Shown here one piece after another: positions 1-64,000 of a stretch of 64,000 bases of DNA. The translations under genes were made by a program, and so were the position numbers. Positions within the stretch are counted from its first letter, which is position 1, and every line of letters begins with the position of its first letter. This DNA comes from Yersinia intermedia (GTDB lineage: Bacteria; Pseudomonadota; Gammaproteobacteria; Enterobacterales; Enterobacteriaceae): positions 1,116,001 to 1,180,000 of the forward strand of contig NZ_LR134116.1 in the NCBI RefSeq assembly GCF_900635455.1. The letters are read 5' to 3'. The notes below the pieces were generated by a model, which was given only the letters and a program-made list of their open reading frames with translations, made no database searches and was not told the DNA's origin.

Positions 1-1190
1 GGTCATTCTTTTTCTCGATGGGTGTAAGGTTAGATGCCGATACCATCACTACACTTAATGGTTTTAAAGCGATAGGCGGTAACGTTTATAACGGTACCCT
101 CGGCATTATGTCGCTAATGACGCCATTCTTTATCAGCATGGCGTTGGCTGAAGAGAAGAGAGTCGATCCTCTGGCAGCAGCCCTGCTGGCTATTGCTGCT
201 TTTATGACCGTGACGCCATACAGTGTTGGCGAAGCCTATGCCGTCGGTGCTAATTGGCTAGGTGGTGCTAATATCATCTCCGGTATCATCATCGGTTTGG
301 TGGTGGCAGAGCTATTTACCTTTATTGTGCGGCGTAACTGGGTTATCCGTCTGCCAGACAGTGTGCCGACGTCAGTTTCCCGTTCTTTCTCGGCATTGAT
401 TCCTGGGTTTATCATTCTTTCCATCATGGGCGTGATTGCTTATGCCCTTGGATTGCATGGCACCAACTTCCACCAGATCATTATGGATACCATATCAGCG
501 CCGTTGTCGAAGATGGGCAGTGTCGTGGGGTGGGTATATGTCATGTGTTCCTCGCTGTTGTGGTTCTTCGGGATACACGGTGCGATGGCTTTATCTGCAC
601 TGGAAAGTGGCATTATGATGCCATTTGCATTGGAGAACGTTGCAACCTATACCCAGTATGGTTCTGTTGCTGCGGCACTGGCTGCCGGTAAAGAATTCCA
701 TATGTGGGCTAAGCCGTTTGTTGACTCTTATATTTTCCTGGGGGGCACCGGCGCAACACTTGGACTGGTTATTGCCATCTTTATTGCTTCCCGCCGTGAG
801 GATTATCGTCAGGTAGCAAAATTGGGCGCACCGGCGAGTATTTTCCAGATAAACGAACCAATCCTATTTGGTTTGCCGGTCATAATGAACCCGTTGTTCT
901 TTATTCCGTTCATCTTGGTTCAACCGGTGTTAGCCATCATCACTTCAGTGGCGTATTACACCGGCCTTATTCCGCCAATCACCAATATTGCGCCATGGAC
1001 CATGCCGGTCGGCTTAGGTGCCTTCTTCAATACCAACGGCAGCATTGCCGCAATGTTATTAAGCTTGTTCAACTTAGGCATCGCCACACTGATGTATCTG
1101 CCATTCGTGATAATTGCCAATAAGGCGCAGAACGAAATTGATCGTCAGGTTGAAAGTGAAGAAGAGATTGCTGATAGCTTGAAATTCTAA
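1..1190 (+). CDS. PTS system cellobiose/chitobiose-type EIIC permease (5' end outside window)
   Basis: Inner-membrane sugar channel of the lactose/cellobiose PTS family, which passes a beta-linked disaccharide while EIIB phosphorylates it. The frame is open to the left window edge, so the first ATG (18) is probably internal. The visible part (about 390 residues) is a little short of the usual 430-450, consistent with a missing N-terminus. It has many hydrophobic segments, a conserved FGIHG loop near residue 188 and an INEPILFG motif in the second half, both typical of CelB/ChbC permeases. It is followed 38 bp downstream by a GH1 phosphoglycosidase and then by EIIA. An EIIB gene is not visible and should lie upstream. 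Substrate (chitobiose or cellobiose) is inferred from the neighbours. Confidence 0.85.
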
Positions 1191-1228
1191 GCGTTAAATA
1201 TGTTTATCGTATAAGGCTGGAGGCCGGA

Positions 1229-2614
1229 ATGAAGTATCAATTTCCTGATGATTTTTGGTGGGGTAGCGCCACCTCGGCCACCCAATCCGAAGGGGCGTCG
1301 TTGCGGGATGGCAAGAGCAAAAACATCTTCGATTATTGGTACGAAATTGCACCGGAACGTTTTCATGGTCAAATTGGCCCTGAAAACACCTCCACCTTTT
1401 ACGATAACTATCAGCAAGACATTTTGCTGTTAAAGCAATTGGGGCATAACACATTCAGGACATCGATTTCATGGTCGCGGCTGATGCCAAATGGTGAGGG
1501 TGAACTTAACCCTAAAGCTGTCACATTTTATAACGCGGTGATCGATAGCCTACTGGCGAATGGCATTACCCCTTTCATCAATCTCTATCATTTTGATATG
1601 CCGTTATGCATGCAAGAACAAGGAGGTTGGGAAAGCCGTACTGTTGTGGATGCCTACGCTCGTTATGCTAAAAACTGCTTTATGTTGTTTGGTGATCGGG
1701 TTAAACACTGGTTTACCTTTAATGAGCCAATTGTGCCCGTCGAAGCAGGCTACCTGAACGATCTGCACTACCCAGGGGTGGTTGACTTTAAACGTGCGGT
1801 CACCGTTGCTTATCACAGCGTATTGGCCCATGCCAAAGCCGTGGAAAACTACCGAGAATTAAAGCAGGGCGGTGAGATTGGTATCATTTTGAACCTTACC
1901 CCGACCTATCCTCGCTCTGACAGTGCACCAGACCAGATTGCGGCTAATCATGCCGATTTACTGCTTAACCGTAGCTTCCTCGATCCCGTTACCAAAGGTG
2001 TTTACCCTGGCGAACTGATCACGTTGCTGCGAGAGCACGACTTATTGCCACAGATTGAATCCGGTGATTGCCAGCACATTGCGGCTGGTGTAATCGATCT
2101 GTTAGGGGTTAACTATTATCAGCCAAGACGTGTTCAGGCAAAAGATATTCCAACCCCTCAAGGGCAGGTAAAAACGCCGGAGGATTTATTCAGTTTTTAT
2201 GCGATGCCAGGGCGGAAAATCAACCCGCATCGTGGCTGGGAAATATACGAAAAAGGGCTGTATGACATCCTGAAAAACCTGAGAGAGAATTATGACAATA
2301 TTGCGTGTTATATCTCTGAGAATGGCATGGGTGTTGAAGGTGAAGAGCAGTTTATCACGCCATCGGGTATGGTCGATGACCAGTACCGCATCGAGTTCAT
2401 TCATGCGCATCTGAAGTGGTTACATCAAGCGTTACAAGAGGGTAGCAACTGTAAAGGCTATCATCTGTGGACTTTTATTGATTGCTGGTCTTGGCTCAAT
2501 GCATACAAAAATCGCTATGGTTTAGTTCGGTTGAATATCACCGACCAGACGCGAGTACTAAAGAAAAGTGGCTACTGGTTTGCTGATGTCGCAAGGCAAC
2601 ATGGTTTTAATTAA
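1229..2614 (+). CDS. 6-phospho-beta-glucosidase, glycoside hydrolase family 1
   Basis: Cytoplasmic enzyme that hydrolyses the phosphorylated disaccharide delivered by the PTS. The 461-residue length fits GH1. The N-terminal signature FWWGSATSATQSEG is present, the acid/base glutamate is E166 in TFNEP, and the nucleophile is E364 in YISENGMG. It sits between EIIC and EIIA. In E. coli the chb operon carries a family 4 enzyme (ChbF) for this step, so here an unrelated GH1 enzyme fills the slot. Exact sugar preference cannot be read from the sequence. Confidence 0.9.
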   Translation: MKYQFPDDFWWGSATSATQSEGASLRDGKSKNIFDYWYEIAPERFHGQIGPENTSTFYDNYQQDILLLKQLGHNTFRTSISWSRLMPNGEGELNPKAVTFYNAVIDSLLANGITPFINLYHFDMPLCMQEQGGWESRTVVDAYARYAKNCFMLFGDRVKHWFTFNEPIVPVEAGYLNDLHYPGVVDFKRAVTVAYHSVLAHAKAVENYRELKQGGEIGIILNLTPTYPRSDSAPDQIAANHADLLLNRSFLDPVTKGVYPGELITLLREHDLLPQIESGDCQHIAAGVIDLLGVNYYQPRRVQAKDIPTPQGQVKTPEDLFSFYAMPGRKINPHRGWEIYEKGLYDILKNLRENYDNIACYISENGMGVEGEEQFITPSGMVDDQYRIEFIHAHLKWLHQALQEGSNCKGYHLWTFIDCWSWLNAYKNRYGLVRLNITDQTRVLKKSGYWFADVARQHGFN

Positions 2615-2642
2615 TGGTTTTAATTTACGGAGTAACAATAGC

Positions 2643-2990
2643 ATGTTTGATTTAGATAAAATCGTGGATGATGTGCAGCCTACCGATGAAATGGAAGATG
2701 TGGTTATGGGGCTGATTATCAATGCGGGGCAAGCCAGAAGTTTGGCCTACAACGCTTTGAAACAGGCCAAGGCGGGTGACTTTGCTCAAGCGAAAGAGTT
2801 GATGGCGCAATCCCGCCTGGCGCTAAATGAGGCGCATTTAGTGCAGACTAAGCTGATTGAAGCCGACCAAGGAGAGGGTAAAACCAAAGTAACATTGGTA
2901 CTGGTCCATGCTCAGGATCATTTGATGAATGCGATGCTAGCCAGAGAGTTAATTGATGAGTTGATCGAATTGCATCGAAAGCTACAGTGA
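2643..2990 (+). CDS. chbA: PTS EIIA, lactose/cellobiose/chitobiose type
   Basis: Small cytoplasmic phosphocarrier that takes phosphate from HPr and passes it to EIIB. The ATG at 2643 is chosen because it follows a GGAG-type ribosome site and gives 115 residues, the family's normal size. The phosphorylated histidine is H89 in HAQDHLM, with the metal-binding Asp three residues on. The protein is mostly helical (three-helix trimer fold in the family). It lies 28 bp after the GH1 gene, in the same operon. Confidence 0.88.
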   Translation: MFDLDKIVDDVQPTDEMEDVVMGLIINAGQARSLAYNALKQAKAGDFAQAKELMAQSRLALNEAHLVQTKLIEADQGEGKTKVTLVLVHAQDHLMNAMLARELIDELIELHRKLQ

Positions 2991-3041
2991 ATTTTGTATA
3001 ACACATTGGCTATTTTGAACGAGAAAGTGAAGGTAAATAAG

Positions 3042-3872
3042 ATGGAAGTCAGGTTAGTACGTCAAAAAGACTTTTTTAACGGAAAAGAGTTTCATCTATT
3101 TATTTATAACAAAACGGAAAGTGCCACCGGCTTACATCAACATGATTACTATGAATATACGCTGATATTAACCGGCATGTGTTTCCAGGAAATAAACGGT
3201 AAGCGAGTCTTTTTAGAGCGAGGTGATTTTGCTTTTATTCCCATGGGATCTCATCACAAAAGTTTCTATGAATTTGGTGCCACCCGTATTCTGAATGTGG
3301 GAATAAGTAAAACTTTCTTTGAAGAGCACTATTCTCATCTGCTATCGCGGCCTGTTGTGGCTTCTCAGGCTTATCGCCTAAAAGGTGATTTTCTCTCTTA
3401 TATTGAATCGGCGATTTCTGCACCACACTTTAGGGACGATGAGCTTACTGAACTGGTAGAACTGTTGACTTTTTATGTCACTAACCGCATCAGCCATCAT
3501 AAAGAGAGTGATACTAACGACGATATTCCGCTGTGGCTGAAGAGCAGTATCGACAAGATGCATGATAAATCGATGTTTGGTGAGAAAGCGTTGGTGAATA
3601 TGATCGAACTTTCTGGTAAAACCCAAGAGTATCTGACCCGCGCTACCCGCCGTTATTACGAAAAAACGCCGATGCAGATTATCAATGAAATTAGAGTTAA
3701 CTTTGCTAAAACTCAGCTTGAAATGACCAATTACTTAGTCTCTGACATTGCTTTTGAAGCAGGTTACAGCGATACCACGTTATTTATTAAAAACTTCAAA
3801 AAACTCACCTCTTTTACGCCAGGGAACTATCGCAAAAAATTCAACTGCGTCAAAGAGGGGTTATCCGATTAG
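3042..3872 (+). CDS. chbR: AraC-family transcriptional regulator ChbR
   Basis: Dual regulator of the chitobiose operon in enterobacteria: it represses without sugar and activates with it. It has an N-terminal cupin-like sensor half ([16 protein letters not shown] near residue 30) and a C-terminal AraC double helix-turn-helix ending in [11 protein letters not shown]. Overall it aligns with E. coli ChbR almost end to end (276 against about 280 residues). The ATG at 3042 is preferred over an upstream TTG at 2994 because an AAGG site precedes it by the right distance. It keeps the E. coli chbA-chbR order. Confidence 0.88.
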
Positions 3873-3920
3873 TTTCCAGCCAGACATTTCTTGCTGAAAT
3901 GGCCTAACAAGGAGCCCTCA

Positions 3921-4682
3921 ATGGAAAAGTTACTTATTGTTAATGCTGATGATTTTGGTTTAAGCAAAGGTCAAAACTACGGGATCATTGAAGCATTCCA
4001 GCACGGTATTGTCTCATCCACCACGGCGATGATGAACTGCGCCGATATCTACCATGCGGCAGAACTTAGCGAGCAAAATCCAACTTTGCCCGTAGGGATG
4101 CATTTTGTTCTTACTTACGGGCGGCCGTTAACGTCTATGCCATCATTAGTTAATGCCAACGGTGAACTGGGCAAGTGGTTGTGGCAACGTGCCGAGGCGG
4201 GTGAACTGAACCTTGACGAGATAGCTCAGGAGTTGGCTGCTCAGTTTGATAAATTTGTTGCAGTCTTCGGCCGTGCCCCCACTCACATCGACAGCCACCA
4301 TCATGTACATATGTTGCCGCAAATTTATCCGCTGGTTGTTGCTTTTGCCCACCAGAAATCTCTTCCACTGCGTATTGACCGCAATGAAGCACAGCAGCAT
4401 GAGATTGTGCTTGATAACCCGCGAAGCAGCGAGTGGTTCGATAGTGGTTTTTATGGTGAAACGTTATCCGAACAAACATTTTTGCAGTTGCTGGAAAATG
4501 CTGATCAAAAAGCAATTAATTCACTCGAGATTATGTGCCACCCCGCGTTTGTCGACAACATTCTTATGACCAGCGGCTATTGTTACCCACGCTTGACCGA
4601 GTTAGAAGTGCTGACATCGCCGGCATTAAAACAAGCCATTGAGCAGCGCGGCTATAGATTGGGATCATATTTGGATTGCTGA
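3921..4682 (+). CDS. chbG: chitooligosaccharide deacetylase, YdjC family
   Basis: Removes an acetyl group from chitobiose-6-phosphate, which in E. coli is needed to make the ChbR inducer and the ChbF substrate. The metal-binding start NADDFGLS is near residue 7, and HIDSHHHVH lies near residue 122. At 253 residues it matches the family. The ATG at 3921 has AAGGAG just upstream; an earlier in-frame start at 3891 would add ten atypical residues. Its presence argues that the operon's natural substrate is chitobiose rather than cellobiose alone. Confidence 0.88.
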
Positions 4683-4688
4683 AATTAT

Positions 4689-4715
4689 TAAGATAAAGTC
4701 GCCATTTGCCGATAA
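4689..4715 (+). promoter_or_regulatory. sigma-28 (FliA) flagellar promoter
   Basis: TAAG at 4689-4692, a spacer of exactly 15, then a perfect GCCGATAA at 4708-4715. This is the sigma-28 consensus with one mismatch in the -35 box. It lies 38 bp before the flxA-like start, so this gene is probably expressed with the flagellar late genes. Confidence 0.65.
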
Positions 4716-4753
4716 TCATTGTACTGACTTAGCGAATGATAAGGATATGTCCG

Positions 4754-5083
4754 ATGGGTATAAATGCGAGCTTACCAATAGCAGCAGCGGCGGGAAATGG
4801 CGGCAAGAATACTGCAAGTGCTGGAAATGATTTGGCAACTCAGATACAGAATGTAATCGCAAAAATCGCTGAGGTTACGCAAAAACTCAAAGATGGCATT
4901 GATTTGTCAAAAGAACAGCGAAAAAACATTCAAGCTCAATTAACGATGCTACAGCAGCAACTGGCTGAATTGTTACGTCGTCAGGCGCAACAAGCGCAGC
5001 AAAAGCATGATGGGAAAAGTAATGTTGTTGAGAACGCAGACCAGACAAAAGCACAAGATAGTAATATAGATATTTATATTTGA
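4754..5083 (+). CDS. flxA: FlxA-like flagellum-associated protein
   Basis: A 109-residue hydrophilic protein with a low-complexity Ala/Asn/Gly N-terminus, then a heptad-rich Gln/Lys stretch (IAKIAEVTQKL through RRQAQQAQQK) expected to form a coiled coil, ending in NIDIYI. This resembles FlxA, a small FliA-dependent protein of unknown function in E. coli. The ATG at 4754 has AAGGAT eight bases upstream. The sigma-28 promoter immediately before it supports the assignment more than sequence similarity alone. Confidence 0.6.
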   Translation: MGINASLPIAAAAGNGGKNTASAGNDLATQIQNVIAKIAEVTQKLKDGIDLSKEQRKNIQAQLTMLQQQLAELLRRQAQQAQQKHDGKSNVVENADQTKAQDSNIDIYI

Positions 5084-5257
5084 TTCATTAAATATCAACA
5101 AACTAGCCGTATAAGCTAAAGTATTTTTTAGTTATTTCCATTATATCGGGTGATTCGTTAAGTGAGCATGTTTTAGAACCACGCCATGATAGATTGATAC
5201 TGTCACCTTGTTCAGAAAGAAATATTTATAGAAAAACTGTTCACTTGTTGTGAACAG

Positions 5258-5515
5258 TCAGCCTTTTTTCAACAAAACATCTATCAGAGAGGTAAAGACT
5301 GCGCCGGAGGTAAAACCACTCTCAGTTTTGTACTCTTCGCCTTTGATATCTTTAAACCGGGCAAGAGCAGCCTCCGGTGAAACGGCTTGTAGTTCTTCAA
5401 ACTGCTTTATGTAGCCTTTGTCTAAAAGTCGTTTCTGGTTTTTCCCAAAATCAGGTGCTGAGCTATCCAGTGTAAAAACCTGATCACCTTTCATGAAAAA
5501 AATGTAAGTCAGCAT
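5258..5515 (-). CDS. hypothetical protein, 85 residues
   Basis: Short protein with no family I can name. The ATG at 5515 is chosen for its strong AAGGAG site; an upstream extension to 5638 is open but lacks one. The sequence (MLTYIFFMKGDQVFTLDSS) begins with a mildly hydrophobic strand, then becomes mixed charged. It is convergent with neither neighbour and diverges from the XRE relics to its right. Function unknown. Confidence 0.55.
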   Translation of the reverse strand: MLTYIFFMKGDQVFTLDSSAPDFGKNQKRLLDKGYIKQFEELQAVSPEAALARFKDIKGEEYKTESGFTSGAVFTSLIDVLLKKG

Positions 5516-5609
5516 CGTATTCTCCTTATGGGGTGTGTTGATATTCAGAATCGCCACAGCTTTAGCATTTTCCCAAAAAAATCGTTCTGATTCATTGGGC
5601 GTTAACCCA

Positions 5610-5866
5610 CCGTTATATATGCGGGGGCTGAGTGACACAGCTAGGTGTTGCTGCGGGTATTGCTGAAGAATACTGCATATTCACGCTTATCACAGTACGA
5701 AAGTGGAATACATAAACCTACGTTTAAAATGGTTTGTGCTTTTGCCAAGGTATTGAATGTGCCTGAGTGCTATTTTTATACAGTTGACGATAGCTTTGCC
5801 GAAGCAATTCTTCGATTATTTGATGGCGAATTAGTACCGTGGGAATACATGCCAGAAGTTAGCTGA
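5610..5866 (+). pseudogene. XRE-family regulator, decayed copy
   Basis: The last ~60 codons (AYSRLSQYESG, NVPECYFYTVDD) match the intact copy at 6001-6252. The preceding segment coding TQLGVAAGIAEE is in a different frame, with a stop before it and a small indel near 5672. No proper start codon or full helix-turn-helix remains. It is a decayed duplicate of its neighbour. Confidence 0.6.
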
Positions 5867-6000
5867 TGGGTAAGTGTTTTTACGAGAAAAATTTATATAT
5901 TTCAATCATATTTATGAACTCTAAAGAAAAAGCATCTTGAGTAATGCTAAAGATTGCCGATGTGTCTTTTTAACGGTAAAAATAGATAATACCCAAGAGA

Positions 6001-6252
6001 TTGAAAGCTGCTCGGCTCAGGGCGCAATTAACTCAGGAACGGCTTGGTGTACTTGCCGGTATTGAAGAAGCAACCGCCTATTCACGTTTGTCACACTATG
6101 AACATGGAACGCATAAACCGACCTTTGAGTTAGTGTGTGGGTTTGCTCATGTCCTAGGTGTACCAGAGTGCTATTTCTATACTGTAGATGATGAATTTGC
6201 CGAGAAAGTGTTGGAACTATATGAGCAGTATAAAAAGGATCGCAGGGATTAA
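6001..6252 (+). CDS. XRE-family helix-turn-helix regulator, short N-terminus
   Basis: Helix-turn-helix DNA-binding protein of 83 residues: LTQERLGVLAGIEEATAYSR is the HTH, followed by the conserved PECYFYTVDD tail. The apparent start is a TTG; the reading frame continues upstream only for IIPKR before a stop, with ATA where family members would have the start. The first codons may therefore be mutated and expression reduced. It is about 65% identical by eye to the decayed copy before it. Confidence 0.55.
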   Translation: MKAARLRAQLTQERLGVLAGIEEATAYSRLSHYEHGTHKPTFELVCGFAHVLGVPECYFYTVDDEFAEKVLELYEQYKKDRRD

Positions 6253-6690
6253 GTAGGTAAAACTACGTGGATAACTAAATTCGGTTGTGGGCAACAATTA
6301 TATTCGTTGCCCAGAGTGTAAATATGCATCTCATGCCCGCTCCAGTCGTTATTCTACCAGAGCGAAAAATATTAAATCGCTACGGTTCTAATGCGCGAGT
6401 TCATTAATAATCCTACTCCGCCTGTAACCTCTCAAGGCGGGGATCTCCCGCTCTCGCCATTTCACTCTTGCCGTTTAAGGGCTTTTTCTCTGGCTAGCCT
6501 GCCCAAAAGAGCACTGCATGCATATAGTGCATGAATTTGCATGCAACGCCTCAGCATTAAAACAGCTGAAACACCGCGCTACAAGGGCTTGCAGGCTCTC
6601 TATATCGTGCATGAAAAGTGCATGATAAAGTCAGAGCGCGTAGGCGGGGGACCATTGCGCGCGCGGGGCTAGAAGCCGTTTTATAGAAAA
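6253..6690. other. Non-coding left-end region with TGCATG cluster
   Basis: No gene is visible in 438 bases. TGCATG occurs five times between 6515 and 6624 (6515, 6528, 6538, 6608, 6619), followed by a GC-rich stretch at 6640-6665. Repeated hexamers near the end of an integrative element often bind integrase arms or a directionality factor. The left end of the first element probably lies here, but no clear copy of the attachment core was found. Confidence 0.35.
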
Positions 6691-7458
6691 TCATAGCCTG
6701 GACACAATCCCTTCAATAATTTTTTTAAGTTGCAGTACCGCACCAACACGGAACGAATTGTTCCGACTTCCTAAGTAAACTTCTAGGGCAATATGTATTT
6801 GCATTAGGTGTTTTTTTTCATCGGATAAATAATCAGTGATATTTGAGAAGTTATAGAGGTTGTATAAGTATTTGTTGAATGAGATTATATCAAGCACTGT
6901 CCACTTTAAATTCCAAATGCCTTGAGTTAAAAATTTTGTTCCTAGTGTTTGGAAAAGCTTGTATTTTGACATGTCTCCTATGTTATCAATTCGTTCTGAA
7001 TTGAATTTTGCCCAGCCTGTTTCGTTTATATCTGAAATTATTTTAGCTATTGTATTATCTTTTTCATGTTTTTCGTGTTTATTTAAGAGGTGTGAATAGA
7101 TAGCAGATTCTGAATTGTCTCTGAATCTTGAGTAAGGGGCGCTGCGAGTATCACCAAAATGTAGTGATAATTCATCATGTGTAAAAGTGTCAGAGATTTT
7201 AGTGATTTCATCATCACTGAACATTATATTATCATCTAAATATCCTTCTTCTTTTAGGGTTTTATAATTGGTGACTGCTTTTAACCATTCCTGCAATGTT
7301 GGGTTTTCTTCTTTTTTAATTATAGTAAATAATAATTCAAGTATTGCTTTCTCTTCTGTCTCATAGATTTGAGGTGAGTAAGATAATGCTTTTTCTATTA
7401 TGGATGGTTTGTTTTTTTTCCCGTATACAATTGATTCAATGTCAGTATATGACACCAT
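6691..7458 (-). CDS. KAP-like P-loop NTPase, C-terminal part (reached by -1 frameshift)
   Basis: About 255 residues from the first ATG, but the frame is open upstream to a stop at 7600-7602 and codes a sensible join (EKKINDFNKYASSFRKNKD...) to the N-terminal part. It has no independent ribosome site that I can see at 7458. It is Lys/Glu/Asn rich and helical, with no recognised motif. With the N-terminal half it would make one protein of about 577 residues (6691-8423). No function is assigned for this half alone. Confidence 0.55.
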   Translation of the reverse strand: MVSYTDIESIVYGKKNKPSIIEKALSYSPQIYETEEKAILELLFTIIKKEENPTLQEWLKAVTNYKTLKEEGYLDDNIMFSDDEITKISDTFTHDELSLHFGDTRSAPYSRFRDNSESAIYSHLLNKHEKHEKDNTIAKIISDINETGWAKFNSERIDNIGDMSKYKLFQTLGTKFLTQGIWNLKWTVLDIISFNKYLYNLYNFSNITDYLSDEKKHLMQIHIALEVYLGSRNNSFRVGAVLQLKKIIEGIVSRL

Positions 7459-7523
7459 TCCTAGGGAATATGGAAGTAGTTCGCTTGTTAAGTATCCAGT
7501 TGATGTTGCTAGTAGTTCATCTA

Positions 7524-8423
7524 CTATCTTACCTTCAGGAGTTGCATCTTTGTTTTTTCGGAAGGAACTAGCGTATTTATTAAAGTCATTAATTTTTTTT
7601 CATAAAGATTAACTGCTATAACAGCGCAGGATATGCAAGTAATAACATTTTCCATACTTATGATTATATCATCTTCAGCATAATTGTTACGTAGTGAATA
7701 AATGGGTTTTAACTTATCAGTGATTCTATTAACAATCCTTAGGTTTTTAATTTCATATTTCATTAGGATGTTAAGGAAAATAGTAAGATGTTCAGGGGTA
7801 AGGAAGTTATTTTTTTCGCTAATTATATCATTTAGATCCTCTCTACTTGGTTCGAAAAATAAAACATCGGATATCAATTTTTCTTGATGTTCTATTTTAT
7901 TTTCATGTTCATTAGTGAAATTCCCAACCAGCAAGTAATCTAACTTCCCTTCATCACTTTCTGAATAAAGATTATGACAATAACCAATAATTTCATTTAA
8001 AACACTTTGATTGGTAATTCTCTCTACATCATCTATTATAAATAGCCCTGACAGATTAGATAGGACGCTTTCCTTTACACTACTAGTCAGGGATTTGATT
8101 ATTTTATCAATAATACCTGCGCTTCTGCTATTCCCAGTGGATACACTAAGGCCATTACTTGTTATTGATACAGCTCTTTCTAATTCATCCATGTTTTCAA
8201 GATAAACTATATCAATGATCCTCGATTTGAAATCAGATAGAGATTGTATGCCGAGTAAAGAGATATAATAAATGGTTTTTGAAGTATAAATTTTCGGGAA
8301 AATATTGTTTATGTAGTGTGTTTTCCCACTGCCCCATGAACCATTGATAAGAACTAAGCCGTCTCTTCTTTTTTCCAAAAGATGAATTGCCGCTATTGAT
8401 ATATTTGTTATTGACGAGTTCAT
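7524..8423 (-). CDS. KAP-like P-loop NTPase, N-terminal part
   Basis: ATPase domain with Walker A GSWGSGKT (residues 28-35) and Walker B LFIIDD (126-131), in the style of KAP/STAND-like P-loop proteins often found as cargo beside integrases. The zero-frame protein ends at 7524 after 299 residues. At 7593-7600 (minus strand) eight As after a G give an in-phase A_AAA_AAA heptamer; slipping back one base continues into the frame ending at 6691. It lies 22 bp downstream of the integrase and is probably co-transcribed with it. Either programmed frameshifting, a mutation or a homopolymer sequencing error explains the split. Confidence 0.6.
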   Translation of the reverse strand: MNSSITNISIAAIHLLEKRRDGLVLINGSWGSGKTHYINNIFPKIYTSKTIYYISLLGIQSLSDFKSRIIDIVYLENMDELERAVSITSNGLSVSTGNSRSAGIIDKIIKSLTSSVKESVLSNLSGLFIIDDVERITNQSVLNEIIGYCHNLYSESDEGKLDYLLVGNFTNEHENKIEHQEKLISDVLFFEPSREDLNDIISEKNNFLTPEHLTIFLNILMKYEIKNLRIVNRITDKLKPIYSLRNNYAEDDIIISMENVITCISCAVIAVNLYEKKLMTLINTLVPSEKTKMQLLKVR

Positions 8424-8445
8424 ACTTTCTCCAATGGTAAAAATA

Positions 8446-9642
8446 TTAAGCGTAAACAGCTCTAACGTTGCTTCCCCACCATTGCATTAAGGCAATTCTG
8501 GCTTCTAGGTAAGTTGAACGATTATAAGCCTTTCTAACTTCGTTCTTATCACTATGTGCAAGTGCTGCTTCGATCACGTCTGAATTAAAACCTGCCTCAT
8601 TCATGGCTGTGCTGGCGATAGAACGTAAACCATGAGCAACAAGTTTTCCACCATATCCGATACGTTTTAAGGCTGCATTCGCAGTCTGGCTGTTCATCGG
8701 TTTTCGTGGGTCATTGCGGCTGGGGAATACGTACTGACGATTGCCACTGATTGGACGCATGATTTCCAGCAGCTCTAAAGCTTGTTCTGACAAAGGAACG
8801 ATATGATCACGCTTCGCCTTCATGCGCTCTGCCGGAATACACCACTGTTTATTCTCTATATCGACCTCTGTCCATGCTGTTGCTGAAGCCTCGGCAGGGC
8901 GTATCAGCGTCAGTAGCTGCCATTCAAGCAGGCAGCGAGTTGGTATCGAGAGATTGCTCATGGAAATGGTACGCATTAACTTAGGTAGTTCTTCTGGCCT
9001 TATGGTGGGCATATGCTGCTTTTTAGGCCTTTCAAACTCATTACCAATGCCTGATGCTGGGTTGGCATCAATCAAACCTACATTGACCGCATAAATCATT
9101 ATCTCGTTTATACGTTGTACCAATCGCCTGACCGTCTCTAATGCCCCACGTGCTTTGATTGGTTCTAATACCTGAATTAGTGTGCGTGCTTTGAGTTCTT
9201 GAACGGGAACATTTTCGATGCTGGGTAAGATGTCTTTTTCAATAGAACGCCAAATATCTTTCGCATGAGCTGCGCTAACGTGGCTTTCTTTCAATTCGAA
9301 CCATCTACGAGCTACATTTGCGAAAATACTTTCCTGAGCTATCTGGAGTTTTTCTGCCTCTTCACCAGCCCTTGCTTGGGGGTCTGTCCCTCGGACTAAC
9401 ATTGCTAGTTTCTCAGCGCGTATCTCTCTGGCATCTGCGAGGGATAGAGCAGGATAAGCGCCGAGGCTGATCAGAGTGCGCTTACTACTGTTAGGAAGCT
9501 GATAGCGGAAACGCCCAATTTTCTTACCAGTGGCTTTGACTAACAAAAGTAAGCCATCACCATCATGGAGAGTTAGGTCTTTGTCGATGGCGTTCGCTTT
9601 TTGTACTTCGGTGTGGGTGAGGGGGTGTGTAGTCCGTGCCAT
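8446..9642 (-). CDS. Tyrosine recombinase, CP4-57/P4-type integrase (element 1)
   Basis: Site-specific integrase of 398 residues. It has the N-terminal LTHTEVQKA/DGDGLLLLV domain of P4-type integrases, a central SAM-like core-binding domain (DIWRSIEKDI), and the catalytic set: Arg in LIRPAEA, HGLRS, and Tyr in the YNRSTYLEAR tail ending in MQWW. It resembles the CP4-57 integrase of E. coli, which targets ssrA, and is a clear homologue of the second integrase at 33909-35138. A TTGGTA repeat cluster and a terminator-like hairpin lie upstream. Confidence 0.9.
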   Translation of the reverse strand: MARTTHPLTHTEVQKANAIDKDLTLHDGDGLLLLVKATGKKIGRFRYQLPNSSKRTLISLGAYPALSLADAREIRAEKLAMLVRGTDPQARAGEEAEKLQIAQESIFANVARRWFELKESHVSAAHAKDIWRSIEKDILPSIENVPVQELKARTLIQVLEPIKARGALETVRRLVQRINEIMIYAVNVGLIDANPASGIGNEFERPKKQHMPTIRPEELPKLMRTISMSNLSIPTRCLLEWQLLTLIRPAEASATAWTEVDIENKQWCIPAERMKAKRDHIVPLSEQALELLEIMRPISGNRQYVFPSRNDPRKPMNSQTANAALKRIGYGGKLVAHGLRSIASTAMNEAGFNSDVIEAALAHSDKNEVRKAYNRSTYLEARIALMQWWGSNVRAVYA

Positions 9643-9658
9643 GTAAGGATCTTCCCTT

Positions 9659-9717
9659 AATTGGTATACGTCTATTGGTATCTATCTTAGCGTGTACCAA
9701 TTCGTATACCAATAGAC
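9659..9717. promoter_or_regulatory. Inverted-repeat cluster upstream of integrase
   Basis: GTCTATTGGTAT at 9670-9681 is perfectly inverted at 9706-9717. Four TTGGTA-type hexamers (two per strand) occur within 60 bases just before the integrase start. This suggests an operator or recombinase arm site; which one cannot be told from sequence. Confidence 0.5.
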
Positions 9718-9756
9718 ATTGGTTTCAGGCGGATCTCCTCGGACTACTACAGACAC

Positions 9757-9793
9757 AAAAAAGCCCGCAAACCTAAGTGGAATGCGGGCTTTT
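9757..9793. terminator. Hairpin terminator upstream of element 1 integrase
   Basis: AAAAGCCCGCA at one side pairs with TGCGGGCTTTT at the other, so it works in both directions. The same hairpin with similar flanks occurs at 35236-35270, between the second integrase and ssrA. Confidence 0.7.
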
Positions 9794-9835
9794 CGTACTT
9801 CACCGGACTTATCTGGTAATAACCGGTTTAACATT

Positions 9836-9848
9836 TGGTGGGCTGGGG
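9836..9848. other. Candidate attachment-site remnant (degenerate ssrA 3' end)
   Basis: TGGTGGGCTGGGG matches the plus-strand image of the ssrA 3' end (TGGTGGAGCTGGGG at 35304) with one base missing. Its distance and orientation to the integrase copy the ssrA-proximal arrangement, so it is the best candidate for the junction between two tandem elements. Confidence 0.4.
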
Positions 9849-10372
9849 TCTCTGTAATTACACGTATAATAAATTGATTTTTATAATTATTTTGTTTTTA
9901 TATTTAATTGAGGGTTCAATGAAGGGACCAAAGAAACAACATGAGCAAAGTTGTGTTGTTTTTCAGCGTTAAAATCATCGATAGCACTGATGCCGAGGAG
10001 TTGAACTCACGACAAGCATCAAAATCTATTAAGGTCAGAGATAGCATATTTAACGCTCAGTGGTAAATCTTACACCTACCCGAACATTTTTTTAGCCTGA
10101 AGCAAGCTGAATAACAGATGATAGTTCAGAATTTAAACTTAATGGAATTAACTGCATGATAAATAACAAAATATTAAATAACTTCAAATAGAGTAAAAAA
10201 ATAGCACTTTTTGCAAAAATGTTTCAAAGCCCACGGCAACTGGCTTTCGTTACTCCCATCTCTAATCTGCCTAAAAATCCCTCACATCTTGATCAATTCG
10301 TGCTTTTTGAGAGTTGATCGTCATAAGCGATCTGAAGATACTACCTCCATCAAAACAACAATGGAGAAATGT

Positions 10373-10576
10373 ATGACAGAAAGAAAAAGATTTATCCGTT
10401 TACCTGAAGTGCTGAAAAGAACGGGTCTTTGCAAAGCTTGGATCTATAAACTTATTAGTCAAGATCGTTTCCCTGAACCTATAAAGCTTGGTGAGCGTGC
10501 AATAGCATTTGTCGAGAGTGAAATAGATGAATGGATTGATCAGATGATTTATTTATCCCGAAATAAATCGGCCTGA
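10373..10576 (+). CDS. alpA: AlpA-family phage/element transcriptional regulator
   Basis: A 67-residue MerR-like helix-turn-helix protein (RLPEVLKRTGLCKAWIYKLI, then FPEPIKLGERAIAFVESEIDEWI). AlpA activates the integrase and promotes excision of CP4-57 in E. coli. The ATG at 10373 has GGAG eight bases before it; the in-frame ATG at 10361 is less well placed. It lies near the left end of element 2, far from that element's integrase. The 500 bases before it hold no convincing gene. Confidence 0.8.
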   Translation: MTERKRFIRLPEVLKRTGLCKAWIYKLISQDRFPEPIKLGERAIAFVESEIDEWIDQMIYLSRNKSA

Positions 10577-10665
10577 TACTTCAATATCATAAAATGAAAA
10601 TATCGTTATAAAAAATACAGATAAAAACTGTATGGAATTCTTTTAACTAAAATAAGGTAATAAAT

Positions 10666-10965
10666 ATGAAGATTAAAACTTTTGAAAATACAGCAACAGA
10701 GTTTTTTTATGTGTTATCAATGAAGATTTATGTAGAGGCGGTCAGTGATACAGAAGAAAGTTATAGTTTATTTTGTGATCGAGCAATGAATATTCCATTT
10801 ATGGATGCATTCTTTTCAGAAATAATAAGTCTCATAGAGAAAAACTTTAATCACTATGTCAAACGTTATGGCGCAGATGAAAAACTAGCAGATGTTGATT
10901 TCAAAGCAGTGAAAAGAGCACTGTTTGAAACTCACACAGAGGCATTAGAAATAAACGAGTGCTGA
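10666..10965 (+). CDS. Hypothetical acidic protein, 99 residues
   Basis: Unrecognised small protein. Shared features with the gene at 11099-11413 (a Phe/Tyr-rich start, NF..YV..YG..E.LADVD near the end) indicate the two are distant paralogues. No transmembrane segment or known motif is visible. It follows alpA by 89 bp and may share its transcript. Confidence 0.55.
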   Translation: MKIKTFENTATEFFYVLSMKIYVEAVSDTEESYSLFCDRAMNIPFMDAFFSEIISLIEKNFNHYVKRYGADEKLADVDFKAVKRALFETHTEALEINEC

Positions 10966-11036
10966 TTTTCAATAAGAACATTAGTCATATATTAACGCAT
11001 ATCGTAAGTTAATAAAAATACCAGCAATGCTTATTT

Positions 11037-11052
11037 AGCCCCGAAAGGGGCT
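11037..11052 (+). terminator. Short hairpin between the two paralogous small genes
   Basis: AGCCCCGAAAGGGGCT is a perfect inverted repeat with a GAAA loop, 72 bp after the first small gene. It lacks a long U-run, so it may attenuate or stabilise rather than fully stop transcription. Confidence 0.45.
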
Positions 11053-11098
11053 GATAGAACTACGCCATCAATTTGAACTAAATATAATGAGGTGTTAA

Positions 11099-11413
11099 AT
11101 GAAAAATAGATTAACTGTCAAAGATTTTAAAAATAAAGATTCATTTTTCTTCTATGCAGTATCCTTAATAGCATGTCAGGAAAGTATTGATGAAACAAGC
11201 AGCTATTACAATGGTAATAGAACTGATTCATTAAGCAACGATGTTTTATTGAAACTTCTGATAAGCAATATCGTTATGTATATATTCAATAACTTTGAAA
11301 ATATGGTTGAGACCTATGGATATAATGAAAACCTTGATGAGGTAGATTTAGACCAAGTCATAGAGAAGCTCGGTGTTATCTTGAAAGAAAAAATAAGTGA
11401 AGGGTTAGTCTAA
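11099..11413 (+). CDS. Hypothetical acidic protein, 104 residues (paralogue of preceding gene)
   Basis: Starts at an ATG after GAGGTG. It has the same layout as the 99-residue protein before it: aromatic N-terminal segment, then NNFENMVETYGYNENLDEVDLDQVIEKL. The family is unknown to me. Duplicated small acidic proteins in mobile elements may be anti-defence or regulatory proteins, but nothing here proves either. Confidence 0.55.
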   Translation: MKNRLTVKDFKNKDSFFFYAVSLIACQESIDETSSYYNGNRTDSLSNDVLLKLLISNIVMYIFNNFENMVETYGYNENLDEVDLDQVIEKLGVILKEKISEGLV

Positions 11414-11429
11414 CCATTATGATTGATAT

Positions 11430-11450
11430 CTGGCCTCTAACGAGGCCGGG
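11430..11450. terminator. Hairpin between convergent small gene and rep
   Basis: GGCCTC and GAGGCC pair around a TAAC loop in the gap between the 104-residue gene and the convergent rep gene, so it may serve both. Confidence 0.5.
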
Positions 11451-11494
11451 ATAGATAATCTACGGTTTCTCTTAGTGTTGTATTATATATTACT

Positions 11495-11995
11495 TTAGCT
11501 TTTTTCTTCCTTGACTCTAATCTCTTCAATAAACTTGGCTCTATCACCATTAAAAAGAACTGCAGGGTTAATGTAATAGATATATTTTGATTTACTTGGT
11601 GCGATGATCTTTTTATCAATAAGTTCTTTGATGCCCCTATAGTAAACAGGGTTAGATAAATTAAAGTCACATTGAGCTGCAATGTCTTTTGCTTTTTCAA
11701 AGTTCATATAGACTTCATCTTTACCAATGACGTCAGATATCACGAACATAAAAATATAAAAAAGCTTGTTGCCGGTAAGGGTTAGATCAAATAAAACCCG
11801 GACTCGTGATATGAATATTTTTACGAACTTAGCTTTATCCACTTCTTGTATCGAGTGGATGACTTTTTCATATTTATCACCTTCGGGTGTTTGAAACTTC
11901 TCTCCACGCGCCACAGTTCTTTTTCGGCCTCTGGTTTCTATTTCAATATCATCTTCGAAAATAAATGGGTTTTGGTTAAATGTTTTTCCAGCCAT
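11495..11995 (-). CDS. Plasmid-type replication initiator (winged-helix Rep)
   Basis: 166-residue protein. The C-terminal half reads as a winged helix (MNFEKAKDIAAQCDFNLSNPVYYRGIKELIDKKII, then YYINPAVLFNGDR), the arrangement of RepL-like initiators. The start at 11995 follows an AAGGAG site. Iteron-like repeats lie 95-190 bp upstream. Together they indicate a theta-type plasmid replicon inside the integrated element. It could alternatively regulate copy or excision; initiator is the more likely role. Confidence 0.6.
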   Translation of the reverse strand: MAGKTFNQNPFIFEDDIEIETRGRKRTVARGEKFQTPEGDKYEKVIHSIQEVDKAKFVKIFISRVRVLFDLTLTGNKLFYIFMFVISDVIGKDEVYMNFEKAKDIAAQCDFNLSNPVYYRGIKELIDKKIIAPSKSKYIYYINPAVLFNGDRAKFIEEIRVKEEKS

Positions 11996-12089
11996 AAATA
12001 CTCCTTTTTATTATTATGTTTTAATCTATATAATATTTTTAATAGAAATGTCAAATATAGTTTGAAGTTTTATCTTCATTTTTATAGGA

Positions 12090-12190
12090 GTAATGAAGTA
12101 AATACCATCAATAATGAAGTAATCACCATCAATCACGAAGAAAAATCTACAATCGTGAAGAAAGATCTACAATAACGAAGAAAATAGACT
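12090..12190. repeat. Five iteron-like direct repeats (candidate oriV)
   Basis: GAAG-headed units start at 12095, 12116, 12137, 12157 and 12177, a 20-21 base spacing close to two helix turns. Units follow the pattern GAAGNAANNNNCNNCAATNN, with the last one partial. They sit just upstream of the rep gene, as iterons do in theta replicons, and the flanks are AT-rich. Confidence 0.55.
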
Positions 12191-12394
12191 TCTAACTTAT
12201 TGTTACTAAATAAGTTATTTCCCCTTAAGAAGTATAAGAAATATAAGAACTAAGAGGATTGGGCGTTCGCCCTAGATTTTTATAATAGATGACGGGCTTT
12301 TCTTTTTATTTATCGAGTGCCGAATAAAATGGCACCTAATGACGTTCTGTTAATTTGTTTTTCCGTGTCATTGTATTAGCGGCTACGCCGCGAT
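12191..12394. other. Non-coding, hairpin-rich stretch right of the iterons
   Basis: No gene seen. Short hairpins occur at 12259-12270 (GGGC/GCCC), 12318-12336 (GTGCC/GGCAC) and 12378-12391 (GCGGC/GCCGC). The region may belong to the origin. Confidence 0.35.
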
Positions 12395-12480
12395 TTTTTA
12401 TGGATAAATCCATCATTATCGGAGGCAAGCTCCTCACAGCAGAGTGATTGTGAATGACAATCACAAAGCGCTGCTATCAA
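12395..12480. other. Three-hairpin structured element, copy A
   Basis: Consecutive stems GGAT/ATCC, GGAG-GCAAG-CTCC and TGATTGT/ACAATCA, ending in GCGCTGC. A second copy at 19428-19515 has the same order and loops but different stem bases. It is likely a folded RNA or single-strand DNA element. Confidence 0.5.
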
Positions 12481-12917
12481 TTGATATTTTTCCGATATAT
12501 GGGATTAAGAGTAATACTTTATCGATAATGATACTATTTATTCACTGTTGTTTCATTTACCTTCATATTTAGCATTGAAATAGATGCAAACTACTTCACC
12601 GAGTGAAGAAAACAATTTTGATATCATCGTTGGGGCGTAGCCGTGCGACAGCACCATGAGCTTTAGCTCATAAGATAAAGATGTTTTCAAAAAAGGTCTC
12701 AATAATTTTTTACTAAAACGAAGAGAACAATTATATCAGGAAATTTTTTTCTAAAACTTGGTGTTAAATTTAAAGATAAAAATATCAATTAATATAAATC
12801 ATTTAATGCATTTGGTTTGCAGTGCTTTTGTAATATTTTATATTGATGAAACATATTAAATACTTAGATAAAACTCAGATTTGAGGAGGAAATAATTGAA
12901 ACATCTCTTGGCTTAAT

Positions 12918-12940
12918 AAGGCCAGTCTGATGCTGGCCTT
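12918..12940 (+). terminator. Rho-independent terminator
   Basis: AAGGCCAG and CTGGCCTT pair perfectly around a TCTGATG loop, followed by T-rich sequence. Just upstream is a GAGGAGG ribosome-type site and a six-codon frame (TTG start near 12896), the only candidate coding signal in this 1.2 kb gap. Confidence 0.6.
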
Positions 12941-13117
12941 TCTCGTTATTAAGTCACTATATAAGTCATGATCTTTAAGTTGTTAAGACTTTCCCTGATA
13001 TTGTATGAATAACTACATATTGTCAGATGACTTTTTCATCTGTTTTACTCAAATAGCCATTAAATCGCTCTCTGAGTTTCAGCTCACTCTACTCATCCAC
13101 TCTCAATATAGCAAGAA

Positions 13118-13280
13118 AATGATCGATTAAAACGATCTATAAATCAATATCGATAGCTTTTAACGATTGATATGCTCTAATCGATCGGTTTTTTAATTGA
13201 TTATAACGATCGATAATGTATTTGTGATAGGTTAAACCTATCATAAGTTTGATTTTGATCGTTACAAACGATATGACGAA
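13118..13280. promoter_or_regulatory. CGAT repeat cluster and 19-base palindrome before lipoprotein genes
   Basis: CGAT occurs eight times in about 150 AT-rich bases (13124, 13133, 13151, 13164, 13182, 13207, 13211, 13269), often as AACGATC or its inverse. TGATAGGTT-A-AACCTATCA at 13225-13243 is a perfect palindrome. It looks like a multi-site binding region for a repressor or partition protein. Confidence 0.4.
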
Positions 13281-13419
13281 AAACAAAAATAATTTAATCC
13301 TATCAATTGGTTAAAAAGTTGGTTTGTTCCTTCGTATCAATCGATGCCTCGTATAGAGCCATCTTATTGGTGCCGGAACGGCCTTTATCCTCTCAAACTG
13401 ACTTCTTTCGAGGGTGTGT

Positions 13420-14001
13420 ATGAGTAAAAGCATTGCGCTATCGCTGGCACTGACGGTTATAGCTTTATCAGGGTGCCAGCAACTTAATGAAGGCGTGAAT
13501 AAGGTCAATGGGGCGATTAATACCTCGTTATCCTCATTGAACGGAACAGTAGATAACGCATTAGGTCTTTCCACAGCAAAACAAGGTACCGGCCCGGCAT
13601 CCTCAGTTTCTGGCCTCGGTCCTGTTTGTAAAGACTATGAAGAAAACGCCATGGCGGCAGAGAAGAAATGGACAGGCAAACGGATCTCAATTGCTAATGC
13701 GATTGTTCTTGAAGTTACTAAAGGTAGAAGTGCCAGCGATATGATGACAGGTATGGAAAAAGCAGCTCATGCGAACTACTACCTTCTGTTTAAAACCTCT
13801 GATACCAACTACTGCGGCGGTATGGTCTGGATCAATTATTACTCCGGCCTTGATGATGCTGTTCTTACCTATAAGAAAGGCCAGAAAGTCAGCATCACCG
13901 GAACGGTAAGCAATTTCGAAGTCCGGGGATTCACTACCGTCAACAACGCGGATATGCCAGTTCGTCTGGTTGTATTGAGCAATGGCACCATCAATCATTA
14001 A
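13420..14001 (+). CDS. Lipoprotein with predicted OB-fold-like domain
   Basis: Secreted and lipid-anchored: hydrophobic leader then LSGC lipobox with Cys at about residue 19. After a Ser/Thr/Gly linker, a C-terminal domain (GKRISIANAIVLEV ... YKKGQKVSITGTVSNFEV) has the strand pattern of OB-fold proteins of the tRNA_anti-like type. The ATG at 13420 follows GAGGG. It is followed 14 bp later by a second lipoprotein. Role unknown; surface exclusion or envelope modification are possibilities only. G+C is higher than in the neighbouring AT-rich genes. Confidence 0.65.
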   Translation: MSKSIALSLALTVIALSGCQQLNEGVNKVNGAINTSLSSLNGTVDNALGLSTAKQGTGPASSVSGLGPVCKDYEENAMAAEKKWTGKRISIANAIVLEVTKGRSASDMMTGMEKAAHANYYLLFKTSDTNYCGGMVWINYYSGLDDAVLTYKKGQKVSITGTVSNFEVRGFTTVNNADMPVRLVVLSNGTINH

Positions 14002-14015
14002 AAGGGATAAAAACG

Positions 14016-14570
14016 ATGCGTAAATTATTAGTTGCTGCTGGGCTTACTGTGCTGTTATCCGGTTGCGGTGAAAAGGGCGATTTTGAAAAAGCGATCAATG
14101 CAAGGCTCTCAACATCAGAACTTTGTTACTCACTGAAGGACAATGACTTTGCTTTTAACAAAGGTTTCCCTGTGAAAGTTAATAACGGGTATCGTTCTTC
14201 TGGATACAACGTCAGTGATGAAATCTTGAATGGGTTAGCTGAACAGGGTCTGCTCACTGTTTCACAGGAGCCTAATGGCTTTGGTAGCATGACTGTTTTA
14301 GACGTCACAGACAAAGGCCAAGAGATTGATTTTTGGAACCGTGAGAAGGGGGCTTGCGTTGGACATCGTGCGGTTGCTGAGATCAAAAGCTGGACTGAAC
14401 CAAGTGAAGGTAATGGCGTTAAAATGACGCAAGTGACCTTTACATGGAAACTAGCAGGTGTTCCAAGTTGGGTAGATAAGAATGCTTTCTCTGGTGTGAA
14501 GGGTATGGATGAACCCGTAGAAACGAAAATTGTTCTGGTTAAGACCAATGATGGCTGGAAAGCTAACTAA
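14016..14570 (+). CDS. Lipoprotein of unknown function
   Basis: 184 residues with a classic signal peptide and lipobox (TVLLSGC, Cys near residue 17). The mature part contains two Cys (in SELCYSL and GACVGH) and alternating strands. No family recognised. It is co-directional with the upstream lipoprotein and probably co-transcribed; a terminator follows at 14600. Confidence 0.65.
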   Translation: MRKLLVAAGLTVLLSGCGEKGDFEKAINARLSTSELCYSLKDNDFAFNKGFPVKVNNGYRSSGYNVSDEILNGLAEQGLLTVSQEPNGFGSMTVLDVTDKGQEIDFWNREKGACVGHRAVAEIKSWTEPSEGNGVKMTQVTFTWKLAGVPSWVDKNAFSGVKGMDEPVETKIVLVKTNDGWKAN

Positions 14571-14599
14571 GAAGCTATTGTATAAAACAAAATCATCCG

Positions 14600-14633
14600 A
14601 TCCCCTTTCTGTCTGAAAAAGTTAGAAGGGGAT
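14600..14633 (+). terminator. Terminator after the lipoprotein pair
   Basis: ATCCCCTTCT-like arm (14600-14610) pairs with AGAAGGGGAT (14624-14633) about 30 bp after the lipoprotein stop. The following ~230 bases hold no gene. Confidence 0.6.
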
Positions 14634-14866
14634 TCATGTCTGTACAAGCTGTAAGCTTCAGTTCAGTGTTGAATCTACTCACAAGGGTATGTTTTGAATA
14701 TTATATGCCTACATATGATTCTGTTAGTCGTAGTTGGTATGTTGTTAAATATTGCTGGAAAGGATATTTTCTCTGCAAATATTTTTAGGCGTAAATTTAA
14801 TTTTTATAGAAAATACCATTCGTTAGATTTTGGATAGAGAATAGTATTTTCTTGTTGATGGTAAAA

Positions 14867-15799
14867 TTACCGAGTGCTGATAATATTCGTATTTGGTATG
14901 TTATTGTATATATCTAAAAATAACTTTCCAAGTAAGTACCTCTTATATTCTTTTTTGTCAAATCTTAATATATTACTTTCTGAGCTATTCCTGAAATACG
15001 ATAATCCAGTAGACAATGCATGCTCTAAGTTTAATTTTGCTGTAGCAAATTCTATTGCTTCAACTGTCAGTTCTTGATATCTTTCATTTATCAAAAAAGT
15101 ATCAACAGAGTTTTTGATTGAAGGTTTTTTTGAATCGAAAGATATATTTATTTTTATATTTTCTGGAGATGAAATCATTCCATCTATTAATGTTAAAATT
15201 CCATCTTCATGTGTTAGGACGAAATTTATAGCTTCATCATCCCATAGTGGGTTTAAATGTTCATTTGCGAAAAAATCAATTTTACCTTTAAGGCTCGAAT
15301 TACATGCGCTACAACTTGGGATTAAATTATTAATAACTAATGCAAGGTGAGGGTAATCATCCTTACTATAAAAATGATCTAATGTAGGTCTAAAGCCTCT
15401 ATTCTTTTTTTGTATGGAAAATGCATATGCTTGATTGCAATATGGGCATGTTCTGGTTATTGATTTATTACATAATGAATAAGCATTCCATGTTCCAGAT
15501 TTCCTAACAAATTTGTTGTAATTAAAGACAGACTTTATTTCTTTATCGAATTGCTTAGATATATTAGGTGTTATTAACAATCTGCTTTTGTATGCTTTAT
15601 ATATTCTGATACTCTCCAAAATATCAACTTTACCTGCTAGTATTAATAAATGATGTACCTCTGCAATGAAATTTTTAGCTTCGTCCCATCCAGTGGAACG
15701 GCGAATTGTTGAATTTAGATAATCACATATTAAATCATTTAAATAATCTGAATGTAATTTCATTGCATTTTGCCAGTTGTTTTTAATTGAAATTATCAT
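14867..15799 (-). CDS. HNH endonuclease, PtuB-like (Septu-type system 1)
   Basis: 310-residue nuclease with zinc-finger-flanked HNH core: C118-x2-C121, D141-H142 in TLDHFYSK, then C163-x2-C166 within SCSACNSS. This CxxC ... DHF ... CxxCN layout is that of PtuB/TIGR02646-type HNH proteins. It starts 12 bp after the ATPase gene and has a strong AAGGAG site. In Septu systems the nuclease is held by the ATPase and degrades phage DNA on infection; that role is inferred from gene pairing and motifs. Confidence 0.7.
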   Translation of the reverse strand: MIISIKNNWQNAMKLHSDYLNDLICDYLNSTIRRSTGWDEAKNFIAEVHHLLILAGKVDILESIRIYKAYKSRLLITPNISKQFDKEIKSVFNYNKFVRKSGTWNAYSLCNKSITRTCPYCNQAYAFSIQKKNRGFRPTLDHFYSKDDYPHLALVINNLIPSCSACNSSLKGKIDFFANEHLNPLWDDEAINFVLTHEDGILTLIDGMISSPENIKINISFDSKKPSIKNSVDTFLINERYQELTVEAIEFATAKLNLEHALSTGLSYFRNSSESNILRFDKKEYKRYLLGKLFLDIYNNIPNTNIISTR

Positions 15800-15811
15800 A
15801 CATAAACTCCT

Positions 15812-17335
15812 TCAATCCTTATACTGTAGAACTAACCGTTCAATTTCATTTTTTATTAAAGGGTTGTCTATATTTTCTATAAGGTAATGATCTTCTTCAG
15901 TCAAGTTATTATAAGGTATTTTATTAAAGATTTTTTCAATTTTATCTGTTGCAAACTCTCCAATGGTTTTAGTTCCGAAGGATTCATTTAGTAAAATATA
16001 AAGAGGGGATGCAAAACCACTCAAGGCGTTATTTTCAACTGATAGCCTGCTTATAAAATCTTTGGGGACATCTGTCGCTAATAGTGGAGAGTGCGTGGCT
16101 AAAATAAGTTGTAAATGTTTTATCCCTAGAGATACTTTCAGTTTTCCTAGCATTTTGTTCAAACTAGAAATATATTTTCTTTGCCAATCCATGTGCAAAA
16201 AAGCATCCCCTTCATCTATCAACAATAGTATTGATGTAATACCTCTCTCTGAAAGTTTGGTAATAGAATCAGATATGGCACCAATTTGAGCTAAAATAGC
16301 TGTCTGTCCAGAACTCATTTCAGAAAACTCAATTTTAAATATATCATTTAAATTGTATTTTGTTAAAATTTCCTTACCCTCATAAGGTTTTATTTCAAAT
16401 TCAAGTTTTAAAAGTACCTCATTAAATCGTGAATTCCTAGTTATATTATAATCTGCTACCTCATGTTTTAAAAAATAAAATAAGCTATCAATTTTATTTT
16501 CACATTCAAATTGTAATTTGTTTTCTCTGTACTTTCTGTTTAAACGAATATTTAACCCTAAGTATCTGTTTAATAGTGAAACAACTACATTATTATTGAA
16601 CTGCTTCTTTGTGCTTGCCCAATCTATTATGCTGAATATTGAAAAAAGCTTATCCTCACCTATATCGCTATGTACCGTATCGATTAAATGTGCAGAACAA
16701 CTTTCCATGATATGATCAATTTCAGTTTGAATATTTTTATTGTTATTGTATACTCCGGTGTTGTCATTATTAGAATTGTAGTTATTGCTATCTATTTCTT
16801 CTCGTAGCGACAATATATTAGCTAGCCCGTGATTTAACAGTATGCTATCTTTATTAAGATCTTTATTGTCTAAGGCTATATTAAGTATCAATCTTGCAAT
16901 TTTGCTAATATTAGTTGTTCGCATTGCGACAACTTTTGGAGAAATCCCAAAGTCAGATATTAAATCTTCATACCCTATAAGATCAAATACCGTGTTTCTT
17001 CCACTTGGTGCTGGAGATGCATTAATAAACCTATTATTTCTAATATCTAATTTCGGTCTAAATGGTAGAGGAGTAAAGTATATAACACCCCAGTTTTTAA
17101 TTTCAGAATTATCTATTCTCTCGCCACGGGAGTTCCATATATTGCATTCACTTATTAATTGCATGTTGTTTTTAGGGAAAAAATGACTAATTATACTGCA
17201 TAAGCATTTTGTCTTGCCCGAACCATTTATACCTATAAGCAAAGATAATGAATCCATAGAGTAGATGTTAATGTCGCCTACACTAGAGTTTCTTAGTTTT
17301 ATATCGGTGCCATTTGCTGTGATTGAACTAATCAT
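15812..17335 (-). CDS. AAA/ABC-type ATPase, PtuA-like (Septu-type system 1)
   Basis: 507-residue SMC/OLD-like ATPase: Walker A GINGSGKT (35-42), ABC signature MSSGQ (340-344), Walker B LLLIDE (370-375), switch histidine H415 in ATHSP. The ~300 residues between the nucleotide motifs include an Asn-rich run near 183-200. It is the promoter-proximal gene of the pair. It is longer than the second ATPase in this window (393 residues), so the two are not recent duplicates. RloC- or OLD-like ATPases are alternatives, but the HNH partner favours Septu. Confidence 0.72.
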   Translation of the reverse strand: MISSITANGTDIKLRNSSVGDINIYSMDSLSLLIGINGSGKTKCLCSIISHFFPKNNMQLISECNIWNSRGERIDNSEIKNWGVIYFTPLPFRPKLDIRNNRFINASPAPSGRNTVFDLIGYEDLISDFGISPKVVAMRTTNISKIARLILNIALDNKDLNKDSILLNHGLANILSLREEIDSNNYNSNNDNTGVYNNNKNIQTEIDHIMESCSAHLIDTVHSDIGEDKLFSIFSIIDWASTKKQFNNNVVVSLLNRYLGLNIRLNRKYRENKLQFECENKIDSLFYFLKHEVADYNITRNSRFNEVLLKLEFEIKPYEGKEILTKYNLNDIFKIEFSEMSSGQTAILAQIGAISDSITKLSERGITSILLLIDEGDAFLHMDWQRKYISSLNKMLGKLKVSLGIKHLQLILATHSPLLATDVPKDFISRLSVENNALSGFASPLYILLNESFGTKTIGEFATDKIEKIFNKIPYNNLTEEDHYLIENIDNPLIKNEIERLVLQYKD

Positions 17336-17418
17336 GATAGCCTTATATATTTAATTTGATAATTAACAAAAAATATCACGTCTCTTATCTATGTTGCAAT
17401 TCATATTTACTTGTAATT

Positions 17419-18807
17419 TTATGGTCGAAAATTTTGGTTATCCATTTTTATACTTGAAGGTTTAATTTGATTATCTTGAGAAGGGAAATCCAAATTGTTA
17501 GCGGCGTTATATTGTTTTTCTTTAGGATGGCTTGGAAAACTCCTGATCTTATCAGGGGTAGGTCGATAGTCATTGCTGTTAAACCTGACACGTTTTTCAT
17601 GCTCAGAGCGTGAAACATAGATCCCCTGAACCTCATCAAAGACATAGTTTTCAGCAATACGTTTATCATGTTCAGCATCCACGGAAACAGGGGCAGGTTT
17701 CTTCTTAGCCCAGATAAATCTTCCCTTGAAGAATTCAGCTACCAGCAAGGTAAAGCGCTTAAAGATACCTTTCTTCTTAGGTTTAACCTGTTTCTTCTTA
17801 GATTTAACAGGAGCGCGTTTAATTGCTCCGGGTGTTGAAGAGGACAAGGTTTTCAGTTTAGTGCGTGTATGAGGCGTAGGAGCAACCAGAACAGGTTTTT
17901 GCTCTTCTGATGCTGACTGTGAACCTGCATCAGTTAATATAATTTCCACAGGCTCAGGCATATGTGAAACAGTGAAACTGTTTAGGTCTACTACTATCTG
18001 CAGATCTAAATCTTTAAACGTATTGTATGTTGCTGCAGCTTCTTGCTTCATCTCATCACGAACAGCCTGTTCAGCAGCACGTTGTTGTTGAGCTGTTTGA
18101 CTGTTCCATTTAGCACGAGGTATACGTTGCATAGCTGGACGACTGGTTAATGCTGCTTTAGCAATCCATAATGCTTTTTCTTCAACGTCAAATGTGATAG
18201 TGGCATTCTCAAGAGCTTCATCATGCTGGATCTCAATAGAACGGTGGTCAATACGTGCATCACTGCCAGCGGCAGCCAGATAGCTATTAGTAAATGTTGC
18301 CCATGATTCACGCCACTTGATCACGTTTTTCTTGTCATTCCAGCTTCTGTCTTTTTTACCAAAGCCTTCAGCAGTGATCGGTTTTAATGTCAGCATCACA
18401 TGTGCATGGGGGTTTTGGCTATCAAGATCATGAAAAGCGATATCAGCAATCATGCCTTTATCGACAAAGTTCTTCTGACAGTAATCTAAAACCAGTTTTA
18501 TCTTATCTTCATTGTTAATTTCAGTGGGAATAGCGACATCAAAATAGCGAGCTGTTTGACCATTGCTCTGACGCTCATCCTCTTCGACTTTATTCCATAA
18601 GGCTGTTGAGCTTTCGATAATATGAGAAGGAGCAGAAGCAGGGGCTAATATCTGATGATGGAATAAATCAGAACGGTGGCTAAAATCGTAGGTATTGCCA
18701 GTGCGATCATCTGTGATTCTGCAACGTGTATGGTAGGCAGCTTTCCTACAGGAAGACATACCCTCCGAGCGTTTCACAATTTTAAACTCCAGATGAAATA
18801 TTGCCAT
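17419..18807 (-). CDS. mobA: MobA/MobL-family relaxase (MOBQ)
   Basis: Nicks the transfer origin and pilots single-stranded DNA to a recipient. The N-terminal relaxase domain has candidate catalytic Tyr25 in RKAAYHTR and the HUH motif FHDLDSQNPHAHVML (H126, H134, H136). The C-terminal ~250 residues are basic and low-complexity (KSKKKQVKPKKKG near 345), lacking the primase seen fused in RSF1010 MobA. A candidate oriT lies 145-180 bp upstream. No coupling protein or type IV secretion genes are in the window, so mobilization would use a helper. Confidence 0.85.
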   Translation of the reverse strand: MAIFHLEFKIVKRSEGMSSCRKAAYHTRCRITDDRTGNTYDFSHRSDLFHHQILAPASAPSHIIESSTALWNKVEEDERQSNGQTARYFDVAIPTEINNEDKIKLVLDYCQKNFVDKGMIADIAFHDLDSQNPHAHVMLTLKPITAEGFGKKDRSWNDKKNVIKWRESWATFTNSYLAAAGSDARIDHRSIEIQHDEALENATITFDVEEKALWIAKAALTSRPAMQRIPRAKWNSQTAQQQRAAEQAVRDEMKQEAAATYNTFKDLDLQIVVDLNSFTVSHMPEPVEIILTDAGSQSASEEQKPVLVAPTPHTRTKLKTLSSSTPGAIKRAPVKSKKKQVKPKKKGIFKRFTLLVAEFFKGRFIWAKKKPAPVSVDAEHDKRIAENYVFDEVQGIYVSRSEHEKRVRFNSNDYRPTPDKIRSFPSHPKEKQYNAANNLDFPSQDNQIKPSSIKMDNQNFRP

Positions 18808-18951
18808 ATAATAAAAGACCTTAATATAATAAAAACTATCAACTAAACATCAACGCTCACCATGCTGGTTTTAGTTTTTCGCAAGAAAAACTCAGAGGTT
18901 GACGTTGAACTTTATTTTGCTTTTAGCCTGCGGCAGCAACCGTCGGTAGAC

Positions 18952-18986
18952 CCCACACGCTGCGTAGCAGTGTATAAGTGGGCATT
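18952..18986. other. Candidate origin of transfer (oriT)
   Basis: An imperfect hairpin (CACGCTGC/GCAGTG) is followed directly by ATAAGTGGGCAT, which resembles the RSF1010-family nic region TAAGTGCGCCCT. A second perfect stem AGTTTTTC-GCAA-GAAAAACT lies 70 bases closer to mobA (about 18872-18891). Position upstream of a MOBQ relaxase fits. Nicking is not shown. Confidence 0.4.
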
Positions 18987-19189
18987 GCTTTATTTTTATA
19001 TCTCCTAAAGGAGCTAAAAATAACGACAATGTTTTAAGTTTCTCTATATTATTAATAATAACGCTAGTTTTACAGACTGTGAAATTAACGGGGCTAGAAT
19101 CGGATGGATGGCTGAGGTTGCATAGTTGTATTGAATATATTGGTTTTAGAGAGCGCCCGTAAGGGCAAAAAGAGTTTTTCGCTCCCGCC

Positions 19190-19350
19190 GTAAGGCGGGA
19201 AAGCTGAATTAAGATAGAATAGTGAAAATAAAAATTACTTTTACGTGTTGCACATTTCACAGGTTAAGAACTGAAATCAGAATCAAAAGAAAACAGGTGA
19301 AATTGCTTTCATTGATTTGATAAAATAAGTAACGCGGAGAGTATTAAATA
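19190..19350 (+). repeat. Leader repeat, copy 1 (upstream of traD-like gene 1)
   Basis: Contains GTTGCACATTTCACAGGTTA (19247-19266) and a closing AAGTAACGCGGAGAGTATTAAAT-like block ending at 19349. Both recur with few changes at 25509-25528 and 25588-25610. Each copy precedes mobilization-type genes, and each follows GTAAGG-loop hairpins. Confidence 0.55.
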
Positions 19351-19427
19351 TTTTGAGTTAGTGATTGCACTCACTTGTGTTGCACAATTTTACTTTGAGC
19401 TTACTAGTATCTTATTTTTAAAACCAA

Positions 19428-19515
19428 AACACCATTTTTTGGATGAATCCCATCGTTGACAGGGCAAGCCTGTTCAGCAACTGATTGTCTGGAACAATCA
19501 TCTCGCGCTGCGTAG
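19428..19515. other. Three-hairpin structured element, copy B
   Basis: Same order as 12395-12480: GGAT/ATCC, then CAGG-GCAAG-CCTG, then TGATTGT/ACAATCA, ending GCGCTGC. The middle stem differs from copy A on both sides while staying paired. It lies about 100 bp before traD-like gene 1. Confidence 0.5.
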
Positions 19516-19616
19516 TTTAATTTGAAATGAACAGCATTCAACTTTCTGCCTATGGTTTGACCTTTCCCTTTTTTAATTGTATTTCATGTTTTTAACAAAT
19601 TAAAGGGAAAGTAATT

Positions 19617-19927
19617 ATGAATGTGGATGATAAAAACAGAGAGCCAAGAATAGAAAAAAAATTAAACAAAAAATAGCTTCGGCACAGATGCATCTGAATC
19701 GACTTAAGTGCAAAGAAAAATCTCTGACCAAGAGTGCTGAAACACGTCTGAAGATTATTTTAGGGGCAGAAGTGGCTAAAGCTATTGGCTGTAAAGTAGA
19801 AGATGTCGATAAGGAGTTTGTATTGGGAATGTTATTACAGGCTTCGAATATTAATGTGGAGGCTAAAGCAAGAATTAAGTTGCGAGGAAAAAGATTTCTT
19901 GAGGATATGGTGGGAAGGCAGGAATAA
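19617..19927 (+). CDS. TraD-like mobilization protein, frames joined at A8 slippery site
   Basis: Small basic protein (IKQKIASAQMHLNRLK ... RLKIILGAEVAKAIGC) of the TraD/MobC-like accessory family that accompanies MOBQ relaxases. The start at 19617 has an AAGGGAAAG site, but its frame stops after 19 codons. At 19654-19661 a G-A8 run gives in-phase A_AAA_AAA; a -1 slip continues at IKQKIASAQ, which aligns exactly with IKQQIASAQ in the intact paralogue at 26850. Without the slip only the 79-residue part from ATG 19688 could be made. Confidence 0.6.
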
Positions 19928-20097
19928 TATACTCATAAAAGCGATGTGGGATAAATATTTTTTGATCCTACAGATTTTTATGGGAGATTAAATTTATCCA
20001 GAGTAAGCGATTATGATAATCATTTATTTAAATAGTTAAATATATTTGACAATCGATGTTTAATATTATATTTAATAAGTGTTCCTTGCGAATATTC

Positions 20098-20240
20098 ACT
20101 TCAACGAAGTGTCTGATTGCCCCATATATGGGGAGTGGTTTACAGTCCAATGGGCTGATTGAGTTGCCCCAAGTATGGGGATATGTACTCTACCCAACGG
20201 GTAGTTCCCTTCAAGGGAAAAGAAAAAGCCGAAAGGCTCT
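20098..20240. repeat. Array of seven consecutive short hairpins
   Basis: Seven perfect or near-perfect stems follow each other: ACTTC/GAAGT, CCCC/GGGG (20120-20133), CAGTCC/GGGCTG, CCCC/GGGG (20167-20180), CTACCC/GGGTAG, TTCCCTT/AAGGGAA and AGCC/GGCT with a U-rich end. The last could terminate transcription of the traD-like gene. A degenerate version lies at 29120-29235. Confidence 0.6.
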
Positions 20241-20270
20241 TTTCTTATTGTAGTATTTATATTTTATGAT

Positions 20271-21320
20271 TTATCTGGTGACCGTGCTTTTATAATTGGC
20301 GATAATTACACTTCTGGAGTGTAGACAGTTATTATAGTTTTCCACTTGTAGCGTCATAGTCTTATGATCGGGGAAGAATTGAACTACTCGATCAGATCTA
20401 AAAACACGTGGAGAAAGTGGATTTTTTGCATAGGGATTGTGAAATATCATCAAACCGTCCAGAATGTTTTCATTATATTCTGAGGGCTTACATATTATAC
20501 CCTTCGGTTTACCTTCTGGTGGAACTGCCCAAACTGAGCTGATTTGACCATTTGGATTGTTTTTATTCGCTAATGCAACAACCTTACCCCAAGTTGCGTT
20601 GCAATTAAAAATGATGGCACTAATATTCTCGTACTGCTCATCACAAAAAAATCCGAGCGGCACTTCCGCGCCATTATCTTTGATAATATAATCTAAATGT
20701 TGATTTGGAGGTCCTTCAGGATATAACTCTGGATTATCTAAATAAACATCTTCATTTACGTAATCACTATATAGCACAGCTCTGATTGCACGATCATACT
20801 GCAAGTTAAAAAATGGCTGTTCAAATGGTGCTACGGCTAAAACAAATGCTTTACCTTTAACATGACTCAATTTCGAATAGAGGCTATTATATTTCTTGTC
20901 TTTTTGTGTTATAGCACTACTGAGTCTTATAATAGCTTCTCGGTTCAACTCACCAAACCGTTTTAACTTTATCATCTCTTCTGGTGTGTATTTTTTCTCC
21001 CACTCAGGTGTTTTATCTTTTGCCGCATTTGCTGTTGTAGCCTCAATAATTATTTGAGCATCAGGGATATAAAAATCAGGTGAGGAAAAAGTAAAGTCGA
21101 CATTTAAATTATAATGCTTTATAGCTGCATGTATATATACTTCCCAAAAGGTTGAGTTGAATGATGTTTGAAATTCTTTTACTATTTTGTTATCTCGGTC
21201 AACAAATCCTTCAGCCCATTGATTAAAAAGCGCTTGAGACATCTTATCATTTTTTAATAATACTCTTTTAAAATTCTCATGGAATTTATCTTCGTTTACT
21301 ACAGGTGAGAAAAAATCCAT
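20271..21320 (-). CDS. Hypothetical protein with degenerate PD-(D/E)XK-like core
   Basis: 349 residues. A possible nuclease core is visible: E60 in a helix (STFWEVYIHAA), then SSPDFYI with D82, and IIIEATTAN with E93, but Thr95 stands where an active enzyme usually has Lys. It therefore may bind rather than cut nucleic acid. It resembles proteins often annotated vaguely as glycosaminoglycan attachment proteins in bacterial accessory islands. It follows the membrane-protein gene by 20 bp and likely forms a two-gene cargo operon. Confidence 0.55.
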   Translation of the reverse strand: MDFFSPVVNEDKFHENFKRVLLKNDKMSQALFNQWAEGFVDRDNKIVKEFQTSFNSTFWEVYIHAAIKHYNLNVDFTFSSPDFYIPDAQIIIEATTANAAKDKTPEWEKKYTPEEMIKLKRFGELNREAIIRLSSAITQKDKKYNSLYSKLSHVKGKAFVLAVAPFEQPFFNLQYDRAIRAVLYSDYVNEDVYLDNPELYPEGPPNQHLDYIIKDNGAEVPLGFFCDEQYENISAIIFNCNATWGKVVALANKNNPNGQISSVWAVPPEGKPKGIICKPSEYNENILDGLMIFHNPYAKNPLSPRVFRSDRVVQFFPDHKTMTLQVENYNNCLHSRSVIIANYKSTVTR

Positions 21321-21340
21321 AAAAGGTCCTTGTAATTATA

Positions 21341-22102
21341 TTAGTTAGGGTTGCAATCGAGATAGACTATTTTCTCTTTTGCCCATAGCTCTTGTGTATT
21401 TTTCACGCCATTAAACTGAAGTATTGCAGAAGGGTATCCAAATGTATTTTTTACAGTTTCTTTTAGTTTTTCGTCAACAACTCCAACATTCAATGGGCAT
21501 CCATAACCCTTCATTCTTTCATTTGCCTGATTCATTAATGAAATGTCAGAGTTTTTATCTATTATCCCATGATGTCGAAGGGTATTGTATCCTGTGAAAG
21601 TTAATATTGAGATTGCAAATAAGATAGAAAAAATCACTCCGAAAGTTAATGGTGGGTATTTTCGACAAAACCCAACAAACTCTCTCGATTTACTTAGCTC
21701 TTGGTTGTCAATTATTATTTGTGGTTTTTTGAAAGAAGATATGAAATCTAAGGATGGAAAGAATGTTATTCTCAGAGATTCTTTGGGATCTAATTTTTGA
21801 AATGTGAGTTCATATGTTTTTGGGTCGTAACTGTATTTTATAATACGGTGTGTTTTATTTGTTCTCACTATTGGGGCATAGGATAAAGGTGCCGTAAGAT
21901 TAATCCTTATATTATCTAATACTCTTCCAGATAGATTTTCCACCCATACTTGAGAGGTGAAAAATCCTTCTATTTCTGCTTTATCATGTAATTCGGGCGG
22001 CAACAAACTTGGCATCGGTGCTTCGTATTGAATGTTTACTGCCTCTGGGGCATCTTTGCTTAACGAGTAAAGGAATGTGAAAAAAGAGAGAGGGTTTATC
22101 AA
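21341..22102 (-). CDS. Hypothetical single-pass membrane protein
   Basis: 253 residues: an N-terminal ~145-residue beta-rich domain (VWVENLSGRVLDNIRINLT, then ESLRITFFPSL), one strong transmembrane segment at 152-172 (FGVIFSILFAISILTF), and a ~75-residue tail with two Cys. The first half resembles an immunoglobulin-like sensor domain. It is upstream partner of the degenerate nuclease-like gene. Topology and function are not determinable here. Confidence 0.55.
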   Translation of the reverse strand: MINPLSFFTFLYSLSKDAPEAVNIQYEAPMPSLLPPELHDKAEIEGFFTSQVWVENLSGRVLDNIRINLTAPLSYAPIVRTNKTHRIIKYSYDPKTYELTFQKLDPKESLRITFFPSLDFISSFKKPQIIIDNQELSKSREFVGFCRKYPPLTFGVIFSILFAISILTFTGYNTLRHHGIIDKNSDISLMNQANERMKGYGCPLNVGVVDEKLKETVKNTFGYPSAILQFNGVKNTQELWAKEKIVYLDCNPN

Positions 22103-22189
22103 TGTTGAAAATCCTATTCTATTGATTAACTTTATGTAGATACTTCTGTCAGTATCTCATCCCTCTAAGAAGAATCAACCATTCTTGGT

Positions 22190-22444
22190 TGCAATCGCTA
22201 TATTTTTTTAGCAAATTAAAACGACCTGACCATACTATTGCTGTTAGCATCAAGGAAATCAGCCCACCACTGGAGCATCAAGCGGCGCTTTGTTGGTATA
22301 TGCTGCACGGACGCTGTTGCTTTCCTTGTGGCTCATCTGAAGCTCAACAGCATCTTCTGACCATAAACCTGACTCAATTAAGGCAATACAAGCCTTAGAG
22401 CGGAAACCATGATCACAAACTTCTCTTTTGGTGTCATAGCCCAT
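22190..22444 (-). pseudogene. CP4/P4-type integrase, C-terminal remnant 1
   Basis: Codes CDHGFRSKACIALIESGLW, then SEDAVELQMSHKESNSVRAAY, the catalytic end of a P4-type integrase. A frameshift and small deletion follow, after which MLQWWADFLDAN resumes. Everything upstream of the HGFR motif is missing. Confidence 0.75.
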
Positions 22445-22589
22445 TAACTAAACGCGTTGTTGATGGTGTTTTCACTCATCATTAACGGCTCTCAGAGCAC
22501 AATGCATTGATTTTGTTGTTACAGATTTGGACATTTATTGCTCATACAATATAATGATGAGTCATACATCAATGCAACACGCTTAGGCC

Positions 22590-22690
22590 ATATTTGCCAG
22601 CTGATAAGCAAACGCATGTTCAATATCTCCATGCGGGTAGTGGCCGCTTCGCCAGCCCAATTACGAAAGTTGTTCTTTTAGCGGGGCAGG
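22590..22690 (-). pseudogene. Second-type integrase, C-terminal remnant 2
   Basis: Codes NFRNWAGEA and, after a frameshift, YPHGDIEHAFAYQLANMA, the region around the tyrosine of a different integrase lineage. A related remnant in the same orientation lies at 25060-25240. The 300 bases from 22690 to the next gene show nothing else. Confidence 0.65.
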
Positions 22691-22992
22691 GAGCACAAAG
22701 TTATTGTTCTTAAAGCGTGGTAAATCCTTTAACAAGACAACAGCAGTATCAGACAGGGAAACTTTATCTCTTGTAAGGCACCACTGTGTCCTAGAAGACA
22801 TTCTTTGAGCTGTTGTTGTAACGATTTTTTGCCTTCTTAGCGATATCTTAGGTTAGAATTGGTATATGTTGATAGTAGGCGTTAAGTATTCTTGAGAAAT
22901 ATGGAGTTAGCTGTTAACTAAATGTTTTAATGTGTGATTATTATTTGCCAAGGCAATATTAGTATTTTAGTTTTTATAAAGTAGGTGTTTAA

Positions 22993-24174
22993 ATGAAAAT
23001 ACAAAAAATTGATATAAAAGATATTGGTGGTATAAAAAGAGCTATTATAGACTTTGATGAATACATGAATATTATTTGTGGTCCAAATGGAATAGGGAAA
23101 ACTACAATTTTAGACTCTGTGGCACATAGCTTTATTTCTACAAACAGCAATGTCCTCAAAAGACATGCCCAATCTACTAATGGTCAGATAAATATTGTTT
23201 TAAATGATTGCGATAGCATCAAAGAAAGCAATATTTCTTTTGAGAAATTTGATCCTGAGGATCACTCTTATATTAATGGATTGGGTCAAGCAGGAAGGAA
23301 AGTAATTTATTTGAATATCTCTAGGATGTTCAAGTATGTATCTTTATCTAATATTTCTAAAGATGAGGAAAGACAAGAACATAGCATATATTCACTTTTG
23401 ACAAATGGGATTTCGGTTGCGGATATGAAAAATTGGTTCGCAAAACGCTGTCTTTTCGTTAATACTCCAGATGCTTTGAGTGATAATAACAAAATTAATT
23501 TGGAGTTGGCAAAAAAATGTTTTTCATTGCTCAATGTTGAATATAGTTTTTCTCGTGTGGATGCGAAAAAATTCGATGTCTTCGTATGTACTCCAAATGG
23601 AGAAATTTGGTACGAATATCTATCCTCAGGATTTAAATCATGTCTGAGTATTTTATTCGGCATTATCAAAGAGATTGAGCTGAGAATGTCAGATGATGAT
23701 TGTTTAGCGCAAGATTTTGATGGCATTGTGTTAATCGATGAATTAGAAATGCATCTTCATCCTGAATGGCAATCCAAAATTGTTTCTGTTTTGCGAAATA
23801 CATTCCCTGCAACACAATTCATAGTTACTACTCATAGTCCTCATGTTATACAAAATGCAGAGCCTAATCAAATAATTGCATTAGGGACCGATAGTAATGG
23901 ATTTACTTATGTCAGAGAACTTCCAAGTAATGAATTTGGTTATACTGGATGGACATTAGACGAGGTTCTTAAAGATGTAATGGGAATGGAAGATACCAGA
24001 AGCCAGAAATTAAAAAATATGCTTGCTGAATTTGACAAAGCCATTGATGAAGAAAATAAAATTGAAGCAGAAAGTATTTATAGAGAATTAGATATGGCAC
24101 TTCATCCATCAAATGTACTTAGAAAAATGCTTAGCATTGACCTTTCCTCAATAAGCGAGGAGGTTGAAAAGTAA
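22993..24174 (+). CDS. AAA/ABC-type ATPase, PtuA-like (Septu-type system 2)
   Basis: 393-residue ATPase: Walker A GPNGIGKT (30-37), signature LSSGF (210-214), Walker B IVLIDE (245-250) followed by LEMHLHPEWQ, and the switch histidine in TTHSPHVI (H281). This is the usual PtuA size. Its stop is followed with no gap by the HNH gene, so the two are made together. It shares only the general ATPase motifs with the first system's ATPase. Confidence 0.78.
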   Translation: MKIQKIDIKDIGGIKRAIIDFDEYMNIICGPNGIGKTTILDSVAHSFISTNSNVLKRHAQSTNGQINIVLNDCDSIKESNISFEKFDPEDHSYINGLGQAGRKVIYLNISRMFKYVSLSNISKDEERQEHSIYSLLTNGISVADMKNWFAKRCLFVNTPDALSDNNKINLELAKKCFSLLNVEYSFSRVDAKKFDVFVCTPNGEIWYEYLSSGFKSCLSILFGIIKEIELRMSDDDCLAQDFDGIVLIDELEMHLHPEWQSKIVSVLRNTFPATQFIVTTHSPHVIQNAEPNQIIALGTDSNGFTYVRELPSNEFGYTGWTLDEVLKDVMGMEDTRSQKLKNMLAEFDKAIDEENKIEAESIYRELDMALHPSNVLRKMLSIDLSSISEEVEK

Positions 24175-24921
24175 ATGATTAAGCTGGAAAGAAACTTTAC
24201 ACCTCTATTCTTTTCTCCGCAGAATGTTAGTCGTTTAACTGAAAGATTTAAGAATAATGGTTCACATGTATGGCATCATGATGATGTAAAAAATTCGTTG
24301 ATGGAAATAAGTGATAAAAAATGTGCGTATTGTGAGGTAAAACTTGGTGAAAAAAGTACTTACCATGAGGTAGAGCATTTTAAGGATAAGAATGATTACC
24401 CCGATGATGTAATAGAGTGGAATAATCTATTACCCTCATGTCGTCATTGTAATAGTTCGAAAGGGACTCATGATGTTGTCCATGAACCAATAATTAATCC
24501 TTTCAATGATATCCCAGCAGAATATTTTTATATTAAAAATTTTAGAGTAAAAGGAAAAAATGGAATTGGCACTTTGACTATAGATGTTTTAAATCTTAAT
24601 GATAGAGAACATTTAGTAAAACCACGGTGTGAAACAGGAACTATAATTTCGGAAAAACTAGAGGATTCTGTGGTTTTATTTGAGGAGTATATTTCAAATC
24701 CAACAAATCAGAAGAAGAGAAAATTAATCGGTACTGTTAGAGGTATACTGAATGAATGTCAAAAAAGTGCAATATTTTCGGCAGTATCGGCGACAATATT
24801 ACATACAAGTGAAGACTATCTAATTATACGAGATATTATGAAGGCTAATAATTTATGGGATGAAGATATGGAGCAACTTCATCTCATGTCAAGAAGTATA
24901 AAATTACCGACTAAAGCCTAA
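24175..24921 (+). CDS. HNH endonuclease, PtuB-like (Septu-type system 2)
   Basis: 248-residue HNH protein: C50-x2-C53 in KKCAYCEVKL, E67-H68 in HEVEHFKDK, C89-x2-C92 in PSCRHCNSSKGTH. This is the TIGR02646/PtuB pattern also seen in retron Ec78 and Septu effectors. No reverse transcriptase or retron RNA is evident nearby, so a stand-alone Septu system is the better reading. The pair is flanked on both sides by integrase 3'-end scars. Confidence 0.78.
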   Translation: MIKLERNFTPLFFSPQNVSRLTERFKNNGSHVWHHDDVKNSLMEISDKKCAYCEVKLGEKSTYHEVEHFKDKNDYPDDVIEWNNLLPSCRHCNSSKGTHDVVHEPIINPFNDIPAEYFYIKNFRVKGKNGIGTLTIDVLNLNDREHLVKPRCETGTIISEKLEDSVVLFEEYISNPTNQKKRKLIGTVRGILNECQKSAIFSAVSATILHTSEDYLIIRDIMKANNLWDEDMEQLHLMSRSIKLPTKA

Positions 24922-24929
24922 TATAGCTG

Positions 24930-24955
24930 ATGCCGTTTACTCACATATACGGCAT
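24930..24955 (+). terminator. Terminator after Septu-type system 2
   Basis: ATGCCGT (24930) pairs with ACGGCAT (24949) a few bases after the HNH stop, followed by a short T-rich stretch. Confidence 0.5.
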
Positions 24956-25059
24956 TAGTTTCTACATGTTATTTACATACTTCGATTATCCGTTTCTGAC
25001 TAAGAAAGTATCAACCTGTCACGACAATCAACACCACTCAGTAAGGCACGTAAGCAGCG

Positions 25060-25240
25060 CGAATATTGGCTAAAAATACCCCGTCCAATCATCTATCAGC
25101 TCCACACGTTTAGGTCATAACGTCCCACGTAGATATGCCGCTGCCACCTTATCTGCCAGTTGGTACGCCAACGCATGTTCAATGACTTCATGTTGATGGT
25201 CCGTTGTTTCGCCAGCCCAAAAGCAAAATGTCAGACAGCA
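25060..25240 (-). pseudogene. Second-type integrase, C-terminal remnant 3
   Basis: Codes WAGETTDHQHEVIEHALAYQ, then LADKVAAAYLRGTL, stop, PKRVELIDDW: the end of a tyrosine recombinase carrying an in-frame stop. It is similar to remnant 2 and lies on the far side of the Septu-type pair. Confidence 0.7.
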
Positions 25241-25439
25241 GAACCCAGTGTTTTATTCAAGCTTTTCTGGGGCGTGTAAAAACCGCTTACTTAATTAATA
25301 CAAAATATATTAAGGTCTGTAAAACGAAGTAAGAATAAAACGCCGAATTCAGCGGCGCTATCTTGATTAAAGGTCGAAGTATTCCGCGATATTACATAGT
25401 TGGGTTTTAGGTAGTGTCCGAAGGACAATGGTAGTGTTA

Positions 25440-25610
25440 ATTTATCCCACCGTAAGGCGGTAAAACACTAAAATAGAAAAGTAAGCATGTTGTTAGATGC
25501 TTTTCCCTGTTGCACAATTCACAGGTTAGGATGGGAAATAAGAATTTAAATTTAACATGTGAAATGAAAAACTCTAACGAAAAAATTAAGTAACGAGGTG
25601 AGTATTAAAT
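25440..25610 (+). repeat. Leader repeat, copy 2
   Basis: GTTGCACAATTCACAGGTTA (25509-25528) and the closing block ending TATTAAAT at 25610 repeat copy 1 at 19190-19350. The hairpins CCGAAGG and CCGTAAGG just upstream are also shared. About 220 bases of AT-rich DNA without a gene follow. Confidence 0.55.
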
Positions 25611-25850
25611 AAAATTATTAGTGGTTGTTATTTTCTATGGTTTTTCTATTTATCTTTTAATCATTTGTTACGTGTTTGTTTTTTTGTGGCATTACAATGT
25701 GGCAATAAATTTATGCACTATATAACAGTAGCATAACTCGGTTTTTTACAAGGATTTAAGAATATCAAGTTGAAAAGAGATGGTATGGTTGGATAAAATT
25801 CAGAGACTTATGTTGTGCATGGATATCTATTATGACTATAGCCAAAGATA

Positions 25851-26501
25851 GTGCAAATGATGAAATTATTCACGGAAATGATCTTAGGAAAGGTTGCGGT
25901 ATTCACGATTTCAAAAATAGTAAAGATCATTCTTCTAATGATAAAAGAAAAGAAAAGAAAAGAAAACTCTCCTCCTGCGCTAGTGATTTCCTTGTTGAAA
26001 CTTAATGTTCCTGAAAGAAATAAAAGGGATGGGCATTATAGTAAACATGTTAAATTACCAAATGAAGATAAATATACTAATGAACATCCTGTGTCAACCT
26101 CAAGTATCAAACCCATAGTTGACTATTACATCAATAACACCACTCACGATGAGTATATTTCAATGCCGCCTTATGAAAAAAGAACTTATGAAAAAAGAAC
26201 TTATGCAAAAACATTTCAATTAATTATATATAAGAATGGAATTCGCTATATAAAGCCTGCAATTTATTTTGGAAGTATTCAATCGAATACTATTGTTGAT
26301 CGAAATTCTGATAAATATGTTTTGACTTTTTTGTCTAGAGATAAGCAGATAAATAAACCCTTCAGATTAGAAATTGATGTCTCTAAATGGAATGATAGTC
26401 AAAAGGATGTTTTTTATAATGAACATCTGGCGTCATTAATTTTCCGGTTGATTAATCTAAGTGCATTTGTGTCTCCCAAAAGCACTTGGATTATTTACTA
26501 G
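25851..26501 (+). CDS. Hypothetical protein; N-terminus uncertain because of AAAAG repeats
   Basis: The C-terminal ~170 residues (from NVPERNKRDGHYSKHV to STWIIY) look like a genuine strand-rich domain of unknown family. The start is doubtful. A second frame from ATG 25832 (MTIAKDSANDEIIHGND) has the T-ending codons typical of neighbours and runs into four AAAAG repeats (about 25943-25962), after which it stops. Adding one AAAAG unit would fuse it to the main frame. Thus it may be a phase-variable gene in the off state, a simple frameshift mutant, or real as listed. YEKRTYEKRTY also shows an internal 15-base duplication. Confidence 0.45.
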   Translation: MQMMKLFTEMILGKVAVFTISKIVKIILLMIKEKKRKENSPPALVISLLKLNVPERNKRDGHYSKHVKLPNEDKYTNEHPVSTSSIKPIVDYYINNTTHDEYISMPPYEKRTYEKRTYAKTFQLIIYKNGIRYIKPAIYFGSIQSNTIVDRNSDKYVLTFLSRDKQINKPFRLEIDVSKWNDSQKDVFYNEHLASLIFRLINLSAFVSPKSTWIIY

Positions 26502-26595
26502 TTAATTAAATGTACACTTAAAAATATCGCTCCTTGTATTGATAATTATCCAAAATATGGTAAAGGATAATGAACAACAAATACAAGGAGGTTTA

Positions 26596-26853
26596 ATGTA
26601 TAAAAATAATGATGAAGCTATCGATTGGGAAGCCAAGCGACTTCTTGATGATGGGATTTATACCGATACAGAACAAGCCTATTTAGAAGCAGAGAAAATA
26701 GTAATTAATATACGGGAACAAGCAAAGCAGCGCCAGATAAAGCAACAATTCAAATTGAAGATTAAATCAATCAAGAAAAAAATTGGTAATGGTTATGATT
26801 ATGTGGATGTCCCTTATGCCAACAAGAAAAAACATTGGGGAGATAAATCATGA
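26596..26853 (+). CDS. Small mobilization-associated protein, 85 residues
   Basis: Highly charged helical protein (DWEAKRLLDDGIYTDTEQAY, then EKIVINIREQAKQRQIKQQF). The ATG at 26596 follows a perfect GGAGG. Its last codons overlap the next gene's start (ATGA), so the two are translationally coupled. No family recognised; pairing with a TraD-like protein suggests an auxiliary relaxosome role. Confidence 0.55.
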   Translation: MYKNNDEAIDWEAKRLLDDGIYTDTEQAYLEAEKIVINIREQAKQRQIKQQFKLKIKSIKKKIGNGYDYVDVPYANKKKHWGDKS

Positions 26854-27125
26854 CAACAAAAACCATCAAACAGCAAATTGCTTCAGCACAGGAACGCCTA
26901 TACTTCTTGGAAGCTAAAAAGAAACAACAAACAAAAAAAGAGAATACTCGTCAGAAAATTATTTTCGGTGCAGAGGTTGCCAAAGTCTTAGGATGTGATA
27001 TTGGTTATGTAGATAAAGAGTTAGTCTTTGGGGTTCTGCTCGATATCCAAAATCTTCATGAGAGTGATATCGAAAAATACAGACATAATGGTAAAACCTA
27101 CATTAATACCTTTATCATTAAATAA
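26850..27125 (+). CDS. TraD-like mobilization protein (intact copy)
   Basis: 91 residues: coiled IKQQIASAQERLYFLEAKKK, then TRQKIIFGAEVAKVLGC, the core shared with small TraD/MobC-like proteins of MOBQ plasmids. It matches the frameshifted copy at 19617-19927 and the dead copy at 28690-28945. Likely helps the relaxase open oriT; inferred from family and from mobA in the same element. Confidence 0.6.
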   Translation: MTTKTIKQQIASAQERLYFLEAKKKQQTKKENTRQKIIFGAEVAKVLGCDIGYVDKELVFGVLLDIQNLHESDIEKYRHNGKTYINTFIIK

Positions 27126-27313
27126 TTATTTCACGTCCGAACGGTGAACCGGTTTAAAACTTGTTTTTAAGCCGGTGAGCTGTTGAGCAAGCCCAGTAAG
27201 GCGCGGTAGCCTATTTCTTTATTCCGCTATGTTAAAAATATTCTTCGTTCATCTTGACCTCTTTTTTATTTTTGTTAATTAATGATTACGTGAAAATAAA
27301 AAAGGACGCGAAA

Positions 27314-28630
27314 ATGATTAAACAATATAAAAAAGGATTTTCCTTATTAGAGTTGGTATTGGTTTTAGGGGTTGGCACTGCAATGGCTTTTATTAAATTT
27401 CAAGATATGAAAAATGAGCAAGATGTTGCTATAGCTAATACGGTAGGAGCGCAGATAAAGCAAGTCGGTGAAGCGGTTAATCGCTATATCAGTATTCGAT
27501 ATGACAAGCTTTCAACCCTGACAAGCAGTACCAGTCAATCCAATGATCCGGGGCCAAGAATTTGTTCATCCAATGGCTGTGAAATCACGTATCAGACATT
27601 AATTACTGAAGGACTATTGCCTGTCAGTTATACCGGGATAAATGCCAATAAATCTTTATATAAGGTTTTATTGAAACGTTCAGGTATAGCTCCTAACTAT
27701 GTGATCAATGGCCTTGTGATGACAACGGCAATATGGAATGAAGGAGGGAAAGTTCGCTATGACCTCCTTGGTAAAGCGATGCAATCGGCAGGAATAGACA
27801 GCGGAATGACCCGCTCACCCACTGTAGCTTCTGGTTATGGTGGTCAATGGAATGAAAAAGCATCTGACTACAGCAATATCACTTCAGAAGGTTTATTGGC
27901 CTATCGTGTAGGCTATGACTCATCAATGTATTCGGTTTATCTGCGCCGTGATGGCACATTGCCAATGACGGGAGATCTGAATATGGGCGGCAAAAATATT
28001 AATAACGCCAAAGATATTACTGCTGCAGGCACTGTGAGGGCGGAGATATTAAAATCGACAGGATCAACCAATGTAGGCGATGCCTTAACCGTTATAGGGA
28101 ATTCGACTTTGACTGGCGCTGTAGAAGCAAAGTCTACCTTATCGGTCAGTGGTGCTTCAACCTATGGAGGTGTTGTTCAGGTTAATAATGTGATTAACGC
28201 AACCGGTAATATCAATACGACTTCGGATATTAACAGTAAGCGTGTTTATTCTGGTTATATTCAGTCGACAGGGCGTATCACATCAGATGAGTATGTTCAG
28301 ATAAATGGGATTGCTGTATCTGGTGCAGCCTGTTCACCTAATGGGCTTATTGGGCGATCAAGTGTAGGGGATATGCTGTCTTGTCAATCCGGTGTTTGGG
28401 GTTCAGGTGGAAAGGTCGAAGTTATTTACGGGAGTAATCCTGTATGTTCAGCTAATAAAATCCCTGTAGCACGCTACTGGACGCAACCGGGAGGTTCTAA
28501 CTATGGCAATTATTGCACCTTACAAACTGGCTGGGCTGGAGTCACGACACCTTCCTGCGAATCGTGTGCAAACTGGGAAAAATGCCATATGGTTTATTCT
28601 GCATCATGGTCGGCAACGGCGTGTAGTTAG
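27314..28630 (+). CDS. pilV: PilV-like type IVb minor pilin / shufflon adhesin
   Basis: 438 residues with a prepilin leader and hydrophobic helix (KKGFSLLELVLVLGVG), a long constant part with strand repeats (VGDALTVIGNSTLTGAVEAK), and a Cys-rich C-terminal tip. In R64-type plasmids PilV sits at the thin-pilus tip and selects recipients. The junction LSCQSGVWG is coded by a shufflon-type site (28381-28399). The ATG at 27314 follows AAGGACG. No other pil gene and no Rci recombinase are present, so it would depend on another element's pilus or be a relic. Confidence 0.78.
   Translation: MIKQYKKGFSLLELVLVLGVGTAMAFIKFQDMKNEQDVAIANTVGAQIKQVGEAVNRYISIRYDKLSTLTSSTSQSNDPGPRICSSNGCEITYQTLITEGLLPVSYTGINANKSLYKVLLKRSGIAPNYVINGLVMTTAIWNEGGKVRYDLLGKAMQSAGIDSGMTRSPTVASGYGGQWNEKASDYSNITSEGLLAYRVGYDSSMYSVYLRRDGTLPMTGDLNMGGKNINNAKDITAAGTVRAEILKSTGSTNVGDALTVIGNSTLTGAVEAKSTLSVSGASTYGGVVQVNNVINATGNINTTSDINSKRVYSGYIQSTGRITSDEYVQINGIAVSGAACSPNGLIGRSSVGDMLSCQSGVWGSGGKVEVIYGSNPVCSANKIPVARYWTQPGGSNYGNYCTLQTGWAGVTTPSCESCANWEKCHMVYSASWSATACS
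28381..28399 (+). repeat. Single shufflon sfx-like recombination site
   Basis: TTGTCAATCCGGTGTTTGG matches the R64 sfx consensus (as I recall it, GTGCCAATCCGGTnnnTGG) at all but two fixed positions and falls at the constant/variable junction of PilV. No second or inverted copy was found downstream. Confidence 0.6.
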
Positions 28631-28689
28631 TAAATATAGCTTTTGTTCTGCTAAAGAGAGCCAAGCTATTGTTAATTTATAGGAAGTAA

Positions 28690-28945
28690 TGGATGAAGAT
28701 GATAAAGCATATATCGATGGGCAGAAAAAAATTTAAGTAGCATCAGTACAGATGTGCCTAAATAGTTTTAAAATTAAAAGAGATATCATTATTCAAGCTA
28801 ATAGAAATGCGTTAGAAGATCATTTTAAGAGTTGAGGGTGTAAAGTGTTAAACTGCGACATCCATAACGTTGATAAATTACTTATGTTAGGTTGATTCTC
28901 AGAAGTACTTGATATTGTCATTAATTCTGATAGTTATAATTAAAA
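28690..28945 (+). pseudogene. TraD-like gene, dead third copy
   Basis: Begins MDEDDKAYIDGQKKI like the MNVDDKN start of copy 1, then a stop, then VASVQMCLNSFKIK, and further on VLNCDIHNVDKLLMLG matching VLGCDIGYVDKELVFG of the intact copy. Several stops and a deletion make it non-functional. The repeat block that follows also copies the region after copy 1. Confidence 0.6.
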
Positions 28946-28980
28946 ACAATGTGATGTTGAGAGTTTTATTTTAACATTTA

Positions 28981-29030
28981 TTTTATTTTATTTTATTTTA
29001 TTTTATTTTATTTTATTTTATTTTATTTTA
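28981..29030. repeat. TTTTA pentanucleotide repeat, ten units
   Basis: Ten perfect TTTTA units in a row between the dead traD copy and the degenerate hairpin block. It lies outside any gene; length variation between isolates is expected. Confidence 0.9.
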
Positions 29031-29119
29031 TTTTTTCAAATATCATAATGTTATTCAAATGATATTTTTAATAATATATTTAACAAGAGAAAAAATAATA
29101 CTATATTTTATAATGGTTG

Positions 29120-29235
29120 TTTAAAGTGTTAATTTTAATAAAGTGTCTGAGTGCTCCATATACGGAGGATCTATTACCCCCTTTGGATAGTTCTCTTTAC
29201 GAGATTGAAAAGAGCCGAATGGTCCTTTTTGACTC
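29120..29235. repeat. Degenerate hairpin block, related to 20098-20240
   Basis: AAGTGTCTGAGTGCTCCATATACGG-type sequence, a TTCTC/GAGA stem and an AGAGCC/GGTCC stem follow the same order as the seven-hairpin array, but several stems are broken. The next 200 bases are AT-rich; TTGTGTG and CACACAA form an inverted pair near 29352-29381 before the methylase gene and may be its operator. Confidence 0.45.
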
Positions 29236-29442
29236 TGTTTAAATGATTCTAAAATTTCCTTTCACTTTGAGTTTTGGCGTTTTTTGTGAATTTTGCGCAA
29301 TTTTTATTTTTTATTTTTATAGTAAAATCAATAATATATGATTTTTTTTCTTTTGTGTGTAACTTTTGTTGTGCACACAAGGTGTTTTGATTATCATGTA
29401 TAAAAGATCAGGCAAAGATATGCTAAGTATGAGAGTGAGAAA

Positions 29443-30540
29443 ATGACAATCATTACACAAGAAATTAAAAGTGAAAAAATACATTTGCGTATTACACCAT
29501 CTCAGAAAAAAAATTGGAAAATTTTAGCAGAGCAACAAGGCATAAGTTTGGCTGCATGGATTGAAAATAAAATATCTATGGCGCTGGCATCGAATAGCGA
29601 TTTTTTTCAAAAAGAAAAGTATAAGCTAATTTCTCTTTTCTCAGGCTGTGGTGGTATGGATTTGGGTTTTTGTGGTAATTTTTCTTTTTTGAATAAAGAA
29701 TATAAAAAAACAAAATTTGAAATTATTTGGGCTAATGAGTTTAATCCTAATGCAGTAAAAACATATAAGAAAAACTTTTCACATAATATAGTTGAAGGCG
29801 ATATATGGGAACTTATCGATTCAGTCCCTACAGAATGTGATGTATTAATTGGAGGTTTCCCTTGCCAAGATATATCCATTAATGGGAAAAGAGCTGGAGT
29901 TGATGGAAAACGCAGTGGTTTATATCTTGCTATGGTAGAAGCTGTTAAGCGCTCGCGTCCAAAAATTTTCATCGCAGAAAATGTTAAAGGACTGCTTATG
30001 AAATACAACGAAGAGTCTTTGGCTCGTGTTATAAAGGATTTCAGTGAGTTGGGTTATAATGTTAGTTATAAACTTTATAACTCGGCAAACTTTGGAGTTC
30101 CACAAACAAGAGAGCGTGTTTTTATAGTTGGAACACTACATGGAAATCCTCTATTTAAAGAACCTGTGGATATACTACACAAAAATGAATGGTTGACTTG
30201 TAATGACGCGATTCATGATTTGGAAAAGCTTGATGAGGATCGAACCTTTAATCATATTTGGAGTAAGGCTAAAAAAAGTCCAGACCAAGGAAGCCGACGC
30301 CTAACGAAAGATAAGCCATCTCAAACTATAAGAGCTGAGTGTCATGGCAATATTCAGTTTCATTACAAATTAGATCGTCGTATTTCGATGCGAGAGGCTG
30401 CGCGTCTTCAAACATTCCCTGATAATTTTGTTTTTGAATCTAACTTAAGGGAAACTGAAAGGCAGGTTGGAAATGCAGTTCCTCCGGCTTTAGCTTGGCA
30501 TTTAGCACAAGCGGTTGAAGAATATTTAGATAAATTATAA
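29443..30540 (+). CDS. DNA cytosine-5 methyltransferase (type II R-M)
   Basis: 365 residues with the ordered C5-methylase motifs: I LFSGCGGMDLGF (65-76), IV GGFPCQDIS with catalytic C141, VI AENVKGLL (179-186), VIII QTRERVF, IX RLQTFPD, X QVGNAVPP. A ~50-residue N-terminal extension (KIHLRITPSQKKNWKILAEQ) resembles a ribbon-helix-helix DNA-binding segment, which could let the enzyme repress its own operon. It is convergent with a restriction endonuclease gene 61 bp away. Target sequence cannot be inferred. Confidence 0.88.
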   Translation: MTIITQEIKSEKIHLRITPSQKKNWKILAEQQGISLAAWIENKISMALASNSDFFQKEKYKLISLFSGCGGMDLGFCGNFSFLNKEYKKTKFEIIWANEFNPNAVKTYKKNFSHNIVEGDIWELIDSVPTECDVLIGGFPCQDISINGKRAGVDGKRSGLYLAMVEAVKRSRPKIFIAENVKGLLMKYNEESLARVIKDFSELGYNVSYKLYNSANFGVPQTRERVFIVGTLHGNPLFKEPVDILHKNEWLTCNDAIHDLEKLDEDRTFNHIWSKAKKSPDQGSRRLTKDKPSQTIRAECHGNIQFHYKLDRRISMREAARLQTFPDNFVFESNLRETERQVGNAVPPALAWHLAQAVEEYLDKL

Positions 30541-30601
30541 TTTATATTGAGGATGCCATGATTAATAAACGATACTATCGTGGTATCCTTTTAAACGCTC
30601 T

Positions 30602-31609
30602 CTATTTATTAACTGCGGTAAATAGGGTTTCCGATGGAGTCCAACCTACAGCATAAGAATCAGCCAACTTTAACCAATACTTGATTCTTTCCTCTCTAGG
30701 GGTATTTATGCCCCAATACTCTTCAAATAAGGCATCTTCTAACTCAAAAAATGCCAGAAGCATTTCTGCTTCTATATCATTTAGTGCTCTTTCTATATAG
30801 TTTCCACCTCTTACTGATGACGACCGCATGGCGACACTTCCAGCAGAAAATAAATCCCTAGCTTGATTACATAATATTCCATAATATGTAAGAAGAAACA
30901 TAGTCACATCATCATATTTTCCTGATGCCCGACTAGATTTAACTATTTGTGGGCACAGTACTGCTGACTCTGCTCGATACTTTCTCTTTTCTTGCTGTGG
31001 AAGCTTTGTATATAACCTGACCTCTAAGGGTAATGTCCTTTCATTAGGTTGATCATCAATCCACCAAAGCCTTTCACCGGGTTTCATTCTATTTTTAGCA
31101 TATTTCCTGATGAATGGCATTTTTTCTTCAGGGCTTAAAATTCGGAAATCATTATAATTTATATTTAGTTTATCAAATAATGGTTCTTTAGCATTAATTT
31201 CCACTTCAAACCTTGGGACATGAGACGTTCTTACATGCATGATACATTCATCATAGTGTCCCCATTTAGCCTCAGGTGTGCCACCTATTTTTCCGAATAA
31301 TAGGTATACATAATCTACCCCTTGTTTACGACTTCCTTCAAAGATACTATTTGCTATAGATCGCCATGTATTATTATCTGAATACTTAACCTCTACACCA
31401 AAGTTTCCAATAATTATATCTGGAAACTCTTGTGCGGGCGGACTCATGTCCACTGATAACCCCATGTCCGTTAATATTTCACCTAAAACCTCTCTAACTC
31501 GCTGTTCAAATTTCTTCGAGTTATGATACTCGCTTGATGAGTTCAGGTCTTGAGAGAGTTTTTCAGTTGTCTTAGTTAATAAGGTTTCAAAAAGCTTGCG
31601 TTCTATCAT
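30602..31609 (-). CDS. Type II restriction endonuclease, PD-(D/E)XK
   Basis: 335 residues. The catalytic core is visible as FPDIIIGNFGVEVKYS: D64, E73 and K75, with a preceding helical segment KKFEQRVREVLGEIL. Its position tail-to-tail with a C5 methyltransferase makes it the cognate nuclease. The rest of the protein, probably giving sequence recognition, matches no family I can name. Confidence 0.75.
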   Translation of the reverse strand: MIERKLFETLLTKTTEKLSQDLNSSSEYHNSKKFEQRVREVLGEILTDMGLSVDMSPPAQEFPDIIIGNFGVEVKYSDNNTWRSIANSIFEGSRKQGVDYVYLLFGKIGGTPEAKWGHYDECIMHVRTSHVPRFEVEINAKEPLFDKLNINYNDFRILSPEEKMPFIRKYAKNRMKPGERLWWIDDQPNERTLPLEVRLYTKLPQQEKRKYRAESAVLCPQIVKSSRASGKYDDVTMFLLTYYGILCNQARDLFSAGSVAMRSSSVRGGNYIERALNDIEAEMLLAFFELEDALFEEYWGINTPREERIKYWLKLADSYAVGWTPSETLFTAVNK

Positions 31610-31640
31610 TTTTCATCTAAATCTTCTCTATCCGCGTATG

Positions 31641-31805
31641 TCATAGGTTACAACGATATGTACCTTCGTCACAAGACATAATAAACACTTTATAATCATA
31701 AAGATATATAATATGCTGCAATCTAGCATTACGCGTTGACTGCCAGTATTCACCATCTAGACTCTCAGAAAATATGAGATGTATCTCCAAAACTCTGTAG
31801 TTCAC
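31641..31805 (-). CDS. Short possible reading frame upstream of the endonuclease gene
   Basis: A GTG at 31805 opens a 54-residue frame (NYRVLEIHLIFSESLDGEYW, then QSTRNARLQHIIYLYDYKVF), and the frame is open further upstream without an ATG. Composition looks coding. It could be a remnant of a longer gene or a small control protein; it ends 32 bp before the endonuclease start. Confidence 0.3.
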   Translation of the reverse strand: MNYRVLEIHLIFSESLDGEYWQSTRNARLQHIIYLYDYKVFIMSCDEGTYRCNL

Positions 31806-31900
31806 AACATCATTGTCTATGCTTATGGTTGTTTCATGCGGAATGCCTCTGATAGAATGGCAGGTATTCCATTAATGGCACTGTGTTTTCAGTAAGGTAT

Positions 31901-32539
31901 ATGATGACAAGCACAAACTCTAACAGTGCATCATTCGATAATATAAAGTTTAAATACTATCTTTATTTTTTATCTTTATGGGTTTTATTTTTATCTGTAT
32001 CAATAATGTCATTTGATTGGGTCTTTTTTGAAAGGCTAATGAAATTCCTATCATTACAATACACGCCAGACTATATAGTCAATAATGCTTATAAGCTAAA
32101 AATTAGGAATTTTGTTTTTATTTTCTGTATTTCAATGGTTTTATTTGGTATTACCTCTGTGTTCTATTTATTCTCATCTTTATCCAGAGGTTGGGGAAGC
32201 ACTAGAAAGGTTATAAATGTAAAAAACCAAACTCACGAGCATTTGGAGTTTTTGACTACATATGTCATGCCTCTTGTTTTTACAGACGTAAACAGCAAAA
32301 GAACAGTGATAAATTTATTGCTAATGATTTGTTTTATTGGGGTGATTTATGTAAGAACTAACAGGTTTTATGCCAATCCTTCACTTGCCATTCTAGGTTT
32401 CAGGTTATATAAGTGCTCTATTAAGAGTGATTCTTCTTGTAAGGAATACACTATAATATGCAGAGGGAAACTATCAAATGGCAGTCAAGTGAAAATTAAG
32501 AAAATTGATGACGATACTTTAATCGCTAAACTTATCTAA
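31901..32539 (+). CDS. kwaA: Kiwa defence membrane protein KwaA-like
   Basis: 212-residue membrane protein with strong hydrophobic helices at about 20-38, 70-92 and 135-151 and possibly 115-128. Size, helix count and its direct coupling to a DUF4868-like gene match KwaA of the Kiwa anti-phage system, where the membrane protein senses phage at the envelope. The ATG at 31901 has TAAGG upstream; a GTG at 31883 would add six residues. The call depends mainly on the partner. Confidence 0.6.
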   Translation: MMTSTNSNSASFDNIKFKYYLYFLSLWVLFLSVSIMSFDWVFFERLMKFLSLQYTPDYIVNNAYKLKIRNFVFIFCISMVLFGITSVFYLFSSLSRGWGSTRKVINVKNQTHEHLEFLTTYVMPLVFTDVNSKRTVINLLLMICFIGVIYVRTNRFYANPSLAILGFRLYKCSIKSDSSCKEYTIICRGKLSNGSQVKIKKIDDDTLIAKLI

Positions 32540-32560
32540 TTTTATTAAGGATTCTATTAA

Positions 32561-33568
32561 ATGAAAGCAGAGTTGGAGGAGTTTCTTCAAAATGACGGTC
32601 TTTCTGGTGAGATGTTCTTTATTATAAAAAATGACAATAACTATATTTATCGACGAGTTGTTTTACATGATGAAAATACAGAGCCGCTTATAACAGAAAG
32701 CTTTAAATTATCTATCGCCAATGAAATTCTCAAGCGTATTACAGTTGACGATAATGGTGGTGAGATAATAGATAATATTACAGATATGAACTATGAAAAC
32801 AAAGGTGTCTATTATTTTGATATTTCAGATGATGATAGGGGTGAAGTAATTAAAACAATAGAGGAAATATCATCTCTAACTTTAGCTGACAATCCTGTGG
32901 ATTTCAAATTTAATGATGCTAGTCTTGATGATATCGTAGGCCTTGTTTATCATATTAGCGATGGTGATAAAAATATTTATTTATACCAGCATAGATATCC
33001 GAACTTTTTACATAAAAAATCAAGATTATCTTTTTTAGGGAAAGATGATGTTTTAGTGCCTATACCTTACGATATGATAAATATATCAAAAATCATTGAT
33101 TTCTTCATTTTTGATGGGGTTAGTTATGCTATCAATATTAAATTATTGGAGGAAAGATATGGTCTTACTCAAGTTATAGATAACATGGTGAATGAGGTAA
33201 CACCTAAAATTATTGAGCTGGAGATCGTTAATAAATCTGTTCTGACTGAACCAGAACAGCTTTTTGATGATATGAAAGAGGATCGTGGCTTCATGAGAAA
33301 ATTAGCCAGAGTTCTTAAAAATGGGATATTAGAATTAAATGTCGATATTAATATAGTTAATGAGATAAAAGATAGTTTTCCAACAATAGGCAAGAATATT
33401 GAGGTGGTAAATGATAAAAATGGAATTCAATATATAAAATTGACAAGTAAATCGAGAAAAAAAGCCTTTATTAGGTTGCTGAATGATGAAGCGGTTCGTT
33501 CTGTTCTAACACGAAAACCATCAATAGCGCAAAATCATAAACCTGAAAAAGATGTAGCTCCGGCTTGA
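32561..33568 (+). CDS. kwaB: Kiwa defence effector KwaB-like (DUF4868)
   Basis: 335-residue soluble acidic protein. MFFIIKNDNNYIYRRVVL near the start, the central FLHKKSRLSFLG segment and the FIFDGVSYAINIKLLEE segment are in the style of DUF4868 (KwaB). It begins 21 bp after kwaA. In Kiwa, KwaB binds DNA and blocks phage late transcription/replication once KwaA is triggered; assignment here is by architecture and memory of the family, not a search. Confidence 0.65.
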   Translation: MKAELEEFLQNDGLSGEMFFIIKNDNNYIYRRVVLHDENTEPLITESFKLSIANEILKRITVDDNGGEIIDNITDMNYENKGVYYFDISDDDRGEVIKTIEEISSLTLADNPVDFKFNDASLDDIVGLVYHISDGDKNIYLYQHRYPNFLHKKSRLSFLGKDDVLVPIPYDMINISKIIDFFIFDGVSYAINIKLLEERYGLTQVIDNMVNEVTPKIIELEIVNKSVLTEPEQLFDDMKEDRGFMRKLARVLKNGILELNVDINIVNEIKDSFPTIGKNIEVVNDKNGIQYIKLTSKSRKKAFIRLLNDEAVRSVLTRKPSIAQNHKPEKDVAPA

Positions 33569-33639
33569 TGGGAAAATCTTTGAAAAAAGGCAGTGTAGTC
33601 CTCTTTTTCAAGATAATTTATAATATTCAAAATTCAAAC

Positions 33640-33890
33640 GGTCTGACAATACCTTTACGGTTTGCATCTAGATAATCAGCCCATCACTGGAGCATCGGCT
33701 TGCGTTCATTGAGATGTCCAGCAAGGTGGGTGTAAGCAGCGCAAACGTTGCTCCGTTCCTGATGGTTCATCTGGCGTTCAATAGCATCCTCAGACTATAA
33801 GCCAGATTCGATCAAGGCATACACGCCATTGAATGGAAACCGTGACCACAAACCTCTTTTGGATTTCTTTAACACATATCTTGTTGGAGC
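33640..33890 (-). pseudogene. CP4/P4-type integrase, C-terminal remnant 4
   Basis: Codes ALIESGL, stop, SEDAIERQMNHQERSNVCAAY, then LNERKPMLQ, stop, WADYLDAN. At least two in-frame stops and a frameshift in the HGF region mark it dead. It lies just downstream of the intact second integrase and is more like remnant 1 than like that gene. Confidence 0.75.
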
Positions 33891-33908
33891 CGTAAGATCG
33901 CATCACTA

Positions 33909-35138
33909 TTACGCAGCAATAGCCTTATGTTTCTGCACTTGAATATAATCCCCCCACCATTGCATAAGATCTGCTCTTTCGACGAGATACTCTGCACGAT
34001 TGTAAGCAGCTATAATCTCAGTGCTTTTGGTATGAGCTAAAGCTGACTCAAGTACTTCAGTCCTAAATTTACCGCTTTCTTCTGCAGCAGTCCTTGCTAT
34101 CGAGCGCATCCCATGTGCAACCAATTCACCACCTAAACCCATACGGATTAACGCTGCATTGGCTGTTTGCTCATGCATATGGGTCAGTGGGGTTTTTATG
34201 CTGGGAAATACCCACTCTCGATGGCTGCTGATAGGCTGCATATTTTCGAGTATACGAAGAGCTTCTTTGCTGAGCGGCACCTTATGAAGACGTTTCATCT
34301 TCATAAATTCGGGAGGGATGTTCCAGACTTTGTTCTCTGTATCGATGTCAGACCAACGCGCACGAACCGCCTCTCCGGGGCGAACCCAAGTAAGCAACTG
34401 CCATTCAATCAGCATACGGGTTTCCAGACGGACTGAGGCATTAGCCAGTGCAGCCATAAATCTTGGTAGTTCGCTGGGGGGAAGGGCGGGCATATTTTGC
34501 TTTTTAGGTTTACTAAAACGCTGACCGAGGTTATCAGCAGGATTAAACTCAATAAGTTCTTCTGTCGCTGCCCAGCGGAAGATTTCATTCAAGCGGGAAA
34601 TGATTCGGCGCAGGGTTTCCAATACACCGCGTTGTTCAATTGGGTCAAGATGCTGCTTCAATAACTTAGGCCGGATCTCTTTGATAGGAACATTGCCTAA
34701 TCCGGGGAAGATATTTCGTTCAAGACTACGCCAGATGTCTACTGCATGGTCTTTGGATATACCAGATGTCTTTACCTTCTCATCTAACCACTTTCGAGCA
34801 ACGGCTTGGAGCGTGTGCTCAGTAGCATCCTTTAATGCATTAGCTTTATCGTTGTTATGGACTTGTGGATCGATGCCATTGGCAAGTAAAGATAGGTATT
34901 CATCCCGCAAAGCTCTTGCTCTTGCTAACGTGAGGTGGGGGTATGTTCCGAGGCTTACCTTTGTTCGCTTTTTAGTTACTGGCACTGCATACCTGAAATA
35001 CCAATTTTTCTTACCACCCCTTGAGAGGGGAGCGATTCTTAGCATTAAGCCATCACCGTCAAACAAGTTGATTTCTTTGTCTGCAGGTTTAGTGCTTTTG
35101 ATTTCAGTATCCGTGAGTTTTTTTGCGAGTTTTGCCAT
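33909..35138 (-). CDS. intA: Tyrosine recombinase, CP4-57/P4-type integrase (element 2)
   Basis: Integrase adjoining ssrA, the site used by CP4-57 IntA. Start at 35138 (MAKLAKKLTDTEIKSTK) chosen for a GAGG site and family length (409 residues); an ATG at 35192 would add 18 residues rich in GPK repeats. Catalytic Arg in WVRPGEA, HGMRS box, Tyr in YNRAEYLVER, closing MQWWGDYI. It is colinear with the integrase at 8446-9642. The alternative longer start has its own repeated GGGTCC bases, which may be regulatory. Confidence 0.9.
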   Translation of the reverse strand: MAKLAKKLTDTEIKSTKPADKEINLFDGDGLMLRIAPLSRGGKKNWYFRYAVPVTKKRTKVSLGTYPHLTLARARALRDEYLSLLANGIDPQVHNNDKANALKDATEHTLQAVARKWLDEKVKTSGISKDHAVDIWRSLERNIFPGLGNVPIKEIRPKLLKQHLDPIEQRGVLETLRRIISRLNEIFRWAATEELIEFNPADNLGQRFSKPKKQNMPALPPSELPRFMAALANASVRLETRMLIEWQLLTWVRPGEAVRARWSDIDTENKVWNIPPEFMKMKRLHKVPLSKEALRILENMQPISSHREWVFPSIKTPLTHMHEQTANAALIRMGLGGELVAHGMRSIARTAAEESGKFRTEVLESALAHTKSTEIIAAYNRAEYLVERADLMQWWGDYIQVQKHKAIAA

Positions 35139-35235
35139 TTTGGGACCCTCAAGTTTTGGACCCTTTGTGTTGGGTCCCAAGGAGGGTGCCATAAGTAGTG
35201 GTTTCTAGCAATTCTCAGTAGACTGCTATAGACGT

Positions 35236-35270
35236 AAAAAAGCCCGCAAGGCTGGTTCCATGCGGGCTTA
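35236..35270. terminator. Terminator between ssrA and the integrase
   Basis: AAAAAAGCCCGCA pairs with TGCGGGCTTA. It lies 34 bases beyond the ssrA 3' end, so it can end tmRNA transcription before the integrase. A sister copy is at 9757-9793. Confidence 0.7.
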
Positions 35271-35303
35271 ATAGACTTTACTATACTTCGGTAAAACTAA
35301 AAG

Positions 35304-35684
35304 TGGTGGAGCTGGGGGGATTTGAACCCCCGTCCGAAATTACTACGCCGTCGGCACTACATGCTTAGTCCAGTCATTACATTCGCCGGTTAGCTGCGGA
35401 CGGACACGCCACTAACAAACTATCCTGATTGGGTTTAACGCTTTCACCACAGGCAAGGTGTCCACGCGATCTCTTTTAGGTTTGACCTCTCTTGATCCCC
35501 GTCCTAAGAGCGGAGGCTAGGGAGAGAGGGAATCTTCAGTTTCTTAGGCTGATTAAGCTGCTAAAGCAGCAGATTCGTATTGCGAGTCGTTTGCAATTAT
35601 TTTTTTTGCGGTTTTTTACGAGGCCTCCGCACCTCGGCATGCACCTTGGGTTTCGCGAATCCCGTCGAATCCAGAATCAGCCCC
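35304..35684 (-). ncRNA. ssrA: tmRNA (transfer-messenger RNA)
   Basis: Rescues stalled ribosomes. The 5' end GGGGCTGATTCTGGATTCGAC is at 35684 and the 3' acceptor ends AGCTCCACCA at 35304, so CCA is encoded. The tag frame (about 35535-35577) reads ANDSQYESAALAA then TAA, the Yersinia tag, longer than E. coli's ANDENYALAA. The T-arm reads GGGGGTTCAAATCCCCCC. A -10-like TATACT lies just upstream at 35698-35703. The 3' end is the island's insertion point and has been restored intact. Confidence 0.95.
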
Positions 35685-35732
35685 AAAGAACTTCTGTAGT
35701 ATACCAGAACTATACGCTGATAAGCCAGAGAC

Positions 35733-36215
35733 TTAACGGTTAGCGTGTTTCATTATTCTGGCTTTATCGAGCTGCCATTCACGATCTTTGATGTCATCGC
35801 GTTTATCGTGATCTTTTTTACCTTTTGCGACACCGATTTTAACTTTAACCCAAGCATTTTTCCAATATACGGAAAGGGCAACTACGGTAAAACCGTCGCG
35901 ATTAACTTTACCGAGCAGAGAATCCAGCTCACGTTTGTTTAGTAGCAGTTTACGGGTACGCATTGGCTCGCAGACAACATGAGTCGACGCAACGTTCAAC
36001 GGCGTAATGGTGGCGCCAAACAAGAAGGCCTCGCCATTTCTAAAGGTTACGTAGCTATCACTAATGTTGGCTTTGCCAGCACGCAGAGATTTTACTTCCC
36101 AACCTTGCAGTGCAAGACCCGCTTCGAACTCTTCTTCAATGAAGTATTCATGGCGGGCACGTTTATTTTGCGCAATGGTTGCGGAACCGGGTTTGTATGC
36201 TTTTTTCTTTGTCAT
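35733..36215 (-). CDS. smpB: SsrA-binding protein SmpB
   Basis: 160-residue OB-fold RNA-binding partner of tmRNA. The start [20 protein letters not shown] at 36215 is the standard one; upstream in-frame codons are not conserved. The family signature [20 protein letters not shown] is present, and the basic C-terminus ([14 protein letters not shown]) enters the ribosome A site. It lies 48 bp upstream of ssrA in the same direction, as in other enterobacteria. Confidence 0.95.
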
Positions 36216-36375
36216 AGTGTTGATCATTATACTGTATGCCGAGGGGAATGAAATCCTTTCCCGTAGGATGCCTGTGCATTTTGTCTCATTTGTTGCACGC
36301 AATGCCTAGCAGATTTTTTGTCTGACGGTAGATAAATGCTATTATCAGCGCGTTTTATGTCTCACAGGAAATGTT

Positions 36376-36810
36376 ATGCCACAGATTAGCCGCTCTGCGT
36401 TGGTTCCGTTTAGCGTAGAACAGATGTATCAACTGGTTAATGATGTTCGCTCTTATCCAGAGTTTCTGCCCGGTTGCACCGGTAGCCGGGTGCTTGATGT
36501 TACTGAAAATGAAATGACGGCCGCAGTTGATGTCGCCAAGGCAGGTATCAGTAAAACATTTACTACACGCAATACATTGACGGATAACCAGAGCATTAAT
36601 ATGCAACTGGTTGATGGGCCGTTTCGGAAATTAATGGGTGGATGGCATTTTACCCCATTAAGTGCAGATGCTTGTAAAGTTGAGCTCCACCTTGATTTTG
36701 AATTTACCAATAAGCTGATTGAATTAGCTTTTGGTAAAATATTCAAAGAATTAGCTGGGAATATGGTGCAGGCATTCACTCAACGCGCTAAAGAGGTATA
36801 CAGTGTCTGA
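36376..36810 (+). CDS. ratA: START-domain protein RatA (ribosome association toxin family)
   Basis: 144 residues, coenzyme Q-binding/START fold ([31 protein letters not shown]). In E. coli it was described as an inhibitor of 70S assembly; relatives (Coq10) bind ubiquinone. Diverges from smpB. The next gene begins within its last codons, so they form an operon. Confidence 0.9.
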
Positions 36811-37087
36811 GATTCGCGTTGAGGTGGTTTATGCCTTGCCTGAACGCCAATATTTGCGCACTGTTTCACTTGAGGCGGGCAGTACTGTTGAGGATGCTAT
36901 TAAAGCGTCGGGTTTACTTGAGTTACGGTCAGATATTGATCTGACAAAAAATAAAGTGGGTGTTTACAGCCGCCCGGTAAAACTGGGCGATAAGCTTAAC
37001 ACGGGCGATCGTGTTGAGATTTATCGCCCTCTGAGTGCAGACCCTAAAGAGTTACGCCGGCAACGCGCCGAACAGGCAAAAAAATAA
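36803..37087 (+). CDS. rnfH: RnfH/RatB family ubiquitin-like protein
   Basis: 94 residues with a beta-grasp fold ([35 protein letters not shown]). Starts at a GTG inside the end of ratA, an 8-base overlap that couples translation. Function of the family is not settled. Confidence 0.9.
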
Positions 37088-37104
37088 GGCACTGTCTGTG
37101 CCTT
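37086..37104 (+). terminator. Terminator after ratA-rnfH
   Basis: AAGGCAC/GTGCCTT stem overlapping the rnfH stop, followed by a T run. Confidence 0.75.
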
Positions 37105-37241
37105 ATTTTTATTGTAGCCCTGAACTGCTATCGAAGAAAAAGCGCACGCTATCCTATGGTTGCATAAGTATTAGGCGGCTTGTTGCCTAAAACCATAATC
37201 AGTATTCGTTCCCTTCATCTGCTCTGCAATCTTCGGATAAA

Positions 37242-37583
37242 TTAATTTCCTGCTAATGTTGGTTCGTTTTTGATATCAGTCAGCACACCGCTGCTATCAA
37301 AGGTCAACGTCAACGTCTGTTGTGTTACTTTCTCGTGGCCAGGTTGTTGGCGGAACACATAGAACCAGGTTTTAGTGCCAAACGGGTCCTGTAGCATTGG
37401 TGTACCTAAGGTATATGCCACTTGTTGCTGGGTCATACCTTTATGAATTTTGGACGCGTCATTAGGTGATAAATAGTTACCCTGATTAATATCAGGCCGG
37501 TAGACCACCTTCTCCAGCGTTGAACAACCCGCAGTAAGCATTGCAAGCATCACAGCGGCGGCAGTCAGCATTTTACAGCGCAT
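37242..37583 (-). CDS. bamE: Outer membrane assembly lipoprotein BamE
   Basis: 113-residue subunit of the BAM complex that inserts beta-barrel proteins into the outer membrane. Signal peptide and lipobox LTAGC (Cys about residue 20), then [20 protein letters not shown] and the [15 protein letters not shown] helix typical of SmpA/BamE. Start at 37583 ([11 protein letters not shown]) follows the family; a GTG three codons earlier is possible. Confidence 0.93.
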
Positions 37584-37696
37584 AGTAATCACATTCCTTT
37601 AGGGCGTAGGATGACGATGATAATAGACCTTGCAGCAGTTGGAAACCTTTACAGGGCACCTGTATGACCTCTGGAAAGGAAAAAAGTTAATCTTTT

Positions 37697-39358
37697 CTAC
37701 GCTGCGAGCAATTCTTTTGCATTTGCCAAGGTGTTTTTCGTCACTTCACTGCCACCCAGAAGGCGCGCCAACTCTTGCAAGCGGGCTTTTTTATCTAACC
37801 GATGCATATGGGTTTCGGTTTCTGTGCCATCGGTTTGTTTGCTCACAAAGAAATGTTGATGACCACAACCCGCAACCTGCGGAAGGTGAGTGACACACAT
37901 AACTTGAGTCGATTCACCAAGCTGACGCAACAGGCGGCCTACTATGGCTGCCGTTGGCCCACTGATACCAACATCTACTTCATCGAAGATAAGCGCCGGA
38001 GTGTCCATTTTACGCGCTGTAATCACCTGAATCGCCAATGCGATGCGAGACAGTTCACCACCGGAGGCCACTTTAGCCAGCGCTTGCAGCGGTTGACCAG
38101 GGTTGGTAGTGACGCAGAACTCAATGCGGGTCGCCCCTTCAGCACTGAGGTGCTCTGGCTCAAAATGGGTATCAATCGTGAATCGACCATGTGGCATTGA
38201 TAATTCATGCATACTTTCGGTAATTAGCGCGGCCAATTCATCAGCATAATGCTGGCGCTCGTGGTGCAACCGCTTAGCTATCTCTAAAGCATGTTGATAG
38301 TGAGTATTTACTGCATGGCTGAGTTGCTCATGATCGTTTTCTTGGCGTGATAGCTGTTCTTGCTCATCCAGCAACTGCTGATAAAACAACGGTAATTCTT
38401 CCGGCGTTACATGGTGTTTACGGGCCAGATTTAATTGACGAGATAACCGTTGCTCCAGTTCATACAAGCGGTTAGGGTCCATATCAAATTGTTCTGCATA
38501 GTGGCGCAATTCATCGCTGGCTTCACTAATTTGAATAGAAGCCTCTTCTAGCATATTCAAAAGGTTATTAAATTGCTCATCCATACTAGCCAGTTCAGTT
38601 AACTGATGTTTGGCGGAGTAGAGTTGGCTGAGAATGTTATTCTGTTCATCATCTGACAGTAATTGTAAGGTCTGTTGGCTGAGTGACAGCAATTGCCCAC
38701 TGTTGGCCAGGCGTTTATATTCGATATCAATTTGTTCATATTCCCCCGCTTGTGGGGCAAATGAATTTAGCTCTTTCAACTGATATTGCAATAATTCCTT
38801 TCGAGCGTTACGTTCCAGCGATTGCTGTTGATGAAGTGCCAGCGCCCGGCAGCTTTGGTGCCAGATTTGATAGGCTGCTTTCATTTCGCTTAGCAGAGCA
38901 GGTTGGTCTGCGTAGGCATCTAATAACTGTTTTTGATGATCTGCTCTTAATAGCAACTGATGGGCATGTTGGCCGTGAATCTGGATGAGATGCTGGCCTA
39001 ACTCCCGCAGTTGTGACAGCGGGACTGCTGTACCATTAATAAAGCCTCTTGAGCGGCCATCGGTTCCAATAGCTCGCCGCAGTAGGCACTCATTGCTGTC
39101 ATCAAGATGGTTATGTTCCAACCATTGGCGGGCCGATGGGGTGTCTGCCAGTGAAAAGCGAGCACAAATATCGGCACGCGTTGCACCTAAACGCACCATA
39201 CTGCCATCTGAGCGGCTACCAAGGCATAGCCCCAATGCATCTATGGCGATAGATTTACCTGCCCCTGTTTCGCCAGTAATTGCTGTCATTCCGGGTTGAA
39301 AATCAATTTCTAACTCACGCACAATTGCAAAATTACTGATGGTTAATTGGGCCAGCAT
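37697..39358 (-). CDS. recN: DNA repair protein RecN
   Basis: SMC-like ATPase of double-strand break repair, 553 residues. Walker A GETGAGKS (29-36), long central coiled coil, signature [13 protein letters not shown] and Walker [13 protein letters not shown] near the end. Start [13 protein letters not shown] at 39358; two LexA boxes overlap the promoter, consistent with SOS control. Confidence 0.95.
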
Positions 39359-39386
39359 GGTAAATCTCCTGTACATAAACACATGG

Positions 39387-39424
39387 CTGTATTTGAATAC
39401 AGTATAAACTGGTTTTATATACAG
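39387..39424 (-). promoter_or_regulatory. Two LexA (SOS) boxes upstream of recN
   Basis: CTGTATTTGAATACAG (39387-39402) is a perfect CTG-N10-CAG palindrome-type box. CTGGTTTTATATACAG (39409-39424) is a second, weaker box. They lie 29-66 bp before the recN start. Confidence 0.85.
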
Positions 39425-39444
39425 TAAAGTCCTTGCGGTGTTTT

Positions 39445-40326
39445 TTAGAATAATTTTTTCGACCAACCCAATTTTGTGCTTAACGTATTGAAATAACTGT
39501 AGTCCTTTGGATGAATAAGATTGAGGTGGAAATCACTACGGCGAATTAATACTTCTTCACCTTCTTGAATCGGTAGCGCTATCTGGCTATCACAGCTTAT
39601 TTCCAGGTCGCTGGTGATTTGCGAAAACTTCAATCGGATGGTGCTGCTACTATTAATAACCAAGGGTCTGGCGGTTAGAGTGTGGGGGAACATCGGGACC
39701 AATACGATGGCGTCCAGTGTGGGGGTGAGGATTGGGCCACCTGCCGAGAGCGAATAAGCCGTCGAGCCGGTGGGGGTGGCAATGATCAGGCCGTCTGAAC
39801 GCTGAGAGAACGCGAAGCGGTTATCGATATACACTTCGAATTCAATCATATGTGCCACCTTACCCGGATGCAAAACCACTTCATTGATTGCTGTGCTGAT
39901 GCGGCTTTGTTGATTGGTGCGGGTCACTTGTGCTTCCAGTAAGAAGCGTTGTTCGCTTAGGTATTCACCTTCCAATACATCTGAAAGTTGTTGTTGGGCG
40001 TTATCTGGGTCTAAATCAGTTAGAAAGCCCAGATTGCCTCGGTTGACACCGATGACTTTGATATCATAGCGAGCGAGTACTCGTGCGGCACCGAGCATGT
40101 TGCCATCGCCTCCGACCACCACGGCTAAATCAGCTTTTTGGCCAATATCAGCCAGACTGCCGGTAACGGCATCGGTTAAATTAAGATCTTTGGCGATCTG
40201 CTGTTCAACCATCACGGCATAACCTCTGGAGTTCAACCAGTGGTAGAGCATCTCATGGGTGGCAAGTGCAGCCGGGTGCCGTGGGTGACCGACAATACCA
40301 ATACAATTGAATCTTTTATTATTCAT
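39445..40326 (-). CDS. nadK: NAD kinase
   Basis: ATP-dependent NAD to NADP kinase, 293 residues. GGDGN (72-76) and the INEVVLHPG motif near 148 form the active site; [22 protein letters not shown] is the second signature. Upstream of recN in the same direction, as in E. coli. Confidence 0.95.
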
Positions 40327-40378
40327 TGCCGTGATTTTCCTTACTGGGGGCGTCTTTTACCCCACATTATGACCGGTT

Positions 40379-40409
40379 CCCTTGAATCCCCGGTTTTGAT
40401 CCCCATAAT
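40379..40409 (+). promoter_or_regulatory. Sigma-32 heat-shock promoter of grpE
   Basis: CCCTTGAAT (-35) and CCCCATAAT (-10) separated by 13 bases, a near-consensus heat-shock promoter 41 bp before the grpE start. Confidence 0.8.
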
Positions 40410-40450
40410 AAGCCAAGTAGCGAGATTAATGCTAAAACGCGGAGATATCC

Positions 40451-41029
40451 ATGAGTAGTAAAGAACAGAAAACACCAAACGAGCAAGTCTCGGAAGAAAT
40501 GGAAAATGCAGCAGAGCAGCAAGTGGAAGCGACACAAGAGACGGGTGAAGGTGTAGATCCGCGTGTTGCCGAGCTTGAAGCGCAGTTGGCTGCAGCCGTA
40601 CAGCGTGAGCGCGAAAGCTTGCTACGCGCTAAGGCTGAAGTTGAGAATATCCGTCGTCGTACTGAATTGGATGTTGAAAAAGCGCATAAGTTTGCACTGG
40701 AAAGATTTTCATCTGAATTATTGCCAGTGATCGATAATCTGGAACGTGCACTGGATACTGCTGATAAAACCAATGCCGAACTGACTTCGATGATTGAAGG
40801 CGTCGAGTTGACGCTGAAATCACTGCTTGATGCAGTAGGTAAATTCGGCATTGAAGTTGTTGCTGATACCCATGTGCCGTTTAATCCTGATGTTCATCAG
40901 GCAATGACGATGCTTGAATCTGCTGATCATGAACCAAATCATGTGATGATGGTGATGCAAAAAGGTTACACGCTGAATGGTCGTCTGCTACGCCCTGCGA
41001 TGGTTGCGGTATCTAAAGCGAAAGCTTAA
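40451..41029 (+). CDS. grpE: Nucleotide exchange factor GrpE
   Basis: 192-residue co-chaperone that releases ADP from DnaK. Acidic disordered start, long helix with coiled-coil pattern ([20 protein letters not shown]), then the beta domain with [21 protein letters not shown] signature. Divergent from nadK, under a heat-shock promoter. Confidence 0.96.
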
Positions 41030-41045
41030 GGTGTTTTGACGTGAA

Positions 41046-41070
41046 AAAGGCACCTTCGGGTGCCTTTTTT
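41046..41070 (+). terminator. Terminator of grpE
   Basis: AAAGGCACC-TTCG-GGTGCCTTTTTT, a strong UUCG-loop hairpin 17 bp after the stop. Confidence 0.9.
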
Positions 41071-41090
41071 TATTTAACTACCTTGGTAGT

Positions 41091-41777
41091 TTATTCTGCT
41101 GTTGGTAGTTTTGGTTGCCAATCAATAGGCTGTTGACCCTGTTGTTTTAGTAACTGATTTGCTTGTGAAAAGTGCTTGCAACCAAGAAAACCACGATGGG
41201 CAGACAGCGGTGATGGGTGTGGTGCTTTTAAAATAAAGTGGCGTCGGGTATCAATGATTCGGCCCTTCTTCTGAGCATGTGCCCCCCACAACAGAAAAAT
41301 CACTCCATCACGATGCTCATTCAGTGCTGCAATGACTTTATCAGTGAAGGTTTCCCAACCAAGGTTAGCATGTGAGTGTGCATTACCTGCTTCAACGGTT
41401 AGCACCGTGTTAAGCAGTAATACCCCTTGTTCAGCCCAGCTTTGCAAGAAACCATGGTTAGGGCGTTCAAAACCGGGGATATCAGTAGCCAACTCTTTGT
41501 ACATGTTCACCAAAGAGGGGGGAGCCGGCACGCCAGGTAACACAGAAAATGATAATCCATGTGCCTGATTGGGGCCGTGGTAGGGGTCTTGCCCCAAAAT
41601 AACCACTTTAACCTGATCCAGTTCGGTCAGGCGGAAGGCGTTAAAGACATCTTTTTGTGCAGGATAGATAGTCTTGCCCGCACTGCGCGCTGCTGCCACA
41701 TAGGCCAGTGTATCTTTGAAGTAAGGCTGTTCTTTTTCCAGGCCGATCACATCGTGCCAGGTAAGGGAGGCAGACAT
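41091..41777 (-). CDS. ung: Uracil-DNA glycosylase
   Basis: Removes uracil from DNA; 228 residues. Catalytic D64 in GQDPYHGP and the [11 protein letters not shown] loop near the C-terminus. Start at ATG 41777 with AAGGAG; a GTG two codons earlier is less likely. Confidence 0.95.
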
Positions 41778-42002
41778 AAACACTCTCCTTGGTTTCTGTA
41801 AAGTATTGATGTGCGTTAGCTTACCGGTTCAAACCGGTGAGTGAAACCGTTAAACCTGACTCTGTGACGTGATGATGCTTTTTTGACCTCTTTATGCAAA
41901 AAATGTTGAAAATTTACAAAAATAATTGCTGTCAGTGCTTTTGATAAAATTGATATAAAACATAAATTTGCTGATTGAGCCGTTGCTGGTGTGGCTGAAA
42001 GA

Positions 42003-42016
42003 TTGATTTAAGTCAA
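42003..42016 (+). promoter_or_regulatory. FNR-like site upstream of grcA
   Basis: TTGATTTAAGTCAA matches the FNR dyad TTGATNNNNATCAA with one change, 114 bp before the start. A half-like TTGATAAAATTGAT lies at 41941. E. coli yfiD is also strongly FNR-dependent. Confidence 0.6.
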
Positions 42017-42129
42017 AGAATTGCGGCTGTCTGGCTGGTATACAGAACAATAAGACAACAATGGTTTTACCAAATAACCAAGATAGTTTCTCCCCCTTGG
42101 AATTTATATCCGCATTATGGAGGCACCAA

Positions 42130-42513
42130 ATGATTACTGGTATTCAAATTACTAAAGCTAACAATGAAGCCTTGCTGAACTCTTTTTGGCTGTTGGATGA
42201 TGAAAAATCTGAACTGCGCTGCGTTTGCGCTAAAGCCGGTTATGCCGAAGATCAGATAGTTCCTGCCAGTGAGTTAGGCCAGATCGAATATCGCGAAGTT
42301 CCACTGGAAGTGCAGCCTACAGTGCGTGTTGAAGGTGGTCAGCATTTGAACGTTAACGTTCTGCGCCGCGAAACACTGGAAGATGCAGTGAAAAATCCAG
42401 AAAAATATCCTCAGTTGACGATTCGTGTTTCTGGCTATGCAGTGCGTTTTAACTCACTGACACCAGAACAACAACGTGATGTGATTACCCGTACTTTCAC
42501 TGAAAGTCTGTAA
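42130..42513 (+). CDS. grcA: Autonomous glycyl radical cofactor GrcA
   Basis: 127 residues, the exact E. coli YfiD length. It repairs oxygen-cleaved pyruvate formate-lyase by donating a fresh radical domain. Glycyl radical at G102 in RVSGYAVRF. The ATG at 42130 gives the conserved [10 protein letters not shown] start; the open frame upstream is not conserved. Confidence 0.95.
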
Positions 42514-42548
42514 TTTTTGCCATAACGTTTAAGTCATTCAAAAATCTT

Positions 42549-42570
42549 AAGGGAGCTTCGGCTCCCTTTT
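42549..42570 (+). terminator. Terminator of grcA
   Basis: GGGAGC-TTCG-GCTCCC followed by T5, 36 bp after the stop. Confidence 0.9.
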
Positions 42571-42733
42571 TCATATCTGCTATTTATTGGTCGATAAATT
42601 TGATAACGATCACACTTCTCTGTATTTATAAATAAATCTTACCATTTCCATTTAAGAACTCATCCGATGTGTCGATAGATAAACTCATAACGCCGAAATA
42701 ACTATCTGGATTATCTTTCGACAAGGAGTTGGC

Positions 42734-43702
42734 ATGAGTGGATCTGTCAGTTTGATTGGGCCTACTGCATTAGCAGGCTTAATGAGTCAAGTGAATCCAT
42801 CGGAACTGGTCGGGAGCGATGCTACCACCGCAGACAAGCCTTCAGTGGCGCAAACAACTCATTTTACAGCAGCAACGTTGGCCGGTAATGAGCTTTGTTA
42901 CAGTATGCAGGCTAACGTTAGCTTGCCACGAAGTGATGGATCCACCATAGGGAGTGAGCGTGTTGCGATATCTAGTGGACAAGGATCACAGCAAGGGGAC
43001 TATTCATTAGCATTACTTGCTAAAGATGTTTACGCTCCTGCTGTCGGGAGCATCGGCGGGTTTACACGTTTGAGTGATGGTGAGTTACTCACTGCGGGAA
43101 TAGATCCGGCAAGTTTATTTGATAGTGCTTCAGGCTTTCAGGCTGGAGTTTACCGTGATAGTCAGCAGTATGTTTTATCCTTTGCGGGTACCAATGATTT
43201 CAGTGATTGGTTAAGTAACATCCGGCAAGCCACTGGCTATGATGATGTTCAGTATAATCAAGCAGTTGCTTTAGGTAAAACAGCAAAAATGGCATTTGGT
43301 GATGCGCTGGTGATCACTGGGCACTCATTGGGAGGCGGTTTGGCGGCGACCGCAGCATTAGCGAGTGGAACATTTGCGGTGACATTTAATGCCGCGGGTG
43401 TTTCAGACTACACAATAAATCGCCTTGGCATGGACCCGACTCAAGCACGCATTTTCGCAGGAAACGGCGGTGTAAGGTGCTATAGCGAACAATATGATTT
43501 GCCGACAGATGCTCAGGAATCGACCTCGCTAATTCCTGATGCGATTGGCCATAAAATCACGCTGGCAAATAGCGACAAACTCACCGGAGTGGATGACTGG
43601 CTGCCACATAAGCACCTTGAACGCGGCTTATCGGCACATAGCATTGATAAAGTGATCAGCTCAATGAGTGAACAACAACCTTGGGAGCGGCAGTATGCCT
43701 GA
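42734..43702 (+). CDS. yplA: Phospholipase A YplA (lipase class 3 fold)
   Basis: 322 residues. Lipase box GHSLGGG with Ser198; upstream FAGTNDFSDWLSN is the usual oxyanion region. Y. enterocolitica YplA is a phospholipase A virulence factor secreted by the flagellar export apparatus. No cleavable signal peptide is visible, as expected for that route. A sigma-28-like sequence (TAAG, 14-base spacer, GTCGATAG at 42653-42678) precedes it, with non-ideal spacing. yplB overlaps its end. Confidence 0.82.
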   Translation: MSGSVSLIGPTALAGLMSQVNPSELVGSDATTADKPSVAQTTHFTAATLAGNELCYSMQANVSLPRSDGSTIGSERVAISSGQGSQQGDYSLALLAKDVYAPAVGSIGGFTRLSDGELLTAGIDPASLFDSASGFQAGVYRDSQQYVLSFAGTNDFSDWLSNIRQATGYDDVQYNQAVALGKTAKMAFGDALVITGHSLGGGLAATAALASGTFAVTFNAAGVSDYTINRLGMDPTQARIFAGNGGVRCYSEQYDLPTDAQESTSLIPDAIGHKITLANSDKLTGVDDWLPHKHLERGLSAHSIDKVISSMSEQQPWERQYA

Positions 43703-44447
43703 ATCGACACTGGCAATGAGGGTTAAGCGCCATTTGCGTTATGCCATCTACGGTGTTTTGATGCCATTAATCAGTTTTGAGGGGCAGGCGATGACAGATA
43801 TTAATACAGCTTTTACTGATCCGGCGATAATGCCGATCGCTGATGCGATTGTTCGCGGAGATGTGAAACAGATCCATCAGTTAGCAAATGAAAAGTTGTT
43901 ACAGCAGCAAGGTGATCGGTCAGTAACACTGATGCAGTGGGCTATTCTCAACCAACAGCCAGAAAGTTTAGCCGCGTTGCTGCAAGCACATGCTGATCCT
44001 TTTCAGTCGGGGATGCAGGGTGATACCGCCTGGCATACGGCGGCCAGCGTGCAAGATGCGCATTACATGCAAATTTTACTTGAAGGCAGCATGAAACCTG
44101 ATGTGCGCAATAGTGTGACACTGGCGACGCCTTTGGCCGCTGCTGTTATGGCGGGGCGCGGGGTTCAGGTGATCCTGCTGCTGGTTGCCGGGGTTGATCC
44201 GAATATAGCTGATCGGATGGGGGATACCCCCCTGCATTTAGCGGGTAAAACCAATGCGCCAGACCTGGCATTACGGTTATTAAAAGCCGGAGCTGACCCT
44301 GAATTACGCAACAAGCAGGGGGCAACTTTTCAACAATATTTTGCGATGACGCCTTTGAATATTCAAAGTGCTGAAATGCAGCAAAAACACCAGCAATTGA
44401 ATACCTGGCTGCGCGGGAAGAAACTCGCTGAGGTCTATCAGCAGTAG
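43695..44447 (+). CDS. yplB: Phospholipase accessory protein YplB, ankyrin repeats
   Basis: 250 residues, start overlapping the last 8 bases of yplA. N-terminal hydrophobic segment (LRYAIYGVLMPLISF) suggests export or membrane anchoring; ankyrin repeats follow (GDTAWHTAASVQDAHYMQIL, MGDTPLHLAGKTNAPDLALR). PhlB/YplB partners are thought to neutralise the phospholipase inside the producing cell. The pair is diagnostic for the Yersinia/Serratia type of operon. Confidence 0.78.
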   Translation: MPESTLAMRVKRHLRYAIYGVLMPLISFEGQAMTDINTAFTDPAIMPIADAIVRGDVKQIHQLANEKLLQQQGDRSVTLMQWAILNQQPESLAALLQAHADPFQSGMQGDTAWHTAASVQDAHYMQILLEGSMKPDVRNSVTLATPLAAAVMAGRGVQVILLLVAGVDPNIADRMGDTPLHLAGKTNAPDLALRLLKAGADPELRNKQGATFQQYFAMTPLNIQSAEMQQKHQQLNTWLRGKKLAEVYQQ

Positions 44448-44523
44448 CAGAATATTCGCCGGATAGGCTAAAACGCGACTTGGGTGCGAAACACACTGCG
44501 GTTGTCGCAATAGTGCTGATAAT

Positions 44524-44551
44524 AAAAAAGCCGCTGTTATAAGCGGCTTTT
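44524..44551. terminator. Bidirectional terminator between yplB and srmB
   Basis: AAAAAGCCGCT / AGCGGCTTTTT stem, with A run on one side and T run on the other, serving both convergent genes. Confidence 0.9.
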
Positions 44552-44567
44552 TCGCAAGGATGCTAAA

Positions 44568-45893
44568 TCAATCGGCACTCTTGGTATCTGGTTTTTCCTT
44601 TGGCTTACGCCGCTTACCTACATTTTTGGCATCGCGGTGACGGACCTTAACCTTGACCTTCTCTTTGCTGGCTTCTTTTAGCTCTTTACGCTTTGCTAAA
44701 ACCTTTTTAGAGGGCTTGCCGGTGGTTTTTTCGCTTGGTGCCTTGCTGGTCGGGCGCAATTCATCAATAACCCGTGGCTTCAGCGGCTCGTTAAGATAAC
44801 GGCCAATTTTACCCAGCAATAAATGGTCATGTGCTTCAACTAATGAGATAGCAACACCTTTGCGCCCGGCACGGCCAGTACGGCCAATTCGATGCAGGTA
44901 GACGTCAGACGTCAGCGGCAGATCAAAGTTGAAGACGTGGCTGATATCGTCGATATCCAGGCCGCGTGAAGCTACATCAGTGGCAACCAGAACGTTAACT
45001 CGGCCATCGCCTAAACGAATAACTGCTTCGGTACGCTTAGCTTGAACCATTTCACCTTCAAGGAACCAGGCGTTAATTCCGGCCTCACGTAACCAACTGA
45101 CCAGTTGGTGTACCTTTTCACGGGTGCGCACGAAAATAATGGATTTCTGCACTTCCGGTTGCTTGAGCAGATGCACTAGCAGCGCGGTTTTGTGTTCTAT
45201 ATTGTCTGCACGATAGTACCATTGCTGAATTTTTTTACGTTCGCGACGAGATGGATCGGCTTCCAACTCTACCGGCTCATTCAGGATGCGTTCCGCAAAC
45301 TCACGGATAGCTTCACCTTCAAGGGTGGCGGAGAACAGTAAGGTTTGTTTACGCCAGCGGGTTTCTGCGGCAATGGTTTCAATGTCCTGCGCAAAGCCCA
45401 TATCCAGCATCCGGTCGGCTTCATCCAGAATCAGGGTTTCTACTGCCCGGCAGTCAAAGTTCTCTTCTTTGATGTATTGCAACAAGCGGCCAGTGGTAGC
45501 AACAACAATATCCTGATTTTCACTAAACACTTCCGCGTGGTTCATATAAGCCACACCGCCGGTGATCGTGGCGATATCCAACTGTGTATGCTTGGCCAAT
45601 TCACGGGCTTGATCCGCAACTTGCATAGCTAGTTCACGGGTTGGCGTCAGGATCAGTATTCGTGGTGGGCCAGATTTTTTGCGTGGGAAATCGAGCAAAT
45701 GCTGCAAGGCGGGCAGCAAAAAGGCGGCAGTTTTGCCAGTACCTGTTGGAGCCGAACCCAATACATCGCGCCCATCCATAGCTGGCGGAATAGCCGCAGC
45801 TTGAATGGCTGTAGGGCGCTCATAGCCTTTGTCGCGCAATGCGTCAATCAGGCGTTCATCGAGATCGAGTTCGGAAAAATTGGTTACAGTCAT
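44568..45893 (-). CDS. srmB: ATP-dependent RNA helicase SrmB
   Basis: DEAD-box helicase of 50S ribosome assembly, 441 residues. Walker A APTGTGKT (48-55), LDEADRMLDMGF, SATLEG and HRIGRTGRAGRKG motifs in order, then a very basic C-terminal tail (KVKVRHRDAKNVGKRRKPKE) for RNA binding. Confidence 0.94.
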   Translation of the reverse strand: MTVTNFSELDLDERLIDALRDKGYERPTAIQAAAIPPAMDGRDVLGSAPTGTGKTAAFLLPALQHLLDFPRKKSGPPRILILTPTRELAMQVADQARELAKHTQLDIATITGGVAYMNHAEVFSENQDIVVATTGRLLQYIKEENFDCRAVETLILDEADRMLDMGFAQDIETIAAETRWRKQTLLFSATLEGEAIREFAERILNEPVELEADPSRRERKKIQQWYYRADNIEHKTALLVHLLKQPEVQKSIIFVRTREKVHQLVSWLREAGINAWFLEGEMVQAKRTEAVIRLGDGRVNVLVATDVASRGLDIDDISHVFNFDLPLTSDVYLHRIGRTGRAGRKGVAISLVEAHDHLLLGKIGRYLNEPLKPRVIDELRPTSKAPSEKTTGKPSKKVLAKRKELKEASKEKVKVKVRHRDAKNVGKRRKPKEKPDTKSAD

Positions 45894-46025
45894 GGTCTTC
45901 CTCTACTTGGGGCGCCGATTATAGACGGGTTAGCCGAATTCTTCACCTGTTTAAGCGGTAATGATGTCTTTTCCCTTCAATCATATTGTCCTATGCTACG
46001 CCGGTTATGGATTCTGGTGACTAAT

Positions 46026-46772
46026 GTGGGCGATCAATTGAAAAAAAAACCGGCGTTGCGTGGTGGTGGTTTCACTTTTAAACAATTCTTTGTGGCACAT
46101 GACTGTTGTGCGATGAAAGTCGGTACTGACGGTGTTCTACTTGGGGCTTGGGTGCCGGTAGAAAAAGCCCGTAAAGTGTTGGATATCGGTTGTGGCAGTG
46201 GGCTTATTGCTCTAATGATTGCTCAGCGTTCAACATCTGAGGTATTGATTGATGGCGTTGAACTGGAGCCAGAAGCCGCGCGGCAGGCAAGCAGCAATGC
46301 AGCATTATCTCCCTGGGCTGAGCGGGTTTGTATCTATGAGCAGGATGTGCACCAGTTTGCTGAAAACCACTCTCATCAATACGATCTGATCGTCAGTAAT
46401 CCACCTTATTTCGCTCCGGCGGTCGCTTGCCGGGATGAAGCCCGTGATACTGCGCGTTACACCGGCTCCTTAACGCATGATGCTTTATTAAACTGTGCAG
46501 AGAAGCTTATCACAGAGAACGGTGTGTTTTGTGTGGTTTTACCTCACGACTTGGGAATTGAGCTTTCCCGCCGGGCTGTTCAACAAAATTGGTATGTGCG
46601 CTGCCAGGTAGACATCAGGGATCGCCCTGGTAAGCCGTTAAATCGAATGCTATTGACGTTATCGCGCCAGCCGGGAGAGACAGAATATCAGCATTTGGCT
46701 TTGCGCCAATCTGAGGGGGTCTATTCCGCTGAGTTTTGTCAGTTGATCAGCGAGTTTTATCTCAACTATTAG
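46026..46772 (+). CDS. trmN6: tRNA1(Val) adenine-37 N6-methyltransferase
   Basis: SAM-dependent methylase of tRNA-Val (formerly YfiC). VLDIGCGSGLIALM is the SAM loop, NPPYF the catalytic motif near residue 123. Start chosen at GTG 46026 (GDQLKKKPALRGGGF follows, conserved); GTG 46017 or ATG 45993 would extend it by 3 or 11 residues. Divergent from srmB. Confidence 0.9.
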   Translation: MGDQLKKKPALRGGGFTFKQFFVAHDCCAMKVGTDGVLLGAWVPVEKARKVLDIGCGSGLIALMIAQRSTSEVLIDGVELEPEAARQASSNAALSPWAERVCIYEQDVHQFAENHSHQYDLIVSNPPYFAPAVACRDEARDTARYTGSLTHDALLNCAEKLITENGVFCVVLPHDLGIELSRRAVQQNWYVRCQVDIRDRPGKPLNRMLLTLSRQPGETEYQHLALRQSEGVYSAEFCQLISEFYLNY

Positions 46773-46811
46773 TTGTAGTGATAAATGATTGTAGTGATAA
46801 ATCAAGATAAG

Positions 46812-46838
46812 CAGGGCGCGATATTGAACCGCGCCCTG
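46812..46838. terminator. Terminator between trmN6 and nadB
   Basis: CAGGGCGCG / CGCGCCCTG perfect 9-base stem in the gap between convergent genes. Confidence 0.8.
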
Positions 46839-46846
46839 AAACGCTA

Positions 46847-48448
46847 CTATGGGTGGAGAATGGTAGGTTGTGGGTTCTCTATTTGATCAGGATAATCAAG
46901 CGTATAATGCAAACCACGGCTCTCTTTACGCGCCATGGCACAGCGCACGATTAACTCGGCTACTTGCACCAGATTACGTAATTCCAGCAAATTATTGGAG
47001 ATACGGAAATTGGCATAATACTCATCAATCTCCTGCTGTAATGTATTAATCCGACGTAAAGCGCGTTCTAAGCGTTTAGTGGTGCGTACAATACCGACGT
47101 AATCCCACATGAATAAACGCAGTTCATGCCAGTTATGCTGAATGACGACACGCTCATCAGAGTTATCAACACGGCTTTCATCCCAATCAGGCAAATGTTT
47201 CGCCAATTTGGCATGTGGTAAGCGCATAAGAATATCCTCAGCAGCAGACCAGCCATACACCAGACACTCAAGTAGAGAGTTAGAAGCCATACGGTTAGCG
47301 CCATGCAAGCCGGTATAGCTGACTTCGCCAATCGCATATAAACCATCGAGGTCAGTACGCCCATGTTGGTCTACCATTACACCGCCACAGGTATAGTGGG
47401 CGGCAGGCACGATAGGGATGGCTTCTTTAGTCAGATCGATACCCAGCGACAACAGCTTTTCATAGATCATTGGGAAGTGCTGCATCACGAAATCAGTCGG
47501 TTTATGGCTAATATCCAGATACATGCAATCAGCACCGAGGCGCTTCATTTCATGGTCAATCGCGCGGGCGACAATATCACGCGGGGCCAGTTCACCACGC
47601 GGGTCGAAATCAAGCATAAAGCGGCTGCCATCAGGGCGCTTAAGGTAAGCACCTTCACCACGTAATGCTTCGGTCAGCAAAAAATTACGCGCTTGCGGGT
47701 GGAATAGGCAGGTAGGATGAAATTGGTTAAATTCTAAGTTAGCAACACGGCATCCGGCACGCCATGCCATGGCGATACCATCGCCAGAGGAGATATCTGG
47801 GTTGGTGGTATATTGGTAAACTTTGGCGGCACCACCGGTAGCTAAAACGACGGCTTTAGCCCGAAAAGTTTCAACTTTCTCAAGCTCACGGTTCCAGATA
47901 TAAGCGCCGACCACACGTTTAGTGCCTGTCAGACCAATTTTGTTGGACGTGATAAGATCGACAGCATTGCAGCGTTCTTTCACTAAAATATTAGGGTGGG
48001 TCCTTGCTTTACCTACCAGTGTGGTTTCTACTTCTTTACCTGTAGCATCAGCAGTATGCAGTATACGGCGATGGCTATGGCCGCCTTCACGGGTAAGGTG
48101 ATAACGTTCTACGCCGCTGGCATTGGTTTCGGTATCGAACAGAACGCCTTGATCAATAAGCCATTGCACGCAAGAACGGGCGTTACTGGCAATAAACTCT
48201 ACGGCGTCTTTGTCACAAAGCCCGGCCCCAGCAATCAGGGTGTCATCGACATGTGAACTAATGCTGTCAGTTTCATCAAAAACGGCAGCAATGCCCCCCT
48301 GAGCATAAAACGTGGCCCCTTCATTAAGTGGCCCTTTGCTCAGAACAGTTACTTTACAATGTGGCGCCAGGCGTAAAGCCAATGACAAACCGGCGGCGCC
48401 ACTCCCGATGATCAATACATCGCTAACGTGTTCAGATGATGATTGCAT
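46847..48448 (-). CDS. nadB: L-aspartate oxidase
   Basis: First enzyme of de novo NAD synthesis, FAD-dependent. 533 residues. Dinucleotide motif [16 protein letters not shown] at the start, active-site region [14 protein letters not shown], and [15 protein letters not shown] with the catalytic His/Arg. Start at 48448 ([11 protein letters not shown]) matches the family; an ATG at 48484 would add 12 residues. Divergent from rpoE. Confidence 0.94.
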
Positions 48449-48560
48449 ATCGTATGATGTGTGCAGAAGAAGAGTGAAATTCATGTTAGCCTATCTGCCA
48501 GAGCAAAAGCTATGGCTATAAGATGTCTAAAGAATATTCAGACAAATAATCTGGCAACAT

Positions 48561-48588
48561 GGAACTTTGCAATTTTTATAAACTCCAA
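48561..48588 (+). promoter_or_regulatory. Sigma-E autoregulated promoter of rpoE
   Basis: GGAACTT (48561-48567), 16-base spacer, TCCAA (48584-48588): the extracytoplasmic sigma-E consensus, 85 bp before rpoE, as in E. coli. Confidence 0.85.
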
Positions 48589-48672
48589 GCGTGTGCTTGC
48601 TCAGGAAAATAAAGATATGGCTGGCAGTACTACTTTTAGCGTGGGGATAGATTTCGGGAGAGTTCACCTCGG

Positions 48673-49248
48673 ATGAGCGAGCAGTTAACGGATCAAATGC
48701 TGGTTGAACGGGTCCAGAAAGGTGATCAGCAATCGTTCAATTTACTGGTAATTCGATACCAGCATAAGGTTGCGAGCCTCGTATCCCGCTATGTGCCTCA
48801 GGGCGATGTCCCTGATGTAGTTCAGGAATCTTTTATTAAAGCTTATCGTGCGCTGGAGTCTTTCCGTGGCGATAGTGCTTTCTATACATGGCTTTACCGT
48901 ATTGCTGTGAATACAGCAAAAAATTACTTAGTTGCTCAGGGGCGGCGTCCGCCATCCAGTGATGTAGATGCAAATGATGCTGAAAATTACGAAAATGCAG
49001 GTGCATTGAAAGAAATATCGAACCCTGAGAACTTAATGTTGTCTGAAGAATTGAGGCAGATAGTTTTTAAAACCATAGAGTCACTTCCTGAGGATCTGCG
49101 GATGGCGATTACACTCAGGGAGTTAGATGGTCTAAGCTATGAAGAGATAGCTGTGATTATGGACTGTCCGGTCGGTACTGTTCGTTCCCGTATCTTCCGC
49201 GCCAGAGAGGCTATCGATAACAAAGTTCAGCCGCTAATTCAGCGATAA
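48673..49248 (+). CDS. rpoE: RNA polymerase sigma-E factor
   Basis: 191-residue ECF sigma factor for envelope stress. Region 2 (FIKAYRALESFRGDSAFYTW) binds -10; region 4 (LRELDGLSYEEIAVIMDCPV) is the HTH for -35. First gene of rpoE-rseA-rseB-rseC. Confidence 0.97.
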   Translation: MSEQLTDQMLVERVQKGDQQSFNLLVIRYQHKVASLVSRYVPQGDVPDVVQESFIKAYRALESFRGDSAFYTWLYRIAVNTAKNYLVAQGRRPPSSDVDANDAENYENAGALKEISNPENLMLSEELRQIVFKTIESLPEDLRMAITLRELDGLSYEEIAVIMDCPVGTVRSRIFRAREAIDNKVQPLIQR

Positions 49249-49272
49249 GCGGACACATAAAGGGTATTTGGC

Positions 49273-49929
49273 ATGCAGAATGAAAAGCTTTCCGCTCTGA
49301 TGGACGGAGAAACTCTCGATAGTGAGCTGCTTGGTTCTTTATCAAGAGATAAAGCATTGCAGCAAAGCTGGCAGAGCTATCATTTAATCCGTGATACCCT
49401 GCGGGGGGATGTTGGTGAAGTCTTGCATCTGGATATCGCCAGCCGCGTCGCAGAGGCACTCAAAAACGAGCCAGCTCGCTTTGTACCTATTGCTGTGCCC
49501 GAATCTCAGCCACAACCTCATGTCTGGCAGAAAATGCCTTTCTGGCAAAAAATCCGCCCATGGGCAAGTCAGATTACTCAGGTTGGTGTCGCCGCGTGTG
49601 TTTCTTTAGCGGTAATTGTTGGTGTCCAACAATATAACCAACCTGAAACCGGTAATTTGCAATCAGAATCACCTGCATTTAATACCTTACCGATGATGGG
49701 CAAAGCCTCACCAGTAAGTTTTGGTGTGCCTGCTGATGGTTCTTTCGGAACGTCTCAACAACATCAGGTTCAGGAGCAACGTCGGCGCGTCAATATGATG
49801 ACTCAATTGCAAGATTTTGAGTTGCAACGTCGCTTGCCACAAACGGATGTGTTGCAGCAGCCTTCAACATCAACGCAAGCCGCTATTCAGGTCCCTGGAA
49901 CTCAGTCCTTAGGAATGCAGCAGCAGTAA
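49273..49929 (+). CDS. rseA: Anti-sigma-E factor RseA
   Basis: 218 residues. Cytoplasmic sigma-E-binding start (LSALMDGETLDSELLG), one transmembrane helix near 100-118 (ITQVGVAACVSLAVIVGVQQ), periplasmic Gln-rich tail. Cleaved by DegS and RseP on outer-membrane stress. Ends overlapping the rseB start. Confidence 0.95.
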   Translation: MQNEKLSALMDGETLDSELLGSLSRDKALQQSWQSYHLIRDTLRGDVGEVLHLDIASRVAEALKNEPARFVPIAVPESQPQPHVWQKMPFWQKIRPWASQITQVGVAACVSLAVIVGVQQYNQPETGNLQSESPAFNTLPMMGKASPVSFGVPADGSFGTSQQHQVQEQRRRVNMMTQLQDFELQRRLPQTDVLQQPSTSTQAAIQVPGTQSLGMQQQ

Positions 49930-50885
49930 TGAAGCAACTTTGGTTTTCCGTCTGTTTAATGGCGGGCAGCCTGCTCATGCCAACAATTGCTTCGGCGGAA
50001 ACGACGCCGATAGCAATGTTGCAGGATATGAGCAGTGCCAGCCAGTCGCTCAACTATGAGCTATCCTATATTAATGTTAACAAGCAAGGGATTGATTCCC
50101 TCCGCTACCGGCATGCCATTCTAGATAAAAAAACATTTGCGCAATTACTGCGTATGGATGGCCCGCGTACTGAGATTTTACAGCGCGGTAATGAAATAAG
50201 TTATTTCGAACCCGGTTTCGACGCTTTCACATTGTCTGGTGAGCATATAGTTGATGCATTGCCATCTATTGTATTCCCCGATTTTGAAAAATTGTCAAAA
50301 TACTATAACTATATTGCACTTGGTCGTGCCCGCATTGCAGACCGACCATCTCAGGTTATTCGGGTGGTAGCTCGTGATAGCACGCGATACAGCTATATTA
50401 TTTGGATGGATGAAACGAGCAAACTCCCGATGCGGGTAGATCTGTTAGATCGTGATGGTGAAACACTCGAGCAGTTTCGTGTGATTTCTTTTGCCATCGG
50501 TGAACCTATCAAGGATATTCTGCAAGACATGGTTAAACTCTCGTTACCGCCACTGCTGGCGTTACCGGCTAAAACTAAGGTCGACTTTACCTGGGTTCCT
50601 CGTTGGTTACCGGACGGTGTTAGCGAAGTTTCACGTAGCCGCCGTACATTACCAAATATGGATGCACCAACCGAATCACGGTTATATTCTGATGGCTTAT
50701 TCAGTTTTTCAGTAAATATAAACCCAGCGGGTAAAGATGCGCCTTCAGAGCAATCTTTGCGTCAGGGGCGGAGAACTGTGCATACTGAAGCGCGTAATAA
50801 TATTGAAATCACCATAGTGGGTGAACTGCCGCCTTCAACCGCGAAACGTATTGCTGATAGTATCGTTTTGGAATCAGCTAAATGA
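49929..50885 (+). CDS. rseB: Sigma-E regulatory protein RseB
   Basis: 318-residue periplasmic protein with a cleavable signal (LMAGSLLMPTIASAE). Shields RseA from DegS and senses lipopolysaccharide. LolA-like N-domain, smaller C-domain. One-base overlap with rseA. Confidence 0.95.
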   Translation: MKQLWFSVCLMAGSLLMPTIASAETTPIAMLQDMSSASQSLNYELSYINVNKQGIDSLRYRHAILDKKTFAQLLRMDGPRTEILQRGNEISYFEPGFDAFTLSGEHIVDALPSIVFPDFEKLSKYYNYIALGRARIADRPSQVIRVVARDSTRYSYIIWMDETSKLPMRVDLLDRDGETLEQFRVISFAIGEPIKDILQDMVKLSLPPLLALPAKTKVDFTWVPRWLPDGVSEVSRSRRTLPNMDAPTESRLYSDGLFSFSVNINPAGKDAPSEQSLRQGRRTVHTEARNNIEITIVGELPPSTAKRIADSIVLESAK

Positions 50886-51337
50886 TGAAAGAATGGGCTA
50901 CGGTTATCTCGTGGCAAGATGGTGTAGCACTGCTGCGTTGTGAACCACAGTCTGGCTGTGGGAGCTGTAATGCGCGTACTGGATGCGGTAGTCATTTATT
51001 AAATGAGCTGGGGCCGGAATCGGAACACCAATTGCAAATAGCCATCTCGCAACCGCTTGAGCCAGGCCAAAAGGTTGAAGTTGGCATTAGCGAAGGCAGC
51101 TTATTACGTTCTGCTTCTCTGGTTTATTTAACGCCTTTAGCCGGATTAATCGCGGGTGGTGGTTTGTTCCAAACTTTATTTATCACCGATGCTTTTACTG
51201 CTCTTGGTGCTATTTTGGGGGCGGGGCTTGGTTTCTTGCTAGCCAGAACATTAGCCAGCAGAATTGAAGGGCAGAGTGATTATCAACCGACTATTTTGCA
51301 GATCGGTTTACCACCAACAGCGATACGTATTCAGTAA
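50882..51337 (+). CDS. rseC: RseC family protein
   Basis: 151 residues: N-terminal Cys cluster (C-x4-C-x2-C-x5-C, RCEPQSGCGSCNARTGCGS) suited to an iron-sulphur site, then two membrane helices (LVYLTPLAGLIAGGGLF, ALGAILGAGLGFLLA). Linked to SoxR reduction. Two adjacent ATGs (50882, 50885) overlap the rseB stop. Confidence 0.93.
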   Translation: MMKEWATVISWQDGVALLRCEPQSGCGSCNARTGCGSHLLNELGPESEHQLQIAISQPLEPGQKVEVGISEGSLLRSASLVYLTPLAGLIAGGGLFQTLFITDAFTALGAILGAGLGFLLARTLASRIEGQSDYQPTILQIGLPPTAIRIQ

Positions 51338-51354
51338 GAGTAATTATCCCTTTC

Positions 51355-52206
51355 CTATTCCCCATGATAGGCTGGAATACGGTTTTGTATCATGTGCTCA
51401 ACTAAAGCAATAAAAAGGTCGGCACTGACCAGCGCTGAGTAATCTACTGAGAAAAGCATGTTACCTTTGGCATCGAATAATCGGATTTTATCATGATGTT
51501 TCTCACGTAACGTCTCGATACGCAGAATATCTTCAATGCTGATAATACCCTCCGTTGTAATTAATGAGTGTGCGCTAAGGGACAGTGGCGTGGTGTCCAT
51601 CGGAACATTTTTTATCATGATGATATTTAAAAGACCATTGTATATGAGTGATTTTAGCCAGTTATCATTTTTTTTAATTACATCAAATACAATCGTATTT
51701 CCTCTTGATAACATATTCAAACTGATTATCCCGACATGCATGACTTGCTGATGGATTATTGTATTTATCAGAGGATAAGCATTGGTTATATTATTGATTA
51801 TAATATTCCATGGTTGGAGTTTTGAAGTGCGAAATGCCATGGTGTTTATTTTACCATTAGGGTTTATTCCGCTATGGTATTTATGAATGTATTGTATTTT
51901 ACTAAACGTAATAAAATAGACATTTCCATTATGATGATTGAAAACTCGGACACCTTTCTCATAAAGGAAGTAGGTAAACATTGGATTACTGTATAAGCGT
52001 AAATACAGGAAGGTACTCAGCGAAATAGCTGCAATAGTGACACATAAGATTGAAAGAACCGACGGGGTTGAAAAAACAGATGTTGTCACTGATAGCGTAA
52101 TTATTACAAAACTAAATACCAATATAAATATTATTGCGGCAATTGTTGCTAGGGAGTTTTTTTTTCTAAACTCATGGCGGCTCAGTATTTTTCCTTCGTC
52201 AATCAT
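51355..52206 (-). CDS. Hypothetical two-helix membrane protein between rseC and lepA
   Basis: About 283 residues. Two adjoining hydrophobic helices near the N-terminus (IAAIIFILVFSFVIITLSV, VLSILCVTIAAISLSTFLYL), then a mixed domain with FYLYEKGVRVFNHHNG-type strands and repeated Ile/Asn runs. Start at 52206 has GGAG; ATGs at 52218 and 52242 are alternatives. Opposite strand to its neighbours and more AT-rich, so possibly an insertion in an otherwise conserved rseC-lepA junction. PH-like YcxB proteins are a loose resemblance only. Confidence 0.6.
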   Translation of the reverse strand: MIDEGKILSRHEFRKKNSLATIAAIIFILVFSFVIITLSVTTSVFSTPSVLSILCVTIAAISLSTFLYLRLYSNPMFTYFLYEKGVRVFNHHNGNVYFITFSKIQYIHKYHSGINPNGKINTMAFRTSKLQPWNIIINNITNAYPLINTIIHQQVMHVGIISLNMLSRGNTIVFDVIKKNDNWLKSLIYNGLLNIIMIKNVPMDTTPLSLSAHSLITTEGIISIEDILRIETLREKHHDKIRLFDAKGNMLFSVDYSALVSADLFIALVEHMIQNRIPAYHGE

Positions 52207-52242
52207 AATATTCTCCATATGTCCGCCAAGAGAATATTTCAC

Positions 52243-52706
52243 TTGGTGTTATAAAGTCACATTACTACTCTAGATTATTACCCAACCGGGTAAATGAGCA
52301 TTTTCCGAAAATGAATGAATAATCAGTTTGGCAAAATAGAAATATATCAACCGACTAAGTTAGGGCGTTATTGTATCTATATCACTGATTGTTATCAGTA
52401 AAATATTGGGTTTCAGCAAGGGCTATAAGCTATAGCCATAATATAATTATAGGTATTAAGCTGTTTTTACCGGGATATCAGCCAGGAGTAGCGCTAAGCG
52501 TGTGTGCTATCAATCACTATGTGAGGTAAAGCGCTGATACATTTTAACAGGGCAAATCAGCTAACAAGCTAAGTGTGATGCCTTTCACGAGGCAGACTTA
52601 CAGTGTAAGATGCGTGCATATTTATGTGGGTAGTTTTGGGTTTGAGTCCATCGCTGTGTCCACCAATAATCAATTAAAGACAACGACTAGAGAAAAATTC
52701 ATATAA
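52243..52706. other. Long non-coding leader before lepA
   Basis: 464 bases without a gene. A GGCTATA/TATAGCC dyad lies near 52423-52439. No clear promoter could be fixed. Confidence 0.4.
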
Positions 52707-54506
52707 ATGAAGCACATAAGAAACTTTTCTATTATTGCCCATATTGACCACGGTAAATCGACACTGTCGGACCGTATTATTCAGATTTGTGGCGGATTAG
52801 CTGAGCGTGAAATGGCCGCTCAAGTGCTGGATTCTATGGATCTGGAGCGTGAGCGTGGTATTACCATCAAGGCACAGAGTGTGACCCTTGATTACCATGC
52901 TAAAGATGGTCAAACCTATCAGCTCAACTTTATCGATACTCCTGGCCATGTTGACTTCTCCTATGAAGTTTCCCGCTCTTTGGCGGCTTGCGAAGGGGCA
53001 TTGCTGGTTGTGGATGCAGGGCAAGGTGTTGAAGCGCAGACGCTGGCTAACTGCTATACCGCGATGGAAATGAATCTGGAAGTGGTGCCGGTTTTGAATA
53101 AAATCGACCTGCCTGCAGCCGATCCTGAGCGCGTTGCTGAAGAGATTGAAGATATCGTAGGCATTGATGCCACCGATGCGGTGCGTTGTTCAGCGAAAAC
53201 CGGCGTAGGCGTGCCTGATATCCTTGAGCGTTTGGTGCGTGATATTCCGCCGCCACAGGGTGATCCTGATGGCCCATTGCAAGCGCTAATTATCGATTCC
53301 TGGTTTGATAATTATCTGGGTGTTGTATCGTTAATTCGTATTAAAAATGGCTCATTGCGTAAAGGCGATAAGGTCAAAGTAATGAGTACCGGGCAGAGTT
53401 ATAATGCTGAACGCCTCGGTATTTTTACACCAAAACGTATAGATCGCGATGTGCTGAACTGCGGTGAGGTTGGCTGGTTGGTGTGTGCGATAAAAGACAT
53501 TTTAGGCGCACCGGTCGGCGATACATTGACTCTGACCCGTAACCCGGCAGAGAAGTCATTACCTGGCTTTAAGAAAGTAAAACCACAGGTTTATGCAGGT
53601 CTGTTCCCTATTAGTTCAGACGATTATGAAGCTTTCCGTGATGCGCTGGGCAAGTTGAGTCTTAATGACGCCTCTTTGTTCTACGAACCAGAAAGCTCTA
53701 CTGCATTGGGCTTTGGTTTCCGCTGTGGCTTCCTCGGCTTACTGCACATGGAGATCATTCAGGAGCGTCTGGAGCGTGAATACGATCTGGAGTTGATCAC
53801 CACTGCACCGACGGTCGTATATGAAGTAATCACCACCAGTCAGGAAACCGTTTACGTTGATAGCCCATCCAAGCTGCCTGCGTTGAACAACATCGAAGAG
53901 CTGCGTGAGCCGATTGCTGAGTGTCATATGCTGTTGCCACAGGAATACCTGGGTAACGTCATCACTTTGTGTATTGAAAAACGCGGTATGCAGACCAACA
54001 TGGTTTACCACGGTAACCAAGTGGCACTGACGTATGAAATCCCGATGGCTGAAGTGGTTCTCGATTTCTTCGATCGCCTGAAGTCAACATCCCGTGGCTA
54101 CGCCTCGCTGGATTACAATTTCAAACGTTTCCAAACCTCTGACATGGTGCGTGTTGATGTGTTAATCAACAACGAACGTGTTGACGCGCTGGCGCTTATT
54201 ACCCATCGTGATAATGCGCAATACCGTGGCCGTGATCTGGTTGAGAAAATGAAAGAACTGATCCCGCGCCAGCAATTTGATATTGCTATTCAGGCTGCTA
54301 TCGGCAACCACATTATTGCTCGTTCTACTGTGAAACAGTTACGTAAAAACGTACTGGCGAAATGTTATGGCGGTGATGTTAGCCGTAAGAAGAAACTTTT
54401 GCAGAAACAGAAAGACGGTAAGAAACGTATGAAGCAGGTCGGTAACGTTGAATTACCGCAAGAGGCTTTCCTGGCTATTCTGCACGTCGGAAAAGACAGC
54501 AAATAA
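52707..54506 (+). CDS. lepA: Elongation factor 4 (LepA)
   Basis: 599-residue translational GTPase that acts in initiation and ribosome back-translocation. G1 [10 protein letters not shown]3 DTPGHVDF, G4 NKID, and the LepA-specific C-terminal domain ending [15 protein letters not shown]. Typical length. Followed by lepB. Confidence 0.97.
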
Positions 54507-54515
54507 GGAGTTTTG

Positions 54516-55514
54516 ATGGCTAACATGTTTGCCTTGATTTTAGCGATAGCGACACTGCTGACAGGGATTATCTGGTGCTTTGAGCGGTTTAAATGGGGAC
54601 CGGCTCGCCAGGCAAAAATTGCGGCTGTTAATGCGCAAACTGCGGCGATCAAGGCACAAACGGGTTGTGCTGTAGATAATAAGACTTTAGCACAGGCAGC
54701 AAGGCAGCCTGGCTGGATAGAGACTTGTGCGTCAGTCTTCCCGGTGTTAGCTCTGGTATTTATCGTCCGTTCGTTTATTTACGAACCCTTCCAGATCCCT
54801 TCTGGTTCGATGATGCCAACGCTCTTGATCGGTGACTTCATTCTGGTTGAGAAGTTTGCTTATGGGATTAAAGACCCCATCACGCAAACCACGCTGATCC
54901 CTACGGGGCATCCCAAACGTGGCGATATTACGGTATTTAAATATCCGCTAGATCCACGTTTGGACTATATCAAGCGAGTCGTGGGCTTGCCGGGGGACCG
55001 GGTGAGTTATAATCCAATCAGCAAAGAGGTCACGGTTCAGCCTGCGTGTAATACCGGTACTTCTTGTGATAGCGCGTTGCCGATTACTTACAGTGCATCT
55101 GAGCCAAGCGACTTTGTGCAGACATTCCGCTATAGCGGCAATGGTGAGGCTTCTGCTGGCTTCTTCCAGATCCCGACAAACCAAGCGGTGCCTGATGGTG
55201 GCGTGCGTCTGCGCGAGCGTACTGAAACGCTTGGGCCGGTTGCACACCATATTCTGACTGTCCCTGGGCGTCAGGATCCGATTGGTTCTTATTATCAGCA
55301 ACCTGGCCAGCCGTTAGGGGTATGGGTGGTGCCGGAAGGCCATTACTTTATGATGGGCGACAACCGGGATAACAGCGCCGATAGCCGCTTCTGGGGTTTT
55401 GTGCCGGAACGTAATCTGGTTGGTAAAGCTACGGCTATCTGGATGAGTTTTGAAAAGCAAGAAGGTGAATGGCCAACGGGTGTTCGTTTAAGTCGAATTG
55501 GTGGAATTCATTAA
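54516..55514 (+). CDS. lepB: Signal peptidase I
   Basis: 332-residue inner-membrane protease that cuts signal peptides. Two N-terminal helices (FALILAIATLLTGIIWC and FPVLALVFIVRSF), catalytic Ser98 in PSGSMMPTL, catalytic Lys in DYIKRVVGLPGD, and GDNRDNSADSRFWG. Start ATG 54516 has AAGGAG; 9 bp after lepA. Confidence 0.96.
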   Translation: MANMFALILAIATLLTGIIWCFERFKWGPARQAKIAAVNAQTAAIKAQTGCAVDNKTLAQAARQPGWIETCASVFPVLALVFIVRSFIYEPFQIPSGSMMPTLLIGDFILVEKFAYGIKDPITQTTLIPTGHPKRGDITVFKYPLDPRLDYIKRVVGLPGDRVSYNPISKEVTVQPACNTGTSCDSALPITYSASEPSDFVQTFRYSGNGEASAGFFQIPTNQAVPDGGVRLRERTETLGPVAHHILTVPGRQDPIGSYYQQPGQPLGVWVVPEGHYFMMGDNRDNSADSRFWGFVPERNLVGKATAIWMSFEKQEGEWPTGVRLSRIGGIH

Positions 55515-55521
55515 TATCGGC

Positions 55522-55722
55522 TATACCCAAAATCGTTGGAGTTGCAGCAAGCGAGTAAACGAGTAAATCACGATGAGCTGACAAAAGTCAGTGATTCGGG
55601 TGACAAATCTGCTGGGAGTAGATTTGAACGCCGTTTGCGGCGGCCTCGTAAAGGCGAGGCCCAAGGATGGGCTGAGTAACGAAAGCCGCTAGCGCTGCTG
55701 CAACTTCAAGTAAGCAGGGTAT
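55522..55722. mobile_element. Yersinia/Serratia-type palindromic repeat (MITE-like)
   Basis: About 200 bases with imperfect terminal inverted repeats: ATACCC...GTTGGAGTTGCAGCA at the left, TGCTGCAACTTCAAG...GGGTAT at the right. It is non-coding and lies between lepB and rnc, where it may fold in the transcript. Related repeats are common in Yersinia and Serratia intergenic DNA. Confidence 0.7.
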
Positions 55723-55889
55723 TTAAACGCAGCATTATATTTCCACTCGTTGTAGAATAACCTTTCGAGCGATAAAAGTTGGCTTCTTTATGGGAGCCAC
55801 TGCAAACGAAACAGCTTTGTCCTGCATATTGGCGGATCAGACCTGTTCCGTATGCTGTAGTTTTTGACGCATTCTTGATCTATTGGTAA

Positions 55890-57481
<1,592 letters not shown>

Positions 57482-57490
57482 GGCTCGCCA

Positions 57491-58216
57491 ATGGACGGTT
57501 GGCAACGCGCATTTGTCCTGCATGGGCGGCCCTACAGTGAAACCAGTTTAATGCTGGATTTATTCACTGAAGGGGAGGGGCGTATGCGGGTGTTGGCAAA
57601 AGGTGCACGGGGTCGCCGTTCTAATCTAAAAGGCTGCTTGCAGCCTTTTACGCCATTATTGGTCCGTTGGGCTGGGCGCGGTGAAGTTAAAACCTTACGC
57701 AGTGCTGAGCCTGTATCATTGGCTCTTCCATTGACTGGCTCTATGTTATACAGCGGCTTATATGTCAATGAGCTGCTCTCCCGCGTGTTAGAACATCAAA
57801 CCAATTACTCTGCTCTATTCTTCGATTATCTGCATTGCTTACAGGCGTTGGCAGGCAGCGATGGATCGCCTGAATATGCTCTGCGCCAGTTTGAGTTGGC
57901 GATATTGGCCCATCTTGGTTATGGTGTGGACTTTCTCCATTGTGCAGGGAGTGGTCAGCCAATATCAGATACCATGACCTACCGCTATCGGGAAGAAAAA
58001 GGATTTATCGCCAGCTTAGTGGTTGATCACTATAGCTTTACCGGTCGCCAATTATCAGCCTTAGCTAACCGTGAGTTTCCTGATGCTGATACTTTACGCG
58101 CCGCTAAGCGATTCACCCGCATCGCCCTTAAACCCTATCTGGGCGGTAAGCCGTTAAAAAGCCGTGAACTGTTTCGCCAGTTTGTGATTAAACCGCCAGC
58201 AGATCCCACACCATAG
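57491..58216 (+). CDS. recO: DNA repair protein RecO
   Basis: 241 residues. N-terminal OB fold ([20 protein letters not shown]), helical zinc-less middle, loads RecA with RecF and RecR. Nine bases after era. Confidence 0.95.
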
Positions 58217-58385
58217 CGGCAATCCCCTCATTTTTTAAACTGCCCACCATCAACTTTCCCGCACAGTAACCTATCCGCTGACAGTCTAGTCGGTGTAAAC
58301 TGCGAGGCACTTACGCGTTTAAGGGCAGGCTTTCTTTGCGTGCTTATTGACCTATTAAAGATGCATCCATATCTGGAGGGCTGTC

Positions 58386-59117
58386 ATGGCTGATTTATTG
58401 TTGGGCGTCAATATTGATCACATTGCGACATTACGAAATGCACGTGGGACCATTTACCCCGATCCTGTTCAGGCAGCGTTTATTGCCGAGCAAGCCGGTG
58501 CCGACGGTATTACCGTGCATTTACGTGAAGATCGTCGCCATATCACTGATCGGGATGTACGCATCTTGCGCCAAACCATCCAGACCCGCATGAATCTGGA
58601 GATGGCGGTTACTGATGAAATGGTTGATATTGCCTGTGAGTTACAACCGCACTTTTGCTGTCTGGTGCCGGAAAAACGCCAGGAAGTCACCACCGAAGGC
58701 GGGCTGGATGTTGCCGGTCAACTCGATAAAATGACCATTGCGGTGAGCCGATTATCTGAGGCTGGTATTCTGGTGTCACTGTTTATCGATCCCGACATGC
58801 GCCAGATTGATGCAGCCGTTGCCGTGGGTGCCCCATATATTGAGATTCATACCGGCGCATACGCGGATGCTACTACCGATTTGGTGCGTCAGGCTGAATT
58901 AGTACGCATAACCAAAGCCGCGACCTATGCCGCAGGCAAAGGATTGAAGGTAAATGCAGGCCATGGACTGACTTATCACAATGTGCAACCGATCGCAGCC
59001 TTACCAGAGATGCATGAGCTGAATATCGGTCATGCCATTATTGGTCAGGCAGTAATGACGGGCCTGGCGGCTGCCGTTACTGATATGAAAGTATTAATGC
59101 GGGAAGCGCGTCGTTAA
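58386..59117 (+). CDS. pdxJ: Pyridoxine 5'-phosphate synthase
   Basis: 243-residue TIM barrel that makes the vitamin B6 ring. Start [19 protein letters not shown] and later [14 protein letters not shown] are the family signatures. GGAGG site upstream at 58374. Overlaps acpS by one base. Confidence 0.96.
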
Positions 59118-59497
59118 TGGCGATTTTGGGGTTAGGCACTGATATTGTTGAGATTTCAAGGATTGAGGCCGTGGTGGAACGCAGTGGCGAAAAACTGGCT
59201 CGGCGTATCCTTAGCCCATCGGAATGGCAGCATTATCAGCAGCATCAACAGCCAATTCGGTTTCTGGCAAAACGCTTTGCCGTTAAAGAGGCCGCAGCTA
59301 AGGCATTTGGCACCGGTATTCGTAATGGTTTGGCATTTAATCAGTTTGAAGTCGTTAACGATGCACTGGGTAAGCCGACATTGCATTTACATCAACGAGC
59401 GGCAGAATTGGCCGTTGAGCTGGGTGTCAAATCCCTGCATGTAAGTTTGGCCGATGAACGGCGTTATGCCTGCGCGACCGTCATTATTGAAAGTTAA
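59117..59497 (+). CDS. acpS: Holo-[acyl-carrier-protein] synthase
   Basis: 126-residue phosphopantetheinyl transferase. [13 protein letters not shown] with metal Asp near residue 8 and [15 protein letters not shown] with Glu near 58. Last gene of pdxJ-acpS. Confidence 0.96.
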
Positions 59498-59533
59498 GAC
59501 AGTGTTAGCGGCTAACCGTGGCAAGAGAGAACG

Positions 59534-59562
59534 AGGGTGTGCATGAGAATGCAGCCCTTTTT
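59534..59562. terminator. Terminator after acpS
   Basis: AGGGTGTGCAT pairs (one mismatch) with ATGCAGCCCT, followed by TTTTT. Confidence 0.7.
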
Positions 59563-59607
59563 GCTATGCGCAAATGTAGGTATTAAAAACGAATATTGCA
59601 GCGGGTA

Positions 59608-59868
59608 TTACAAACGTTCGGCGTGATGCAGTTGGACAAACTTATCCCACAGTTGTTCGTTACTCTCAACCCAGGCAGGATCGATAGCAATCGTATTATC
59701 GATAGGACAGACCAACTGGCAGGTTGGTGTTTCGTAATGACCGACACATTCCGTACAGCGCATCGGATCAATCTGATAGATCTCTGCACCCATGGAAATT
59801 GCCTCATTAGGGCATTCCGGCTCGCACATGTCGCAATTAATACATTTACGAGTGATCAACAGGGCCAT
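59608..59868 (-). CDS. yfhL: YfhL family 4Fe-4S ferredoxin
   Basis: 86 residues with two iron-sulphur motifs: CINCDMCEPECP and CTECVGHYETPTCQLVCP (second with the long insertion typical of Alvin-type ferredoxins). Convergent with acpS. Confidence 0.94.
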   Translation of the reverse strand: MALLITRKCINCDMCEPECPNEAISMGAEIYQIDPMRCTECVGHYETPTCQLVCPIDNTIAIDPAWVESNEQLWDKFVQLHHAERL

Positions 59869-59929
59869 GCTTTCTTTTACCTTAGGTCGGGTATTCTCAA
59901 CTGCGGGGGATTATACCCCTCTGGTATCC

Positions 59930-60772
59930 TTAGACCAGTTTTTTTACCAGTGCCGCACTGTGCTTAATATGATCCTGAGCGCTTTCCAAGTCTTGCTGGA
60001 TCATCGCCATAAATAATAGATCAGTTAGAGCATATTGCGCGGTACTTGAGGAGATCGCTGCACTGCGAATCGCTGGCTCTTCCGAAATGGTATATAAGCA
60101 ATGGTCGGCACGTTGCTGCAAACTGTTAGGGGAGAAGCTGGTCAGTGCCAGCACTTTGGCACCAGAACGCTGTGCCTCTTCAGCCGCCAGATTTATCTCG
60201 CGGCGTTCACCGCTAAATGAGATAGCCAGCAGTAAATCCCGCGCATCCAATGCTTGTACTGCGGCCAATTGTGCATGCATATCGGTTTCCGAGACCGCCA
60301 TAATACCGATTTTCAGTAGCTTATAAGCCAGATCTTTTGCTACCAGCCCGGATGCTCCAATACCGGTCAGAATAATTCTTCGCGCCGACAATAACATCTC
60401 TAATGCTTGCGTAAGTCGTTGTTCACTGTTGATATCCAGAGTTGCCCGTAGTGCTGCGGCTTTCTCGCTCAGGAGTTTTTCCCCGACGATCTTCAAACTG
60501 TCAGTGCTCAAGATTTGATTATGCAGTGTTACAGCCTGTGCTGGGGCCGCGACAATTTCACTCAGGGCCAGTTTTAGCGCCGGGAAGCCTTTGTAGCCTA
60601 ATTTTTGGGCAAATTTAACTACCGCAGATTGGCTGACACCGGTTTGCTGCGCCAACTTTTGCGAACTAAGATGGCGTGCCTGCTCAGGATTGGTTAGCAG
60701 GAAATCGGCTAACTTACGGTCATTTTGTGCCAGCGTCGGATAAAGCTGACGGATGCGAAGAAGACTACTCAT
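59930..60772 (-). CDS. yfhH: RpiR/MurR-family regulator YfhH
   Basis: 280 residues: N-terminal RpiR HTH (SSQKLAQQTGVSQSAVVKFA) and C-terminal SIS sugar-phosphate-binding domain (ILTGIGASGLVAKDLAYKLL). Closer to E. coli YfhH than MurR in the N-terminus. It diverges from murQ, so here it probably controls MurNAc-6-phosphate use. Confidence 0.88.
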   Translation of the reverse strand: MSSLLRIRQLYPTLAQNDRKLADFLLTNPEQARHLSSQKLAQQTGVSQSAVVKFAQKLGYKGFPALKLALSEIVAAPAQAVTLHNQILSTDSLKIVGEKLLSEKAAALRATLDINSEQRLTQALEMLLSARRIILTGIGASGLVAKDLAYKLLKIGIMAVSETDMHAQLAAVQALDARDLLLAISFSGERREINLAAEEAQRSGAKVLALTSFSPNSLQQRADHCLYTISEEPAIRSAAISSSTAQYALTDLLFMAMIQQDLESAQDHIKHSAALVKKLV

Positions 60773-60893
60773 AAATCAGTTCCTGAATGCGGGAAAAATA
60801 ATACCCGGAAATACTCAAGATAAACGGCAAGTGATGGAGCATAGCACCCTTTTTTGTGTTCATTAGATGAATAGCGCAAGAAAATAGTCGCTT

Positions 60894-60944
60894 AAATGAA
60901 TATAATATTCATTTGTAAATTAAATGTTATGAATTAAAAATTCA
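60894..60944. promoter_or_regulatory. Operator palindromes between yfhH and murQ
   Basis: AAATGAATAT-A-ATATTCATTT (60894-60914) is a perfect 21-base palindrome and TGAATT-AAA-AATTCA (60930-60944) a second one. They are suited to RpiR-type repressor binding and lie 17-65 bp before murQ. Confidence 0.65.
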
Positions 60945-60958
60945 ATGAAGGACATATC

Positions 60959-61846
60959 ATGAATTTGGGTACATTGATTTCAGAAAGTCGTAATCCGGCT
61001 ACGATGGAGTTGGATAAGTTTTCTACGCTCGAGATGTTGACCTGCTTTAATGATGAAGATCGCAAAGTGCCGGAGGCCATTCGTTTGGTCTTACCGGCTA
61101 TCGTTCAAGCGGTAGATTTAGCCGCAGAGTCCTTAAAGCAAGGTGGGCGGCTAATTTATCTGGGGGCCGGTACCAGCGGGAGGCTCGGCGTGTTGGATGC
61201 TTCCGAATGTCCACCGACCTTTGGCGTACCTCATGGCAGGGTGATCGGCTTAATTGCCGGAGGCCCAGGCGCTTTACTTAAGGCGGTGGAAGGTGCTGAG
61301 GATGATATCGCGCTCGGTGTACGGGATCTGCAAGATTTAAAGCTGACAGCCACTGATATGGTGGTCGGGTTGGCAGCGTCTGGTCGCACGCCTTATGTCA
61401 TCGGTGCGCTACGTTATGCCCGCCAGCTTGGGTGCCCAACGGCGGCCATTTCTTGTAACCCAGACTCTCCCATCGCGCAGGAAGCTCAGGTTGCGATTTC
61501 ACCGGTAGTCGGGCCAGAAGCCCTCACTGGCTCTACGCGTATGAAGTCGGGTACTGCACAAAAGTTGGTGCTGAATATGTTATCCACTGGGGCGATGGTG
61601 AAACTGGGTAAGGTTTATCAAAATCTGATGGTCGATGTGAAAGCGACCAACGTGAAGCTGATCGATCGCGCTTGCCGCATTGTGGTTGAAGCCACCGGTG
61701 CCAGCCGTGTAGAGGCTGAAAATGCCTTATCACAAACGGAGTTTGAGGTAAAACCGGCCATTTTGATGATTCTGAAAGGCGTGAGTGCCGAGCAGGCTCG
61801 TCAGGACCTACAGCAGCATAACGGCTATTTGCGTGCTGCATTGTAA
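60959..61846 (+). CDS. murQ: N-acetylmuramic acid 6-phosphate etherase
   Basis: 295 residues. Removes the lactyl ether of MurNAc-6-P in cell-wall recycling. SIS-domain signatures [21 protein letters not shown] and the SGRTPYV segment. AAGGA ribosome site just before the ATG at 60959 supports this start. Downstream the usual murP is missing. Confidence 0.96.
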
Positions 61847-61869
61847 GACTCACACTCAGGGAGCCAGCA

Positions 61870-61993
61870 TCAGTTGATTGTTGGCCCTGGTGCCACAGGC
61901 AAAGTGATGTTGTATTTAGCTACGATGGTTGTCACCATACTCGTAAGCTTTATATTTACCTGGTTTATGGGATTCAATGACCCTGAGGAGTAA
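61870..61993 (+). pseudogene. murP: Probable murP (PTS EIIBC) C-terminal remnant
   Basis: A frame open from about 61870 reads LIVGPGATGKVMLYLATMVV TILV... to a stop at 61991 and ends WFMGFNDPEE, the style of PTS EIIC C-termini (membrane helix then GFxDP). About 430 codons of a full EIIBC are absent between murQ and here. Alternatively a real 28-residue membrane peptide from ATG 61907. Confidence 0.45.
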
Positions 61994-61996
61994 CGT

Positions 61997-62701
61997 TTGA
62001 GCGCAGAGCAGGCTACATCAACCTTTAAGCATGCTGGCAATAAGTGCGAGGGGACGGCTGAGGCACCATCAACAAGTGCCAAACGCATTGTCTTCTTTGA
62101 TCTGGATGGCACGTTGCATCAACAGGACATGTTCGGCAGTTTTTTGCGTTTTCTGTTGCGACATTTGCCGCTAAATCTGTTGCTGGTGGTCCCATTATTG
62201 CCGGTGATTGGGCTGGGATTGCTGGCGGGAGGCCGTTGCGCTCGTTGGCCTATGAGCCTGTTACTGTGGGCGATAACCTTCGGTCGGCGCGAAGCGCATT
62301 TGAACGATCTGGAATTACGTTTTGTGAATGATTTTCGCCAGAAAGTGACGGAATTTCCCGTGGTCGTGATGCGTTTGCGCCAATATTTGGAGAGTCATGA
62401 CGTACAGGTATGGTTGATAACCGGCTCGCCGCAACGGCTGGTGGAACAGGTTTATCATGATTCTACATTTATTCACCGTTTGCGGCTGGTCGGTAGCCGC
62501 ATGGCGCGGCGTCATGGCGGTTGGGTGCTACCTTTACGCTGTTTGGGGCCAGAGAAAGTGGTGCAACTGGAACAGCGTTTGGGATCACCGCTGAAACTTT
62601 ATAGCGGATACTCGGACAGCAAGCAGGATAACCCGCTATTGTATTTTTGCGAGCATCGCTGGCGGGTCAGTAAAAGCGGCGAATTACAGCAATTAGAATA
62701 A
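61997..62701 (+). CDS. pgpC: Phosphatidylglycerophosphatase C
   Basis: 234 residues, HAD superfamily (YfhB). Catalytic FFDLDGTLHQQDMFGSFLR near residue 33, two membrane-like helices (LNLLLVVPLLPVIGLGLLAG), LITGSPQ and SGYSDSKQDNPLL motifs. Starts at a TTG with a strong GAGGAG six bases before; no in-frame ATG precedes the active site. Confidence 0.9.
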   Translation: MSAEQATSTFKHAGNKCEGTAEAPSTSAKRIVFFDLDGTLHQQDMFGSFLRFLLRHLPLNLLLVVPLLPVIGLGLLAGGRCARWPMSLLLWAITFGRREAHLNDLELRFVNDFRQKVTEFPVVVMRLRQYLESHDVQVWLITGSPQRLVEQVYHDSTFIHRLRLVGSRMARRHGGWVLPLRCLGPEKVVQLEQRLGSPLKLYSGYSDSKQDNPLLYFCEHRWRVSKSGELQQLE

Positions 62702-62742
62702 ACGTCCATTGAAGTCATTCGCCATGTTAAGCGGTTTGGATT

Positions 62743-63792
62743 TTAGTGGGTGACGTCATTGTCATGGTGGCCAAGCCGCCATATGCGCTCGGCATGTCGG
62801 CCCAATAACCACAAGCTGATGCCGAGCAGCAGGAAGAAAATAGTTTTCGGCATCGCATCCCAGAAGAACTCAAAGAAACGGGTATATAAGTTGATGGCTA
62901 GAAACGTTAGGCCAAACCCGCGTAACATAGCATCATCGCGCTTTAGTCCTAGCCAAATAGCCACACTGGCAGCAATAGCAAACAGTAGGCTCCAATGCAG
63001 CAACTCGATCTGGCGCACCTGGTACCAATAGTCCAGGTCACCGTAATTGCCAAAAATAGACAATAACCACAGGGCAATAAACAGATAAAGCAGCCCCATC
63101 GCCTGTGACACCCTATCTAGCCTGCGTTGTGCCAACTGTGGTTGTAATGTCAGTGCCGCTGCACAAAGTAGCAGGCCAAACGCAATAAAGCGTATCGGGT
63201 AGCTCATTCCCAGCCAGTAAGCTCCCCAACCGGACAGATAACCGGTTTCCGCCCCAAACGCATTACCCAGTGACAGCAAGGCAAATAGCCATACCAACGG
63301 CGCACGGCCAAACCAGCCCACGACACCGTAGATGACGGTACCCAAAAGCAGTAATACTGAAATGCGCCCACTACCGTTATCCAGCCACACGCCGAGTTGG
63401 CCGATGGCGGCTGCGGTAAATATTACGCCGAGAAAGAGTACGGCCTCATTACTGTAGATCTTACTGGCGTCTCGCCGGCGGCGGTTAAAGCCCCAACCGT
63501 AAAAAGCGGCGGCCAATATCGCAGTGACCACCACCCGTACCGGGGGATCGAAGCGGAAAAACTGGCTTATCCAGTTGAGCAGGAAAGTATCAGCCATCAG
63601 GCTGCCAATGGCGATAACCAGCGAAGCCAGTGCGGCAAGAAAGGCGTAACCGGCTAATCTGCGCCAGTCAAAAGGTTGAATATCGATATTCTGTAACAGA
63701 CGTTGATGCTCGCCCTCAGGGATAACGCCTTCACTGGCCCATCCACTCAGGGTTTTACGCACCACAGCGGCATTTTTCTTACTGAGTTTCAT
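62743..63792 (-). CDS. DUF2157 integral membrane protein
   Basis: 349 residues: soluble N-terminal DUF2157 part (SGWASEGVIPEGEHQRLL), then about ten hydrophobic helices. Function unknown. Divergent from tadA, convergent with pgpC. Confidence 0.8.
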   Translation of the reverse strand: MKLSKKNAAVVRKTLSGWASEGVIPEGEHQRLLQNIDIQPFDWRRLAGYAFLAALASLVIAIGSLMADTFLLNWISQFFRFDPPVRVVVTAILAAAFYGWGFNRRRRDASKIYSNEAVLFLGVIFTAAAIGQLGVWLDNGSGRISVLLLLGTVIYGVVGWFGRAPLVWLFALLSLGNAFGAETGYLSGWGAYWLGMSYPIRFIAFGLLLCAAALTLQPQLAQRRLDRVSQAMGLLYLFIALWLLSIFGNYGDLDYWYQVRQIELLHWSLLFAIAASVAIWLGLKRDDAMLRGFGLTFLAINLYTRFFEFFWDAMPKTIFFLLLGISLWLLGRHAERIWRLGHHDNDVTH

Positions 63793-63934
63793 GTGTTTGC
63801 CTTCTCATATTTCTATCCTGCCGGAACATTAACCGATCATTATGGACTGAGCTACTTTATATTGGAGATAGCGGGTATAGCGGTTGTCGCTGGCTGTGTA
63901 TAATGCACGCCGCCAAAGTACCAGAGAGGTTTAT

Positions 63935-64000
63935 GTGTCTGCTGATAAAAGTTTGTCTTCTGAATTTGATTCGCCTGCTGAATACAGTGATGAGTACTGG
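63935..64000 (+). CDS. tadA: tRNA adenosine(34) deaminase TadA, 5' end
   Basis: GTG start after GAGAGG; the 22 codons before the window edge end SPAEYSDEYW, matching the family's start (SHEYWMRHAL in E. coli). pgpC-tadA order as in E. coli. The catalytic part lies beyond the window. Confidence 0.75.
   Translation, partial: MSADKSLSSEFDSPAEYSDEYW

What the first reader, a model, noticed from the sequence alone, without database searches (positions are those of the whole stretch)
27314..28630. Orphan PilV with a single frozen shufflon site
PilV normally works with a full pil operon and the Rci recombinase that swaps its tip. Here it is alone in a mobilizable island, with one sfx-like site and one Cys-rich tip. 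It might be inserted into a helper plasmid's pilus to change recipient choice, which would be a neat way for a mobilizable element to steer its helper.
Basis: partly seen in the sequence, partly recalled or inferred. Interest (0 to 1): 0.7.

Follow-up and report, generated by a model that had tools for sequence, protein, structure and literature searches.

The report
Hitchhiker island with borrowed pilus tip
A Yersinia DNA island that lacks its own transfer machinery carries a single pilus-tip gene whose recognition end matches the swappable tips of pilus-bearing mobile elements, so it may help choose which cells the island enters.

Summary
Window 27314-28630 encodes an intact 438-aa PilV with one sfx-like site and a six-cysteine tip, in a 25.5-kb MOBQ island at ssrA of a Yersinia, without pil assembly genes or Rci.

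It is neither unique nor a truncated operon. Of 60 PilV loci from 54 genomes, 25 are island-type: none has a pil assembly gene and 21 have MobQ and/or TraD. The other 35 all have assembly genes and none has MobQ/TraD. One 100/100 branch separates the two PilV groups. The backbone is related to the published EARL/ROD21-like islands, which usually carry PilS and PilV.

Not found in print: tips are exchanged at the sfx position. The window's constant region is 26% identical to a Yersinia plasmid PilV, its tip 86%. 'Frozen' holds only in cis. PilV is under purifying selection, is often found without PilS, and here follows a covarying hairpin that may be oriT.

Best guess: PilV joins a pilus supplied in trans and biases partner choice, as SGI1 replaces helper subunits. 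This is untested; a host-assembled adhesin is the main rival.

The parts
27314..28630 (+). orphan pilV, 438 aa: prepilin-like N-helix, constant region (aa 1-356), C-Q-S-G-V-W junction, 76-aa tip
28381..28399 (+). single sfx-like site at the constant/tip junction
28400..28627 (+). Cys-rich tip, 86% identical to a Y. enterocolitica pil-operon plasmid tip
27127..27208 (+). 82-nt element with an 18-bp covarying hairpin between traD and pilV; candidate oriT or structured leader
   Evidence: role inferred
26850..27125 (+). traD (PF06412), overlaps the upstream ORF by 4 bp
26596..26853 (+). small ORF before traD, found in 8 of 19 island loci compared
17419..18807 (-). MobQ family relaxase (MobA_MobL)
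10325..10576 (+). small HTH protein, candidate excisionase/RDF (47% over 74 aa to a HTH protein in the same place of the E. coli Nissle island)
   Evidence: role inferred
33909..35192 (-). island integrase, 99% identical to that of the Y. aleksiciae island
9836..9848 (+). left end: imperfect copy of the ssrA 3' end (TGGTGGGCTGGGG)
   Evidence: attachment role inferred
35304..35684 (-). ssrA (tmRNA), integration target

Best explanation
PilV is an accessory mating-specificity subunit of a mobilizable, defence-rich MOBQ island. SHOWN by sequence: the gene is intact and under purifying selection, belongs to an island PilV lineage without pil assembly genes in every locus I examined, and its tip has been exchanged, at the sfx position, with the tip pool of pil-operon elements. 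INFERRED: when a conjugative element with a type IVb pilus shares the cell, island PilV is processed by a prepilin peptidase, joins a pilus whose machinery (and here also the major pilin) comes in trans, and adds or replaces a tip, so that mating pairs form preferentially with cells carrying its receptor (LPS, by analogy with R64), while the MobQ relaxase sends the island through the helper's secretion channel. It would work like the SGI1 TraN/H/G subunits, but at the pilus tip.
For: Two separate PilV worlds: 0 of 25 island-type loci have pil assembly genes and 21 of 25 have MobQ and/or TraD; 35 of 35 operon-type loci have assembly genes and 0 of 35 MobQ/TraD; 26 island and 28 operon constant regions split on one branch, 100/100. 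MobQ and island PilV co-occur in 18 genomes of 392 (30 with MobQ, at least 21 with PilV). Purifying selection: dN/dS 0.06-0.26 in five Yersinia copies. Tip exchange at sfx; 8 of 16 island tip families have relatives in 38 pil-operon loci. PilS found in 10 genomes, each with island PilV, while 11 PilV genomes showed none with one PilS query. pilV lies next to traD and a conserved hairpin. PilV tips set recipient choice in R64 and TP114 (PMC10516633 passages; PMC9045228 abstract); SGI1 replaces helper subunits (PMC5389848 abstract).
Against: No helper, expression or incorporation was shown. CFT073 pilVS act in adherence and mouse fitness (PMC3855560 passages); that this strain has no conjugative helper is recalled, not checked. 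ROD21 transfers although its pilV is annotated a pseudogene and deleting its relaxase changed nothing (PMC3198454, PMC3976249 passages). PilV is dispensable for the islands: 12 of 30 MobQ genomes had no classified island PilV, and 7 of those 12 that I read had no PilV or prepilin-like ORF near MobQ. Half of the tip families have no operon relative. Island PilV is only about 26% identical to operon PilVs in the constant region, so compatibility with a helper's pilin is uncertain. The window genome has chromosomal prepilin peptidases and T2SSE ATPases that could serve it instead.
Confidence: 0.5

Rival explanations
1. Host-assembled adhesin: island PilV, with or without PilS, is processed and assembled by chromosomal type II secretion or type IV pilus machinery and serves attachment to host cells or surfaces, not mating.
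For: Deleting c2394-95 (pilV, pilS) in CFT073 lowers adherence, pili seen by EM and mouse fitness (PMC3855560 passages). SEN1976 of ROD21 appears in a mouse transposon screen (PMC6968874 passages). The window genome has two prepilin peptidases and four T2SSE ATPases over cut-off.
Against: The tips are shared with conjugative-type pil operons; the gene sits with MobQ/TraD in 21 of 25 island loci, not with the variable cargo; plant-associated genera carry it too. The CFT073 authors themselves ask for immunostaining to confirm the pili.
Confidence: 0.27
2. Interference: island PilV poisons or occupies the helper's pilus tip, lowering helper transfer, redirecting pilus phages or easing surface exclusion rather than steering recipients.
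For: SGI1 subunits enhance SGI1 transfer over the helper and disable entry exclusion (PMC5389848 abstract). An extra tip without a shufflon could compete with helper tips (inference).
Against: A conserved, swapped recognition tip suggests recognition rather than blocking; no direct evidence.
Confidence: 0.1
3. Relic: a leftover of a lost pil operon with no present function.
For: Some copies are broken: places in G750, G757, G563 and G459 hold stops, L010 is cut by an IS, and G452 has a truncated one.
Against: Purifying selection, a separate lineage, no assembly-gene hits in 25 island loci.
Confidence: 0.05

Closest known systems
[quoted passage not shown] ROD21 and ICEKp258.2; also the E. coli serU island (Nissle, CFT073)
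   Same: MobQ relaxase (58-60% identical to E. coli copies), TraD (48-50%), a lipoprotein (45-56%), a RepL-like protein (32%), an RDF-like HTH (47%), PilV and an integrase
   Different: Inserted at ssrA, not tRNA-Asn; integrase only 32-33% identical to the E. coli ones; no PilS found; an antiphage cargo
PilV with shufflon of R64 (IncI1) and TP114 (IncI2)
   Same: Shufflon_N domain, C..G.W junction encoded by an sfx-like site, exchangeable tip
   Different: No pil operon, no Rci, one tip; constant region 27% identical to R64
SGI1 TraN/TraH/TraG
   Same: A mobilizable island that encodes its own versions of helper mating subunits (functional analogy only)
   Different: Pilus tip instead of mating pore; incorporation not shown; unrelated proteins

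Membership tests
Shufflon_N / PilV | PF04917 over its cut-off | tested here: met
   49.8 bits, cut-off 27.5
Shufflon_N / PilV | prepilin N-terminus and helix | tested here: met
   G|FSLLE; Pfam N_methyl only 14.4 bits, below its cut-off of 21.2; helix 11-61 in the model
active shufflon | several sfx sites, inverted tips and an Rci recombinase in cis | tested here: not met
   one site in the island; the only recombinase seen is the island integrase
EARL genomic islands | MobA/MobL relaxase and TraD | tested here: met
EARL genomic islands | pilus-related protein (PilV) | tested here: met
EARL genomic islands | type IV pilin (PilS) | tested here: not met
   no match in the genome with one query
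EARL genomic islands | P4-like integrase of the family, RDF and direct repeats at tRNA-Asn | tested here: inconclusive
   integrase 32-33% identical to E. coli copies, HTH 47%, ends at ssrA instead
integrative mobilizable element | relaxase and integrase but no secretion channel of its own | tested here: met
   no VirB4 in the genome
SGI1-like remodelling of a helper | product works inside the helper's apparatus | not testable with these tools
   needs bench work

The most novel reading that the evidence does not exclude
A whole family of hitchhiker islands keeps its own pilus-tip adhesin and re-arms it by capturing recognition tips from the shufflons of the conjugative elements it rides, perhaps through the helper's own Rci acting on the island's retained sfx site. 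The hitchhiker would retarget its helper's mating with the helper's own tip library.
Probability: 0.2. Interest if true: 0.85.

Novelty: new variant of a known kind. Interest (0 to 1): 0.6.

Why it matters
How islands that cannot transfer by themselves get from cell to cell, and whether they influence the partner, is open. If island PilV works in a helper's pilus, the hitchhiker rather than the helper sets part of the mating range. It would give a transfer role to the pilVS genes of E. coli islands, so far read as an adhesin and present in about 560 of 5426 complete E. coli genomes, and it offers an oriT candidate for part of this island family.

Tried and rejected
Truncated pil operon: rejected. 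Unique to this window: rejected. Independent invention on a small plasmid: the 5.8-kb K. aerogenes plasmid pMB5632_6 has an orphan PilV, but it falls on the island side of the tree on a long branch, so no independent origin is claimed; it is the only plasmid record in which one place covers at least 80% of that PilV. Fold search: no PDB match at E<=0.001; by sequence only two geopilin N-helix matches; the tip is modelled below pLDDT 50, so nothing is said about its fold. Candidate oriT element in plasmids: no match. That element was found in 25 of 48 locus records searched and not in the E. coli islands L003, L008, L009, nor in L040, L043, L108, L110, L111 and others; five of their traD-downstream gaps were folded without a clear counterpart. 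Single tips against 72,556 plasmids: window 2 records, Nissle only 2 records of its own island type, EC01 32, Pectobacterium 24, Dickeya none, Pluralibacter 2.

Limits of the counts. The 60 loci come from 54 genomes, picked by score from the tables plus Yersinia places; weaker rows were not fetched or classed, so 'island PilV in 21 of 392 genomes' is a minimum. 'Island' and 'operon' were assigned from PilV sequence, so the tree split is partly built in; gene context is the independent test. Five of 34 island PilVs had no complete tip and were left out; 9 of 154 proteins lacked the C..G.W motif and were dropped. One of the 8 tip families with an operon relative (Dickeya) rests on E = 2e-4. The MobQ/PilV/PilS table was typed by hand. 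Of 12 MobQ genomes without classed PilV I read 7 (G739, G537, G444, G755, G691, G738, G693; two cut by contig ends). In one search the queries labelled W were read from an alignment row by mistake; redone. The 'Rci' hits in L096, L003, L008 and L161 are read as integrase cross-hits.

Full report
OBSERVATION. The ORF at 27314-28630 codes for a 438-aa protein with the Shufflon_N domain (49.8 bits, cut-off 27.5) and a prepilin-like start. One sfx-like site (28381-28399, two mismatches) marks the junction to a 76-aa tip with six cysteines. No other PF04917 gene, no match to one E. coli island PilS and no VirB4 were found in the 4.76-Mb genome, which is held as one contig, so a plasmid may be missing. 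Two prepilin peptidases and four T2SSE ATPases over cut-off are present. The genome is a Yersinia: its genus group includes a genome with the 4,000,307-base contig that names Y. aleksiciae, and 6.5 kb across the integrase and the neighbouring core genes is 89% identical to that record.

THE ISLAND. The gene lies in a 25.5-kb element between an imperfect copy of the ssrA 3' end at 9836 and ssrA itself at 35304-35684. It carries an integrase, a MobQ relaxase, a small ORF and traD overlapping each other, then pilV 188 bases further on. Cargo looks antiphage: strong matches to PtuA/PtuB (Septu), PD-T7-5, a type II restriction-modification pair and KwaB, weaker ones to PDC-M62. G+C is 35%, against 47% in the parts of the window outside that I compared. 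A second integrase at 8446-9642 points to a second island in tandem.

NOT UNIQUE. Of 5426 complete E. coli genomes, 564 match the traD-pilin-pilV segment of one E. coli island, all on chromosomes. Nissle and EC01 chromosomes, and a record labelled plasmid (F17EC0245), show MobQ - TraD - PilS - PilV - integrase without pil assembly genes in the stretches read. Relatives came from Yersinia, Pectobacterium, Dickeya, Mangrovibacter, Pluralibacter, Cedecea and Klebsiella. Islands with this backbone are published as EARL islands: 52 of 56 share pilin, pilus-related protein, relaxase and TraD (PMC6035254, passages and first part of the Discussion). Part of the kind is therefore known.

TWO SEPARATE WORLDS OF PILV. 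A PilV profile hit 75 of 392 genomes of the family. I fetched 60 loci from 54 genomes. By PilV sequence 25 are island-type and 35 operon-type. By context, 0 of 25 island loci have PilL/M/N/O/P/Q/R/T/U and 21 of 25 have MobQ and/or TraD (not L096, L105, L113, L143); 35 of 35 operon loci have assembly genes and 0 of 35 have MobQ or TraD (the PilS hits in four island loci fit the island's own pilin). Constant regions of 26 island and 28 operon PilVs separate on one branch with support 100/100. In the 392 genomes a MobQ at least 50% identical is in 30, island PilV in at least 21, both in 18. The island PilS is in 10, each with island PilV, and 11 of the 21 PilV genomes showed none with that one query. 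Of eight MobQ loci fetched because PilV was missing or partial, seven have no PilV or prepilin-like ORF and one a truncated PilV: PilV is accessory.

TIP EXCHANGE AT SFX. Against the pil-operon plasmid of Y. enterocolitica Y128 the window's constant region is 26% identical and its tip 86%; against Fukatsuia 25% and 75%. At DNA level the window and Y128 share 45% of the 210 bases before the junction (one conserved block reaches 23 of 30) and 75% of the 246 after it, the first 14 being identical. A search with the tip alone among 5.8 billion proteins gives 12; this tip family has 16 members in eight constant-region clusters, of which only one is island-type, so the operon class is the likelier donor. 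The same Yersinia island constant region occurs with other tips (P0005, P0010, P0088). Elsewhere: Nissle and EC01 share 99% of the constant region but 24% of the tip, with the DNA break at the same place; two Pectobacterium islands 92% and 2%. In E. coli the swap is rare: 560 of 5426 genomes carry the Nissle-type tip, 2 the EC01 tip. Of 16 island tip families 8 have a relative in 38 pil-operon loci; the other 8 have none there, though one of these (Pluralibacter) matches two Salmonella plasmids at 35-36%. The exact sfx core survives in the window, L034/L138, L136 and the broken copy L112, is one base off in L033/L137 and L135, and elsewhere is mostly reduced to the C..G.W codons.

SELECTION. 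Among five Yersinia copies, none with PilS found at its locus, dN/dS of the constant region is 0.06-0.26 per pair; the tip shows 0-2 nonsynonymous against 2-7 synonymous changes. The gene is kept.

CANDIDATE oriT. An 82-nt element was found in 25 of 48 locus records searched (21 distinct places, as four are fetched twice; five of the 48 are operon-type, without a hit). In the nine cases where I compared coordinates (window, L033-L039, L044) it follows traD closely. Its 18-bp hairpin is paired in 99% of cells over 23 sequences, with changes on both sides in 7 pairs and 0 of 500 shuffles reaching this (related sequences can inflate that control). A hairpin with a GC-rich tail beside relaxase genes suggests oriT; the resemblance to MOBQ nick regions is recalled, not tested, and an RNA role is possible (fold z-score -2.97). 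In the window pilV is the next gene behind it.

MECHANISM. Shown: intact, selected, island-lineage PilV with an exchanged tip, beside transfer genes. Inferred: it enters a type IVb pilus supplied in trans and biases mating. PilV tips set recipient specificity in R64 and TP114 (PMC10516633, passages; PMC9045228, abstract), and SGI1 TraN/H/G replace helper subunits (PMC5389848, abstract). Against: CFT073 pilVS act in adherence and mouse fitness (PMC3855560, passages); ROD21 transfers although its pilV is annotated a pseudogene, its relaxase deletion had no effect, and its transfer was tied to pSLT (PMC3198454, PMC3976249, PMC6035254, passages and Discussion part). I put helper-pilus use at 0.5 and a host-assembled adhesin at 0.27.

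NOVELTY. Eight searches of an open-access library and the passages read gave no proposal that island PilV changes a helper's partner choice, no report of tip exchange at sfx in these islands and no oriT for them. Subscription papers were not searched, and supplementary files were not open to me.

Noticed in passing
window 27127-27208 (also L033:5952-6033, L034:9817-9898): Covarying 18-bp hairpin element between traD and pilV, found in 25 of 48 locus records; candidate oriT of these islands.
   Followed up: partly
window 14867-33568: Dense antiphage cargo: PtuA/PtuB, PDC-M62-like pair, PD-T7-5, type II R-M pair, KwaB.
   Followed up: partly
window 8446-9642: Second integrase next to the left end; suggests a second island in tandem at ssrA. 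Its far end was not found.
   Followed up: no
L002 (NZ_CP103670.1): A 5.8-kb K. aerogenes plasmid carries an orphan PilV next to an annotated MobC; island-side PilV on a long branch. The 456-aa ORF behind mobC looks like a relaxase but was not tested.
   Followed up: partly
L008 (E. coli Nissle serU island): PMC5521745 (abstract and passages) says the serU island has no mobilization genes, whereas this copy is annotated with a MobQ relaxase and TraD.
   Followed up: partly
L003 (CP088875.1) and L004 (NZ_OL790696.1): Records filed as E. coli plasmids look chromosomal: L003 is flanked by zinT-msrPQ-hprRS, L004 is a 4.8-Mb record.
   Followed up: no
L156-L162: MobQ/TraD islands without PilV or a prepilin-like ORF; one (L156) has an integrase 92% identical to the window's.
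   Followed up: partly
L016, L027, L029, L031, L032: A 1.7-Mb genome of the order has five PilV-like matches.
   Followed up: no
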